This document shows positions 1-45,074 of a stretch of 45,074 nucleotides of DNA, piece after piece. The notes below the pieces were generated by a model. That model did no database searches and was not told where the DNA came from. It saw nothing but the letters and a program-made list of their open reading frames with translations. Every line of letters begins with the position of its first letter. Position 1 is the first letter of the stretch. The DNA is from a bacterium (lineage in GTDB: Bacteria > SZUA-79 > Acidulodesulfobacterales > Acidulodesulfobacteraceae), in the NCBI GenBank assembly GCA_027319095.1, contig DAHVNW010000014.1, forward strand, positions 1-45,074, read 5' to 3'. The translations under genes were made by a program, and so were the position numbers.

Positions 1-101
1 GGTCTTTCCGTGTCTTTCCTCTTTTATCCTGTTGAATATGGAAGCCTCCTGTTTTAGAAAGTTTTACGTAAAAGCTTATATGATGGGAATGCAAATGCCT
101 T
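1..101. other. left-edge stretch, possible start of a further minus-strand gene
   Basis: On the minus strand, downstream of the DUF302 gene, there is a perfect Shine-Dalgarno AGGAGG (complement of 45-50) and a second purine-rich stretch nearer the edge. No ATG, GTG or TTG follows within the window, so a next gene of the sox operon may begin just beyond base 1. On the plus strand a frame is open from base 1 to a TAG at 55-57, which could equally be the end of a convergent gene. Neither reading can be settled here. Confidence 0.2.
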
Positions 102-659
102 TTAAAATCCTGTCTTTACGGAATCCATAATTTGAATAATCTGCTTCGTTACGGCTATGATTGTTTTTTTCTGCTCGGCATTGTTTTTAAAGAGTTTAGA
201 GAAATAGGTAGGCAAAAGGGAAATCATCACCGTATATTCGCCGTCTTTATAAATAGCTATCTTGCACGGCATAAACGCAGCGTAGTTCATATTATATTTT
301 AAAAGTTTATAGCCGTACAGCAGCTTGCAAAACTCGACTACCTTCAATTCGGGAATTTTATATCCTATTCCTTTTATGCCCGTTGATATAGGAGCAATAG
401 CGATAATACTGTAGTTTGCGCTTTCTATTCCCTGCTTTAGGTCGAAAAAGGCGCTTTTAAAGCTCTTTTTAACCTTGACGATATAAAAAGGGCCCTTGGG
501 AATTTTTACCGCAAAGGAGTTCGCAGGGTAAAAAACAGCGATAAAAAATATCGAAACGAGGGCAAAAATTAAAAAAATAGTGAAGCCTTTTGTTTTACCG
601 CTTCGCTTTCGGCCTGCGGCCTCATGAAGTTCATGCGGAACTTTCTTAGAAACTTCCAT
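102..659 (-). CDS. DUF302 family protein, membrane-anchored
   Basis: The 185-residue product has a basic N-terminus (about residues 1-24), one hydrophobic segment (about 25-48) and a soluble domain of about 130 residues that resembles the DUF302 fold. The segment VEFCKLLYGYKLLKYN followed by MPCKIAIY matches the family pattern around its conserved Cys and Pro-Cys. The hydrophobic segment is probably an uncleaved anchor or a signal peptide, placing the domain outside the membrane. It is the last complete gene after soxY and soxZ, 21 bases from soxZ, so it is probably co-transcribed. DUF302 proteins are often found beside sulfur-oxidation genes, but the biochemical role is unknown. The start has a GAGGG ribosome site. 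Confidence 0.7.
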   Translation of the reverse strand: MEVSKKVPHELHEAAGRKRSGKTKGFTIFLIFALVSIFFIAVFYPANSFAVKIPKGPFYIVKVKKSFKSAFFDLKQGIESANYSIIAIAPISTGIKGIGYKIPELKVVEFCKLLYGYKLLKYNMNYAAFMPCKIAIYKDGEYTVMISLLPTYFSKLFKNNAEQKKTIIAVTKQIIQIMDSVKTGF

Positions 660-680
660 TTGTTTCCCTCTTGTTATTTA

Positions 681-1010
681 TTATACTACGTCAATCGTAA
701 CTGTTTTTTTATAAACGTTATGATGGGTATCATACATAACGAACTCTAACGGCGCTTTTTTGTCGGCTTTTAAGTAAAAGGCCAAAAAGGGGTTACTAGC
801 AATACCCGTACCGTAATGGCAGACCGTAATTAATTTCTTGTCGTAATAAACATCGACCTTGTTTATAATCCACATCGGTATTATCTTTCCTGTTTTAGGA
901 TTTTTAACGAGACCCGTATCCATGGGATGTTTTATTAAACTTAATACCTTTATTATTTTTCCTTTTTTAACTCTTCCGGGAACTCTAACTAAAATTGTTC
1001 CTAATTTCAT
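681..1010 (-). CDS. soxZ: SoxZ, sulfur-carrier complex subunit
   Basis: SoxZ is the structural half of the periplasmic SoxYZ carrier on which thiosulfate-derived sulfur is oxidised. The 109-residue product has the family length and the characteristic segments LIKHPMDTGLVKN, IPMWIINKVDV and ASNPFLAFYLKA, matching the immunoglobulin-like SoxZ fold. It has no signal peptide, as expected, because SoxZ is exported together with Tat-targeted SoxY. It lies 58 bases after soxY and 21 before the DUF302 gene. soxA, soxX, soxB and soxCD are not in the window, so this may be a truncated Sox system, or SoxYZ may serve as a sulfur shuttle for other enzymes. Confidence 0.9.
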   Translation of the reverse strand: MKLGTILVRVPGRVKKGKIIKVLSLIKHPMDTGLVKNPKTGKIIPMWIINKVDVYYDKKLITVCHYGTGIASNPFLAFYLKADKKAPLEFVMYDTHHNVYKKTVTIDVV

Positions 1011-1068
1011 AATTTTGCACCTCTTGATTTAATATTTATACTTTATATTTATATTAAAAAATTCAAAA

Positions 1069-1587
1069 TTAACAGCCTCCAACCGTTACCTTAACAAACT
1101 TTCTTCCGCCATAAACACTCCCGTCAGAATATTCGGCAAGGATTTGAACGTATGATTCCTGTTCAAGCTTTATCCTTGTAGATATATAGGCTTTACCGTT
1201 AGCGGGCGTAATATCAAACGAACCCTGAACGGCATGCGGATTATTAAGGTCGTATACGTAAAAGGTTTTAAGATATTTTTGCGGCGTCATCTTCAGTCCC
1301 ACTTCCATAGTTAACGGAACCATTGCGCCGTTTTGTGCAATAAACGGAAGTCTAATTTTTGGAATTAAAAGTTTTTCTTCGGCAGTTGGCGTCCCTTTTA
1401 CCCACGTAACTTTTTTTCCATTAACCTCTTTAACATAAGCTTTGTTTACTTTAACGGCTTTAAATTTTGCGATTTTGGCAAAGGCTTTTTCTGTTTTTCC
1501 TAAAATTATATCGGAGCCTATTATTGTCGCAGCACTTACAACGGCAGTTTTCTTGATAAAATCCCTTCTCGAAATATTATTGTTCAT
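1069..1587 (-). CDS. soxY: SoxY, sulfur-carrying subunit with C-terminal cysteine
   Basis: SoxY carries sulfur intermediates on a cysteine at the tip of a flexible C-terminal arm. The 172-residue product begins with a Tat signal (SRRDFIKKTAVVSAATI, about residues 6-22) and has the SoxY beta-sandwich. The usual C-terminal motif is GGCGG. Here the protein stops right after the cysteine (VTVGGC then TAA), so the final two glycines are missing. The frame and the stop are clear in the sequence. A GGGGGA ribosome site precedes the ATG. It is the first recognisable gene of the soxY-soxZ-DUF302 unit, and a TetR-type operator palindrome lies about 230 bases upstream. Confidence 0.88.
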   Translation of the reverse strand: MNNNISRRDFIKKTAVVSAATIIGSDIILGKTEKAFAKIAKFKAVKVNKAYVKEVNGKKVTWVKGTPTAEEKLLIPKIRLPFIAQNGAMVPLTMEVGLKMTPQKYLKTFYVYDLNNPHAVQGSFDITPANGKAYISTRIKLEQESYVQILAEYSDGSVYGGRKFVKVTVGGC

Positions 1588-1649
1588 TTTTTATTCCCCC
1601 ATTAATTTTAAATATTAAGCATATCCTTTAAAAAAAATCCCAAATTTTT

Positions 1650-1802
1650 CTAAATTTGCAATGAAGCATCGGGATTAGCCAATTTAATTTTTACGCCTTC
1701 TTTTAAAAGAAACTTGAGTCCGGCTGACGTTGACACACAAAATATTAAATTCACCATAAACAGCGGCCACAAGATACTAAATGCTAAACGAGTTAAAATC
1801 AA
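1650..1802 (-). CDS. possible small membrane peptide ahead of soxY
   Basis: An open frame of 50 codons with a TTG start (internal ATG at 1757) ends in LANPDASLQI. It has one hydrophobic stretch (about residues 4-24) and then a short polar tail. Codon choice looks like that of neighbouring genes, and the frame lies between the probable sox promoter/operator and soxY. No Shine-Dalgarno sequence is visible before either start and I do not recognise a family. It may be a real leader peptide, the remnant of a longer gene, or chance. Confidence 0.22.
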   Translation of the reverse strand: MILTRLAFSILWPLFMVNLIFCVSTSAGLKFLLKEGVKIKLANPDASLQI

Positions 1803-1816
1803 ATCGGATGACTGTT

Positions 1817-1836
1817 AATACCGAACATTCGGTATT
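1817..1836. promoter_or_regulatory. TetR-type operator palindrome upstream of sox genes
   Basis: AATACCGAACATTCGGTATT is a perfect inverted repeat with 9-base arms and a 2-base centre, the size expected for a TetR dimer. The same core (AATAnCGAACAT) recurs at the tetR promoter, with one difference in 12. On the minus strand a weak promoter (TTGTTA, 17 bases, TATTCC) lies just upstream of the palindrome, so binding would cover the start of a transcript leading into soxY. Confidence 0.65.
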
Positions 1837-1876
1837 AAATTGGAATATGCCACATCTGTTTAATTAACAATCATTT

Positions 1877-2470
1877 TTAAACGCTACTTGGTTTAAGGAT
1901 TTCCCAAACTGATTCAAATACTATATCTTTATAATTGAATATGTCATCTTTAATAACTTTATCCCATTTAACTTGAATAAGCCTTATCGGTATTCCAGTT
2001 AAACATACGGTTGCTATATAACTATTCATTTTTTTGATATTTCCTTTTTTCATCTCATTATTTAAAAATGTCCGCAACAGGTGAAAAGGACCTGATGAAC
2101 AAATGGGCTTGACGCCTTTTATAATTTCTTTATGCTTAACGTTTAATGCATATTCCATCATTATGTGATCATCTTTGGCCACTCTAATTATACCATAGAC
2201 AAACTCTTTTATTTTATTTTCGGTAGTTTTGTTTGATTTTATAATATTATTAAATAAATTATTTAATAATAAGACCGTATTGTCAAATAATGAAATAGCT
2301 ATTTCTTCTTTGCTATTGAAATGGTGATATATTGCTCCAGTGCTTACGCTCAGTTCTTTTGCGATATCCCTTACTGTAGTATTATGATAACCTTTTAATA
2401 CAAAAAGCCCCATCGATTTTTTTAAAATTCGATTACGGGTTAATAACGATCTTTCGTCATTCTTTTTCAT
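1877..2470 (-). CDS. TetR/AcrR family transcriptional regulator
   Basis: The product is a one-component repressor-type regulator. The N-terminal helix-turn-helix is clear: GLFVLKGYHNTTVRDIAKEL, then SVSTGAIYHHFNSKEEI, the canonical TetR recognition helix ending in YHHF. The C-terminal ligand domain (about residues 60-197) is not recognisable to a subfamily. An upstream ATG at 2494 gives an 8-residue hydrophobic extension; I prefer the start at 2470 because the promoter places the transcript start near 2511 and TetR proteins begin close to the first helix. No clear ribosome site supports either start. It probably regulates itself and the sox unit downstream of it. Confidence 0.88.
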   Translation of the reverse strand: MKKNDERSLLTRNRILKKSMGLFVLKGYHNTTVRDIAKELSVSTGAIYHHFNSKEEIAISLFDNTVLLLNNLFNNIIKSNKTTENKIKEFVYGIIRVAKDDHIMMEYALNVKHKEIIKGVKPICSSGPFHLLRTFLNNEMKKGNIKKMNSYIATVCLTGIPIRLIQVKWDKVIKDDIFNYKDIVFESVWEILKPSSV

Positions 2471-2500
2471 TGATAATAGAAAAAATAAAAACATTACAAT

Positions 2501-2547
2501 TGTTCGGTATGTTCGTTATTATATAATTTATCATTTAGCATTGTCAA
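2501..2547 (-). promoter_or_regulatory. tetR promoter with overlapping operator
   Basis: On the minus strand TTGACA (complement of 2542-2547), an 18-base spacer and TATAAT (complement of 2518-2523) form a strong sigma-70 promoter. Immediately downstream, 2501-2520 read on the minus strand contains AACGAACAT and ACCGAACA, two direct copies of the half-site found in the perfect palindrome near soxY. A repressor bound here would block its own transcription. Confidence 0.7.
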
Positions 2548-2734
2548 TATAATTTTTTTTAATGTTTTTTAATTTTTTATCGGCCGCTATATAAAGCTAA
2601 CCCTATTCTCATTATATTTATCTTTTATATAAAATAATGTTATTTTAAACTTTTATTTTAATATGCCCGATTATTGAAGTTTATTTTAACAAAATATTTA
2701 TAAAAAATAATATAAAAGATTTTATAAAAAATGT

Positions 2735-3373
2735 TTAATATTGGTGGTAAAACGACAAAACCGACTTACCGTGCATTTTTTCGGCGGCAAGTTCGAATGG
2801 CTGGTATTTATTCGATAACTTTTCGAGTTTATCGTGTTGTATTATTATATCGGCGACGTTTTTAGAAACAGAAAGACTAAAATTTTCGGTTATTTTTTCA
2901 ATAGTCTTCCCGCATAGCCCCAATGAAAAATTATCGCCGCCGCTGTCTTCTAAATCGTGCGGTTTTTCTATTTCTAATCTTACCCTGTCGTTTCTTTTCA
3001 AATACGGCGGGTCTATGAAAATGAAATCCGGCTTATATTCGGTTAAAACTCCCCTTTCTATGGCTCTTAAAACGTCTTTTTTAATGATTTTGACTTTTTC
3101 TTCGACGCCGAAGCGCTTTGACAGATTAATGATTATAGATATTAATTCAGGGGAACTTTCAATGAAAATACAAAACGCCGCTCCCCTTGAAATTGCCTCG
3201 AAGCCCACGCTGCCGGTCCCGGCATATAAATCGCAAAAAACTTTGCCCTCGATATCCTGCCCCAAAACGTTAAATAAAACTCCTTTTAAAAAATCCGACG
3301 ACGGCGAAACGTTTTTTATATCGAATACGTTAGGTATTTTTCTGCCTTTTAACGAACCTGCGATAATGCGCAT
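2735..3373 (-). CDS. rsmD: RsmD, 16S rRNA (guanine-966-N2)-methyltransferase
   Basis: RsmD methylates G966 of 16S rRNA in the assembled small subunit. The 212-residue product has the signature N-terminus MRIIAGSLKGRKI, the SAM-binding motif DLYAGTGSVGFEAISRGA (about residues 48-65) and the catalytic motif DFIFIDPPY. The length is slightly above the usual 185-200 residues because of an insert after the DPPY motif. It follows the Crp/Fnr gene with an 11-base gap, so the two are probably one transcript. Confidence 0.92.
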   Translation of the reverse strand: MRIIAGSLKGRKIPNVFDIKNVSPSSDFLKGVLFNVLGQDIEGKVFCDLYAGTGSVGFEAISRGAAFCIFIESSPELISIIINLSKRFGVEEKVKIIKKDVLRAIERGVLTEYKPDFIFIDPPYLKRNDRVRLEIEKPHDLEDSGGDNFSLGLCGKTIEKITENFSLSVSKNVADIIIQHDKLEKLSNKYQPFELAAEKMHGKSVLSFYHQY

Positions 3374-3384
3374 GGATTCAATAT

Positions 3385-4017
3385 TTAATATCCCAAATCT
3401 TCCAACTTTTTTTTGTCGAGAATAATAATATCTCTTTTATCTAATTTTATAATATTTTTGGACGCAAAATCTTTTAAAGCGCGGGAAACCACCTCGCGTG
3501 CAGTTCCTGCTATATCGGCGATTATTTTTTGGCTCAGTTTCTTGCCTTCGAACAAAAGAAGTATCTTTGCGATTCTTTCCTGAACGTGCTTAAGCGAAAG
3601 GTCTTCTATTGTGCTAGTAAGATATCTTAATTTCTCGGCCATGCTTCTAATTATATTTAACGATATTTCAGGATATTTATAAATAAGGTCTATGATATTT
3701 TCGCGCGATAATATATATATCTTCGCAGCAGTAACGGCATCTGCAGACGCCGGATTTACGTCTTTAACGAAAACGGTTACGTCGTTAAAAGAGTCGCCTG
3801 GATAGATAAGTTTAAGTATCTGCTCCCTCCCGTCTTTAGAAGATTTATAAACCTTTACCGTTCCTTCTAAGACGAAGTAAATTCCCTTCGATTTGTCCCC
3901 TTCTAAAAAAATATTCTCTCCCGCCTCGTAAGCTTCTTCCCTGAAAAGAGAGCCGACCTCTTCCATTACATCATCGTTTAAAGATTTAAAATAATCTAAA
4001 TTCCTAATATTTTCCAT
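3385..4017 (-). CDS. Crp/Fnr family transcriptional regulator
   Basis: The 210-residue protein has an N-terminal cyclic-nucleotide-binding-type beta-roll (about 10-125, with FLEGDKSKGIYFVLEGTVKVY), a dimerisation helix and a C-terminal winged helix. The recognition helix TAREVVSRALKDF contains the E-x-x-S-R pattern that in FNR and DNR contacts TGA half-sites. It has no cysteine cluster, so it is not an FNR-type oxygen sensor; a DNR-like or effector-binding mode is possible. Two sites of the type it should read lie at the NO-detoxification genes at 33.25-33.31 kb. The link is inference. Confidence 0.88.
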   Translation of the reverse strand: MENIRNLDYFKSLNDDVMEEVGSLFREEAYEAGENIFLEGDKSKGIYFVLEGTVKVYKSSKDGREQILKLIYPGDSFNDVTVFVKDVNPASADAVTAAKIYILSRENIIDLIYKYPEISLNIIRSMAEKLRYLTSTIEDLSLKHVQERIAKILLLFEGKKLSQKIIADIAGTAREVVSRALKDFASKNIIKLDKRDIIILDKKKLEDLGY

Positions 4018-4090
4018 AAATAGAATATTTATTATTATTTTTTATGTTGTATATTATATAATAAAACCAAATAAATTTGTAAAATCTCTA

Positions 4091-4119
4091 TTTAAAGGCG
4101 GACACAATTATGATATAAT
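4091..4119 (+). promoter_or_regulatory. probable promoter of the FmdB-type gene
   Basis: TTTAAA (4091-4096), a 17-base spacer and TATAAT (4114-4119) form a plausible sigma-70 promoter on the plus strand. It stands 43 bases before the ATG, which has an AAGGAGG ribosome site about 12 bases upstream. Confidence 0.4.
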
Positions 4120-4161
4120 AAACATACCGGTAAATATTTTTGAAGGAGGTAAAAAAAATAA

Positions 4162-4449
4162 ATGCCTATTAGGGAATACAAGTGCAAAGACTGCGGAAAT
4201 TATATCGAAATTATTCAGGGGGTTAACGAAAAACCTTTAGAAAAATGCGGAAAATGCGGCGGAAAATTAGAAAAGCTTATTTCTAACTCAAGTTTCGTAT
4301 TAAAAGGGTCGGGGTGGTATAAAACCGATTACGGCAGTTCCGGCGGAAACGGCGGAAATAAAGCCGAAAAAGTCAAGGAGGACAACAAGGCTGCAGCAGC
4401 TCCGGCGCCGTCATGCTCTTGCGCAGGCGGTGCTTGTGGACATAAATAA
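4162..4449 (+). CDS. FmdB family zinc-ribbon protein
   Basis: The 95-residue protein starts MPIREYKCKDCG and carries CxxC and CGKCGG pairs (about residues 8-11 and 30-36) that form the FmdB/CxxC_CXXC_SSSS zinc ribbon. The middle is a Gly/Lys/Ala-rich linker, and the C-terminus has a second cysteine-rich tail (CSCAGGACGHK) that could hold another metal ion. FmdB proteins are small putative regulators of unknown mechanism. The gene for the alkylguanine methyltransferase starts inside its last codons (20-base overlap), which suggests translational coupling. Confidence 0.82.
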   Translation: MPIREYKCKDCGNYIEIIQGVNEKPLEKCGKCGGKLEKLISNSSFVLKGSGWYKTDYGSSGGNGGNKAEKVKEDNKAAAAPAPSCSCAGGACGHK

Positions 4450-4987
4450 TTTGTTTAAATTATTGTACGGAAACGGGTTTTTAAATCTTGAAATAATTTT
4501 TTCGGAAAATTATATAGAAGAGATAAATTTTATCGGTAAAAAAAATATAAATCATGCGGACGAAAAGAGAGTATTGGGCTTTAAAAACCTGCCCCATGTT
4601 AAATATCTATTAGGACTTTTAGATTTGTACTTTTCCGAAAAAGAAGCGCCGTTCGATATTTCCGCTAAATTTGAAAGAATACCCGTTAATTTTAATGGTT
4701 ATTCAAATTTTACGGCGAAAATACTAAAAACATTGCGCTCGACTGCAGAATATGGCGAAACAACATCCTATAAAAATCTTGCCCTGGCGGCCGGACTCGA
4801 CAAAAAGTATTCGAGAGCTTGCGCCGGCGCGCTGTCAAAAAATAAAACGCCGCTTTTAATCCCCTGCCACAGGGTTATAATGGATAGCGGCAAATTAGGC
4901 GGATATTCCGGCGGCGGCGGAGTTTCGCTGAAGGCCAAACTTCTTTCTATGGAAAAACGTAATTCGTCTCAATCCCGCATATCATAA
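4430..4987 (+). CDS. ogt: methylated-DNA--[protein]-cysteine S-methyltransferase
   Basis: This suicide repair protein transfers alkyl groups from O6-alkylguanine in DNA to its own cysteine. The acceptor motif is intact (LLIPCHRVIMDSGKLGGYSGG, Cys near residue 145), and the helix-turn-helix region with TAEYGETTSYKNLA and the Arg finger region precede it. The 185-residue length fits an Ogt-type enzyme with a divergent N-terminal domain. The start is GTG at 4430 inside the fmdB-like gene, with a second GTG two codons later; translation is probably coupled. It is convergent with the nif operon. Confidence 0.88.
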   Translation: MLVDINNLFKLLYGNGFLNLEIIFSENYIEEINFIGKKNINHADEKRVLGFKNLPHVKYLLGLLDLYFSEKEAPFDISAKFERIPVNFNGYSNFTAKILKTLRSTAEYGETTSYKNLALAAGLDKKYSRACAGALSKNKTPLLIPCHRVIMDSGKLGGYSGGGGVSLKAKLLSMEKRNSSQSRIS

Positions 4988-5020
4988 ATAACGCATAAAC
5001 TTAAAAATACGGTTAACTTA

Positions 5021-5431
5021 CTAACTTAACGCATACAAGCCTTCCTCTGCCGTCCTGATTCTTTCCGCCAGCCCGACGGGTATAATAAATATTTTGCCGT
5101 CGCCGTAATGGCTCGATTGGTTAATGCTTATAATGATTTTTATAATTTTTTTCACCTCTTTTTCTAATACAACGATTGAAATCATCCTTTTGGGTAAAAA
5201 ATAAAAATCGTTGTCGGCACTGAAATCAGAGTTTGGATTAATTTTATTTAATCCTGGATCGAGTTCGTTTGCGAGTCCGCCCTGTCCCTTTTGTTTTCCC
5301 CTGCCGTGAACCGAATAGAACGTCATCTGGCTAAAACCTTCGTTATCGAGGGCCGATTTCGTTTCCTGGACTTTATGCCTTCTTATTATAGCTAAAATTT
5401 CTACTATTTTTTCTTCAAAGCGGGATTCCAT
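5021..5431 (-). CDS. nifI2: NifI2, PII-type nitrogenase regulator
   Basis: NifI1 and NifI2 form a PII complex that shuts off nitrogenase activity in response to ammonium by binding the MoFe protein; 2-oxoglutarate relieves it. The 136-residue product has the PII core with GRGKQKGQGG, a longer T-loop insert (about residues 50-75) typical of NifI2, and the C-terminal signature SHYGDGKIFIIPV. The usual T-loop tyrosine of GlnB is absent. It is the last gene of the nif operon, 90 bases after nifI1. In most genomes with these genes they sit between nifH and nifD, so this position is unusual. It has a TCCTCC-complement ribosome site. Confidence 0.88.
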   Translation of the reverse strand: MESRFEEKIVEILAIIRRHKVQETKSALDNEGFSQMTFYSVHGRGKQKGQGGLANELDPGLNKINPNSDFSADNDFYFLPKRMISIVVLEKEVKKIIKIIISINQSSHYGDGKIFIIPVGLAERIRTAEEGLYALS

Positions 5432-5521
5432 CGATAGTCCTCCTATTTATCCAAGTATCCGGTTCGAAATCGGATACCCTTCTTTTTTTAAAGTAACAAA
5501 CATATAAAATATATAAACCGG

Positions 5522-5842
5522 TTACAGCCCTTCCGCTCCGGTCCTTACCGTATATGCGTTAGATACCGGAATGACGAATATTTTCCCGTCTCCTATATGT
5601 CCGGTAACGGCATTTTCCTGAATAATATCGCAAACCTTTCCCGCGTCTTTTTTGTCCACGACTATCATCATCTCTAATTTAGGCAACTCGTCGTAAACTA
5701 TATCGCCTACTTTAATGCCTTTTTGTTTTCCTCTTCCGAATACATGCATTTTGGTAACCGAAACAAACCCGCTTTCTTCAAGCGCTTTAAGAACGTCTTT
5801 TTCTTTTTCAGGCCTTATAATTGCCCTAACCATTTCCATCAT
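5522..5842 (-). CDS. nifI1: NifI1, PII-type nitrogenase regulator
   Basis: The 106-residue product is a compact PII protein: MEMVRAIIRPEKEKDVLKAL, FGRGKQKGIKVGD and the C-terminal GHIGDGKIFVIPVSNAYTVRTGAEG. The short T-loop (about 38-55) fits NifI1. It partners with NifI2 in post-translational control of nitrogenase. The presence of both, rather than a DraT/DraG pair, suggests archaeal/clostridial/deltaproteobacterial-type control. The second Met (residue 2) is an equally good start. The gene follows the ANTAR regulator after 31 bases. Confidence 0.9.
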   Translation of the reverse strand: MMEMVRAIIRPEKEKDVLKALEESGFVSVTKMHVFGRGKQKGIKVGDIVYDELPKLEMMIVVDKKDAGKVCDIIQENAVTGHIGDGKIFVIPVSNAYTVRTGAEGL

Positions 5843-5873
5843 GATAACTCTCCTTATTTTTTATTATTGGTTT

Positions 5874-6479
5874 TTATGAATCTGTTAAAATAATCGCTTT
5901 TGCAATTTCTTCTATCGGGCGTCCGCTGTTCATGCTCAGCTTTTGTAGCCTCCGATGCGCTTCCCTCTCCGAAATCCCTTCTTTTTCTATTAAAATATTT
6001 TTCGCTTTTCCGATTAATTTTCTATCTTTTATATACTGCTTTAAATTTTCGTTTTCTTTTTTTATGTCACGAAATTTTTTAAAATTTTCTATTGCTATTA
6101 TAGTCTGGGCTAAAATCTCGCTTTTTTTAGCTGGCTTTACTATGTAAGAGAATGCTCCCGACTCTTTCAATTCTTCCATATATTTATCGTAATATTCTAC
6201 GTCATCTGCTCCTGCGGTTAAAAAAATAATAGGAATAGGGCTCTTCTCCATAATTTTTTTGCAGGCAGTGATTCCGTCCATAGACGGCATTTTAATGTCC
6301 ATAAAAATAATATCAGGCTTAAATTCGTCTGCCGATATTACAGCCGCCGCACCGTTATCGGCTTCATATATATTAACCGTAATAGAATTTAAAATAAGTT
6401 TAAGCTCCTCCCTTCTTTCTTTTAAATCGTCAACTATTAAAACTTTTATATTTAAATCTAAACCTTTATCGTTTTTCAT
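5874..6479 (-). CDS. response regulator with RNA-binding ANTAR domain (GnfR-like)
   Basis: The 201-residue protein has a receiver domain (about 10-125) with the acidic pair D17-D18, phosphoacceptor D61 in FMDIKMPSMDG, T88 and K115. After a short coiled coil comes an ANTAR domain (about 145-198: LIGKAKNILIEKEGISEREA...LQKLSMNSGRPIEEIAKAII). ANTAR domains bind paired small RNA hairpins and prevent termination. In Geobacter sulfurreducens the comparable GnfR regulates nif genes by antitermination. This gene sits inside the nif operon between nifX and nifI1, and the nifH leader contains exactly the required kind of terminator. No partner histidine kinase gene is in the window. Confidence 0.88.
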   Translation of the reverse strand: MKNDKGLDLNIKVLIVDDLKERREELKLILNSITVNIYEADNGAAAVISADEFKPDIIFMDIKMPSMDGITACKKIMEKSPIPIIFLTAGADDVEYYDKYMEELKESGAFSYIVKPAKKSEILAQTIIAIENFKKFRDIKKENENLKQYIKDRKLIGKAKNILIEKEGISEREAHRRLQKLSMNSGRPIEEIAKAIILTDS

Positions 6480-6493
6480 AATTTAGTTTGTTA

Positions 6494-6895
6494 TCATGCA
6501 ATGTTTGTGCCATTTGCAACCCCGCTTGTTTTCCCGCTTTCTCTAATAATAATTTTTTTCAGCCATGGCGGCGGATTTTTAGATAAAACTTCCCTTAAAT
6601 CTTCCATTACTTCTTCTATTTTATCGTTAGGCTTGGATTTTACGGGATGAATGCCGGACTTTATAACTCTTGCGGCAGCCGTCCCGCCTATGCTTTCTAC
6701 GAAGATAATCTTTAAATCTTTTAAGCCTTCTATTTTCTTATCTATTTTATTGAGTTCTTCATTTTCTTCTTCAAAATGCCTGTTTTCCAGAAAATTAAAA
6801 CCGCTTTCGTTTACTTCGTAAACTGCAAAATTTTTAGCCCATCCAAAATGGTCGTTGATTAAAATATTATCATTCGTCGCAAAACCTACTTTCAT
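6494..6895 (-). CDS. nifX: NifX/dinitrogenase iron-molybdenum cofactor biosynthesis protein
   Basis: This small carrier of the NifX/NifY/NafY family binds NifB-co or FeMo-co precursors and moves them between NifB, NifEN and the MoFe protein. The product of 133 residues starts MKVGFATND and carries the domain's NDHFGWAKNFAVYEV and GGTAAARVIKSGIHPV segments. An upstream frame allows a start at 6943, but AGGAGG at a spacing of 5 before 6895 makes that the better start. The C-terminal Pro-rich segment (NPPPWLKK) is an extra helix. NifB here lacks the fused NifX domain some lineages have, so this free-standing copy is consistent. Confidence 0.85.
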   Translation of the reverse strand: MKVGFATNDNILINDHFGWAKNFAVYEVNESGFNFLENRHFEEENEELNKIDKKIEGLKDLKIIFVESIGGTAAARVIKSGIHPVKSKPNDKIEEVMEDLREVLSKNPPPWLKKIIIRESGKTSGVANGTNIA

Positions 6896-6948
6896 AATAA
6901 CCTCCTGTTTTGTTATGGGGATAAATTTCAAATCTGTCCCCATATTAT

Positions 6949-8247
6949 TTACTCTTTATTAAGCAAATTTGCAGTTTGCACGGCAAGATTTAACGCTCCT
7001 TCATAAAGAATATACTGTTTATAATTATGTCCTATCTCGTCTATTATTGGAAATCCCGCTTTTAATAACGGTATGCCTAAACTTTCGGCATAAAATTTAG
7101 CGTTTGAATTAGAAACTATCAAACCTATATTTCCGTTGCCGCTTTTACACAATAAATCAAGATCGCCGTCATAAAAATTAGAAAATCTCCGTGCAACGTC
7201 ATCGTCAAATTTTGTAGATATGCCTGTTTGTAAATTTACCCCTATTTCCGAATAAATTGCCGAAAAAGAATCTAAAAGGTCTATTTCTAGCGCAATGGCA
7301 ATATCTTTCCCCGTTAAATAAAAATGGCTGTCTAAATATGCGTCCATAAGTCTTCTCCTGTCTCTTTTATATTTTTCCGGAATTTCTTTACCGGTAATTT
7401 CCGATAGAAAATTAAAAAGCTTATCGCTGTTTTTTAATCCGCATATATTATGAAAGTAATGCGTCTTTAATCCCGTTAATTCTTCGATGTCTTTAATGGC
7501 GGTTTTAAGGCTAGAACCTATTATTAAATTTAATTCTGCACTTTTAATTTCCCTTAAATCTTGGACGTTTAATCCGCCCGAAGTAGTTTGCAAATACCCC
7601 CTTTCGTCCAAATGGCCGTCTAAAGACAAACCTAAATCAGGAATCATAACCTGTTTTAATCCAAAATAATCTAATGCTTCGCGCAGCTCCAAAAAATCCT
7701 GAGGCGTAAACGAAGGCGGACAAAAAATATTTATGGTTTTTGTATTTTTATTAGATCTTTTAAGAGGTTTACCTTGTGCTGTTTTAACCGCTTCGTTTAA
7801 CAGCGACAACATTGCCGTAATGTAGCCTTCTTCAAATCCGCCCTTATAATCCGGAGTCGAGGCATATATTAAGTTTGCAAAAGAATCTTCTTGCTCCGCC
7901 TTAAAATCTTTAATAATGCTTTCTATGTCTTCGCCGTTTGTCTCGGTAAGGCCTGAAGACGCAATTCCTATAAAATCTGGCTTCATTTTTTCATAAACAT
8001 TTTTAACCCCCGCCGTCATAAATTCGTTTCCGCCTAGAATAGCGCCGGATTCGTTTAACGCCGTGGTTACTATTGGAATATTTTCACGAAAATGCTTGGT
8101 AAGGGTTACTTTGTCGAAACTTGCGCAGCCTACCGCCCCGTGCATAAGAACGACGGCATTGTTAAGTCCCAGAAAAAATACCGCCGCACCGAGAGAAGAA
8201 CTTGTTCTTAACGGATTTATTTCGATATTTTTAATTAAATTAGTCAT
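6949..8247 (-). CDS. nifN: NifN, FeMo-cofactor scaffold subunit
   Basis: NifN pairs with NifE to form the scaffold on which the NifB-co cluster matures into FeMo-co. The 432-residue product starts near INPLRTSSSLGAAVFFLGLNNAVVLMHGAVGC, the NifN version of the cluster-binding region, and keeps HFRENIPIVTTALNES and the Rossmann-like C-terminal domains (GFPIIDEIG). The first cysteine seen in MoFe proteins is replaced (TSSSLG), which is common in NifN. It is preceded by the structured repeat at 8251-8366, which ends at its ribosome-binding site (TCCTCC complement). Confidence 0.92.
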   Translation of the reverse strand: MTNLIKNIEINPLRTSSSLGAAVFFLGLNNAVVLMHGAVGCASFDKVTLTKHFRENIPIVTTALNESGAILGGNEFMTAGVKNVYEKMKPDFIGIASSGLTETNGEDIESIIKDFKAEQEDSFANLIYASTPDYKGGFEEGYITAMLSLLNEAVKTAQGKPLKRSNKNTKTINIFCPPSFTPQDFLELREALDYFGLKQVMIPDLGLSLDGHLDERGYLQTTSGGLNVQDLREIKSAELNLIIGSSLKTAIKDIEELTGLKTHYFHNICGLKNSDKLFNFLSEITGKEIPEKYKRDRRRLMDAYLDSHFYLTGKDIAIALEIDLLDSFSAIYSEIGVNLQTGISTKFDDDVARRFSNFYDGDLDLLCKSGNGNIGLIVSNSNAKFYAESLGIPLLKAGFPIIDEIGHNYKQYILYEGALNLAVQTANLLNKE

Positions 8248-8250
8248 AAT

Positions 8251-8366
8251 TCCTCCTCACATTTAAATACATAATTAAGCCGCTTTGCGGCTTTTAAAGG
8301 CTAAGCATATTCTTCCGCTAAAAAGCAGTGCTTTTTAATGCCCGCGGAAGAATATATGCCGATCTC
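8251..8366. repeat. structured intercistronic repeat, copy 1 (nifE-nifN)
   Basis: This element has two hairpins. The first, 8308-8355, has 12-base arms ATATTCTTCCGC and GCGGAAGAATAT around a nested AAAAAGC/GCTTTTT stem. The second, about 8277-8293, is AAGCCGC-TTT-GCGGCTT. A second copy lies at 13852-14030, also inside the nif operon between two genes. On the minus strand the element supplies the last codons and stop of nifE and ends in the GAGGAGG ribosome site of nifN. Between copies the second stem changes at two positions with matching changes on the other arm. Confidence 0.85.
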
Positions 8367-9703
8367 AATAATTTAAACAAGGGGGTTTTTATTTCGTAAT
8401 AAATGCGCCTGGCTAAACATTCCATGCCTTCGTAAGATGTGTAAGGCTCTAATCTTTCCTGATTTACATCCAAAAAAGGGATAAGAGATTTTATCGCGGT
8501 ATATTGATTTCTTCCTCCGGCCATTATAAGGTCGGCATCGTTTTCTTTTGCAATTTTAATAAGATTTACGGGATTGCCGTTATCGAGCAATATAATATTT
8601 CCGTTTTTATCGAATTCCTTTATTCTTATCTTATCTTCTTCGGTACTCTTTTTAATTCCCGTTGCAATAACTCTTATTCCTATATCGTTTAAAGCGGAAA
8701 TTAAAGACCAGCTTTTAACTCCGCCGGTATATAAAAGAATTTTTTTGCCCGTTAAAAATTTCTTGTATTCATAAATTTCGTATTCGGTTTTTCTCGTCAT
8801 TAATTCTATATAATTTTCCGCTTTATTTTTAAGACTTTTATTGCCGATAGCGCTCACAATATCTATAATAGCTTTGTTGGTCGAAGACATTCCGAAAAAA
8901 GATTCTTCGATATAAGGAATGCCGAATTTTTCCTTCATTTTTCTTGCAAGATATACTAAAGCCTTGGAACATATTACGACGTTTAACTCGGCTTTATACG
9001 AATACATTATTTCTTCCACGGTAGAATCTCCGGTAATAGTGGAAAGAACATTTATGCCGATGGATTTTAAGGCCTTTTTTATCAAAAAAAGTTCTCCTTT
9101 GATATTGTATTCGCCTATTAAATTAATATTAAAATCTTCGAGCATATCTATGGAAGGCGCTTTTTTTCCTATAATATGCGTAAAAAGAGCTTCGCCAGCA
9201 ATCTTATTTCCAAGATTTTTGTTTCCCGAAAATCCCTGAGAGAAAACAGGAACTACCGGGATCTTCAGTTTAACCGTGAGTTCTTTGGAAGCCGATTCGA
9301 TATCTTCGCCGGTCAATGCGGGGACGCATGTATTATAAACGAATATCCCTTTCGGTTTAAACCTGTTGAATGCATAGGTGATTCCGTGTTTTAATTTATA
9401 TTCCGAACCGAAAATCAGGTCGTTTTCATTAATTGCAGTCGTAAAGCCGTACATATAGTATTCTTTCCCTTTGAGCGCTTTAGAAGTCCTTTGATTATAA
9501 CTATTTCCAAGGCAATTTATGGGTGCATGAACGATATTTAAAGCGTCTTTTATTGGGCTTAAAACTATATATGCCCCGTCAAGCGCGCATCCGCCGGTAG
9601 CAGAACCGGGCGTCGCGGTTTTGCAGGCTTTTTTTTCCTTAGCAACGCCGTTATGCTCGCACGCCGGTTCATCAAAATATTCTTCTTTCGCAACTATGCC
9701 CAT
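8318..9703 (-). CDS. nifE: NifE, FeMo-cofactor scaffold subunit
   Basis: NifE is the alpha-like half of the NifEN scaffold. The 461-residue product has the NifE signature ATGGCALDGAYIVLSPIKDA, then HAPINCLGNSYNQR (cluster-binding cysteines near residues 39 and 64), VYNTCVPALTGEDIESA, and the C-terminal YTGGVKSWSL and TSYEGMECLARRIY segments. The last residues (LPRALKSTAF) are encoded within the intercistronic repeat, so the C-terminus has been reshaped by it. It is 42 bases after nifK. Confidence 0.93.
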   Translation of the reverse strand: MGIVAKEEYFDEPACEHNGVAKEKKACKTATPGSATGGCALDGAYIVLSPIKDALNIVHAPINCLGNSYNQRTSKALKGKEYYMYGFTTAINENDLIFGSEYKLKHGITYAFNRFKPKGIFVYNTCVPALTGEDIESASKELTVKLKIPVVPVFSQGFSGNKNLGNKIAGEALFTHIIGKKAPSIDMLEDFNINLIGEYNIKGELFLIKKALKSIGINVLSTITGDSTVEEIMYSYKAELNVVICSKALVYLARKMKEKFGIPYIEESFFGMSSTNKAIIDIVSAIGNKSLKNKAENYIELMTRKTEYEIYEYKKFLTGKKILLYTGGVKSWSLISALNDIGIRVIATGIKKSTEEDKIRIKEFDKNGNIILLDNGNPVNLIKIAKENDADLIMAGGRNQYTAIKSLIPFLDVNQERLEPYTSYEGMECLARRIYYEIKTPLFKLLRSAYILPRALKSTAF

Positions 9704-9745
9704 TTTATTTGCCTCCGTTTAAAAATTTAAATACGAAACCAGACA

Positions 9746-11173
9746 CTATCTTAAAAGCTCGAAATGAGCATCGTCCGAAGTATCGTCGAGAATGTCTAAA
9801 AATTTATTTACAATCCATGTCGTGAGGTTTATTACGCCAGTATAGCCGTAGAGAGGATAGCGGTGAATATTAACCCTGTCGAATATTGGATATCCTACCC
9901 TGATGTGAGGAATGCCGGCATCCCTTGCGGCGAATTTGCCGTGGGACGGCCCTATTAGCATATCGGCCTTATCGGTCATCAGGAGCGATCTTAAATGCCA
10001 TAAATCTTTATCTATATAAACCTCTCCCTCGCTTGCGGAATAATTTTCGAATAAATCTTCTATTTCTTTTTTGAATTCCTCGTTGCCGTTAGAACATAAC
10101 ACATACTTGGGAATACCGCCCATTTCCAAAAGATAGCTTACAAGCCCTACCAGTAAATCCGGGTCGCCGAATACCGCAAATTTCTTTCCATGTATATACT
10201 GCTGGGCATCGGTCATGCAGTCGATGGCCTTTCCTCTTTCGTCTTCGAGCTCTTTTGGAATTTCGAGCCTTGAAATTTCGGATACCGTCATTAAAAAATC
10301 GTCGGTATAATTTATGCCTATGGGACTTTTAACTACCCTGGCATCCTGTCCTAATTTTTCGGATAAAGTCGCAACGGTTTTTTTAGTCGAATATCGCTGT
10401 AATGCAATCGTCGCCTTATTATTTGCGCACGTTTTCACATCTTCCAGCTTAGTCGCCCCTTCCGGATACATTTTATATTCGCCGTTTAGCGGATAATCCA
10501 ATGTATTGGAATAATCTGCAAGAACAAGGAATTTTGCTCCGAAAATTTTTAAAATCCTTTTAATTTCGTTAATATTGCCTAAGGTTGTGTCAAAACCCGG
10601 AATAATATTTATAACGTCTGTTTTTTCCATTCCGGCTTCGGGTTTTTTTGCAATACCTTCTATTATTGCATTGAGCATGTTATCGTAGCCTTCTAGCTGA
10701 GAGCCTACGAAACTAGGGGTATTGGCGTAAGGCGCTAAAATATCTTCTGCGAGACGCCCCTTTTCCCTTGCGTTTGCCACTATAGAACCTAAATCGTCTC
10801 CTATAATTTCAGACATACAAGTCGTCGATATAGCAAACATCTTTGGCTTATAAAGGTCGGCCGCATTTTTAAAACCTTCGAACGCGTTTGCCTGTCCTCC
10901 GAAAACCGCGCCGTCCTCGGTAAGGGACGTGCTTACGGCGGCCAAAGGCTCTCTGAAATGCCTTGAAAGATTATTTCTGTAATATGCGACGCATCCATGA
11001 GAACCGTGAACGAATGACATAGTATTTTCAAACCCTACGGCGCATAATACCGCTCCAAGCGGTTGACACGCTCTTTCGGGATTTATAACAATGGCCTGCC
11101 TGTTAAAGTTTTTTTCTTTATACTCTTCCGTGTTCATCCACTCTTTTATCTTTTTTACTTCTTCTTTTTCCAT
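9746..11173 (-). CDS. nifK: NifK, nitrogenase MoFe protein beta chain
   Basis: NifK is the beta subunit of dinitrogenase. P-cluster cysteines are at C36 (ACQPLGAVLC), C61 (GSHGC) and near 119 (STTCMSEIIGDD). The segments HFREPLAAVSTSLTEDGAVFGG and GDPDLLVGLVSYLLEMGG are typical. The frame is open to 11224, but a strong AGGAGG lies 11 bases before the ATG at 11173 and the short N-terminus (MEKEEVKKIKEWMNTEEYKEKNF) matches the family, giving 475 residues. It is transcribed after nifD and before nifE. Confidence 0.95.
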   Translation of the reverse strand: MEKEEVKKIKEWMNTEEYKEKNFNRQAIVINPERACQPLGAVLCAVGFENTMSFVHGSHGCVAYYRNNLSRHFREPLAAVSTSLTEDGAVFGGQANAFEGFKNAADLYKPKMFAISTTCMSEIIGDDLGSIVANAREKGRLAEDILAPYANTPSFVGSQLEGYDNMLNAIIEGIAKKPEAGMEKTDVINIIPGFDTTLGNINEIKRILKIFGAKFLVLADYSNTLDYPLNGEYKMYPEGATKLEDVKTCANNKATIALQRYSTKKTVATLSEKLGQDARVVKSPIGINYTDDFLMTVSEISRLEIPKELEDERGKAIDCMTDAQQYIHGKKFAVFGDPDLLVGLVSYLLEMGGIPKYVLCSNGNEEFKKEIEDLFENYSASEGEVYIDKDLWHLRSLLMTDKADMLIGPSHGKFAARDAGIPHIRVGYPIFDRVNIHRYPLYGYTGVINLTTWIVNKFLDILDDTSDDAHFELLR

Positions 11174-11271
11174 AATATCTATAACCTCCTTTTTTATGCC
11201 GGCATCCCTAAAAATATGCCCCATATCTTATATTCGTTATTTATACCTTTAAATTAAACTATGACCGTATA

Positions 11272-12708
11272 TTACTTTTTCCAGCGCGGCTTGACTAATT
11301 TCCATGCCGGGCTGTTTATGGCAAGGTCCATATCTCTTGCAAAAATTTCAAAGCCGTCGTAGCCATGGTAAGGACCGGAATAATCCCAAGAGTGCATCTG
11401 CCTGAACGGTATCCCCATTTTTTGAAAAACGTATTTTTCTTTTATGCCGGAAGCGACTAAATCCGGTTTAAGCCTGTTTGCAAGCTCAACTAACTCGTAT
11501 TCGTTCATATCGTCGGCTATGATTGACCCGTCCTCCAATTCTTTCGTCGTCCTTTCGTAATCGTCGCTATGCGCAAACTCGTATGCGGTGGCTACCACTT
11601 TCATACCTAAATCTTCATAAGCGCCTACTATATGGCGCGGCCTTAAGCCTCCTACCAGCATCATTACTTTTTTACCTTCGAGCCTTGGGCGGTATTTGTC
11701 TATTATTTGCTGCATTTTCGGCTCGTAAGATTTGATAACATTTTCGGCTTTTTCTTGAATATTCCCGTCGAATAGTTTAGCTATTTTTCTTATACTTTCC
11801 TTTATTTTAGTATGACCGAAAAAGTTATATTCAACCCATGGAATCCCGAATTTTTCTTCGAAGTGGGTCGCTATGTAATTCATCGACCTGTAGCAGTGGA
11901 GCAAAAGATAATTAACTCCGTGGGTTATTTTCATCTCTTCGATAGAACCGTCCCCCGACCAGTGGGCAACAACGTTAAGCCCCATTTCTTTAAAAATTTT
12001 CATGGAAGACCAGACGTCTCCCCCTATGTTATAGTCGCCGAGTATCGCAACGTCGTAAGGAGTTTTTTTGCTTTCGTCTATTTTGCCGGTTCCAACTACG
12101 AAATCCCTTATCGAATCGTTTGCTATATGATGTCCAAGCGACTGGCTAACCCCCCTGAAACCTTCGCATCTTACCGGAATTACCGGAATGCCTGTTTCGT
12201 CCGTCATCTTTTTTGCGACGGCTTCTATATCGTCGCCTATAAGGCCTATTGGACATTCCGATTCTATAACTATGCCTTTTGCGGTGGGAAACAATTCGTG
12301 CAGCTCTTTAATCGCCTGTTCCAATTTCTTGTCCCCTCCGAACACTATATCCCTTTCTTTAAAATCGGTCGTAAACTGAAAAGGAACAAAACTTTCGACT
12401 GCAGTTTCTCCGTTCGCGAGGTTCCTTCTCGTACCCCAGCTGTAATGGCCGCAGCCTATCGGACCGTGGCTTATATTTATTACATCCTTAACCGGTCCCC
12501 AGACGACGCCCTTAGACCCCGCATATGCGCAACCTCGCGGCGTCATAACGCCGGGGAGGGATTTTATGTTCGATTTCGCCACGCAGCTGCCGCATGTTTC
12601 GCGGCTATTAACGCCGATATGCTCTTTTCTGTTTTTTTTTGCTCTTTCGGAATAAACGCTTATAACTTCCTCGATTAATACCTCTTTTTCCTTAAAATCG
12701 ACAGCCAT
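11272..12708 (-). CDS. nifD: NifD, nitrogenase MoFe protein alpha chain
   Basis: NifD holds the FeMo-cofactor, the site of N2 reduction. The 478-residue product has P-cluster cysteines C60 (RGCAYAG), C86 ([10 protein letters not shown]) and the Cys of [12 protein letters not shown] near 152. The cofactor Cys is in CYRSMNYI and its His in [17 protein letters not shown]. The Val, Gln and His that gate substrate ([12 protein letters not shown]) and the Arg in VGGLRPRH are all present. These features mark a molybdenum enzyme, not a vanadium or iron-only one: there is also no anfG/vnfG gene after it. An extra CGSC near residues 39-42 precedes the first ligand. Confidence 0.96.
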
Positions 12709-12782
12709 TTTTTATACCTCGCCTTAATAGGGATGGATTTTTGTCCCTTTTATTATTTATTTTATTGTCGTTATTTTATTTT

Positions 12783-13082
12783 CTAGTTTTTAACGAGCGG
12801 AGAAAATTTATGTAAATGCATAGTTTTATTTTTTGGACATACTTTCTCGCAGCATGTATCGCCGATACAATTATCCAAACTTTCAATTTTTACGATCATC
12901 TTGTCTCCGTCGTCCTCAAATATATAAACTCCTCCCGGACAAACCTTAATGCATCTTCCGCACGATATGCAATTTTCCTGGTCGAATTCCACAAGAAAGT
13001 GCGGAACCCATTTACCGCCGGAACGCCTCGGCGCGCTGACGTAATCTTCCACGTTTCCCTTAAAACCTGCCATAATGCTCAT
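12783..13082 (-). CDS. fdxB: nif-specific 2[4Fe-4S] ferredoxin (FdxB/ferredoxin III-like)
   Basis: The 99-residue product resembles nif-specific ferredoxin III: GGKWVPHFLVEFDQENC leads into a classical C-x2-C-x2-C-x3-C-P motif (CISCGRCIKVCP). The second motif is non-standard, CIGDTCCEKVCP, with four residues between the first two cysteines and two adjacent cysteines. It may form a cluster with altered spacing. It probably supplies electrons to nitrogenase or to NifB/NifEN. It overlaps the upstream methyltransferase gene by 23 bases, so the two are probably translationally coupled. Confidence 0.8.
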   Translation of the reverse strand: MSIMAGFKGNVEDYVSAPRRSGGKWVPHFLVEFDQENCISCGRCIKVCPGGVYIFEDDGDKMIVKIESLDNCIGDTCCEKVCPKNKTMHLHKFSPLVKN

Positions 13083-13845
13083 ATTTATCTTGCCCCCTTT
13101 TAAATATTCTTATCCTTAAATCGAGTCCGTCCGCAATTATTTCGCAATTATCCTTCAGACCGGCATCTTTTAAATATTTTTCATACTCGCCTATATCTAA
13201 AGAACAGTTTAATTTGCGTCTTAAAGAATTCGCCTTTTGCAGCTTCATATCTTTTGTGAGAAAATTAAACTCATCTTCCGCTATATCCTTCCTAAATTCA
13301 TAAATGAAAACTTCTCCGCCTGGACTTAATACCCTGTATATTTCTTTTAAGGAATTTTGCTTATCTTCCAAACATTTAAACGTCCCTTTAAGTATTATTA
13401 AATCGAATAAACAGTCCTCGAAAGGAAGATTGGAGCTGTCGGCAACGATATATTTCAGCCTGTAATTGCTTAAATAACCTTCATTTCTTAACATGGCAAA
13501 TGCTTCTTTATATGCTTTATGCGTTATGAATGCGACTTGTTTTTTAAAAATATCCCTGACAACTTTTTCGGCATGATTAATCATAACCGGCGATTTATCG
13601 GCTCCGAAAACCGAAGAATTAGGCAAAACCTCGCATATTCTTCTTGCTATATAGCCGGGACCGCAGCCCAGATCAAGAATCCTCGACGGGATGAAGGAAA
13701 TATCGTTTAAAACTTTATCTACGAAAGGAATATAATCTTCCTCCATTTTTATTTTAGTATCGCTTGTCGCTATATAAAGCTCTTCGTCCTGAGAAAAACT
13801 TATAGCTTTTGAAAGCTTGCAACCTAATACGCCGACGTCTTGCAT
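13060..13845 (-). CDS. class I SAM-dependent methyltransferase in the nif operon
   Basis: The 261-residue protein has a class I methyltransferase domain: motif I ILDLGCGPGYIARRI, an acidic end of strand 2 (GADKSP), the post-I segment IVADSSNLPFED and motif IV LIILKGTFKCLED. The C-terminal part (about 190-260) is unassigned. The start at 13845 follows AGGAGG at a spacing of 6; the longer frame from 13860 begins inside that ribosome site. The gene lies between nifB and the ferredoxin gene and overlaps the latter, so it belongs to the nif transcript. No methyltransferase is known in the core nitrogenase assembly path; the substrate is unknown. Confidence 0.8.
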   Translation of the reverse strand: MQDVGVLGCKLSKAISFSQDEELYIATSDTKIKMEEDYIPFVDKVLNDISFIPSRILDLGCGPGYIARRICEVLPNSSVFGADKSPVMINHAEKVVRDIFKKQVAFITHKAYKEAFAMLRNEGYLSNYRLKYIVADSSNLPFEDCLFDLIILKGTFKCLEDKQNSLKEIYRVLSPGGEVFIYEFRKDIAEDEFNFLTKDMKLQKANSLRRKLNCSLDIGEYEKYLKDAGLKDNCEIIADGLDLRIRIFKRGQDKYEHYGRF

Positions 13846-13997
13846 TTTAAGCCTCCTCACATTTAAATATTATAATTAAGTCGTTTCACGACTTTTAAAA
13901 AGTAAATGTTCGTCGATCTCACATTTAAATATTATAATTAAGTCGTTTCACGACTTTTAAAAAGTAAAAATATTCTTCCGCTAAAAAGCTATACTTT

Positions 13998-15858
<1,861 letters not shown>

Positions 15859-15880
15859 TTAAATAAAATAAAAGCTAGAA

Positions 15881-15946
15881 AAATAAAAAAACGCCGCAAC
15901 AAAAGAGTTAAGGACATATTGGCCTTAATCTCAAAAGCTACGGCGT
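15881..15946 (-). terminator. large intrinsic terminator in the nifH leader
   Basis: In the transcript, ACGCCGTAGC pairs with GTTGCGGCGT (10 pairs, two G-U), followed by a 4x4 U internal loop, GAG/CTC and TTAAGG/CCTTAA around a 9-base loop, then a U-rich run (complement of 15881-15890). It lies between the sigma-54 promoter and nifH, so transcription of the whole operon must read through it. Confidence 0.85.
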
Positions 15947-15957
15947 CGTCGCCGAAA

Positions 15958-15990
15958 GCGCCTAATTGCGCTTATGTATTTCTTAATACA
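15958..15990 (-). promoter_or_regulatory. tandem small hairpins, candidate ANTAR antiterminator element
   Basis: Two adjacent stems separated by three bases precede the terminator: TGTAT-[TAAGAA]-ATACA (15975-15990) and GCGC-[AATTAG]-GCGC (15958-15971), each drawable with a six-base loop. This matches the layout of ANTAR targets (paired hexaloops, then terminator). The loops match the published A1/G4 preference only partly: the first has G at position 4, the second A at position 1. A further GGCG-ACGA-CGCC stem just downstream would use bases of the terminator's 5' arm. Confidence 0.55.
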
Positions 15991-16086
15991 TACTATTATT
16001 GGATATTAAATTATTGAATTCTTAAAAACTCGCCTCCGTTATTTGTTATTTAAGGAATTTTTAAAAATAATTTTTTAATATTGTAT

Positions 16087-16102
16087 TGCAATTCCCGTGC
16101 CA
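16087..16102 (-). promoter_or_regulatory. sigma-54 promoter of the nif operon
   Basis: The minus strand reads TGGCACGGGAATTGCA, matching the -24/-12 consensus TGGCACG-N4-TTGCA fully. The transcript start is expected near 16076, leaving a leader of about 257 bases before nifH. No canonical NifA site (TGT-N10-ACA) is visible upstream. Confidence 0.93.
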
Positions 16103-16161
16103 AAATTTTTAAATTTTAAAAAACAGGGCTATCTCTTAATTTTTCTATAAAAAATTAATTT

Positions 16162-16250
16162 CAATAGTGATTTTAATTAAAATACCGCTTAAATTTAAAC
16201 AAATTAACGAAAATTAAAAGAAATGCTTGATTAATTTATAATCACTATTG
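16162..16250. promoter_or_regulatory. inverted pair of 11-base sites, candidate shared activator region
   Basis: CAATAGTGATT (16162-16172) and AATCACTATTG (16240-16250) are exact reverse complements separated by 67 bases, lying between the two divergent sigma-54 promoters. The second extends to a small palindrome AATCA-CTAT-TGATT. They stand 60-150 bases from the nifH promoter and 76-160 from the nifV promoter, the usual distance for enhancer-binding activators. The binding protein is unknown. Confidence 0.55.
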
Positions 16251-16325
16251 ATTAAATAAACGGCAAAATAAAATAATTTTTAAAAATTATTCCAGATTTA
16301 TTGAAGACATTTAAATATTAGGATA

Positions 16326-16341
16326 TGGCATAAATTATGCT
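16326..16341 (+). promoter_or_regulatory. sigma-54 promoter of nifV
   Basis: TGGCATAAATTATGCT keeps the invariant GG and GC with 10 bases between them. The expected transcript start is about 16352, only two bases before the first ATG of nifV (16354), so the message would be nearly leaderless. A second in-frame ATG is at 16363. Confidence 0.75.
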
Positions 16342-16353
16342 GCTTCTATCTTC

Positions 16354-17493
16354 ATGAATAATATGAACGATATAATTATAAACGATACGACGTTGAGGGA
16401 CGGGGAACAGACGGCGGGAATAGTTTTTTCGCCTGCCGAAAAAATATACATAGCTAAAATATTAGACAAAATAGGCGTAGATGAGATAGAAGCAGGCATA
16501 CCGGTAATGGGCGGAGACGAAAAGGATGCTATAAAAAAGATTAACGAATCCGGGCTTAAAGCAAAAATCTTCGGCTGGAATAGGGCAAAACCGGATGATA
16601 TTTATGCATCTTTAGACGCTGGTCTTAAATTTATTCACGTATCGGTTCCTATATCTAAAATTCATATAGAATACAAACTTAAAAAAGATTTCGGACATGT
16701 TAAATCTAATCTTATTAGCATATTAAAGATATTAAACAGGGAAGGGGTTAAGTACTCGGTAGGCGGCGAAGATTCCTCGCGGGCGGATATGCCCTCTGTA
16801 ATTGAAATTATAGAAATTGCGCAAGGAGAAGGAGCCTACAAATTCCGCTATACCGATACGGTTGGAGTATTAAATCCGCTAAAAACATACGAAAATATAA
16901 AAATAATAAAGGACTGCGGAAAATTTAAGAATATAATGCTTGAAATCCATACCCACAACGACTTCGGAATGGCTTCGGCTAATTCGGTCGCCGCAATAAC
17001 GGCTGGCGCAGATTCTTTATCCGGCAGCATTTCGGGAATAGGGGAGCGTGCCGGAAACTGCGCTTTGGAAGAGGTAATAGCCTATTTCAACTTTATAGAA
17101 AATCAAAATATAAAATTCGATTTTTTTAAGGCAAAAAAACTTGCAAAATATATAGCAAAAATTACCGGAAGACGCATCCCCGAATCTAAGCCTGTTTTCG
17201 GCAAAAACATTTTTTATCATGAAGCGGGAATCCATACGGACGGTATAATAAAAAATCCGGTAAATTATGAAGCCTATCTGCCGGAATCGGTCGGGGCAAA
17301 AAGAAAGCTTTTAATAGGAAAACACGGGGGGTCTTCGGCAATAAAACACAAACTTAATAAAATGGGGGTTCAAATAACAGACGAGGATGCCTTAAAAATA
17401 CTTTCCGCTGTAAAAGCCAAATCGGGAAAATTAAGGAGGTGCCTCACGGATAAAGAATTATTGTCTATTTATAAAACCCTTTTAACCACTTAA
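16354..17493 (+). CDS. nifV: NifV, homocitrate synthase
   Basis: NifV condenses acetyl-CoA with 2-oxoglutarate to homocitrate, the organic ligand of FeMo-co. The 379-residue product has the DRE-TIM signature INDTTLRDGEQTAGIVFS (about 8-25), the metal-binding HTHNDFGMASANS and the GIGERAGNCALEEV segment. The length matches NifV rather than 2-isopropylmalate synthase, which carries a larger regulatory domain. It is divergent from the nif operon with its own sigma-54 promoter, and meets kdpD tail to tail with a 12-base gap. No ribosome site is visible before either possible start. Confidence 0.93.
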   Translation: MNNMNDIIINDTTLRDGEQTAGIVFSPAEKIYIAKILDKIGVDEIEAGIPVMGGDEKDAIKKINESGLKAKIFGWNRAKPDDIYASLDAGLKFIHVSVPISKIHIEYKLKKDFGHVKSNLISILKILNREGVKYSVGGEDSSRADMPSVIEIIEIAQGEGAYKFRYTDTVGVLNPLKTYENIKIIKDCGKFKNIMLEIHTHNDFGMASANSVAAITAGADSLSGSISGIGERAGNCALEEVIAYFNFIENQNIKFDFFKAKKLAKYIAKITGRRIPESKPVFGKNIFYHEAGIHTDGIIKNPVNYEAYLPESVGAKRKLLIGKHGGSSAIKHKLNKMGVQITDEDALKILSAVKAKSGKLRRCLTDKELLSIYKTLLTT

Positions 17494-17505
17494 CGCTTTA
17501 GTCCT

Positions 17506-18663
17506 TTAAACTCCTTTTGGAACGGTCGGGATAACATGAAAAGATATGTCGGAAAGATCGTCTATTAGACGGTTAATTATACTTCTTTTAAAAAATTTTT
17601 TAAAAAAACCTGGCTTTTCCTTGGTAGCGCCTATTACGACGTGGGAAATATTATTGTTTCGGACAAAATCTGAAACCCCCGTAGCTACGTCGTCCGCCTG
17701 AAAACTAAAAACCGCAGCACCGAGATTTTCGGCTATCGAAATATTTTTATCAAGCGCTTTATCATAGTTTTCCGGTTTATTTTTATCCCTGTGTTTTAAA
17801 TTTATATGTAAAACAAAAAGATTTGAATTTAGCCTGCCCGCAAGTTTAGAACCAATTCTTACGAGCCTTGCCGAATCGGGATTGGAGCTTATCAGGACGA
17901 GAACTTTTTCGTTGGATTTTAACTCTAATTTTCCCGAAGGGTTTCCGACGTTCACTGATTGGGCGCTTAACTCGTCGGCGATAGTCCTTAGCGATAATTC
18001 CCTTAAAACTAAAAGGTTTTCTATTTTAAAAAAATTATTCAATGCAGACTGAATCTTTTCTTTGGAATAAATTTTTCCGCTCGTAAGCCTTTTAATCAGC
18101 TCTCCGGCGGGAACATCGACGTTTATTATTTCCGTTACATAATTTAAAATGTAGTCGGGTACCCTTTCTTGCACCCTAATGCCGAGTTCGGATTCTACTT
18201 TTTCAGCAATCGAATTAAGATGAAAAATATTTAAAGTGGCAAATACGCTTATTCCTTCTTTATAAATTTCTAAGGCATCCTGATATCTTTTTAAGTTTTT
18301 AGAACCGGGGACATTATTGTGGGCGAGTTCGTCTATTAAAACAAGCGAAGGTTGTTTTGCAATTACCGCTTCGACATCTAACTCTTCGAATACGGAACCT
18401 CTATATTCTATTTTTTTCCGCGGAATAATAGGAAGGTTCTTTATTTCGTCGTCGGTTTCTTTTCTTCCGTGCGCTTCGACGTAGCCTATTGCGACGTCTA
18501 TACCTTGTTCAAGCAGGTAATTGCCGTCTTCGAGCATCATAAAGGTTTTTCCGGTTCCCGGAGCGGCGCCGAGGTAAACCCTGAAGACGTTATTTTCGCT
18601 CGATGAATATTTTATTTTATTAAGTATGGAATCGGCTGACGGTCTTTTATATTCTATTTTCAT
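17506..18663 (-). CDS. kdpD: KdpD N-terminal sensor without histidine kinase
   Basis: The 385-residue protein contains the KdpD domain with Walker A (GAAPGTGKT, about 32-40), the EAHGRKET and LIDELAHNNVPGSKN segments, and a universal-stress-type domain (about 250-380, VLVLISSNPDSARLVR...HVVIGATKEKPG). Full KdpD has four membrane helices and a histidine kinase after this; both are absent and the stop is clean. Such short forms are known next to kdp operons. In staphylococci the USP domain of KdpD binds c-di-AMP; here a c-di-AMP riboswitch controls the same operon. It follows kdpB after 9 bases, and no kdpE is present. Confidence 0.88.
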   Translation of the reverse strand: MKIEYKRPSADSILNKIKYSSSENNVFRVYLGAAPGTGKTFMMLEDGNYLLEQGIDVAIGYVEAHGRKETDDEIKNLPIIPRKKIEYRGSVFEELDVEAVIAKQPSLVLIDELAHNNVPGSKNLKRYQDALEIYKEGISVFATLNIFHLNSIAEKVESELGIRVQERVPDYILNYVTEIINVDVPAGELIKRLTSGKIYSKEKIQSALNNFFKIENLLVLRELSLRTIADELSAQSVNVGNPSGKLELKSNEKVLVLISSNPDSARLVRIGSKLAGRLNSNLFVLHINLKHRDKNKPENYDKALDKNISIAENLGAAVFSFQADDVATGVSDFVRNNNISHVVIGATKEKPGFFKKFFKRSIINRLIDDLSDISFHVIPTVPKGV

Positions 18664-18672
18664 AATTTACGC

Positions 18673-20721
18673 TTACCCCAAATGTAAAACCGTTAAAAGC
18701 ATATCTATTAGTTTTATTCCGATAAACGGCGCTATAATTCCGCCAAGCCCGTAAATCAGAAGATTTCTCGTTAAAATAGACGAGGCGGAAGCCGGCTTGT
18801 ATTTTACGCCTTTTAATGCAAGCGGAATAAGTATTATTATAATAATAGCATTAAATATTACGGCGGAAAGTATGGCGGATTCCGGAGAAGACAATCCCAT
18901 GATATTTAACGGGGAAAGCCACGGAAAAATAGGGGCGAACATTGCAGGTATTATGGCAAAATACTTTGCTACGTCGTTCGCGATAGAAAACGTCGTAAGG
19001 GAACCGCGCGTTATAAGAAGCTGTTTGCCGATTTCGACAATCTCTATCAGTTTTGTAGGATTTGAATCTAAATCTATCATATTTCCCGCCTCTTTTGCGG
19101 CCATAGTGCCGGTATTCATAGCTACGCCTACGTCAGCCTGAGCTAAAGCGGGGGCGTCGTTAGTTCCGTCGCCCGTCATCGCGACTAATTTGCCGAGAGA
19201 TTGCTCTTTTTTTATAAGAGCCATTTTGGTTTCCGGAGTCGCTTCGGCGATAAAATCATCGACCCCCGCTTCGTCCGCTATCGCTTTTGCGGTAAGAGGG
19301 TTATCCCCCGTTATCATAACGGTTTTAATGCCTATTTTTCTTAAACTGTTTATTCTTTCTTTAATTCCTCCTTTTACTACGTCTTTTAAATGTATAATGC
19401 CGAGCATGCGGCCGTTTACCGCGACGGCAAGAGGAGTTCCTCCCTGTTTAGATATTTCTTCGGCTATTTTTTTCGTCTTATCGGAAACTTTTCCCTGATT
19501 ATCTTCCGCAAATTTTATAACCGAATCTACCGCTCCTTTCCTTACCTGCTCTTTTTTATCTAAAATATTTACACCGCTCATTCTGGTAAAAGCCGAAAAA
19601 GGGATAAACTCTATGTTTTTTTCGTCGATATGCCTCCCCCTAAAACCGTACTGTTTTGCAAGGGTAACGATAGACCTTCCTTCCGGCGTTTCGTCGCTTA
19701 AAGACGAAAGCTGGGAATAATCGGCTAATTCCTTGACAGTTACGCCTTCAGACGGAATAAAAGAAACCGCCATCCTGTTGCCGAATGTTATAGTTCCCGT
19801 TTTATCTAAAAGAAGGGTATTTACGTCGCCGGCGGCTTCCACCGCCTTTCCCGACATCGCTATAACGTTATCTTTAACGAGCCTGTCCATGCCGGAAATG
19901 CCTATAGCGGAAAGCAAAGCCCCTATGGTCGTAGGTATAAGGCATACGAGAAGCGCTACGAGAATTACGGGAGAAATGTATCCGTGAAAATATCCCGCCA
20001 TAGGTTCTATGGTTATAACTACGACTAAAAAAAGCGCGGTAAGCATAACGAGCAAAATATTTAAAGCGATTTCGTTCGGAGTTTTCTGCCTCGATGCTCC
20101 TTCAACAAGCGAAATCATCTTGTCTATAAAGTTTTCTCCGGGGTTCGAGGTTATCCTTATTATAATTTTATCGGATAAAACTTTAGTGCCTCCCGTAACG
20201 GCGCTCCTGTCGCCGCCGCTTTCCCTTATTACGGGAGCAGATTCGCCCGTAATGGCGGATTCGTCAACTGAAGCTATGCCTGAGATAATTTCTCCGTCCG
20301 CCGGTATAATATCCCCCGCCTCCGCTATGACGGTGTCGCCTTTTCTTAACCGGGAAGCTTTTATGTCTTCTTCTTTTCCGTCTTCTTTGTATAGTCTTGC
20401 TATTACTTCGGTCTTCGTTTTTCTAAGGCTGTCCGCCTGCGCCTTACCTCTTCCCTCCGAAATACTTTCGGCAAAGTTAGCGAATAAAACGGTAAACCAT
20501 AACCATACCGTTATTTGCAAAACGAAGCCTATATACTCGAAATCGTGCATAAAAAGGTCCTTAATTAATATCGCCGTCGTAATAACCGAACCTATTTCGA
20601 CTACGAACATAACCGGATTTTTAACCATAAAATGCGGATGAAGCTTTTTAAAAGAATCCTTTACGGCTGAAAGCATTATATCTTTGCTGAACGCGGATAC
20701 GTAATAAGATTTTTGGGGCAT
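18673..20721 (-). CDS. kdpB: KdpB, P-type ATPase subunit of the K+ pump
   Basis: KdpB hydrolyses ATP to drive high-affinity K+ uptake through KdpA. The 682-residue product has all P-type landmarks: the TGESAPV actuator motif, [10 protein letters not shown] with the phosphorylated Asp, [20 protein letters not shown] and [21 protein letters not shown]. Seven membrane helices are expected (hydrophobic stretches near both ends). The order in this operon is kdpC before kdpB, the reverse of the common kdpFABC. Confidence 0.96.
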
Positions 20722-20772
20722 GACTTTTTCCTCGCTTTCTTATTTGTTATATCGAATTATTTTTTTAATTAA

Positions 20773-21396
20773 TTAGATTAAACCTTTAAAAACATGCTTA
20801 TATAATTTGAAATTATTTTTTTTGAACAATAAAGCAAGTTTTAGATTTAATTTCACGGTATTTACGCCCGGAGTGCCAAATATGCCGTATTGCCTGTCCG
20901 ATATATTTTTTTTCACCAAACTATACAAACCGGCTTTCGGTATTCCCGTCAGCGAAGATATTCTCGGAACCTGGTCCAAAGCCGCCGCTATGGAAATATA
21001 CGGTCCCAAACCGGAACCGGAGCCGGTTACTATATCTACCGGAACATCTCCTTTTTTAACCGTCGGATTTTCGCGCAAAAATTTATCTATAAGGTTTTTT
21101 TCTATGGCTATATATTTTCCGTCGGTAGGAGCATAGTTTGAACCGCCCGATTCCGTTCCGTCGTAGCCCTTCCCCGCATATGACGGTCTCCCGTTAAATA
21201 TATAGGGAGATGTAAATTTTTCTCCTATTAACAAACTGCCTATAGGTTTTGAATTTTTATTATATATTATGCTTCCTCCCGCCTGAAAAGGAAAAGCTAT
21301 TTTTCCTATGCTCCAAATAAGAAATGTATATGCGAGCGAGCATACGACGTAAAGCAAAATTGTTAATTTTACCATTTTCATAAGTTCTTTTCCCAT
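20773..21396 (-). CDS. kdpC: KdpC, K+-transporting ATPase subunit C
   Basis: KdpC is a single-span subunit that stabilises the KdpAB complex. The 207-residue product has one N-terminal membrane helix (about 10-30), then GSLLIGEKFTSPYIFNGRPS, SGGSNYAPT, VPVDIVTGSGSGLGPYIS and ALDQVPRISSLTGI, all diagnostic. The C-terminal tail (about 170-207) is a little long. It is located between the 66-residue membrane protein gene and kdpB. Confidence 0.93.
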   Translation of the reverse strand: MGKELMKMVKLTILLYVVCSLAYTFLIWSIGKIAFPFQAGGSIIYNKNSKPIGSLLIGEKFTSPYIFNGRPSYAGKGYDGTESGGSNYAPTDGKYIAIEKNLIDKFLRENPTVKKGDVPVDIVTGSGSGLGPYISIAAALDQVPRISSLTGIPKAGLYSLVKKNISDRQYGIFGTPGVNTVKLNLKLALLFKKNNFKLYKHVFKGLI

Positions 21397-21417
21397 AATA
21401 TCGCCTCTTTAAATTAC

Positions 21418-21618
21418 TTAATAATTATTAATCTTAACTTTAAAAGCCATCATTAACTTTTGCCATTTTATGAATGCGATTACGCCCCATACGGCTTCGA
21501 CCACTTCAAACGGCCACGTGCCTGCCAGCCATCCGTAAGCGGACGAACTAAAACACGATATGGCAAACAGTAACGTAAGGTAATGGGAACGGGATTCAAA
21601 AGCGTAAAACAGCATCAT
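21418..21618 (-). CDS. small membrane protein between kdpA and kdpC
   Basis: The 66-residue product has two hydrophobic segments (about 12-32 and 37-50) and a pattern SSAYGWLAGTWPFEVVEAVWG seen in small uncharacterised membrane proteins of other proteobacteria, usually annotated as hypothetical. A stop codon lies a few codons upstream in the frame and no ribosome site is visible, so the N-terminus may be slightly longer in relatives. It interrupts the kdp operon between kdpA and kdpC, 21 bases from kdpC. A role in the pump is possible but unproven. Confidence 0.6.
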   Translation of the reverse strand: MMLFYAFESRSHYLTLLFAISCFSSSAYGWLAGTWPFEVVEAVWGVIAFIKWQKLMMAFKVKINNY

Positions 21619-21676
21619 TAAAAAACCGAAACTGCTCTAAATAGCGTTAGCATATTTGCCTCATTATTTTATTAAT

Positions 21677-23404
21677 TTAATAAAACAGATGCCCTTTTAT
21701 CATCGCAAAATGTTCGGCTACAGGTCCTAAAGCAAGCGCCGGAAAAAAAGTCAGCGCGCCTACCAATAGTATCGTTCCCATAACTACTGCATAAAATAAA
21801 GGACCGTGCGCCGGAAAAGTCCCTGCAGATTCCGGGACGCTTTTCTTTTTAATCAAAGAGCCGGCTATAGCGACCTGGCATATTATCGGGATATACCTTC
21901 CGAAAAATATCGCAAGACCTAAGGATATATTATAGAAAATAGTATTGCCGTTAAGTCCCGCGAACGCCGAGCCGTTATTTGCCACGGAAGAAGTATAGGC
22001 GTATAAAATTTCGCTTAAGCCGTGAGGGCCCGGATTTAGTATTCCGGCAAGTCCCGCGGGTATCGCTATGGCAATGGCAAATGGTATAAGAATTATAAAC
22101 GCATGGGCGAACATCGCAAGCGTAGCAAACTTAACCTCCTTAGCCTCTATTTTTTTACCGAGAAACTCCGGCGTCCGCCCTACCATAAGTCCTGCTATGA
22201 ACACGCCTATTATTACCATGGTTAGCATATTTAAAAGCCCCACGCCTTTACCGCCGAATATAAGATTTAACATCATTTCGGCAATTAAAATCATGCCGGA
22301 TAAAGGCATAAAACTGTCGTGGGCGGAATCGACGTTGCCTGTGGTAAACGCCGTAGTGGCGGCGGCGAATAAAGACGTTTGCGCAATTCCGATACGTTCC
22401 TGCTTTCCTTCCATATTGCCGCCGGGGTTATTTTTAGAAACTTGGATATTTGCGCCGAGCCTTGCAAGAAACGGATTGCCGTGCGCTTCCTGCGAATAAA
22501 CGACGGTAAGGCAGACTAAAAAAAGCGTCATCGCAACCGCAAAAAGCGTCCAAGCATGTTTTTTATCGCCTGTCATTATTCCGTACATTAAAAACAGGGC
22601 TATAGGAATAGTTCCCATCATGAATATCGTTAAGGCATTAGTAAGAGGGTTAGGGTCTTCATAAGGCTGCGCCGCGTTTGCGTCGTAAAAACCCCCTCCG
22701 TTAGTGCCGAGATTTTCTATGGATACCATCGAGGCTACGGGACCTATGGAAAGCGATTGTTTCGTTCCAGTCATGTTTACCACTTTTTTTTGCATGGTGA
22801 AAATACTCTGAGGAGAACCCTGCCAAAGCATAATCACCGCAAAGATAATAGCAAACGGCAGAAAAAGCCTGTAAATCGCTTTAATAAAATCCGCGTAAAA
22901 ATTGCCGACGTATTTTGCTTCGCGGCGGATAATCCCCCTAATAAAAGCCACGGCGAAAACAAGTCCGGTAGCGGCAGAGGTAAACTGCAAAAATACTAGC
23001 GCCATTTGGGAAAAATTGGACAAAACCTCCTCTCCGCCGTAATTCTGCCAGTTGGTATTGGTTATAAAACTTATCGCCGTGTTAAAATCTAAAGCCCACG
23101 GAATACCGGGATAATGCATCTGATTAAACGGAAGAAAGTTTTGAAACCTAAGTATAGAATATACTATGGTAAGCATTAAAAAATTAACTACAAGCCCGGT
23201 TTTCAAATACTTAACCCAGTCCGTTTCCTCGGTTTTATTGACTTTTAAAAACTTTAAGGTCAGGCTTTCTACCGGATTTATGACCTTGTCTAAAAACGTC
23301 GGTTCGCATCTAAAAACATTGGCCAGGTATCTGCTTAAAGGAATCGCCGCTATAACCATGACCGACAGCGTTATTAAAATCTGTAAAATCCCAGCATAAG
23401 TCAT
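21677..23404 (-). CDS. kdpA: KdpA, K+-channel-like subunit
   Basis: KdpA is the K+-selective membrane subunit of the pump. The 575-residue product has about ten membrane helices and the four pore loops that form the selectivity filter: NTNWQNYGGEE, NLGTNGGGFYDANAAQPYEDP, TTGNVDSAHDSFMPLSG and SVANNGSAFAGL. The length is close to the usual 555-565. It is preceded by two micropeptide genes and the riboswitch leader. Confidence 0.96.
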   Translation of the reverse strand: MTYAGILQILITLSVMVIAAIPLSRYLANVFRCEPTFLDKVINPVESLTLKFLKVNKTEETDWVKYLKTGLVVNFLMLTIVYSILRFQNFLPFNQMHYPGIPWALDFNTAISFITNTNWQNYGGEEVLSNFSQMALVFLQFTSAATGLVFAVAFIRGIIRREAKYVGNFYADFIKAIYRLFLPFAIIFAVIMLWQGSPQSIFTMQKKVVNMTGTKQSLSIGPVASMVSIENLGTNGGGFYDANAAQPYEDPNPLTNALTIFMMGTIPIALFLMYGIMTGDKKHAWTLFAVAMTLFLVCLTVVYSQEAHGNPFLARLGANIQVSKNNPGGNMEGKQERIGIAQTSLFAAATTAFTTGNVDSAHDSFMPLSGMILIAEMMLNLIFGGKGVGLLNMLTMVIIGVFIAGLMVGRTPEFLGKKIEAKEVKFATLAMFAHAFIILIPFAIAIAIPAGLAGILNPGPHGLSEILYAYTSSVANNGSAFAGLNGNTIFYNISLGLAIFFGRYIPIICQVAIAGSLIKKKSVPESAGTFPAHGPLFYAVVMGTILLVGALTFFPALALGPVAEHFAMIKGHLFY

Positions 23405-23467
23405 TTTAATACCTCTTTGAATTACATTATTATTATGTTTATGTTAATTTTAACGTTATTTATTTTA

Positions 23468-23554
23468 TTAAATTTTATCGACAAAGTCGGTAAAAAACCA
23501 CAATACCGCATAAATTGCGCCTATACATAAGAATGCTATTAAAAATGCAACCAT
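23468..23554 (-). CDS. 28-residue membrane micropeptide between kdpF and kdpA
   Basis: An ATG with a TCCTCC-complement ribosome site (GGAGGA, spacing 6) opens a 28-codon frame for a single hydrophobic helix, starting MVAFLIAFLCIG and ending WFFTDFVDKI. Its size and place resemble KdpF, but a better KdpF lies just upstream, so this is a second subunit-like peptide. The strong ribosome site and position make it likely to be translated. Confidence 0.7.
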   Translation of the reverse strand: MVAFLIAFLCIGAIYAVLWFFTDFVDKI

Positions 23555-23578
23555 AGTAAATCCTCCAGTTTAATTTTT

Positions 23579-23665
23579 TTAAAATTTGTCGGGGTATATC
23601 AAGACGTAAAAAAGATAAATAAGAACCCCGGTAGATATTACAAGAAGAATGATGTTTTCAATCAT
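23579..23665 (-). CDS. kdpF: KdpF, small stabilising subunit of the K+ pump
   Basis: A 28-residue single-helix peptide beginning MIENIILLVIST and ending YVLIYPDKF. The C-terminal pattern (Tyr-x-Leu-x-x-Pro-Asp/Glu-x-Phe) fits KdpF, which packs against KdpA in the complex. A GGAGA ribosome site lies upstream. It is the first gene after the riboswitch and terminator. Confidence 0.8.
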   Translation of the reverse strand: MIENIILLVISTGVLIYLFYVLIYPDKF

Positions 23666-23741
23666 AATTATTCGTCTCCGATTTTAAATTTTTTATTATA
23701 TATTTTTAAATTATTAAGTTTGCGTTATTAAAAAATTAGGC

Positions 23742-23778
23742 AAAAAAAATAGCCGGAGGTTTTTAAACCCCGGCTATT
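23742..23778 (-). terminator. riboswitch-controlled terminator before kdpF
   Basis: In the transcript AATAGCCGG pairs with CCGGCTATT, with an inner GGTT/AACC stem, followed by eight U residues. It stands between the c-di-AMP aptamer and kdpF, the expected place for an OFF switch. Confidence 0.88.
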
Positions 23779-23875
23779 AAAGATTACGAAAACATAAAAT
23801 CGCCGCACACAATTAAAGCGGCAATAAATAATACAATATATAATGGTACGATTATAAATATAACTTGGAACCTGG

Positions 23876-24052
23876 TTATTTAACGTACCGACACTCTTTA
23901 ATAGCCTGCGAAGTTAGCTGACGGGCTAGGAATAAAGAGTCTTCCCCTATTTTAACTGCCGCAATAACAATAGTTTTGCGAATAGTTTTGTGCAGCTCGT
24001 TAAAATATTAGCCCCGATTTTTTGGGTCCTCCGCTCCCGTAAATTTAAATAA
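23876..24052 (-). ncRNA. c-di-AMP riboswitch (ydaO/yuaA class)
   Basis: The minus strand carries the conserved ydaO core: GGGAGCGGAGGACCC near the 5' end, TAGGGGAAGACTC in the middle, then CCTAGCCCGTCAGCTAAC and TTCGCAGGC, closing with AAAGAGTG. The outer P1 stem is TTATTTAA (complement of 24045-24052) with TTAAATAA (complement of 23876-23883). This class binds c-di-AMP and usually turns off K+ uptake or cell-wall genes, which fits a kdp operon. Confidence 0.93.
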
Positions 24053-24124
24053 TTAAATTACGGAATTAGGCTTTTGTTATAAATCTATTTCAAAGAACAA
24101 TTATCTTTAATGCTAATTTTTTAA

Positions 24125-24153
24125 ATTATAAATTCTTAAAAAATTATTGTCAA
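24125..24153 (-). promoter_or_regulatory. consensus sigma-70 promoter of the kdp operon
   Basis: The minus strand has TTGACA (complement of 24148-24153), exactly 17 bases, then TATAAT (complement of 24125-24130): a perfect match. The start is expected near 24118, giving a leader of about 450 bases that includes the riboswitch and terminator. Such a strong promoter suggests that control rests mainly on the riboswitch. Confidence 0.85.
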
Positions 24154-24263
24154 CTAAAATTGGAAATATGTGTTAATCCTAAACATGTCTCTTTAAAAAC
24201 CTTTTTAACCCAAAATTGCTGATAGAAATTTCTAAAATGGCTCTAAAGTTATATGAACAATGC

Positions 24264-24312
24264 ATTTTTGTCTGCATCGAAGATATATTTCGATAAATTT
24301 GCAGACAAAAAT
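24264..24312. repeat. hairpin with 13-base perfect arms
   Basis: ATTTTTGTCTGCA (24264-24276) and its exact complement (24300-24312) flank a nested TCGAA/TTCGA stem. It is immediately followed by a half REP-like sequence (CGCCTACGCGGGAATGAT). It may be a decayed miniature element; no reading frame or second copy was found. Confidence 0.6.
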
Positions 24313-24511
24313 ATCGCCTACGCGGGAATGATACCCGTTGTGTGAAAAGATAAAATTTCCGCAAAGTCATCCCTGCGTATGCGGGGATCCAGAAAAATAG
24401 TTTTATATCGGCAATTTAGGGTTTTAAGGACATCTTTTTATTAAAATCTGTTATAATTTATAAGAAGAAAGGGATATAACCTTAATAATTCAACTAAAAT
24501 ATTCATGTTGT
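24313..24511. repeat. REP-like palindrome and flanking gene-free DNA
   Basis: GTCATCCCTGCGTATGCGGG and on (24366-24392) forms an 8-base hairpin (ATCCCTGC/GCGGGGAT) of the widespread GTCATTCCCGC...GGGAATCCAG type. A related half copy in opposite orientation lies at about 24314-24331. Open frames through here look like translated repeat, not genes. The rest of the stretch up to 24511 is AT-rich, with a possible TATAAT at about 24450 before the next gene. Confidence 0.6.
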
Positions 24512-25450
24512 ATGGCTTACGATAATTTCGATAAAAAAGGCAGTCTTAATTTCGGAGTAAATACCGATTCGTTTTTCGGCATCGGCTTTGGACTGTTAGG
24601 CAATAATAATTTAGACCGCTTAAAAATAGAATTTAACGATTATTTTTCTCTTTTAAATTCATACAAAATAAGAAATATCGAGATAAATACGGAAATCGAA
24701 CAGTTGAATCCGGGTTCGCTGAAAGGTTTGATTATTCCTTTAGTGTCCGCTTTTTTTTTACAGTCTGCGTCTCCGGTTCCGCTTCCTCCGTCCATTTCTA
24801 TCCATCTTCCGTATCTTCAGCTTAATCCCGCAAGCCCGTTAGAAGAATACAGGCGTATTTCGGTTAGCGCTATTATTAAGGCAATAAATGCCTGTCGGGA
24901 CTTCGACGTTAAAAAATTCGTCATTCATTTGACTTCAGAGTTTGAAGATTCTATTATATTTTTCCCTATCGAAGAAACGGCAAAAAAGTCGTTAATTAAT
25001 ATTGCGGTCAATCAGGCAAAAAAAAGCATGTCGGAAATATTAAAGACAACCAAGCTGCCGCCAGAAGTATTTGCTTTGGAAAACCTCGAAGCTTTCCCGT
25101 TCGATTATTTATACCCGTTAGTAGAAGAACTCGGCATATCTGTCTGTTTCGATATGGGACATTGGGGCCTTAACGGTTTTATGCCGGAAGATTTTCTTAA
25201 AAAATTTAATATTAACCGCATAGGCGAGATGCATATTCAGAATATGACACAAAAAAGGGCCGATTTGAGGACTACGATAAGGAACGAACACCGGCCTCTA
25301 GGCTCCGGCATTTTAAATCCCGCCGGATTTTTTAATTCTCTTGCCAAAAATAAGCAGTTTTCATTTTCAGGGCCTTTGATAATAGAAAACAGGTCTAAAG
25401 CCGATTTAATTTCTTCTTTGGATTACTTAAAATCCGGCAATTTTATTTAA
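24512..25450 (+). CDS. sugar-phosphate-isomerase-like TIM-barrel protein (CbiR-like?)
   Basis: The 312-residue protein belongs to the xylose isomerase/AP endonuclease 2 superfamily: SISIHLPYLQLNP (about 94-106), KFVIHLTSE, EVFALENLEAFPF and VCFDMGHWGLNG, followed by IGEMHIQNM, place His, Glu and Asp metal ligands at the ends of barrel strands. The layout resembles CbiR, a cobamide-remodelling hydrolase, but the match is not strong enough to claim it. No signal peptide. The gene is 70 bases upstream of the MFS transporter in the same direction, so the two may act together. Confidence 0.6.
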   Translation: MAYDNFDKKGSLNFGVNTDSFFGIGFGLLGNNNLDRLKIEFNDYFSLLNSYKIRNIEINTEIEQLNPGSLKGLIIPLVSAFFLQSASPVPLPPSISIHLPYLQLNPASPLEEYRRISVSAIIKAINACRDFDVKKFVIHLTSEFEDSIIFFPIEETAKKSLINIAVNQAKKSMSEILKTTKLPPEVFALENLEAFPFDYLYPLVEELGISVCFDMGHWGLNGFMPEDFLKKFNINRIGEMHIQNMTQKRADLRTTIRNEHRPLGSGILNPAGFFNSLAKNKQFSFSGPLIIENRSKADLISSLDYLKSGNFI

Positions 25451-25520
25451 TTAATTTATTAATAAATAAATGCTTGGATGTTCTATAAGCATTTGAAAAC
25501 AATTCTAAGAATCTTAACAA

Positions 25521-26750
25521 ATGCCTTCCTCCGATAAATACAAAGATAAAAACGGTTTTTTTAACAGGCCTCTTCTGCTTTCTTCTACCGGAATGTTTTT
25601 AGACGGTTATTCCCTGACTATAATCGCATTTGCGATAATACTCATTAATCCTTATTTTCGCTTGAATGCTTTAGAATCCGGTTTAATAATCGCCTCGATA
25701 GTATTCGGCAGTATCATAGGCGCGCTGTCGATAGGATATTTCAGCGATATCTTCGGCAGAAAATCCGTTTATATTCTAAATATGGCAATTTTTGTCGTTT
25801 CCGGAATCATATCCGCTTTTTCGGTTAATTTTTTAATGCTATTTTTCTCAAGATTTATTTTGGGAGTTGCGGTAGGAGCCGATTATCCGGTATCGAATTC
25901 TTATATTGCCGAAACGGCTCCTGAAACACTCAGGGGCAAGCATCTTTCATTCGCCGGCCTTTCGTTCGGCTTAGGTTCCATATTTTCTTCCTTGACCGCC
26001 GCGGCTCTTTTTCCTTTCGGACCGGAGATGTGGCGGCTTATGCTCGGTATCGGCGTAATCCCCGCATTTATCGTAATGCTTTTAAGAATATCCATGCCGG
26101 AATCCGAAAGATGGATAAATGCAAAAAAGCTCAAAAACGAATTTAAAAAAAATAAACTATATATCGAAGGAATGTTTTCAAAAGCGCATATAAAAAATAC
26201 GGTTCTATATTCTTTTATCTGGTTTCTATACGACGTCGGGGCATACGGCATCGGTCTGTTAATTCCGTTAATATTTAAAAAAAGCGGGCTTATTTCAAAC
26301 GAAGACAATGCGCTTATAACGTCTTTAATTCTTTTAACCGGCATAGCAAGCTCTTTCGCAGGACTTTTAGAAATAGATAAAATCGGAAGAAAAAAGATAC
26401 AGCTTGCCGGTTTCGCAGGTATGGGAGCCGCCCTTTTTTTTATTCCTTTCGCAAACGGGACGATATCAGGTCTTGCCATAGTAGTTTTTATAGCAGAAAT
26501 TTTTAATTCTTTAGCATCTTTAACGGTAGGAATTTTTCCCGCGGAACTTTCCCATACGTCTTTCAGGTCTTCGGCATACGGATTTTCGGCGATGGCAGGA
26601 AAAATTGGAGCGGTATGCGGAGTTTTAATAATGACGTATTTCGTTAAGGAAAATAAAGATTTAGGCTATTATTTGGTTGCGACGTTAATGTTTGCCGCAT
26701 TTTTCCTTTCTTTTTTTCTGCCGGAAACTAAAAAAAAGAGCCTGATATGA
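25521..26750 (+). CDS. MFS transporter, metabolite:H+ symporter/sugar porter type
   Basis: The 409-residue protein has twelve predicted membrane helices. The loop between helices 2 and 3 carries GYFSDIFGRKSVY, and helix 4-5 has RFILGVAVGADYPVSNSYIAE followed by PETLRGKHL, patterns of the MHS/sugar-porter branch. The central cytoplasmic loop contains PESERWINAKK and the second half repeats LEIDKIGRKKIQ. A fused GGLD-type motif is not seen. The substrate cannot be inferred; phosphate, aromatic acids or organic acids are all possible in this branch. Confidence 0.82.
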   Translation: MPSSDKYKDKNGFFNRPLLLSSTGMFLDGYSLTIIAFAIILINPYFRLNALESGLIIASIVFGSIIGALSIGYFSDIFGRKSVYILNMAIFVVSGIISAFSVNFLMLFFSRFILGVAVGADYPVSNSYIAETAPETLRGKHLSFAGLSFGLGSIFSSLTAAALFPFGPEMWRLMLGIGVIPAFIVMLLRISMPESERWINAKKLKNEFKKNKLYIEGMFSKAHIKNTVLYSFIWFLYDVGAYGIGLLIPLIFKKSGLISNEDNALITSLILLTGIASSFAGLLEIDKIGRKKIQLAGFAGMGAALFFIPFANGTISGLAIVVFIAEIFNSLASLTVGIFPAELSHTSFRSSAYGFSAMAGKIGAVCGVLIMTYFVKENKDLGYYLVATLMFAAFFLSFFLPETKKKSLI

Positions 26751-26794
26751 GGCAATAGGCGCGGCGGTTCGTTTTATCTATCTATTTATCCATA

Positions 26795-28189
26795 CTACAT
26801 ATCATCGTTTCTGCCTTCCTCTTCTCCGTAATCTTTATTTTTCCCCCATAAATCCTTAAGCCGGGCTTTAATTGCCTTTTCCTTGCCTATGTCTGCGGGA
26901 CGGTAGTAAATACGGGACGAAAGTTCTGCCGGAAGGTATGTCTGTTCCGTAAAATGACCTTTATAATTATGGGAATATTTATATCCTTTATGGTAGTCTA
27001 AATCTTTCATAAGTTTTGTAGGGGCATTTCGCAGATGCAGCGGAACTACCGCCCCGGGAAACTTTTTAACGTCGTATAAAGCTTCTTCGATTGCAAGATA
27101 ACTTGCGTTAGACTTTGGACAACTCGCAAGATATGTCGCTGTCTGGGATAAAATAATCCGGGCTTCCGGCATGCCTACCGTATTTACGGCATTAAAACAG
27201 CTTACGGCTAAATTCAAGGCTTTCGGTTCGGCGTTTCCAACGTCTTCAGACGCTAAAATTATCATTCTTCTTGCGATAAATTTAACGTCTTCTCCCGAAT
27301 CCAACATTTTGGCAAGCCAGAAAACGGCTCCATCCGGATCACTGCCCCTTAAACTTTTTATAAAAGCTGAAATAGTATTATAATGTTCTTCTCCCGTTTT
27401 ATCGTACCTCGATTTTCTTAGGTAGGCGTCTTCGATAACTTTTGCATTAAGAACCGTATTGCCTTTATCGTCGGGCTTTACAAGATTTGCCGCAATTTCG
27501 AGCGCGTTAAGCATTATCCGTGCATCACTTCCGGAATATCTTACGAGAGCATTTATGCCGTCTTTTTCTAAAATAATTTTCTTTTTCCTCAAAGTTTCGT
27601 CATTATTAAGCGCCCTGTCGATAATTAAGTTTAAATTTTCTTCGGATAAGGGGTTTAACGTAAATACCGCTACTCTAGATAATATCGGGGCGTTTATTTC
27701 AAAAGACGGATTTTCGGTAGTAGCTCCGATTAATATAAGGCTTCCTTCTTCCACGGAATGTAATAACAGGTCTTGCTGGGACTTGTTAAACCGGTGAATT
27801 TCGTCGATAAAAATCATAAGCGGTTTCCCGTAATGTTTAAAGCTAATATTAGCCTTGTCTATAATTTCCCTAAGTTCTTTAACGCCTGAAGAAACGGCCG
27901 AGATTTTGTAAAATTCGTAATCTGCGGCGTTTGCCATAATACCGGCAAGGGTTGTTTTTCCGCTTCCCGGCGGACCCCAGAGTATCAACGAACGGATAAA
28001 TCCGGAATCAATCATATTTTTTAAAGGTCCGCCTTCGCCGAGAATATGCTCTTGCCCGATAAACTCTTGCATAGCCTTGGGCCGCAGTCTTTCGGCAAGC
28101 GGCGGCAAAAAACCGGCCGCGTTTTCTTTAGACGCGGCACCGGCATTAACGGCATCGTTAATATTATCGCTAATATCGAATAAATCCAT
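26795..28189 (-). CDS. rarA: RarA/MgsA replication-associated recombination ATPase
   Basis: RarA is a clamp-loader-like AAA+ ATPase that acts at stalled replication forks. The 464-residue product has PLAERLRPKAMQEFIGQEH, Walker A LWGPPGSGKTTLA, Walker B IFIDEIHRFNKSQQD, sensor 1 LIGATTENPSFEI and the C-terminal tetramerisation region (GSDPDGAVFWLAKML, EDVGNA, HNYKGHFTEQTYLP). The length is within the family range. It stands alone, convergent with the MFS gene. Confidence 0.93.
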   Translation of the reverse strand: MDLFDISDNINDAVNAGAASKENAAGFLPPLAERLRPKAMQEFIGQEHILGEGGPLKNMIDSGFIRSLILWGPPGSGKTTLAGIMANAADYEFYKISAVSSGVKELREIIDKANISFKHYGKPLMIFIDEIHRFNKSQQDLLLHSVEEGSLILIGATTENPSFEINAPILSRVAVFTLNPLSEENLNLIIDRALNNDETLRKKKIILEKDGINALVRYSGSDARIMLNALEIAANLVKPDDKGNTVLNAKVIEDAYLRKSRYDKTGEEHYNTISAFIKSLRGSDPDGAVFWLAKMLDSGEDVKFIARRMIILASEDVGNAEPKALNLAVSCFNAVNTVGMPEARIILSQTATYLASCPKSNASYLAIEEALYDVKKFPGAVVPLHLRNAPTKLMKDLDYHKGYKYSHNYKGHFTEQTYLPAELSSRIYYRPADIGKEKAIKARLKDLWGKNKDYGEEEGRNDDM

Positions 28190-28245
28190 AATATTTATAT
28201 ATTACCATAAATTACGATAATATATAAATAATGATTCAAAAAATA

Positions 28246-28325
28246 CCTTTATCGACGCCTTTTGAAATAAAAATGCCCGCTTTTTAGGGCGGGCACTATG
28301 GAGGCGATAAAGGCGTTTTTACTGC
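28246..28325 (-). terminator. nested terminator downstream of the porin gene
   Basis: Read on the minus strand, GCCCGC-CCTAAAAA-GCGGGC followed by ATTTTTATTT is a good intrinsic terminator for the porin message. It is enclosed in an outer stem CCTTTATCG...CGATAAAGG, followed by a second T-rich run. The structure could terminate twice or act as a stable 3' end. Confidence 0.75.
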
Positions 28326-28375
28326 TTATGTCTTAAATTAAGAGAGAAAAACATTAATTCAAGTTTATAACTAAT

Positions 28376-29932
28376 TTAGAACGCTATTCTTGCCTGTATG
28401 AAATAGGCATTGGTCTGACCCATCCACTGACCAAAATCCAGATAATTAGGATTGCTCGACGGCAAACTCTTATAATCTTTTGCATATAGATACTGGAAAT
28501 TCTGCCAATCGGCGGTTAACGTTATATGGCTGTTAAGATGATAGGCTATGCCGGCGACCGTTCTTTGAAAGTCGAAAGGATTGCCGGAAGGCAAACCTTG
28601 TCCTGCCGCATTATAATTGGCAGTGGCATAATAATATCTTTGGATTAGACCGAATAAGCCGAATTTGCTGTTCGGAATATTATAATACCCGAATGCATCG
28701 TAACCGTGAGATGCGATATTATTATTGTTATATACCGATGTCACGGAAGGTTCGGTAGCGCTTGTATAACAACCGTAAATGTTTTTTTCTATTCCGCAAT
28801 AACTATATTCATCGCTACTTTGACCGGCGCCGGGGTTAACGGTATGATTTATGGCATAATCGTATTGCAGTGCAATATTGGCGTTAGGAGTTTTATAATC
28901 CAACACTCCCGAAATCCTTGTTTCCGGATGATTGCCGCTGCCGGCGACGGCATTGCCAAAACCGCCGCCGTCTTGCGCCCACGCGTAATATCCGCTTATA
29001 CTGAGCCCGTTTAAACCAGAATCTGCCCCCATAGGATAAAAAGTCAATCTTGCCTGGGGAGATTTCTGGTCGACGGTTTCATCTGCATGAAATGCGGCAT
29101 TATCGAAAAATCCCGCATTATACGCCATATATATCTTTCCGTTCGACCTGTATTTACCGGATACCCCTAAACCGGCCTGCGTCGAGGTTACGTTTAAAAA
29201 ACCCCACGGCGTTCTTTCGGCTACGTGATAGCCTAATAAGCCGTCTTCCCATGCTACCATCGGCGTAGGAAACTGACCGGCTTTTAAGTTAACCGTTAAG
29301 CCGTTAGCGTCGTAAACGTGATTAAACTGCAGGAAAGCATATTTAAGCCTAAAATACTCGTTGCCTCCGGTAGCACCGCTATTATTAGACTTAAAAAAGT
29401 TTGGCGTAACCTTTAAAAACCAGTTGTCCTGGTGATACAGAAATATCAAATACGCCCTGTTCACGTTAAATGCGTTGTATCCGTTATTGCCGGTTGCTGG
29501 AGGGTTTTCTTCAAGCTGCATCGAGCCCTCGGTAAGACCGGTCTGCGTATAATACCCGTATCCCATATAAACTAACGCCCCAAGAGAAACATGTTTCGTC
29601 CATGACGGAAGGGTCTTGCCCTTTACTGTTTTTAGCGAAGTTTCGAGTTTCTTTTCTCTTGCTTTAATATTATTAATCTGGCGCGCCGTTTTTTTAGTGT
29701 TTTGTTTCAATAATTGATTGATAACGCCTTGCCCGACTTTCACCCTTCCCTGTCCCGGTTTTAAAAATATCTCGCCCGTATTCGGGTTTTCGTAAAGGGC
29801 GGCGTCCGATGCATAAGCTATTCTTACCGCACCGAAAATAAAGACTAATGCCGATACCGCAAAAAAGACAAGAACGAAAGTCGAAATAGAATATAACCGC
29901 ATCGTCTTTTTTGTTTTGTAATGTGGGTTCAT
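28376..29932 (-). CDS. outer-membrane porin with N-terminal coiled coil
   Basis: The 518-residue product has a long signal peptide (hydrophobic about 14-38, cleavage probably after AYAS near 42), a short coiled coil (about 75-105, KQNTKKTARQINNIKAREKK) and a predicted beta-barrel of alternating strands, with NAFNVNRAYLIFLYH and KVTPNFF, ending in the aromatic ARIAF that directs outer-membrane insertion. This resembles porin_O/P-type barrels. A strong AAAGGAGG supports the ATG at 29932. The upstream region carries four 7-base repeats in a Pho-box-like layout, which would fit phosphate or anion uptake, but substrate is unproven. Confidence 0.78.
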   Translation of the reverse strand: MNPHYKTKKTMRLYSISTFVLVFFAVSALVFIFGAVRIAYASDAALYENPNTGEIFLKPGQGRVKVGQGVINQLLKQNTKKTARQINNIKAREKKLETSLKTVKGKTLPSWTKHVSLGALVYMGYGYYTQTGLTEGSMQLEENPPATGNNGYNAFNVNRAYLIFLYHQDNWFLKVTPNFFKSNNSGATGGNEYFRLKYAFLQFNHVYDANGLTVNLKAGQFPTPMVAWEDGLLGYHVAERTPWGFLNVTSTQAGLGVSGKYRSNGKIYMAYNAGFFDNAAFHADETVDQKSPQARLTFYPMGADSGLNGLSISGYYAWAQDGGGFGNAVAGSGNHPETRISGVLDYKTPNANIALQYDYAINHTVNPGAGQSSDEYSYCGIEKNIYGCYTSATEPSVTSVYNNNNIASHGYDAFGYYNIPNSKFGLFGLIQRYYYATANYNAAGQGLPSGNPFDFQRTVAGIAYHLNSHITLTADWQNFQYLYAKDYKSLPSSNPNYLDFGQWMGQTNAYFIQARIAF

Positions 29933-30244
29933 AACTTCCTCCTTTAAATTAGTATTAAATTTAATTTATTCAAAGCAAATCCCTAAATATCTATTATGAT
30001 AGCAAATTAGTGTTACAGAATTATTACATTTATGTTAAATTTTTGTAACAATTGTGAAATTAATAATTATTGCAATTTTTCAATAACACCGATTCAAAAT
30101 CCATCTGCTCCGAGTATAACGAACCCGTAAATTTAAACAAACTTTCTTCAATTCTTACTTGGTTATATCTATGCATCAAAAAGCAAGGGGCTATGAAATT
30201 ATGACTAAGCCCGATAAATTATATTTGAATAATTCTAAAAAAAA
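29933..30244. other. gene-free porin upstream region
   Basis: This AT-rich interval between the porin start and the NO reductase terminator contains the Pho-box-like repeat at 30011-30050 and nothing else I can name. A 38-codon plus-strand frame (30172-30288) runs into the terminator hairpin and is probably chance. Confidence 0.6.
30011..30050. promoter_or_regulatory. four direct 7-base repeats at 11-base period (Pho-box-like)
   Basis: TGTTACA (30011), TATTACA (30022), TGTTAAA (30033) and TGTAACA (30044) recur every 11 bases with 4-base spacers, the geometry of PhoB/PhoP binding sites. The sequence resembles the Bacillus-type TTAACA box more than the E. coli CTGTCAT box. They lie about 80-120 bases upstream of the porin start. 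Confidence 0.45.
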
Positions 30245-30322
30245 CGCCGCTTTGTTTATTATTTTATCGTTTCTAGGGGTGTTATAATAAGCTTAAACGA
30301 TAAAATAATAAACAAAGCGGCG
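30237..30322 (-). terminator. 28-base-pair perfect hairpin terminator after the NO reductase
   Basis: Arms 30245-30272 and 30295-30322 are exact inverted repeats over 28 bases with a 22-base loop. On the minus strand the stem is followed by a run of eight T (complement of 30237-30244), so it should end the NO reductase message. The perfect stem is much longer than a normal terminator. Confidence 0.85.
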
Positions 30323-30346
30323 AAAAAGGTTTAAAAAATTTACCTT

Positions 30347-32623
30347 TTATTCTTCCGCGGATTTTTTAACCTGCAAAAGTTTTTTCGTTATATCTATGAA
30401 AAGAACCAAAACGCCTATGCTGAAAACTATATCTCCGGGCATCCTTAACCAGAGCCATATGTTGGTCTTTTCGTAAAAATAGATGCTTCTCGAATACCAG
30501 TAGCCGTGTTTAATCGAAGCAGCGAACTGCAAAAAGCCTTCCGGCAGGAAATTAAGAATAACCCATAAAATCATGCCTACGTTAAAACACCACAGGGCTG
30601 CCCTTCCGGCTCCTTCCGACCATTTGGAAGGTTCGACTATCATTCTAAGCACATAATAAGACAAAGCGATGCCAAGAAGGCCGAACACGCCGAATAAAGC
30701 GGTATGTCCGTGGTTTATCGTTAAATACTGCCCGTGTTCGTAGTAGTTTGCAAGGGGGGAATTAATCAACGAACCGAACACGCCGGCTCCAATAAAGTTC
30801 CAGAATGTCGAAGCTTCTAAATACTTAAACGACAAATCTTGCGGAAAATCTTTGCCTGCTTTTATGAGAATATTTTTCTCGAAAACCGCCTGCATCGTTA
30901 AAAGCAGCAGTGGAATAACCTCGAGAAACGAAAACATTGAGCCGAGCGCAATCCATATCGAAGCGTCGCCTATAAAGTAAAAATGGTGTCCCGTTCCTAC
31001 TATGCCGCCTAAAAATATCAGGATTATTTCGAGTAGCAGGGTGTTTTCGATGGTAGTTCTTTTTACGAGTCCCTGCGAAAGAAAGAAATAACCGATAACG
31101 ACGACTGCAAAGAATTCAAACGTCCCTTCGACCCATAGATGAACGACCCACCATCTCCAAAAATCGGTAATCGTCCAGTTTTTAAGTATCCATGCAAGCG
31201 GAAACATTCCGAATATATACATTATGCCGATAGTTACGGCGCTTATTAAAAGCAGTCTTTCGACGCTCCATTTATCGGCATTTTTTATGAAGTGTGGTTT
31301 TAACGCCCTGTAAAGTATTACTACCCACAAAAGCAAGCCTACGAATACTACGAGCTGATTAAGCCTCCCAAGTTGTAAATACTCGAGACCCTGATTGCCT
31401 ATAAAAAACCATAAACCGTTATGGAAATATCCCTTTGCCCCTAAATACATCCCGACGAGAGCCGCAACTCCGTCGATTAACAGCGCCCACCACAGAAAAT
31501 CGATTAAAAAAGACTGCCATTTTGCTTCTCTGCCGCCGCCTATATATTTTGATACGAATATGCCGGCGCCGAGCCAGGTGGAAGCTATAAACAGAATCGC
31601 AAGCTGGATATGCCACGATTTTACTATGTTAAACGGCAGCGCCGTCAGAGTATTAATTCCGAAAAAAGAAGCTCTTTCGGCATAATAATGGGCAAGGAGC
31701 ATTCCGGCTATAATCTGCAAACCCAGCAAAAAAACTCCGAGAAAAAAGAATTTGGCGGATTTTTTCATCGAATGGGTAATTTTAAAATTATTCAAGTCCA
31801 TGGGCTTCCAATTATCGAGAAGCGCAGGGGCTTCCTCCCAGCCGGGCGCGATATAGTTGAGGAAAAACCAGATGATAAGGCCGGCCAGAGCGATAAAAAC
31901 GGTATATCCCGCAAAAGTCCAGGTATATAGATACGTCGGCGGAGTATTGCCGGCTCCAATGCTATAGGGCCAGTTGTTGGTATAAGTATGGCCTGCCCCT
32001 GGTCTTAAAGTCGAAGCGCTCCACGCCGCCCATGAATAAAATTCCGCTATTTTTTCTATATCGCGCTTTGAAGGAACTAAATCCTTGCCTATACCGAGAT
32101 TTCGGTCGCCGTTTGTATATAGATTTTCTAATCTTTTTTGAATTTTATTAAAGGCGTATATCTCGCCGGGGGTGTACTTCAAAAGTTTGCTTGCGGGAGA
32201 AAATCTGTTTTTCTTTATTTTAGATATTACGAGGGATTTTATATAATCCTTATCCCTCGGCGAAATTTGCGCGTAAGGCTTTTTATAAAGCTTTCGAGCT
32301 TCAAAATCCCTGTAGTACTTAACCTCCCTGTGAATATACTGAGCGGTAAAATCTGGTCCGAAATACGCGCCGTTACCGTAAATAGAACCGTAATCCATAA
32401 GGTCGAACTCCTGAAACCTTGCCTTTCCGGCGACGATATCTTTTCCGTTAAAGACGGCCTTGCCCTTTTGGGTAACTATCTTAGCAGGTATAGGCGGCGC
32501 TCCGTAATATACCTTGAACGTTCCGTAAACTAATATGGCTACGAGAATAATAACAGTCAGCGATAAAGTAATTTTTAAAAATTTATTTACCGCTTTTTCG
32601 TCATAATAAATGCTTTTTTCCAT
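30347..32623 (-). CDS. norB: quinol-dependent nitric oxide reductase (qNOR)
   Basis: qNOR reduces 2 NO to N2O with electrons from quinol. The roughly 757-residue protein has an N-terminal membrane helix and a cytochrome-c-like domain without heme (about 40-220), then about 12-13 helices. Quinol-site residues are kept (AHYYAER), and so are the heme/FeB ligands: WHIQLAIL, WWVVHLWVEGTFEFF, GTGHHFYF with both histidines, and NHGHTALFG. Both His of GTGHH argue against the related NO dismutase, in which a ligand is replaced. The ATG at 32623 follows AGGAGG by 4-5 bases; the upstream frame to 32641 starts in that site. It follows the cytochrome c gene. Confidence 0.92.
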   Translation of the reverse strand: MEKSIYYDEKAVNKFLKITLSLTVIILVAILVYGTFKVYYGAPPIPAKIVTQKGKAVFNGKDIVAGKARFQEFDLMDYGSIYGNGAYFGPDFTAQYIHREVKYYRDFEARKLYKKPYAQISPRDKDYIKSLVISKIKKNRFSPASKLLKYTPGEIYAFNKIQKRLENLYTNGDRNLGIGKDLVPSKRDIEKIAEFYSWAAWSASTLRPGAGHTYTNNWPYSIGAGNTPPTYLYTWTFAGYTVFIALAGLIIWFFLNYIAPGWEEAPALLDNWKPMDLNNFKITHSMKKSAKFFFLGVFLLGLQIIAGMLLAHYYAERASFFGINTLTALPFNIVKSWHIQLAILFIASTWLGAGIFVSKYIGGGREAKWQSFLIDFLWWALLIDGVAALVGMYLGAKGYFHNGLWFFIGNQGLEYLQLGRLNQLVVFVGLLLWVVILYRALKPHFIKNADKWSVERLLLISAVTIGIMYIFGMFPLAWILKNWTITDFWRWWVVHLWVEGTFEFFAVVVIGYFFLSQGLVKRTTIENTLLLEIILIFLGGIVGTGHHFYFIGDASIWIALGSMFSFLEVIPLLLLTMQAVFEKNILIKAGKDFPQDLSFKYLEASTFWNFIGAGVFGSLINSPLANYYEHGQYLTINHGHTALFGVFGLLGIALSYYVLRMIVEPSKWSEGAGRAALWCFNVGMILWVILNFLPEGFLQFAASIKHGYWYSRSIYFYEKTNIWLWLRMPGDIVFSIGVLVLFIDITKKLLQVKKSAEE

Positions 32624-32740
32624 AAGCCCTCCTCTTTTCATTTATTACAAGTTAATTTAATTAAAACGAATAACTATTCATTAATATTATGAATTTTATA
32701 CTTTTCATCCTTCTTTTTACTTTTTTAATTATTTGCTTAT

Positions 32741-33163
32741 TTATTTTTCCGTTTTATTTTTTATTTCCTGCGCTTTTTTCAGTTCCTCGGTTATAGTTTT
32801 TCTGTCTTCTTTGCTTAATTTATTAAACATCAATACGAAATACATGGTTCCGGACGGATACTTTAAAAAGTTATTAACGTTCTCCCTGTAAACCTTTTCG
32901 ACGTCGGAGTATGCGCCGGATAGGTCCGGTCCGACGTGTCCGCCCTTAATGCCGAGAACTTTTATATTATGGCATCTGACGCATCCTAATTTATAAAATA
33001 TATTTTCCCCTGCCGCAACGCTAACCTTTTTAGTATTTAATCCTATTCCGTCGGATACTTTTAAGGAATAATATAAACCTATAAGGGATAAAGCAACGAT
33101 AAGAACAAACATCAAAAGAACGGGCGCCCATATGGTTAAAAATTTTTTACTTATTTTCGGCAT
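32741..33163 (-). CDS. membrane-anchored monoheme cytochrome c, NorC-like
   Basis: The 140-residue protein has one N-terminal anchor (about 10-33) and a single heme site CVRCH (near residue 60), followed by GGHVGPDLSGAY and a probable Met ligand in YPSGTMYF. This resembles NorC-type or small cbb3-type donor cytochromes. It is the promoter-proximal gene before the quinol NO reductase; qNORs normally need no cytochrome partner, so it may be an alternative donor or electron exit. It is under a -41.5 Fnr-type site. Confidence 0.85.
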   Translation of the reverse strand: MPKISKKFLTIWAPVLLMFVLIVALSLIGLYYSLKVSDGIGLNTKKVSVAAGENIFYKLGCVRCHNIKVLGIKGGHVGPDLSGAYSDVEKVYRENVNNFLKYPSGTMYFVLMFNKLSKEDRKTITEELKKAQEIKNKTEK

Positions 33164-33222
33164 AATAATAATACTATTTAATAAAACTCCGTTATAAATT
33201 TAAATTGGTTCGAGTTTATTAA

Positions 33223-33264
33223 ATTATAAAAAATTTAAAAAATAAGCGTTATGACTTTTATCAC
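33223..33264 (-). promoter_or_regulatory. Fnr/Dnr-type class II promoter of the cytochrome c-qNOR operon
   Basis: On the minus strand GTGATAAAAGTCAT (complement of 33251-33264) is an Fnr/Dnr-like site (TTGAT-N4-ATCAA type). TATAAT (complement of 33223-33228) predicts a start at 33216, putting the site's centre at -41.5 exactly, the class II activator position. Confidence 0.82.
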
Positions 33265-33295
33265 ATTTCATTTTTTATAAAATTATTTTATTAAT

Positions 33296-33337
33296 GTGAT
33301 AAAAATCATATATTAAACGTTTAAAATTCGGGATAAT
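33296..33337 (+). promoter_or_regulatory. Fnr/Dnr-type class II promoter of DUF2249-RIC genes
   Basis: GTGATAAAAATCAT (33296-33309) is followed by the -10 GATAAT (33332-33337). The predicted start is 33344, so the site centre lies at -41.5, the mirror arrangement of the divergent cytochrome promoter. Confidence 0.82.
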
Positions 33338-33391
33338 AAAATTATAAATTAAAAAATAAATAACGGAAATTTAAAATTCGGGGGTAAAAAA

Positions 33392-33637
33392 ATGGGAACG
33401 GAAGGGAATAACGGCTCTATAACTTTGGACGTAACGGCTATAGAACCTAAATATAAACATTCGACGATATTTAAAATATTAGGGGAACTTGAACGCGGCA
33501 AAAGCCTTGTAATCGAAAACGACCACGACCCCAAGCCTTTGCATTATCAGCTTACCGCGGAGAACGGAGACGCTTTCGGATGGGAATATATTGAAAACGG
33601 GCCGGTTAAATGGGTCGTTAAAATTACAAAAAAATAA
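33392..33637 (+). CDS. DUF2249 domain protein
   Basis: The 81-residue protein matches the DUF2249 pattern: LDVTAIEPKYKHSTIFKILGEL, then IENDHDPKPLHYQL and FGWEYIENGPVKWVVKI. This small TusA-like fold is regularly found beside hemerythrin-type NO-response proteins and NO reductases, where its function is unsettled. It precedes the RIC gene by 34 bases in the same unit. Confidence 0.88.
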   Translation: MGTEGNNGSITLDVTAIEPKYKHSTIFKILGELERGKSLVIENDHDPKPLHYQLTAENGDAFGWEYIENGPVKWVVKITKK

Positions 33638-33671
33638 ATAAAGGTTCATAAAAATTCAAGGGGGAAAATAA

Positions 33672-34361
33672 ATGGAAAACAATGGGGATTCTTTGCTTTC
33701 AAAGAGCGTAGGCGAAATTGCATCGGAAAATCCCGAAAAAATAGGAATATTTAAAAAATATGGAATAGATTTTTGTTGCGGAGGGTCTAAAAGTTTAAAA
33801 GATGCATGCGAAGAATATGGTATCGACGGGATGCTTATAATTGAAGAATTAAATAAAGCCTGCAATTTGGAAGCGGACGACGAAAAAAATTTTTCGTTAA
33901 GTAAAAAAGTAAACGATTGGAACGTGAATTTTTTGATAGATTATATAATAAATATACACCATACATTTTTAAGAATACATATTCCCGAAGCGTCGGAATA
34001 CGTTGAAAAAATTGCAAACGTCCACAGTAATCGTCATCCCGAACTTATAAAAATAAAAGAACTTTATACAAAAATGTCGGAAGCGTTGATTTTACATTTA
34101 GATAAAGAAGAAAAATTCTTGGCGGATATAAAAACCGGAAATTCTTCCGATACGAAAAAAGAAATAGGCGATGCCGTGTATTATCATGAATATGTCGGGC
34201 ATATTCTTAAAGAAATGAATTTTTTAAGTTCGGGTTATTCTATTCCTCCAGACGCATGCGCTTCTTATAAACATGCGTACGAACTCTTAAGAGAGGTTTC
34301 GGACGATATTATGATCCATATCCATTTAGAAAACAACGTTCTTTTTAAGAAAATAGGATAA
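33672..34361 (+). CDS. ric: RIC, di-iron protein for repair of iron-sulfur centres
   Basis: RIC (YtfE/ScdA/DnrN) repairs Fe-S clusters damaged by NO and oxidants. The 229-residue product has the ScdA N-terminal domain with GEIASENPEKIGIFKKYGIDFCCGG (about 12-36) and a C-terminal hemerythrin-like four-helix domain whose metal-binding His/Glu occur in NIHHTFLRIHIPE, HSNRHPEL, LHLDKEE, YYHEYVGH and MIHIHLENNVLF. It is co-transcribed with DUF2249 and divergent from the NO reductase. Nitrogenase and the many Fe-S enzymes in this genome are natural clients. Confidence 0.93.
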   Translation: MENNGDSLLSKSVGEIASENPEKIGIFKKYGIDFCCGGSKSLKDACEEYGIDGMLIIEELNKACNLEADDEKNFSLSKKVNDWNVNFLIDYIINIHHTFLRIHIPEASEYVEKIANVHSNRHPELIKIKELYTKMSEALILHLDKEEKFLADIKTGNSSDTKKEIGDAVYYHEYVGHILKEMNFLSSGYSIPPDACASYKHAYELLREVSDDIMIHIHLENNVLFKKIG

Positions 34362-34458
34362 CATAGCTATACGGCCGCAATCTTACCTCTATGCATATTC
34401 AACCTGTTTCTTATTCTTATTCTTTTCAAAAAATTTTAAGAGCGTGAAAATTAAGTAT

Positions 34459-37140
34459 TTAATGCGCTTGAGCCCAGTTTTTAGCGACGCCTGTATTAAC
34501 GGCCAAAGGAACCTCGGATAAGAGGTTATCCGCAGTCATTAATGGAATGACGATATTTTTAACATCGTTTACAACTTGTTCTTCGACTTCGAATATCAGT
34601 TCGTCGTGAACCTGAAGAATCATTTTTGCCGATTTTTTTAAATCGGAATCGTTTTGAAGGCTTTTATGAATATTTATCATTGCTATCTTAATTATATCTG
34701 CCGCAGTGCCTTGAATAGGAGCATTAATTGCCGCTCTTTCGGAAAACGAAGCTAAATTTTTGATTTTGGAATTAATATTTCCTATATAGCATCTTCTGCC
34801 GAAAGCCGTTCTGACAAAGCCGCCTGACCTTGCTTCGCCTATTGTTTTTTCCATATAGTCTTTAATGGCCGGATGATTTTTGAAATATAAATCTATATAG
34901 GCTTTTGCCTCTTCTGCGGAAATACCGAGTTCTTTAGACAGGCCGAAAGGGCTCATGCCGTAAATTATTCCAAAATTAATTACCTTTGCCTTTCTTCTCA
35001 TTGCCGCGTCGACTTTGGAAAGATTGACCTTAAAAATTTCCGATGCCGTTTTTGAATGAATATCTTCATTATTTTTAAAACTTTCAATCAATGCCTTATC
35101 TCTGGAAATAGACGCCATAACCCTTAAATCGATTTGCGAATAATCGGCGGACAACAAAAGGCAGCCTTCCTTTGCGATGAAAGACTCCCTGATTTTTCCG
35201 CCTTCTATTCCGGAAACGGGAATATTTTGAAGGTTGGGGCTCTGGCTGGCAAGCCTGCCGGTAGAAGTGGTTATCTGGGAAAAAAACGTATGCACCCTGC
35301 CGTTTTTATCGATTTCCCTTAAAAGAACGTCCACGAACGAGGTCTTTAGTTTGACTTTGTTTCTATAAGACATTAGGCTGTCTATAAATAAAAGATAATC
35401 TTGAACTGTTTTATCGCCGCCGCCTCCGTTTCCAAAAAGCATTTCTAACTCGGATTTTAACGTCTGAAGGACTTCTATATCGGTGCTGTTTTTTTTGACC
35501 CTTTTAAATTTCATCTCATCGAACATAACTTCGCTAAGCTGTTTGGGGGAATTAATGTTAAATTCCCTCCCCGCAATTTTATGTATAATATTAGTTAATT
35601 TTTTTGAATCTAAATCCAAAGAAACCGATAGAGACATAAGCATGTCTTTATCTACCTCAAAACCGGTTTTTTCCATTTCCAAGAGCACGGCGGAAAGAGG
35701 CATATCGACGTCGTAAAACAGCCTGTTTAAGTCGGAATCTTTTTCTAATTCCGACTTTAGTATTTTGAACAGATAATAAGCCTTATAAGCATAATTGTTT
35801 AATTCTTGCGGTTGGACGGCCGCAAGCCGGTCTTTAAATTCGGTTTCTATGTCCATAAAACTATGTGAATGTTTTATGGGGTTTAAAAGATAGGAAGCAA
35901 TTTTTATATCGAAATAAAGATTGTTTAACTCTATTCCGTTATTTTCTAAAAATAGTTTTATGTCGTTAAGCCCGTAACCTACCTTAAAAACCGAATTATC
36001 ATTAAATAAATTTATAATCATTTTGTCGCCTAAAATATCTTTAAAATTGATTACCTTTGAGCCGGTTTCTTTCGAAAATATATAAACGGCATTCGACTCG
36101 CCGTCGAACAGCTCTTTATTTTTATCGCTAAAATCTATATAAATAGAAAGAGATTCATCGTCTTCTGAAATATTAATGGCCGGATGATTATCCGGATTTT
36201 TTTCTTTCCCGTTTATTTCACCCAGGTCTTTAATTAAGGAATTAAACTCAAGTTCTTTAAAAACATCGTAAAGCCCTTCTTTGTTCTTTTCTTTTAATAA
36301 AAAATCTTCAAGCGAATTAAATTTTTTATTATTTTCGGCTGAAATTTCGGAAAAAGGCGTAAAATATGCTTTTTTTAAATCTATATCTTGATAAAACGAT
36401 GCAAGCTCCAAACTTTTATATGCGTCTTCCATATAAATAGACAATAACTCTTTAAGTTTTGCCTTTCTAATAAAATCTAAATTTTTATAAATACCGGCTA
36501 AATTATGGTAGTCTTTTATCAGGCTAAAAGCGGTTTTATCCCCTATTCCCTTAATTCCCGGTATATTATCCGACGCATCTCCCATAAGCGCCAAAACATA
36601 CCTGTATTCTTCCGGTTTTATCCCGTTTTCTTCCTCGAAGCTTTTATCGGTTATAATTTTATTTTTAAGGGCATCGTATATAAAAACCTTGTCGGATAAC
36701 AACTGCTTTAAATCCTTATCGCTGCTTACTATGCAAATAATTACCGAACTTCCCTCGAATATTTTAACGATGCGCGCAATTAGATCATCGGCTTCATAAC
36801 CGTCAAGCCTGAATGTTTCAAATCCCAGCAGGTAAGAAATACCGGTAAGATAACCCACCTGCGAAACTAAGTCTTCAGGCATGCCTTTTCTGTTTGCTTT
36901 ATATGCTTCGTACGACTGCTTCCTAAAACTCTCTTTAGAGTCGAAAAGGCAGGCCCCATATTTTATATCAGATTCTTTAATCAACTTCATAAGCATTCTG
37001 GTATATCCCAAAGCGGCGCCGGTCGGATTGCCTTTAGAATTTGTGAGCGGAGGGAGGGCATAATATGCCCTATAAAAATAGGAGCTCGAATCTATTAAAA
37101 AAAGATCGGCTTTAATGCCGTCTTTTAGGTTTTTATCCAT
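34459..37140 (-). CDS. polA: DNA polymerase I with degenerate proofreading domain
   Basis: The 893-residue protein has an N-terminal 5' nuclease (FLIDSSSYFYRAYYALPPL, YEADDLIARI, GDASDNIPGIKGIG), a middle exonuclease-like domain (about 320-480) and a polymerase domain with motif A (SADYSQIDLRVMAS), motif B (RRKAKVINFGIIYG) and motif C (QVHDELIFEV). The three exonuclease motifs have lost their acids: IDFSDK in place of DTE, GYGLNDIKLF in place of the N-x3-D motif, and NYAYKAYYLF in place of Y-x3-D. It is therefore expected to lack 3'-5' proofreading. It overlaps the RDD protein gene by 8 bases. Confidence 0.94.
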   Translation of the reverse strand: MDKNLKDGIKADLFLIDSSSYFYRAYYALPPLTNSKGNPTGAALGYTRMLMKLIKESDIKYGACLFDSKESFRKQSYEAYKANRKGMPEDLVSQVGYLTGISYLLGFETFRLDGYEADDLIARIVKIFEGSSVIICIVSSDKDLKQLLSDKVFIYDALKNKIITDKSFEEENGIKPEEYRYVLALMGDASDNIPGIKGIGDKTAFSLIKDYHNLAGIYKNLDFIRKAKLKELLSIYMEDAYKSLELASFYQDIDLKKAYFTPFSEISAENNKKFNSLEDFLLKEKNKEGLYDVFKELEFNSLIKDLGEINGKEKNPDNHPAINISEDDESLSIYIDFSDKNKELFDGESNAVYIFSKETGSKVINFKDILGDKMIINLFNDNSVFKVGYGLNDIKLFLENNGIELNNLYFDIKIASYLLNPIKHSHSFMDIETEFKDRLAAVQPQELNNYAYKAYYLFKILKSELEKDSDLNRLFYDVDMPLSAVLLEMEKTGFEVDKDMLMSLSVSLDLDSKKLTNIIHKIAGREFNINSPKQLSEVMFDEMKFKRVKKNSTDIEVLQTLKSELEMLFGNGGGGDKTVQDYLLFIDSLMSYRNKVKLKTSFVDVLLREIDKNGRVHTFFSQITTSTGRLASQSPNLQNIPVSGIEGGKIRESFIAKEGCLLLSADYSQIDLRVMASISRDKALIESFKNNEDIHSKTASEIFKVNLSKVDAAMRRKAKVINFGIIYGMSPFGLSKELGISAEEAKAYIDLYFKNHPAIKDYMEKTIGEARSGGFVRTAFGRRCYIGNINSKIKNLASFSERAAINAPIQGTAADIIKIAMINIHKSLQNDSDLKKSAKMILQVHDELIFEVEEQVVNDVKNIVIPLMTADNLLSEVPLAVNTGVAKNWAQAH

Positions 37141-37552
37141 GTTTTTGGACGTCTATTACCCGGGTAAAAGCAAACCTGTCCCCAATTCTTTCGCCTTCGG
37201 GGCTTTTTATAATAAAATATATTTCGGTTGCATATATAACCAAACTTACGGTTACAAGAAGAAAGTAGCCGACGAACGGAATAAAAGCAAAGAGCATCGG
37301 AACGGCGACAAAAGAATTTCTTATTATGGATTCTTTAAACTCCGGCTGTTTTTCATCAAGAACGGTTATCACTTTTAAGCCTATAATTCTTTTACCCAGA
37401 CTCGCACCGTCAAAAAACCCGTCGGAAATTAAAATATAAAGAACTCCCGCAAGGTAACCGTAAGGATAAAACATTTCGCTTAAAAAACCGAAAATTAACA
37501 AATCTATTGTTTTTGCTATAAACCTGTGAAGAACGTTAGCTTTTTTATCCAT
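37133..37552 (-). CDS. RDD family membrane protein
   Basis: The 139-residue protein has the RDD layout: RFIAKTIDLLIFG at the N-terminus (Arg and Asp in helix 1), then GASLGKRIIGLKV, and a C-terminal pair of helices ending RIGDRFAFTRVI. Three or four membrane segments are predicted. RDD proteins are uncharacterised or act in Na+/K+ antiport. Its stop overlaps the start of polA; it lies 22 bases after the AhbD gene. Confidence 0.78.
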   Translation of the reverse strand: MDKKANVLHRFIAKTIDLLIFGFLSEMFYPYGYLAGVLYILISDGFFDGASLGKRIIGLKVITVLDEKQPEFKESIIRNSFVAVPMLFAFIPFVGYFLLVTVSLVIYATEIYFIIKSPEGERIGDRFAFTRVIDVQKHG

Positions 37553-37574
37553 AAATTAATTTATCCTAAAAAAA

Positions 37575-38765
37575 TTATTTATCCCTCGTTAAAACGGTTC
37601 TGCTTCTTACCGGCTCATAGATGCAGTAAGGCTCTTCTTCCATATAGTTTCCTTTTTCGTAATAAGCCCTTGCCCTGCATCCTTCGCATACTTTTTTGTA
37701 TTCGCAAATTCCGCATTTTCCCTTTAAAAGTTCCGTGTCCCTTAAATTAAGAAAAACCTCCGAGCCGCTCCAAATTTCCTCTGCAGATTGCTTGGTAACA
37801 TCTCCCGCCTGAACCGGAAGATAACCGCAGGGCTGAACTATACCTTTTCTTGAAATAAACATAACGCCGCTTCCGGCCAGACAACCTTTGGTCACCGCAT
37901 TCATGCCGTGCGTTTCAGGAGTTATTTTAATGCCGGCATCTTTTGCCTTTTTATGCATTATCCTAAAAAAATGAGGGGCGCAAGTCGCTTTAAGCTCCAT
38001 TTTGCCCTTTAATTCCATAGTCTTATCGTAAAACCACGAAAGTATATCTTCGTATTTTTGCTTATCCAACATTTGAGAATCGGCTATCTGGACTCCGCAT
38101 CCCACAGGCACGAGCATAAATATATGAAGCGCTTTTATGTTGTTTTTCAAAGCCAATTCAAGAATATCCTTTACTTCATTTTCGTTATGCCTTGATATGG
38201 TAGTATTTATTTGAACCTCTATTCCTTCGTTTTGCAAATTTTTTATTCCGTTAAAAGCGCTGTCGAAAGAGCCTGGTATCATCCTAAAAGTATCGTGGGT
38301 GCGCGCGTTAGAACCGTCAAGACTTATGGAAACTCTTTTTATTCCGCTTTCCTTAATGCGTTTTGCCGTACCTGCGTCAACAAGGGTTCCATTAGTTGCA
38401 AGGGCTACCCTTAAACCTTTTCCGGCGGCATATCCTGCTATTTCAAAAATATCGTCCCTGTAAAGCGGTTCTCCTCCTGTTAAAATTAGTATAGGGCTGC
38501 TAAACGTGCAAAGTTCGTCAATCACGTTAAAACATTTTTCGGTGGGAAGCTCGTCTTCCTGTCTTTCGGTCCTGGCCTCCGCCCTGCAATGGATACATTT
38601 TAAATTACATCTTGCGGTAAGTTCCCAGAAAACCAATCTTAGTTCGTTTTTTTTCGGCATCCCGCCATGCATAGCGCCCGGATATCCGCCCTGTCCGGCA
38701 GTATTCCCCATATTGGAAGGGCGGCTCAAGAAATGCCGGGCATCGGTATTATTATTTTGCATCAT
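37575..38765 (-). CDS. ahbD: AhbD, heme synthase of the siroheme pathway
   Basis: AhbD is a radical SAM enzyme that turns Fe-coproporphyrin III into heme b by oxidative decarboxylation. The 396-residue product has WELTARCNLKCIHCRAEA (radical SAM cluster), GGEPLYRDDIFEIAGYA, INTTISRHN, KATCAPHFFRI, THGMNAVTKGCLAG and the C-terminal SPASM cysteines (CGICEYKKVCEGCRARAY), all AhbD features. The ATG at 38765 follows AGGAG by 7 bases; the frame from 38780 starts within that site. It overlaps ahbC by 14 bases. Confidence 0.9.
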   Translation of the reverse strand: MMQNNNTDARHFLSRPSNMGNTAGQGGYPGAMHGGMPKKNELRLVFWELTARCNLKCIHCRAEARTERQEDELPTEKCFNVIDELCTFSSPILILTGGEPLYRDDIFEIAGYAAGKGLRVALATNGTLVDAGTAKRIKESGIKRVSISLDGSNARTHDTFRMIPGSFDSAFNGIKNLQNEGIEVQINTTISRHNENEVKDILELALKNNIKALHIFMLVPVGCGVQIADSQMLDKQKYEDILSWFYDKTMELKGKMELKATCAPHFFRIMHKKAKDAGIKITPETHGMNAVTKGCLAGSGVMFISRKGIVQPCGYLPVQAGDVTKQSAEEIWSGSEVFLNLRDTELLKGKCGICEYKKVCEGCRARAYYEKGNYMEEEPYCIYEPVRSRTVLTRDK

Positions 38766-39945
38766 CGTATATCTCCTCATCCGTCAAATAACAAGCAGGG
38801 TCAGGCGCCCATAAATCGCCCTCTTTAGCTTCAGACCTTACGCGAAAATTACCGTTACAAATATCGAGCCATTTACAGTTTTTACACTTTCCCTTTACGT
38901 ATTCCTTTTTGTTTTTAAGCTGTTTCATTAACGGATTGGAGGTATCCGTCCAAATTTCGCTGAATTTTCTTTCTTTGACGTTTCCGAAGGAATTATGCCT
39001 CCAAAACTGGTCTGCATAGACTTCGCCGTTCCAGCTTACGCATCCTATTCCAACCCCGGAACTGTTGCCGCCGTTCATTTTAAGCAGGCTCATGACATTA
39101 GCCGCTTCTTCCGTTTTTCCTTCTTTTAAAAGCTTTAGGTAAATATAAGGGCCGTCGGCATGATTATCGACGGTAAGGACCTCTTTTTGATTATCTCTGG
39201 AATATACTTCTTTAGTAAATTCAAGTATAGTATCGACGGTGTTTCTCGTTTCTTCGTGAGATAAATCTTCTTCCATCAACTTAGTTCCTCTTCCCGAATA
39301 AACAAGGTGATAAAAGCATACTCTTGGAATATTTTCTTCTTCCAGCAATTTAAAAATACCAGGAATTTCGCCGGCGTTTCTTTTATTTATGGTAAATCTA
39401 AGCCCTACCTTGATTCCTGCTTCTTTAGCATAGTTTATGCCGTTAATCGCTTCCTTAAAAGCGCCTTTTTTGCCCCTGAACCTGTCGTGTACGGATTCGA
39501 GCCCGTCAAGGCTTATGCCTACATACGACAAGCCGACTTTTTTTAATTCCAGGGCAAGTTCTTTAGTTATAAGGGTGCCGTTTGTAGAAATAACCGCCCT
39601 CATGCCTTTCGACTTTGCATAAAAACACAGGTCGAGAAAATGTGGATGCATTAAAGGTTCGCCTCCCGAAAAAAGCATAACCGGCGACCCGAAAGCGGAA
39701 ACGTCATCTATGAAAGCCTTTCCTTCTTCAAGCGAAAGCTCGTCGTTGTACTGAACGTTTTTAGACTGGGAATAGCAGTGAACGCAGTTTAGATTGCATG
39801 TTCTCGTCATATTCCAGACTATTACCGGTTTTTTATCTTCCGAAAACTGCAAAAGATGCGAGGGCAGCTTGCTCGACATGCGCCCGTACCTAATAGCATC
39901 AGAAGCATGAACGCCGCCGCAGTAAAGTTTCGAAATTCCTATCAT
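38752..39945 (-). CDS. ahbC: AhbC, 12,18-didecarboxysiroheme deacetylase
   Basis: AhbC removes two acetate side chains from didecarboxysiroheme to give Fe-coproporphyrin III. The 397-residue product starts MIGISKLYCGG...LPSHLLQFSEDKKPVIVWNMTRTCNLNCVHCYS, the AhbC hallmark with its radical SAM Cys triad, then LFSGGEPLMHPHF and C-terminal auxiliary cluster cysteines (CKNCKWLDICNGN). It is encoded between cobA-hemD and ahbD in the order of the pathway. ahbA and ahbB, needed for the first step, are not in the window. Confidence 0.92.
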   Translation of the reverse strand: MIGISKLYCGGVHASDAIRYGRMSSKLPSHLLQFSEDKKPVIVWNMTRTCNLNCVHCYSQSKNVQYNDELSLEEGKAFIDDVSAFGSPVMLFSGGEPLMHPHFLDLCFYAKSKGMRAVISTNGTLITKELALELKKVGLSYVGISLDGLESVHDRFRGKKGAFKEAINGINYAKEAGIKVGLRFTINKRNAGEIPGIFKLLEEENIPRVCFYHLVYSGRGTKLMEEDLSHEETRNTVDTILEFTKEVYSRDNQKEVLTVDNHADGPYIYLKLLKEGKTEEAANVMSLLKMNGGNSSGVGIGCVSWNGEVYADQFWRHNSFGNVKERKFSEIWTDTSNPLMKQLKNKKEYVKGKCKNCKWLDICNGNFRVRSEAKEGDLWAPDPACYLTDEEIYDDAK

Positions 39946-39961
39946 TTATATCGTTTCCTTT

Positions 39962-41641
39962 TTACTTTTTTATTTTTCTATCGGCAATTTTTGGTTTTAA
40001 TGTATTATAAAATTCTACTATGCCGTCGACCAAAGAATCTATATTAACGTCTTTAGATATTATATCAGATTTTATACCGAATCCCAACGCATACTCGGCA
40101 GTCTTTTTTCCTATGCTTGCAAATCTGACGCCTGACCTTATAACTTTTTTTAAAAGCCCTTTTTCGATATTTTCCAGCTCCTTAGTAAAATTCTCGACTG
40201 TTGAATAGCTCGTAAAAGTTACGATAAGCGATTTTAAGTCTAAATTATCCGGCAAACCTATATTTTTACCAATTTTTTTATTTTCATTAAACGCAAAAAT
40301 TTTGCCCAGCGATTCTTTCGAATCTTCCGGCAATACGGTTTCGTAAACCGGCAAATTTTCTAAATCGGATCCTTTAGACTCGAGAAATTCGGGAAGTTCT
40401 CTATTAATTTTTAAAGCCTGGGGAAAAAGAATTTTTTTTCCATTAAGGTCGGTATCTTTTAATATGTCTATTATTCCTGTCTGCGAAGGTTCGGTTGGAA
40501 CAATATCTGGAACTATACCATATTTTTTCAACTCGGAAGAAGAAACTTTGCCTAAGGAAATAATTTTCTTGCCGGAAAGCGCTCTGACATCGATTCCTTT
40601 TGAAAAATAATGTTCAAAAAATGCTGAAACAGCGTTTGCGCTGGTAAAAATAAGATAGTCGTATTTTCCGATATTTTCAACCGCACTATCGATTTTAGCC
40701 ATATTTACGCCGTCGCCGTCTTTCAAAATCTTTATAAGCGGCAGGCTAATTACAAAAGCGCCGAGTTTTTTAAGTTTCTCCGACAGGGTATCTGTCGTCT
40801 GCCCCTCGCCTCTGGTAACAATCACTTTTAAACCGGATAACGGCCTGTTCTCGAACCAATTTAACGCGTTTCTCAATTTTACTACATTGCCTACTATTAA
40901 TATAAGCGGGCTTTTAAATCCCCTTTTTTCGGTTTCGCCCGCTATAGTGCCTAACGTTGCGGCCGCGGCTTTTTGATTTAATGTAGTCCCTTCCTGAATA
41001 ACGGCACATGGAGTATTTTTATCCTTTCCGGCTTTAATTAAATTTTTAGTATTGGAATCTAAATTTTTATATCCCATAAGTATGACTATGGTATCGGCTC
41101 CCGCTAACCCTTTCCAATCTATGGTGCTTTTTTCTTTATGGTCGCCCTCATGTCCGGTAACGATTGCTACGGTAGAAGCATAATCCCTGTGGGTCAAAGG
41201 TATTCCGGCATAAGCCGGAACGGCAAAAGACGACGATATTCCGGGTATTATTTCAAAAGGAATGTTGTCCTTAAAAAGCCTTTCCGCTTCCTCGCCGCCT
41301 CTTCCAAAAAGATAAGGATCTCCTCCTTTAAGCCTTAATACGATATTATTGTTTTTTGCTTTTTCGGCAAGAAGCTCGTTTATGGAATATTGCGACAGAA
41401 CGTGGTTTGAAGACCTTTTTCCCGCATAAATTATTTCGCATCCCTCTTTGGCGTAAGACAATATCTCCTCCGAAATCAAGCTATCATATACTATTACGTC
41501 CGCCTCGCCCAATATCCTTCTCGTTTTTAAAGTAAGGAGTTCCGGATCGCCCGGTCCTGCGCCCGCAAGATAAACTTTCCCCCGTTTAGCGTTGTTCTTA
41601 AGTTCTTGCTTAATATCTTTTTTAATTTCTTTCGCCTTCAT
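39962..41641 (-). CDS. cobA-hemD: uroporphyrinogen-III methyltransferase / uroporphyrinogen-III synthase fusion
   Basis: The 559-residue protein joins two enzymes. The N-terminal SUMT domain (about 18-260: KVYLAGAGPGDPELLTLKTRRIL, VLRLKGGDPYLFGRGGEEAE, GIPLTHRDYASTVAIVTGHE) methylates uroporphyrinogen III towards precorrin-2. The C-terminal half (about 268-550: GLKVIVTRGEGQTTDTLSEKL, YLIFTSANAV, VPTEPSQTGIIDIL) is HemD. One gene thus makes and methylates the macrocycle, feeding siroheme and hence the AhbCD branch. It is 16 bases from ahbC and 57 from hemC. Confidence 0.93.
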   Translation of the reverse strand: MKAKEIKKDIKQELKNNAKRGKVYLAGAGPGDPELLTLKTRRILGEADVIVYDSLISEEILSYAKEGCEIIYAGKRSSNHVLSQYSINELLAEKAKNNNIVLRLKGGDPYLFGRGGEEAERLFKDNIPFEIIPGISSSFAVPAYAGIPLTHRDYASTVAIVTGHEGDHKEKSTIDWKGLAGADTIVILMGYKNLDSNTKNLIKAGKDKNTPCAVIQEGTTLNQKAAAATLGTIAGETEKRGFKSPLILIVGNVVKLRNALNWFENRPLSGLKVIVTRGEGQTTDTLSEKLKKLGAFVISLPLIKILKDGDGVNMAKIDSAVENIGKYDYLIFTSANAVSAFFEHYFSKGIDVRALSGKKIISLGKVSSSELKKYGIVPDIVPTEPSQTGIIDILKDTDLNGKKILFPQALKINRELPEFLESKGSDLENLPVYETVLPEDSKESLGKIFAFNENKKIGKNIGLPDNLDLKSLIVTFTSYSTVENFTKELENIEKGLLKKVIRSGVRFASIGKKTAEYALGFGIKSDIISKDVNIDSLVDGIVEFYNTLKPKIADRKIKK

Positions 41642-41697
41642 TAAAATTTGTACCGTTCTTCTTAAAATAAAAAATTATTAACCATATGTTGTTTTTA

Positions 41698-42663
41698 TTA
41701 GCTATTATTCTTGCTTAATATTTCAAAAGCGCCTTTACTTATTAGTTTTAAAGCTAAACTTTTTCCAGCGCTTTCATAATCGTCTTTTTTACCTTCAAAA
41801 TCCCCCTCTAAATATTCGCCTTGAACGTTAGAAACGAAACCTTTAATACGCAAAACATCGTTTTTAACATAAGCATAGGCTCCCACAGGAGAAGCGCATC
41901 CGCAGTTTAGTTCCCTTATGCAGGCTCTTTCGGCAAAAACAGCCGCATAGGTTTCCTGGTCGTTTAAAGGGGCGATTTTTTCTTTCATATCCTCCCTGCC
42001 GGTTCTATGCTCAATGGCTATTGCGCCCTGACCGCACTGGGGAATAAATTTAACGGGGTCTAAATATACGCCTATGTTATTTTCGAGATCAAGCCTTATT
42101 AGTCCGGAAGAGGACAAAACTATAGCATCGAAAAAACCTTTTTTAAGCTTCTCTATCCTCGTATCTATGTTTCCCCTTAACGGTTCGAATATAAAGTCGT
42201 CTCTTAATCTTGCCATTAAAGACCTTCTTCTTAAGCTTGAAGTTCCCACGATTGCGCTTTTTTTTAACAGTCCCGCAAAATTTCCGGAATAATTTTCTAA
42301 AGATTTTTTAGGTTTAGCGCTTAAAATTACGCAGTCTCTCGGATCGTCCCTTTTTAAAACTGCGCCTAAGGTTAAACCGTCAGGTACGAGCTGCGGAACG
42401 TCTTTTAAGCTGTGAACCGCGATGTCGATTTCTCCGCTAAAAAGCGATTCTTCTATTTCTTTAACAAACAGGCCTTTGCCTCCGAAGCTGCTCAAAGATG
42501 CGTTTAAAATCTTGTCGCCCGATGTTTTTATAGCTATTATTTCTATATCTATGCCTTCATCCTTTGCATTCTTTCCGCTACATTGCGCTGTAAGCCTCTC
42601 TTTCACTAAGTTAGCCTGATACAGCGCAAGCTTACTGCCTCTCGTCCCTATTTTAAGTTTCAA
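41698..42663 (-). CDS. hemC: HemC, hydroxymethylbilane synthase
   Basis: HemC polymerises four porphobilinogen molecules. The 321-residue product has KLKIGTRGSKLALYQANLVKE at the start, VAHSLKDVPQLVPDGL, IVGTSSLRRRSLMARLRDD with the substrate-binding arginines, GQGAIAIEHR and the cofactor-binding Cys in NCGCASPVGA. The length is normal. It lies between hemA and cobA-hemD with a 15-base gap to hemA. Confidence 0.95.
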   Translation of the reverse strand: MKLKIGTRGSKLALYQANLVKERLTAQCSGKNAKDEGIDIEIIAIKTSGDKILNASLSSFGGKGLFVKEIEESLFSGEIDIAVHSLKDVPQLVPDGLTLGAVLKRDDPRDCVILSAKPKKSLENYSGNFAGLLKKSAIVGTSSLRRRSLMARLRDDFIFEPLRGNIDTRIEKLKKGFFDAIVLSSSGLIRLDLENNIGVYLDPVKFIPQCGQGAIAIEHRTGREDMKEKIAPLNDQETYAAVFAERACIRELNCGCASPVGAYAYVKNDVLRIKGFVSNVQGEYLEGDFEGKKDDYESAGKSLALKLISKGAFEILSKNNS

Positions 42664-42678
42664 AATTTACCTTTTATT

Positions 42679-44076
42679 TTATTTCACAAGTTTTATTTTG
42701 GTTTTATTATCCGCCGCTTCTAAGCGGTATTTCCTTGCGGCTTCATTTTCTTTTTCAATCCCGTTTTCGTCTTCCGTTAAATCTATCGAATCTAAGTTAA
42801 AAAGGGCTTTTATAGCCTTAAGCGAATTTACGCCGTCAGTCTCGGAAGAAGATTTTTTAATAAGCATGGTAGGCTCGTGGAGTATCTTGTTGGTCAAAGA
42901 ATTTATTATTAAGTCCTTTTCGTTTTTGTCGCCTATATGCATCGATAATTCCGTTTCGAGTATGTCTTTTATTTTATTTCTTAACGAAATTATAACAGGC
43001 ACCGCATTTAAGGATTCCTTCCAGTCCATAAACTCTTTGGCGGCGATATCTACGAGTTTCTTTGCCTCCTCGGCTTCCTGATTTCTGATTTCCATATTGT
43101 TCTCTATCATCCTGCCGATATCGTCGATATCGAACAGATAGACATTCGGTATCTTATTGATTTCAGGGTCGATATTCCGCGGCATGGAAATATCTATTAA
43201 AAATAACGGCCTTTGTTTTCGTATTTTTATTAGCGGCTTAATATCTTCGTATTTCAAAACATAGTCTTCGGAACCGGTGGAACATAAAACTATATCGAAG
43301 TTCGGAAGAAGCTTATAATATTCCGAAAAATCTATGACGTTTAATTGCTCTTTTTCTGCCACCCCAAAAGATTCCTCTACAAACCTTAGCGCCTTCTCTT
43401 TAGTCCTGTTTGTAATATAAATATTCTTTAACCCGTATTTTATAAAATGTTTCACTGTAAGTTTACCCATCTCTCCGGTTCCCAAAAAAAGAACTTTTTT
43501 TTCTTCCAATACGTTAAAAATCTTCTTCGAAAGCTCAACCGCGGCATAACTGACCGACACAGGGGAAGCCGCTACTTTAGTTTCCGTTCTTACCGTTTTT
43601 GCACAATTAAAAGCCTTATGAAATAATTTGTTTAAAAGCTGTCCGCTTGCTTTTAGCCCGCACGCTTCGTTATATGCCACTTTAAGCTGTCCGAGTATCT
43701 GCGGTTCGCCTACAATCATGGAATCCAAGCTGGACGCTACGCAAAATAAATGCTTTACGGCACCCTCATTTAGGTACATATAAAAAATATCTTCTTTCGC
43801 GGCATCTCCGAAAAAATATTTCGCAACGTAATTTTTAACTACATGTCCGCCTTTACCTGGCGCCCATGAAGACAAACTCATTATAAATTCCGACCTGTTG
43901 CAAGTCGTCAAAACTACTATCTCTTTAATAAAAGGTCTGCCGAATTCGTCTTTTACGGCTAACAGTTCGTTTGTAAAATCCTTTCTCGACTCTAATGAGA
44001 GAAGTTTTTTGGAAACGCTTTCTCTTTCATGTATTTCCGCCGATTTATGACTTAATCCGATTATTAAAATATCCAT
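42679..44076 (-). CDS. hemA: HemA, glutamyl-tRNA reductase
   Basis: HemA commits glutamyl-tRNA to tetrapyrrole synthesis. The 465-residue product has GLSHKSAEIHERE, the catalytic cysteine in VVLTTCNRSEFIM, GEPQILGQLKVAYNEA, the NADPH-binding VLFLGTGEMGKL and the C-terminal dimerisation helices. The C5 pathway is therefore used. The C-terminus is somewhat longer than in E. coli. It follows the HemX/CcsA-like gene after 30 bases. Confidence 0.95.
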   Translation of the reverse strand: MDILIIGLSHKSAEIHERESVSKKLLSLESRKDFTNELLAVKDEFGRPFIKEIVVLTTCNRSEFIMSLSSWAPGKGGHVVKNYVAKYFFGDAAKEDIFYMYLNEGAVKHLFCVASSLDSMIVGEPQILGQLKVAYNEACGLKASGQLLNKLFHKAFNCAKTVRTETKVAASPVSVSYAAVELSKKIFNVLEEKKVLFLGTGEMGKLTVKHFIKYGLKNIYITNRTKEKALRFVEESFGVAEKEQLNVIDFSEYYKLLPNFDIVLCSTGSEDYVLKYEDIKPLIKIRKQRPLFLIDISMPRNIDPEINKIPNVYLFDIDDIGRMIENNMEIRNQEAEEAKKLVDIAAKEFMDWKESLNAVPVIISLRNKIKDILETELSMHIGDKNEKDLIINSLTNKILHEPTMLIKKSSSETDGVNSLKAIKALFNLDSIDLTEDENGIEKENEAARKYRLEAADNKTKIKLVK

Positions 44077-44106
44077 AATATATTATTATAATTATAAAAA
44101 ATTAAT

Positions 44107-44952
44107 TCATTCTAATCCATGAAACGACGGAAATAAATAAAAAGAAAAACTTAAACTAAAAATAATAAACAAAAAACCTATAACGCTTAAAATAGCGGCC
44201 TTTTTCCCCCTTAAACCTTTGGCCATCCTTTCGTGCAGCAAAACGGCATAAATAAGCCACGTTATTAAGGACATAATTTCGATAGGTTTTGCGACAATAA
44301 CAATCTTAAACAAAGCTGCGGATAAATAAATTCCCATAACTATACCTACGGTTATAAACGGAAACCCTATTTTTAAACACTGGTAATTAATGTTATCCAA
44401 AAGTTCTAAATTATATCTCCTGCCGGAACGTATGGCTTCAGGCAGAGACACGCTTTCCAGATTTAAAATTTTCAAGTTTTTTTTGTTCTTAATCTTCCTT
44501 TCTTGAAAAATATATATTAAAGAAACTATAAATGCAAGGGCAAAGAGGGAATCGCCTATTAATATAAGAATAATATGGGTTAAAAGTATAGTTTTATATG
44601 CGCCTATAATAACCGGCTTTATAAGAACGTGCGGAACGAAAAAACCTATTATTAAATTTATCGCTACTAACGGAGCGATAAATAAAAGAATATACTCGAC
44701 CTTATAAAAAATGCCGAACAAAACGGCTATAAACATTAAAATCCATGCGTTGAAAAATACGAACCTATCGATATGAACCGGAACAGTCAACCCTTTGATG
44801 TCAAAAAATAAAAAAAATATTAAGCTTTGTATAACAAATCCGGCATAAATTAAATAAATAAAAATTTTATAAATTTTTTTTTCTTTCGGCAAAAAAATAA
44901 AATACGAAAAAATGTATATAAATGCAGGAATTAAATAAAGTTCTTTAAGCAT
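44107..44952 (-). CDS. HemX/CcsA-type cytochrome c assembly membrane protein
   Basis: The 281-residue protein has about eight membrane helices. HIDRFVFFNAW and HIILILIGDSLFALAFIVSLIYIFQERKIK match the CcsA/HemX pattern in which histidines bind or handle heme, and the C-terminus has WLIYAVLLHERMAKGLRGKKAAILSVIGF. In this position next to hemA such proteins are called HemX, a regulator or partner of HemA, or a heme-export component for cytochrome c assembly. The sequence cannot decide between the two. Confidence 0.8.
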   Translation of the reverse strand: MLKELYLIPAFIYIFSYFIFLPKEKKIYKIFIYLIYAGFVIQSLIFFLFFDIKGLTVPVHIDRFVFFNAWILMFIAVLFGIFYKVEYILLFIAPLVAINLIIGFFVPHVLIKPVIIGAYKTILLTHIILILIGDSLFALAFIVSLIYIFQERKIKNKKNLKILNLESVSLPEAIRSGRRYNLELLDNINYQCLKIGFPFITVGIVMGIYLSAALFKIVIVAKPIEIMSLITWLIYAVLLHERMAKGLRGKKAAILSVIGFLFIIFSLSFSFYLFPSFHGLE

Positions 44953-44957
44953 TATTT

Positions 44958-45074
44958 TTATGCCCCATTAATAAAATTGCTTATAAAAAAACTTATATCA
45001 GAAAATCTTTTGTCTCTTACAAGCTCAAAAAGATCGGAATTTATTAATTCGTCGAATAATTTTTGATTCTTTTT
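44958..45074 (-). CDS. C-terminal end of an unidentified protein (cut by window edge)
   Basis: A minus-strand frame is open from the right edge to a TAA at 44958-44960, giving 38 residues that include LFDELINSDLFELVRD and end SNFINGA. The short gap to the next gene suggests it belongs to the heme operon. By comparison with other deltaproteobacterial heme clusters a precorrin-2 dehydrogenase would be a natural neighbour, but the fragment is too short to show it. Confidence 0.55.
   Translation of the reverse strand, partial: KKNQKLFDELINSDLFELVRDKRFSDISFFISNFINGA

Follow-up and report, generated by a model that had tools for sequence, protein, structure and literature searches.

A methyltransferase gene fixed behind nifB in one bacterial phylum, a candidate accessory factor of nitrogenase assembly

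Results

The nif operon and its methyltransferase gene

The window (the whole stretch of DNA analyzed, 45,074 nucleotides) carries a minus-strand nif operon with the gene order nifH, nifB, methyltransferase, ferredoxin, nifD, nifK, nifE, nifN, and nifX. The features of the locus are as follows.

6494-6943, minus strand: nifX (TIGR02663, above cut-off)
6949-8247, minus strand: nifN (TIGR01285, above cut-off)
8318-9703, minus strand: nifE (TIGR01283, 499.9 bits, just under the cut-off of 505.1)
9746-11224, minus strand: nifK (open reading frame, named by sequence recognition)
11272-12708, minus strand: nifD (open reading frame, named by sequence recognition)
12783-13082, minus strand: FdxN-like 4Fe-4S ferredoxin, 99 aa (Fer4_7, E = 1.6e-11; TIGR02936, 60 bits, below the cut-off of 80.55)
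13060-13845, minus strand: class I SAM methyltransferase, 261 aa from the ATG (open reading frame, Pfam, alignment)
13856-14028, no strand assigned: dispersed hairpin-bearing repeat, two identical 51-nt copies plus an extension
13998-15014, minus strand: nifB (TIGR01290, 317 bits, below the cut-off of 343.65; alignment)
14956-15834, minus strand: nifH, first gene of the operon (TIGR01287, 456 bits, above cut-off)
16087-16102, minus strand: exact sigma54 -24/-12 consensus upstream of nifH (motif scan)
16354-17493, divergent to the operon: nifV-like gene (named by recognition)

The sigma54 site at 16087-16102 is the probable promoter of the operon. Exact consensus sites occur twice in the window versus never in 100 shuffles, and 13 of the 26 operon neighborhoods (rows) compared below have a sigma54-like site upstream of nifH; of the other 13 contigs, 6 stop short of the position and 7 have the DNA with no match in it. 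A TGT-N10-ACA palindrome at 15990 was rejected as a NifA site because it lies downstream of the sigma54 site. Beyond nifX, an ANTAR-domain response regulator and two PII genes (5021-6479, minus strand) stand behind an exact -24/-12 site of their own (6497-6512, minus strand); an RNA-binding, antiterminator-type regulator is unusual company for nif genes. Elsewhere in the window, a c-di-AMP riboswitch (ydaO/yuaA leader; 23887-24082, minus strand) scored 71.6 bits against a gathering score of 38.

The first-pass annotation had read the gene behind nifB as a class I SAM methyltransferase, and both the reading frame and the family models bear this out. Pfam Methyltransf_31, _25, and _11 match the protein well above their cut-offs (E about 1e-18) and also match all 26 rows at E ≤ 1e-5. 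The LDLGCGPG SAM motif is retained in the alignment; the GxGxG core and the Pfam matches that mark the class I superfamily are thus both present, and the SAM-binding core of the window protein is complete. In the Pfam scan the protein matched no radical-SAM model, and among its best 25 NCBIfam matches none reached its cut-off. The open reading frame can be extended to a GTG (13060-13860, minus strand, 266 aa), but the in-frame ATG at 13845, which is preceded by a GAGGAGG-type ribosome-binding site, is the likelier start.

The methyltransferase gene is coupled to nifB

The 3' end of nifB contains both the methyltransferase ATG and the ribosome-binding site of the methyltransferase gene in 24 of the 26 rows, and the two genes overlap there by 22 to 35 nt, depending on the ATG used. 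The exceptions are the window and one relative (L054, genome G028). In the window, 152 nt separate the nifB stop codon from the methyltransferase ATG, and the methyltransferase gene instead overlaps the ferredoxin reading frame by 23 nt. The first-pass annotation had taken the gene to be translationally coupled to the ferredoxin. The overlap itself is real, but of the 24 rows whose conserved ferredoxin ATG could be located by script, the window alone has it; the other 23 rows have gaps of 17 to 338 nt. The start was not located in two rows, L043 and L054, the latter having no ferredoxin; in L043, an upstream start of the ferredoxin frame would give a 7-nt overlap with the methyltransferase gene. 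On the evidence of these gene boundaries, nifB is the conserved coupling partner, and the ferredoxin is one only by local accident.

The repeat at 13856-14028 has replaced the junction of nifB and the methyltransferase gene in the window and has altered the last residues of NifB. Its 51-nt copies are part of a longer element that also lies at the junction of nifN and nifE (8255-8365), where it runs into the end of nifE; the repeat has eight matches in the window's genome, itself included. In most of the relatives (L039-L063), NifB ends in a short cysteine-bearing tail, for example CKKMPC or RKCCSGV, and this tail is encoded where nifB and the start of the methyltransferase gene overlap. The tail may have a function of its own, or it may simply result from the overlap.

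Distribution within and beyond the phylum

The phylum was represented by 30 genomes, all of one family, since searches at the class and the phylum level returned the same 30. Orthologues of the methyltransferase (E ≤ 1e-10) were found in 25 of them, and in every one the gene lies in the nif operon behind nifB. Comparison of the open reading frames around these genes with those of the window gave 26 rows from 25 genomes, genome G019 contributing two contigs with the gene. In all 26 rows nifB lies directly upstream, including the window, where nifB had already been noted as the preceding gene; the ferredoxin lies directly downstream in 25. L054, the row without a ferredoxin and without the nifB overlap, has nifD next after the methyltransferase gene. 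The five genomes without the gene (G010, G016, G025, G026, and G027; completeness, 65 to 99%) were found to have no true nifB either, three giving no match and two only weak partial matches with E above 1e-4. Conversely, the gene is kept in all 25 nifB-bearing genomes found, which span five genera. The neighborhood check suggested in the first-pass annotation hence ended in its favor: orthologues residing mostly away from nif genes would have spoken against a nif accessory factor, and what we found within the 30 genomes is residence with nif genes throughout and co-distribution with nifB. With 25 of 25 orthologues in the operon and five of five nonbearers lacking nifB, dedication of the methyltransferase to nif is well supported in the phylum. 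Ten weaker matches in the phylum (E of 1e-9 to 1e-10), which cover 54 to 62 positions around the SAM motif, were set aside as other methyltransferases.

Outside the phylum, a total of 1,483 genome searches, with some genomes counted twice, gave no relative at E ≤ 1e-12 (163 genomes of other families, that is, 193 searched minus the 30 of the phylum, and 295, 386, 2, 301, and 336 around five other centers); as a control, the same query matches 25 of the 30 phylum genomes. The presence of nifB was checked in 356 of the outside genomes, and 28 were positive at E ≤ 1e-70. The regions around these 28 genes, up to 6 kb on each side and several of them shortened by contig ends, held 1,309 open reading frames, and a search of these with the methyltransferase profile gave no match at E ≤ 1. 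Within the phylum, that profile recovered the gene at 32 of 32 loci, 7 of which lie on second copies of contigs already counted. A contig scan returned seven methyltransferase loci, all of them on contigs equal in length to phylum contigs already in the sample, and two plasmid nif regions used as controls have no methyltransferase beside nifB. The plasmid search gave 139 records, which were rejected: all have less than 60% identity, only one covers at least 80% of the query, and this record (from Methylocystis) has no nif gene within 6 kb. In the viral-contig scan, 0 of 16 candidate stretches were confirmed as the methyltransferase. The association of the methyltransferase with nif is therefore strict and known from one phylum only, and since there is no relative outside the phylum in this sample and none beside the 28 outside nifB genes, the methyltransferase is not a core step of nitrogenase assembly.

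Conservation, selection, and structure

Purifying selection acts on the methyltransferase about as strongly as on nifB. Its median Ka/Ks, calculated on 12 of the 26 rows, is 0.114 (54 of 66 pairs unsaturated), compared to 0.093 for nifB, 0.098 for nifX, 0.128 for nifN, 0.053 for nifE, 0.047 for the ferredoxin, 0.028 for nifH, 0.035 for nifD, and 0.048 for nifK (9 to 12 rows per gene). The best-conserved part of the protein is the N-terminal segment 8-50, with 24 of 43 residues invariant, followed by the SAM-motif stretch 58-100 (20 of 43), and a length-variable insert at 101-132 has no invariant residue. Four cysteines (Cys14, Cys66, Cys163, and Cys219 in the 266-aa numbering) are Cys in all 26 rows, and every other Cys column has Cys in at most nine. 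Cys66 lies inside the SAM motif, where a cysteine is common, and the other three lie outside it; their invariance is suggestive rather than proof, because 92 of 246 well-filled columns (about 37%) are invariant anyway.

An AlphaFold model of the protein is a class I methyltransferase with a mean pLDDT of 74.3 and a pTM of 0.76; residues 1-22, Cys14 included, have a pLDDT below 50. Sequence searches of the PDB returned generic methyltransferases, and fold searches were unspecific. Assignment to the UbiE/MenG quinone methyltransferases was rejected (TIGR01934, 64.4 bits versus a cut-off of 158.35).

NifB in this operon

NifB of the window has a single radical-SAM domain and no NifX-like half. 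In an alignment of eight phylum sequences with three others, it keeps the radical-SAM cysteines, the HPC cysteine, and the C-terminal CxxC. Since these ligand cysteines are kept, NifB should, judging from PMC9692996, perform its own methyl transfer and carbide insertion; the same source gives a proposal that NifB transfers a methyl group to a cluster sulfide by an SN2 reaction. The idea that NifB lacks methyl-transfer equipment of its own was rejected on the same ground. So was the idea that the methyltransferase replaces the NifX-like half of NifB, because a nifX gene is present and single-domain NifB is described in PMC5715403 as common and active, the NifX-like domain being dispensable in Klebsiella.

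Discussion

In sum, our data point toward a lineage-specific, nif-dedicated accessory SAM methyltransferase that would act together with NifB at the NifB-co (cofactor core) stage, a reading to which we give a probability of about 0.5. Co-distribution with nifB suggests that the methyltransferase is a lineage-specific helper in building nitrogenase, and it would then presumably be a working accessory factor. Action at the NifB stage would follow from gene order and coupling, since the protein is presumably made in step with NifB and its gene lies beside that of an FdxN-like ferredoxin, a kind proposed, in PMC9692996, to help reduce the clusters of NifB. The site of action of a protein cannot be read from gene order and coupling, however, and in our sample from outside the phylum nearly all diazotrophs do without the methyltransferase. 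If the stage is right, the enzyme would act on NifB or on something in the NifB reaction: it may modify NifB itself, or a compound bound through sulfur or as a metal-thiolate on its way to or from NifB, or it may protect this stage from metalloids. The target might be bound via sulfur (as a thiol, metal-thiolate, or sulfide) and held by Cys14, Cys163, and Cys219 in the way known from the arsenite methyltransferase ArsM; the conserved cysteines are the argument for this part of the model, which we consider tentative and rather doubtful.

Among the other explanations, the methyltransferase could modify a protein, that is, methylate NifB, the ferredoxin, or a nitrogenase subunit and thereby tune its stability or activity. 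The coupling to nifB and the position before the ferredoxin gene are consistent with such a role, and a partner protein might bind to the strongly conserved N-terminal segment, but no protein-methyltransferase model reached its cut-off among the best 25 NCBIfam matches, and we know of no target motif for protein methylation by this enzyme. We regard protein modification as unlikely, though less so than the explanations that follow.

A further possibility is the protection from metalloids by ArsM-like methylation of arsenite or another thiophilic metal(loid), which in acidic surroundings rich in metals would shield the NifB clusters and the assembly of nitrogenase. The phylum is probably one of acid mine drainage, Cys219 aligns with the invariant last cysteine of the ArsM methyltransferase domain, and ArsM, which shares the class I fold, is among the Foldseek matches (6cx6, rank 35). 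However, Cys163 is offset from the SNC cysteine of ArsM, lying four residues beyond it, and so does not match it in place, even if both proteins have a conserved cysteine shortly after strand 4. Membership in ArsM by family model was rejected, NF008823 giving 32.9 bits versus a cut-off of 263. Furthermore, in the compared neighborhoods, in which only genes related to those of the window were named, the gene is tied to nif and to no arsenic gene. Metalloid protection as the main role is improbable.

We consider it equally improbable that the methyltransferase is a passenger, a generic small-molecule enzyme caught in the ancestral nif operon of the phylum with no role in nitrogen fixation. Such a passenger might well be known from one phylum only and evolve faster than nifH, nifD, and nifK, as is the case here. 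It would not be expected to be retained in every nifB-bearing genome over five genera and to be absent from the five genomes without nifB, nor to be under selection about equal to that on nifB, and the gene is intact in the window although the repeat broke its overlap with nifB.

Finally, it is very unlikely that the enzyme methylates the sulfur of a thiolate-bound metal cluster or sulfide carrier to or from NifB and so builds the cofactor core directly, with part of the SAM methyl chemistry of the interstitial carbide, or the repair of an intermediate, done in this phylum by a separate class I enzyme that is produced along with NifB.

Accounts of nitrogenase cofactor assembly usually name only a few genes. 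A methyltransferase that follows nifB in all nifB-bearing genomes sampled from one phylum, and that was seen nowhere else in the sample, would be an unlisted accessory step at a poorly understood stage of this assembly and a candidate for co-expression with NifB, an enzyme that is hard to engineer; or else it would serve to protect the assembly of the cofactor in acid water rich in metals. The gene is apparently unreported as a conserved, nif-linked gene of one phylum: no methyltransferase in a nif operon is described in the literature searched, which comprised titles and the beginnings of abstracts, mostly from outside subscription journals and bioRxiv.

How does the methyltransferase compare to known systems? 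With NifB, it has in common SAM-dependent methyl transfer and the same operon, but NifB is a radical SAM carbide synthase of unrelated fold. The best structural match in VIA-align, ahead of CouO and NovO, is the uncharacterized MMP1179 of Methanococcus maripaludis (3dlc; Z = 19.7, rmsd 4.4, 210 residues aligned, 21% identity), but all 1,000 chains compared reach a Z of at least 8, and therefore no special kinship to MMP1179 is shown and the fold says little about the substrate. In a profile comparison with six ArsM proteins, the methyltransferase was matched with a probability of 97.8% over 141 columns. Cys14 lies outside the region aligned with ArsM, and the N-terminal cysteines of ArsM are not aligned; known ArsMs vary in the number of cysteines they need, according to PMC8649762. 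The likeness in cysteines may thus serve as a lead but does not indicate membership. With the UbiE/Coq5-like class I methyltransferases (Pfam Methyltransf_11/25/31, PF01209), the enzyme shares the SAM-binding core and the fold, and it is set apart from them by a conserved N-terminal segment of its own, its invariant cysteines, and its place in the nif operon.

Follow-up and report, generated by a model that had tools for sequence, protein, structure and literature searches.

Divergent, putatively class II promoters between NO reductase and RIC operons, and a predicted order-wide N-oxide regulon in the Acidulodesulfobacterales

Introduction

Sites of the Fnr/Dnr type carry the half-site TTGAT (PMC1274295). 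HcpR1, on the contrary, bears R, E, and R at positions 1, 2, and 6 of its recognition helix and binds TGTGA-N6-TCACA (PMC5701242). On the protein side, an arginine at CRP position 180 has been tied to the G, and E181 to the A, of TGTGA (Rodionov 2005, PMC1274295). HcpR controls RIC (dnrN) and norB in some other taxa (PMC1274295, PMC5701242), and for the HcpR of P. gingivalis Met68 and possibly His149 have been proposed as haem ligands (PMC12750200).

Here, we describe an intergenic region within a 45,074-nucleotide stretch of DNA, referred to as the window, from a bacterium of the Acidulodesulfobacteraceae. Its order probably comprises acid-mine-drainage bacteria, and we know of no cultured model for it. 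Expression of norB and nosZ has been reported in one Ca. Acidulodesulfobacterales member (PMC6776010), and the gene content and small, AT-rich genomes seen here agree with that order. The original prediction for this DNA had placed mirror-image Fnr/Dnr class II promoters between the NO reductase and RIC genes and had named a Crp/Fnr protein encoded at 3385–4017 as a candidate Dnr-like NO sensor.

Two sites between divergent operons

The features of the region are as follows.

30347–32641, minus strand: NO reductase, long qNOR-like type with cytochrome domain (norB/norZ; PF22085 7e-52, PF00115 4e-48)
32741–33163, minus strand: monohaem cytochrome c (CxxCH) with a membrane anchor, opening gene of the NO reductase operon (Pfam PF00034, translation)
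33223–33228, minus strand: TATAAT, the −10 element for NO reductase, with its +1 predicted at 33216
33250–33265, minus strand: putative activator site 1, 16-mer TGTGATAAAAGTCATA, serving the predicted cytochrome c–NO reductase promoter, centre 33257.5 = −41.5
33251–33264, minus strand: 14-mer of site 1, GTGATAAAAGTCAT, read from sequence
33295–33310, plus strand: putative activator site 2, 16-mer TGTGATAAAAATCATA, serving the predicted DUF2249–RIC promoter, centre 33302.5 = −41.5
33296–33309, plus strand: 14-mer of site 2, GTGATAAAAATCAT, read from sequence
33332–33337, plus strand: GATAAT, the −10 element for DUF2249–RIC, with its +1 predicted at 33344
33392–33637, plus strand: 81-aa DUF2249 protein, opening gene of the repair operon (PF10006 2e-22)
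33672–34361, plus strand: RIC / YtfE / ScdA di-iron Fe-S cluster repair protein (TIGR03652, PF04405, PF01814)

Exact matches to GTGATNNNNRTCAT in the 45-kb window are confined to sites 1 and 2. At both promoters, the 16-mer lies 21 bp from the −10 element, and a discriminator of 6 bp—an ordinary length—places the centre at −41.5 from the inferred +1, exactly as originally claimed for the starts predicted by TATAAT and GATAAT. The promoter-proximal half of the conserved 16-mer is the weaker one (TCATA). The RIC protein scores 1.2e-59 and 201.8 bits against TIGR03652, about 3 bits short of the cut-off of 204.7; despite this, its predicted identity appears strong. In the relative G001 (L173, G001:C25, complement of 96-1214), DUF2249 and RIC form one fused protein behind a class II site, and this fusion ties DUF2249 to RIC function.

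Several other genes of the window deserve mention. Downstream of NO reductase lies a 518-aa protein (28376–29932) without Pfam match that looks like an outer-membrane porin and has a clear homologue adjoining RIC in G012. Close to the NO reductase operon, 37575–44076 holds hemA, hemC, a hemD/cobA fusion, and radical SAM proteins with an AhbC match above cut-off and an AhbD match of 486 bits (cut-off 500); these genes appear to encode the siroheme-dependent route to haem b. Nitrogen fixation genes are found at 5000–15800, where genes for four proteins of the nitrogenase component 1 type cluster with one for a P-II regulator.

Conservation among relatives

Thirty genomes of the order served for comparison, with a genus subset of 16. 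NO reductase was detected in 10 of the 30, and both sites are present in 8 of the 9 regions excised around it (source genome counted), these being the 8 compared genomes with the NO reductase–RIC gene pair. Pairwise identity amounts to 95% and 97% for the sites, 96% for the plus −10, and 63.5% for the remaining intergenic DNA. The site-to-(−10) distance is constant at 21 in the 8 genomes, apart from one minus-strand −10 that is off by one. Because sites and −10 elements keep this distance in orthologous regions and recur at equal spacing in relatives, the two-site observation is more than chance.

The distance from site to site, on the other hand, drifts without helical phasing (45, 46, 46, 47, 51, 54, 57, and 60 bp in the 8 genomes). 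As the −10 spacing is fixed while the site-to-site distance varies, each promoter is expected to have a site to itself. The two operons are separated in G011, where NO reductase and RIC each have their own site in front, and in G012, G018, G021, and G024 RIC or its partner retains the site, with a different gene on the opposite side and NO reductase not adjacent. The mirror-image arrangement of the original prediction hence bears no mechanistic meaning, since the spacing from one site to the other is unconstrained and either half can be found on its own in relatives.

Class II geometry

Every offset after the 16-mer was scored for TATAAT likeness in seven unrelated gene groups with 52 sites. 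Offset 21 is the top −10 position in six of the seven groups and ranks third in nosZ, whose promoters fit the −10 rule poorly. At least four of six TATAAT matches are found at offset 21 for 48 of the 52 sites, at offset 20 for 1, and at offset 22 for 4; none of 100,000 nulls from random whole-group shifts reaches the observed offset peak. The best −35 match to TTGACA is 2–3 of 6 in 50 sites and 4 of 6 in the other 2. Fixed spacing with a predicted centre at about −41.5 thus comes with a weak or absent −35, as in class II promoters. With 48 of 52 sites having the −10 at one offset, class II activation is therefore suggested, and the arrangement of site and −10 appears to be that of activator-dependent class II promoters. 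The class II geometry put forward for the two window promoters is upheld by the offset 21 peak across gene groups together with the fixed spacing in relatives.

Motif and candidate regulator

Conservation extends over a 16-mer, TGTGAY-N4-RTCAYA, whose half-site TGTGA is of the Crp/HcpR type and not TTGAT. As TGTGAYNNNNRTCAYA, it has 49 matches listed in the 16 genomes of the genus versus 1 for the reversed control, with palindromes counted on both strands. The strict Fnr/Dnr box TTGATNNNNATCAA occurs once in the whole genome and not at the window promoters, and Fnr/Dnr box specificity was rejected on account of this single occurrence elsewhere. Recognition of the TTGATnnnnATCAA type, which marks Dnr, is not what these sites and the arginine at position 180 display. 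With conserved TGTGA half-sites and this arginine, the Fnr/Dnr label of the original prediction fails and, judged from motif and helix, should be replaced by CRP/HcpR-type specificity. One perfect palindrome, TGTGATAAAAATCACA, has near-identical surroundings in L142 (G026:C48) and L191 (G005:C227), which belong to different genera; this shared sequence may be a mobile element or a binning contaminant.

The candidate regulator has the following features.

3385–4017, minus strand: 210-aa protein, the genome's only regulator of the Crp/Fnr family and candidate activator at both promoters (PF00027, PF13545)
3481–3498, minus strand: recognition-helix codons R-E-V-V-S-R, residues 174–179 = CRP positions 180–185 (R180/E181/R185 rule, PMC1274295)

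Its matches to PF00027 (2.6e-20) and PF13545 (3.7e-13) both exceed the cut-off and place it in the Crp/Fnr superfamily. The sensor-domain model and the HTH model agree on one such protein in the source genome, which favours the regulator originally proposed; its helix contains the E-x-x-S-R noted before, and the protein lacks not only the cysteine cluster but any cysteine. Orthologues occur in 27 of the 30 genomes of the order, including every one of the 19 with completeness of 90% or more and little contamination, and a second Crp/Fnr protein is absent from most of these; a distant second paralogue exists in some relatives and is absent from the source genome. The regulator went undetected in three incomplete genomes (78–86%) that do have sites.

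The recognition helix AREVVSR is invariant in the 27 orthologues. REVVSR provides the R, E, and R of HcpR1 at helix positions 1, 2, and 6, and TGTGAY-N4-RTCAYA conforms to the HcpR1 motif. Since this helix bears an arginine at CRP position 180, a TGTGA half-site is predicted, as found. The agreement between helix and motif would lend independent support to the pairing of regulator and sites, short of proof of binding. In a phmmer comparison, actinobacterial CRP ranked above DNR and CooA, and the E. coli-type CRP equivalog model gives 77.4 bits versus a cut-off of 266.

The regulator gene is unlinked to its proposed targets. No site of the TGTGAY-N4-RTCAYA type lies upstream of it in the source genome or in the orthologues, and autoregulation was rejected for this reason. 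The one Rrf2 protein of the genome was set aside because the published NsrR motif (PMC1274295) is unlike the TGTGA site.

Members of the predicted regulon

Matches to the 16-mer are nearly all intergenic and lie ahead of a few recurring genes; pattern matches L014, L170, L177, L178, L194, and L195, located inside coding genes, were discarded. Targets in the genus are the NO reductase operon, DUF2249/RIC, a 140-aa COX1-like protein, and a CBS-HPP operon, joined in other genera by hcp (PF03063) and nosZ (PF18793). The control of hcp that characterizes HcpR1 is predicted for relatives, where sites with a class II −10 precede hcp in G001, G002, and G009; among the best model matches in the source genome there is no hcp site.

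In the CBS-HPP pair, a protein with two CBS domains (PF00571) is encoded ahead of a membrane protein of the HPP family (PF04982); the pair stands behind a conserved site in G000:C124 near 17687 (L200) and in many relatives. HPP proteins are linked to nitrite transport by Maeda 2014, as cited in PMC7438415, and the pair is a candidate for a regulated nitrite transporter. Another widespread member is the 140-aa membrane protein with likeness to one part of COX1 (MSPxIRYFT...), seen in G000:C22 near 23420 (L202) and also in L020, L022, L186, and others. In the source genome, a protein of ~305 aa without Pfam family is encoded after a thioredoxin-reductase-like gene (trxB); its gene has a site ahead of it in two further genomes.

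Twenty-six sites, all from genomes other than the source genome, served to train a sequence model of 49 positions. In the source genome it ranks the window promoters first, with E-values of 1e-7 and 8.5e-7—a rank that is partly due to descent, as the training set includes orthologues of the window sites. CBS-HPP (0.002), trxB (0.046), and COX1-like (0.10) come next, and the matches checked below the latter fall in or near unrelated genes. The trxB and COX1-like promoters owe their credibility to gene identity, their E-values being weak alone. The site thus recurs in the source genome and in relatives, as model matches in the former and as the 49 matches listed in the genus. The original proposal that one signal governs NO reduction and Fe-S repair gains from the same motif standing before both operons and recurring before functionally coherent genes.

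Sensing

How such a regulator might perceive its signal is less apparent. The N-terminal cysteine cluster that holds the [4Fe-4S] of Fnr is missing from the cysteine-free 3385–4017 protein. Some of the 27 orthologues have K or R in place of its single histidine, H144, and in the set as a whole not one His, Cys, or internal Met is invariant. Hence, the haem-NO chemistry of HcpR and Dnr would here be without obvious ligands, and the case for NO as the signal comes from the target genes rather than from the protein. What is invariant is a pocket motif, SFND-T-F-----PASAD, which we take to differ from cAMP-type pockets such as that of E. coli CRP. A Dnr-like haem NO sensor, as originally suggested, is therefore an unproven identity for this protein. 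Still, we lean toward an N-oxide as the direct or near-direct signal. More speculatively, and with considerable doubt on our side, the NO/N-oxide defence of the whole order might stand under one Crp/Fnr protein that has neither Fe-S cysteines nor conserved His, Cys, or Met haem ligands and that senses N-oxides or their metabolic consequence by a mechanism undescribed for the superfamily.

Proposed mechanism and alternatives

Sites, spacing, gene set, conservation, and the regulator as only Crp/Fnr protein are observed in the sequence. We infer that the 3385–4017 protein binds the sites and activates transcription, with NO or another N-oxide as the signal. A dimer of this 210-aa protein would bind each TGTGAY-N4-RTCAYA site, centred at −41.5, and recruit RNA polymerase to a promoter with a good −10 but no usable −35. 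The divergent promoters would work independently, one toward the cytochrome c–NO reductase operon and the other toward DUF2249–RIC, and both would belong to a small order-wide N-oxide/nitrosative-stress regulon of NO reductase, RIC/DUF2249, CBS-HPP, COX1-like, hcp, nosZ, and the thioredoxin-reductase-like gene. We regard these divergent, independent class II promoters under the 3385–4017 protein, within such a regulon, as highly probable.

The most substantial alternative keeps this protein as the activator and changes its signal, which could be a nucleotide, some other metabolite, or the redox state; the NO genes would then be induced within an anaerobic or redox response. It draws on the lack of conserved haem or Fe-S ligands, on the occurrence of the protein throughout the order, genomes without detected NO reductase included, and on a pocket presumably unlike the cAMP type. 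The targets, however, almost all handle NO, N2O, or nitrite or deal with nitrosative damage, and Tyr, Lys, or main-chain haem ligands are conceivable; this alternative is quite possible, and we would rather not favour it. That a Dnr/Fnr-type regulator with TTGAT specificity drives both promoters via haem-bound NO is an unlikely reading: norB, nosZ, and RIC are under DNR or HcpR control elsewhere (PMC1274295) and E-x-x-S-R is present in the helix, but TGTGA half-sites, the solitary TTGATNNNNATCAA, the arginine at helix position 180, and the want of a conserved His, Cys, or internal Met as haem ligand argue otherwise.

Two further readings concern how the sites are used. Judged by the coordinates in the source genome, each site is at the same time placed at −86.5 relative to the other promoter, as a cooperative pair or a loop across the intergenic region might use it. 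Yet the 45–60 bp drift lacks helical phasing, and RIC keeps its site without an adjacent NO reductase in four relatives, with the operons of G011 separated and a site at each; joint action is very improbable, and cooperative pairing was rejected because the site-to-site distance is not conserved. Another factor reading TGTGA-N6-TCACA-like palindromes could instead use the sites as a repressor. In sulfate reducers, Rex and HcpR1 have been reported to share identical binding sites (PMC5701242), but no Rex DNA-binding domain was detected in the source genome, and a fixed −41.5 position combined with poor −35 boxes matches the needs of an activator, which leaves a repressor such as Rex with hardly any probability.

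For an uncultured order, this amounts to a testable, predicted regulon in which a single candidate regulator is named and operators and promoters are located exactly. It places uncharacterised genes in N-oxide metabolism—DUF2249, the CBS-HPP pair, the 140-aa COX1-like protein, and the about 300-aa protein without Pfam family—and poses a concrete sensing puzzle in a candidate regulator without conserved haem or Fe-S ligands.

Comparison with known systems

Class II promoters of E. coli CRP share the TGTGA-N6-TCACA-like site at −41.5, a position predicted here, and the weak −35. Unlike in E. coli CRP, the residues of the phosphate-binding cassette appear replaced in the 3385–4017 protein, and control by cAMP would not be expected. 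For the regulons of denitrifying proteobacteria, we take COG4309 to be the equivalent of DUF2249. There, DNR and NnrR activate nor and nos genes, and DUF2249-like genes accompany norB (PMC1274295). These regulators combine a TTGATnnnnATCAA-type motif with a haem sensor, in contrast to the TGTGA motif and the absence of conserved haem ligands here.

Desulfovibrio HcpR1 (TGTGA-N6-TCACA; PMC1274295, PMC5701242) is alike in being a Crp/Fnr protein with an R-E-x-x-x-R helix, a CRP-like motif, and nitrosative-stress genes including hcp as targets. It binds haem and is autoregulated, whereas the regulator gene described here is unlinked and has no upstream site, and its product has no conserved His or Cys. 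Unlike for HcpR1, the targets here are norZ, RIC, CBS-HPP, and COX1-like with strict class II placement. Taken together, the comparison points to a known kind of system in the form of a lineage-wide N-oxide regulon that appears conserved across the order.
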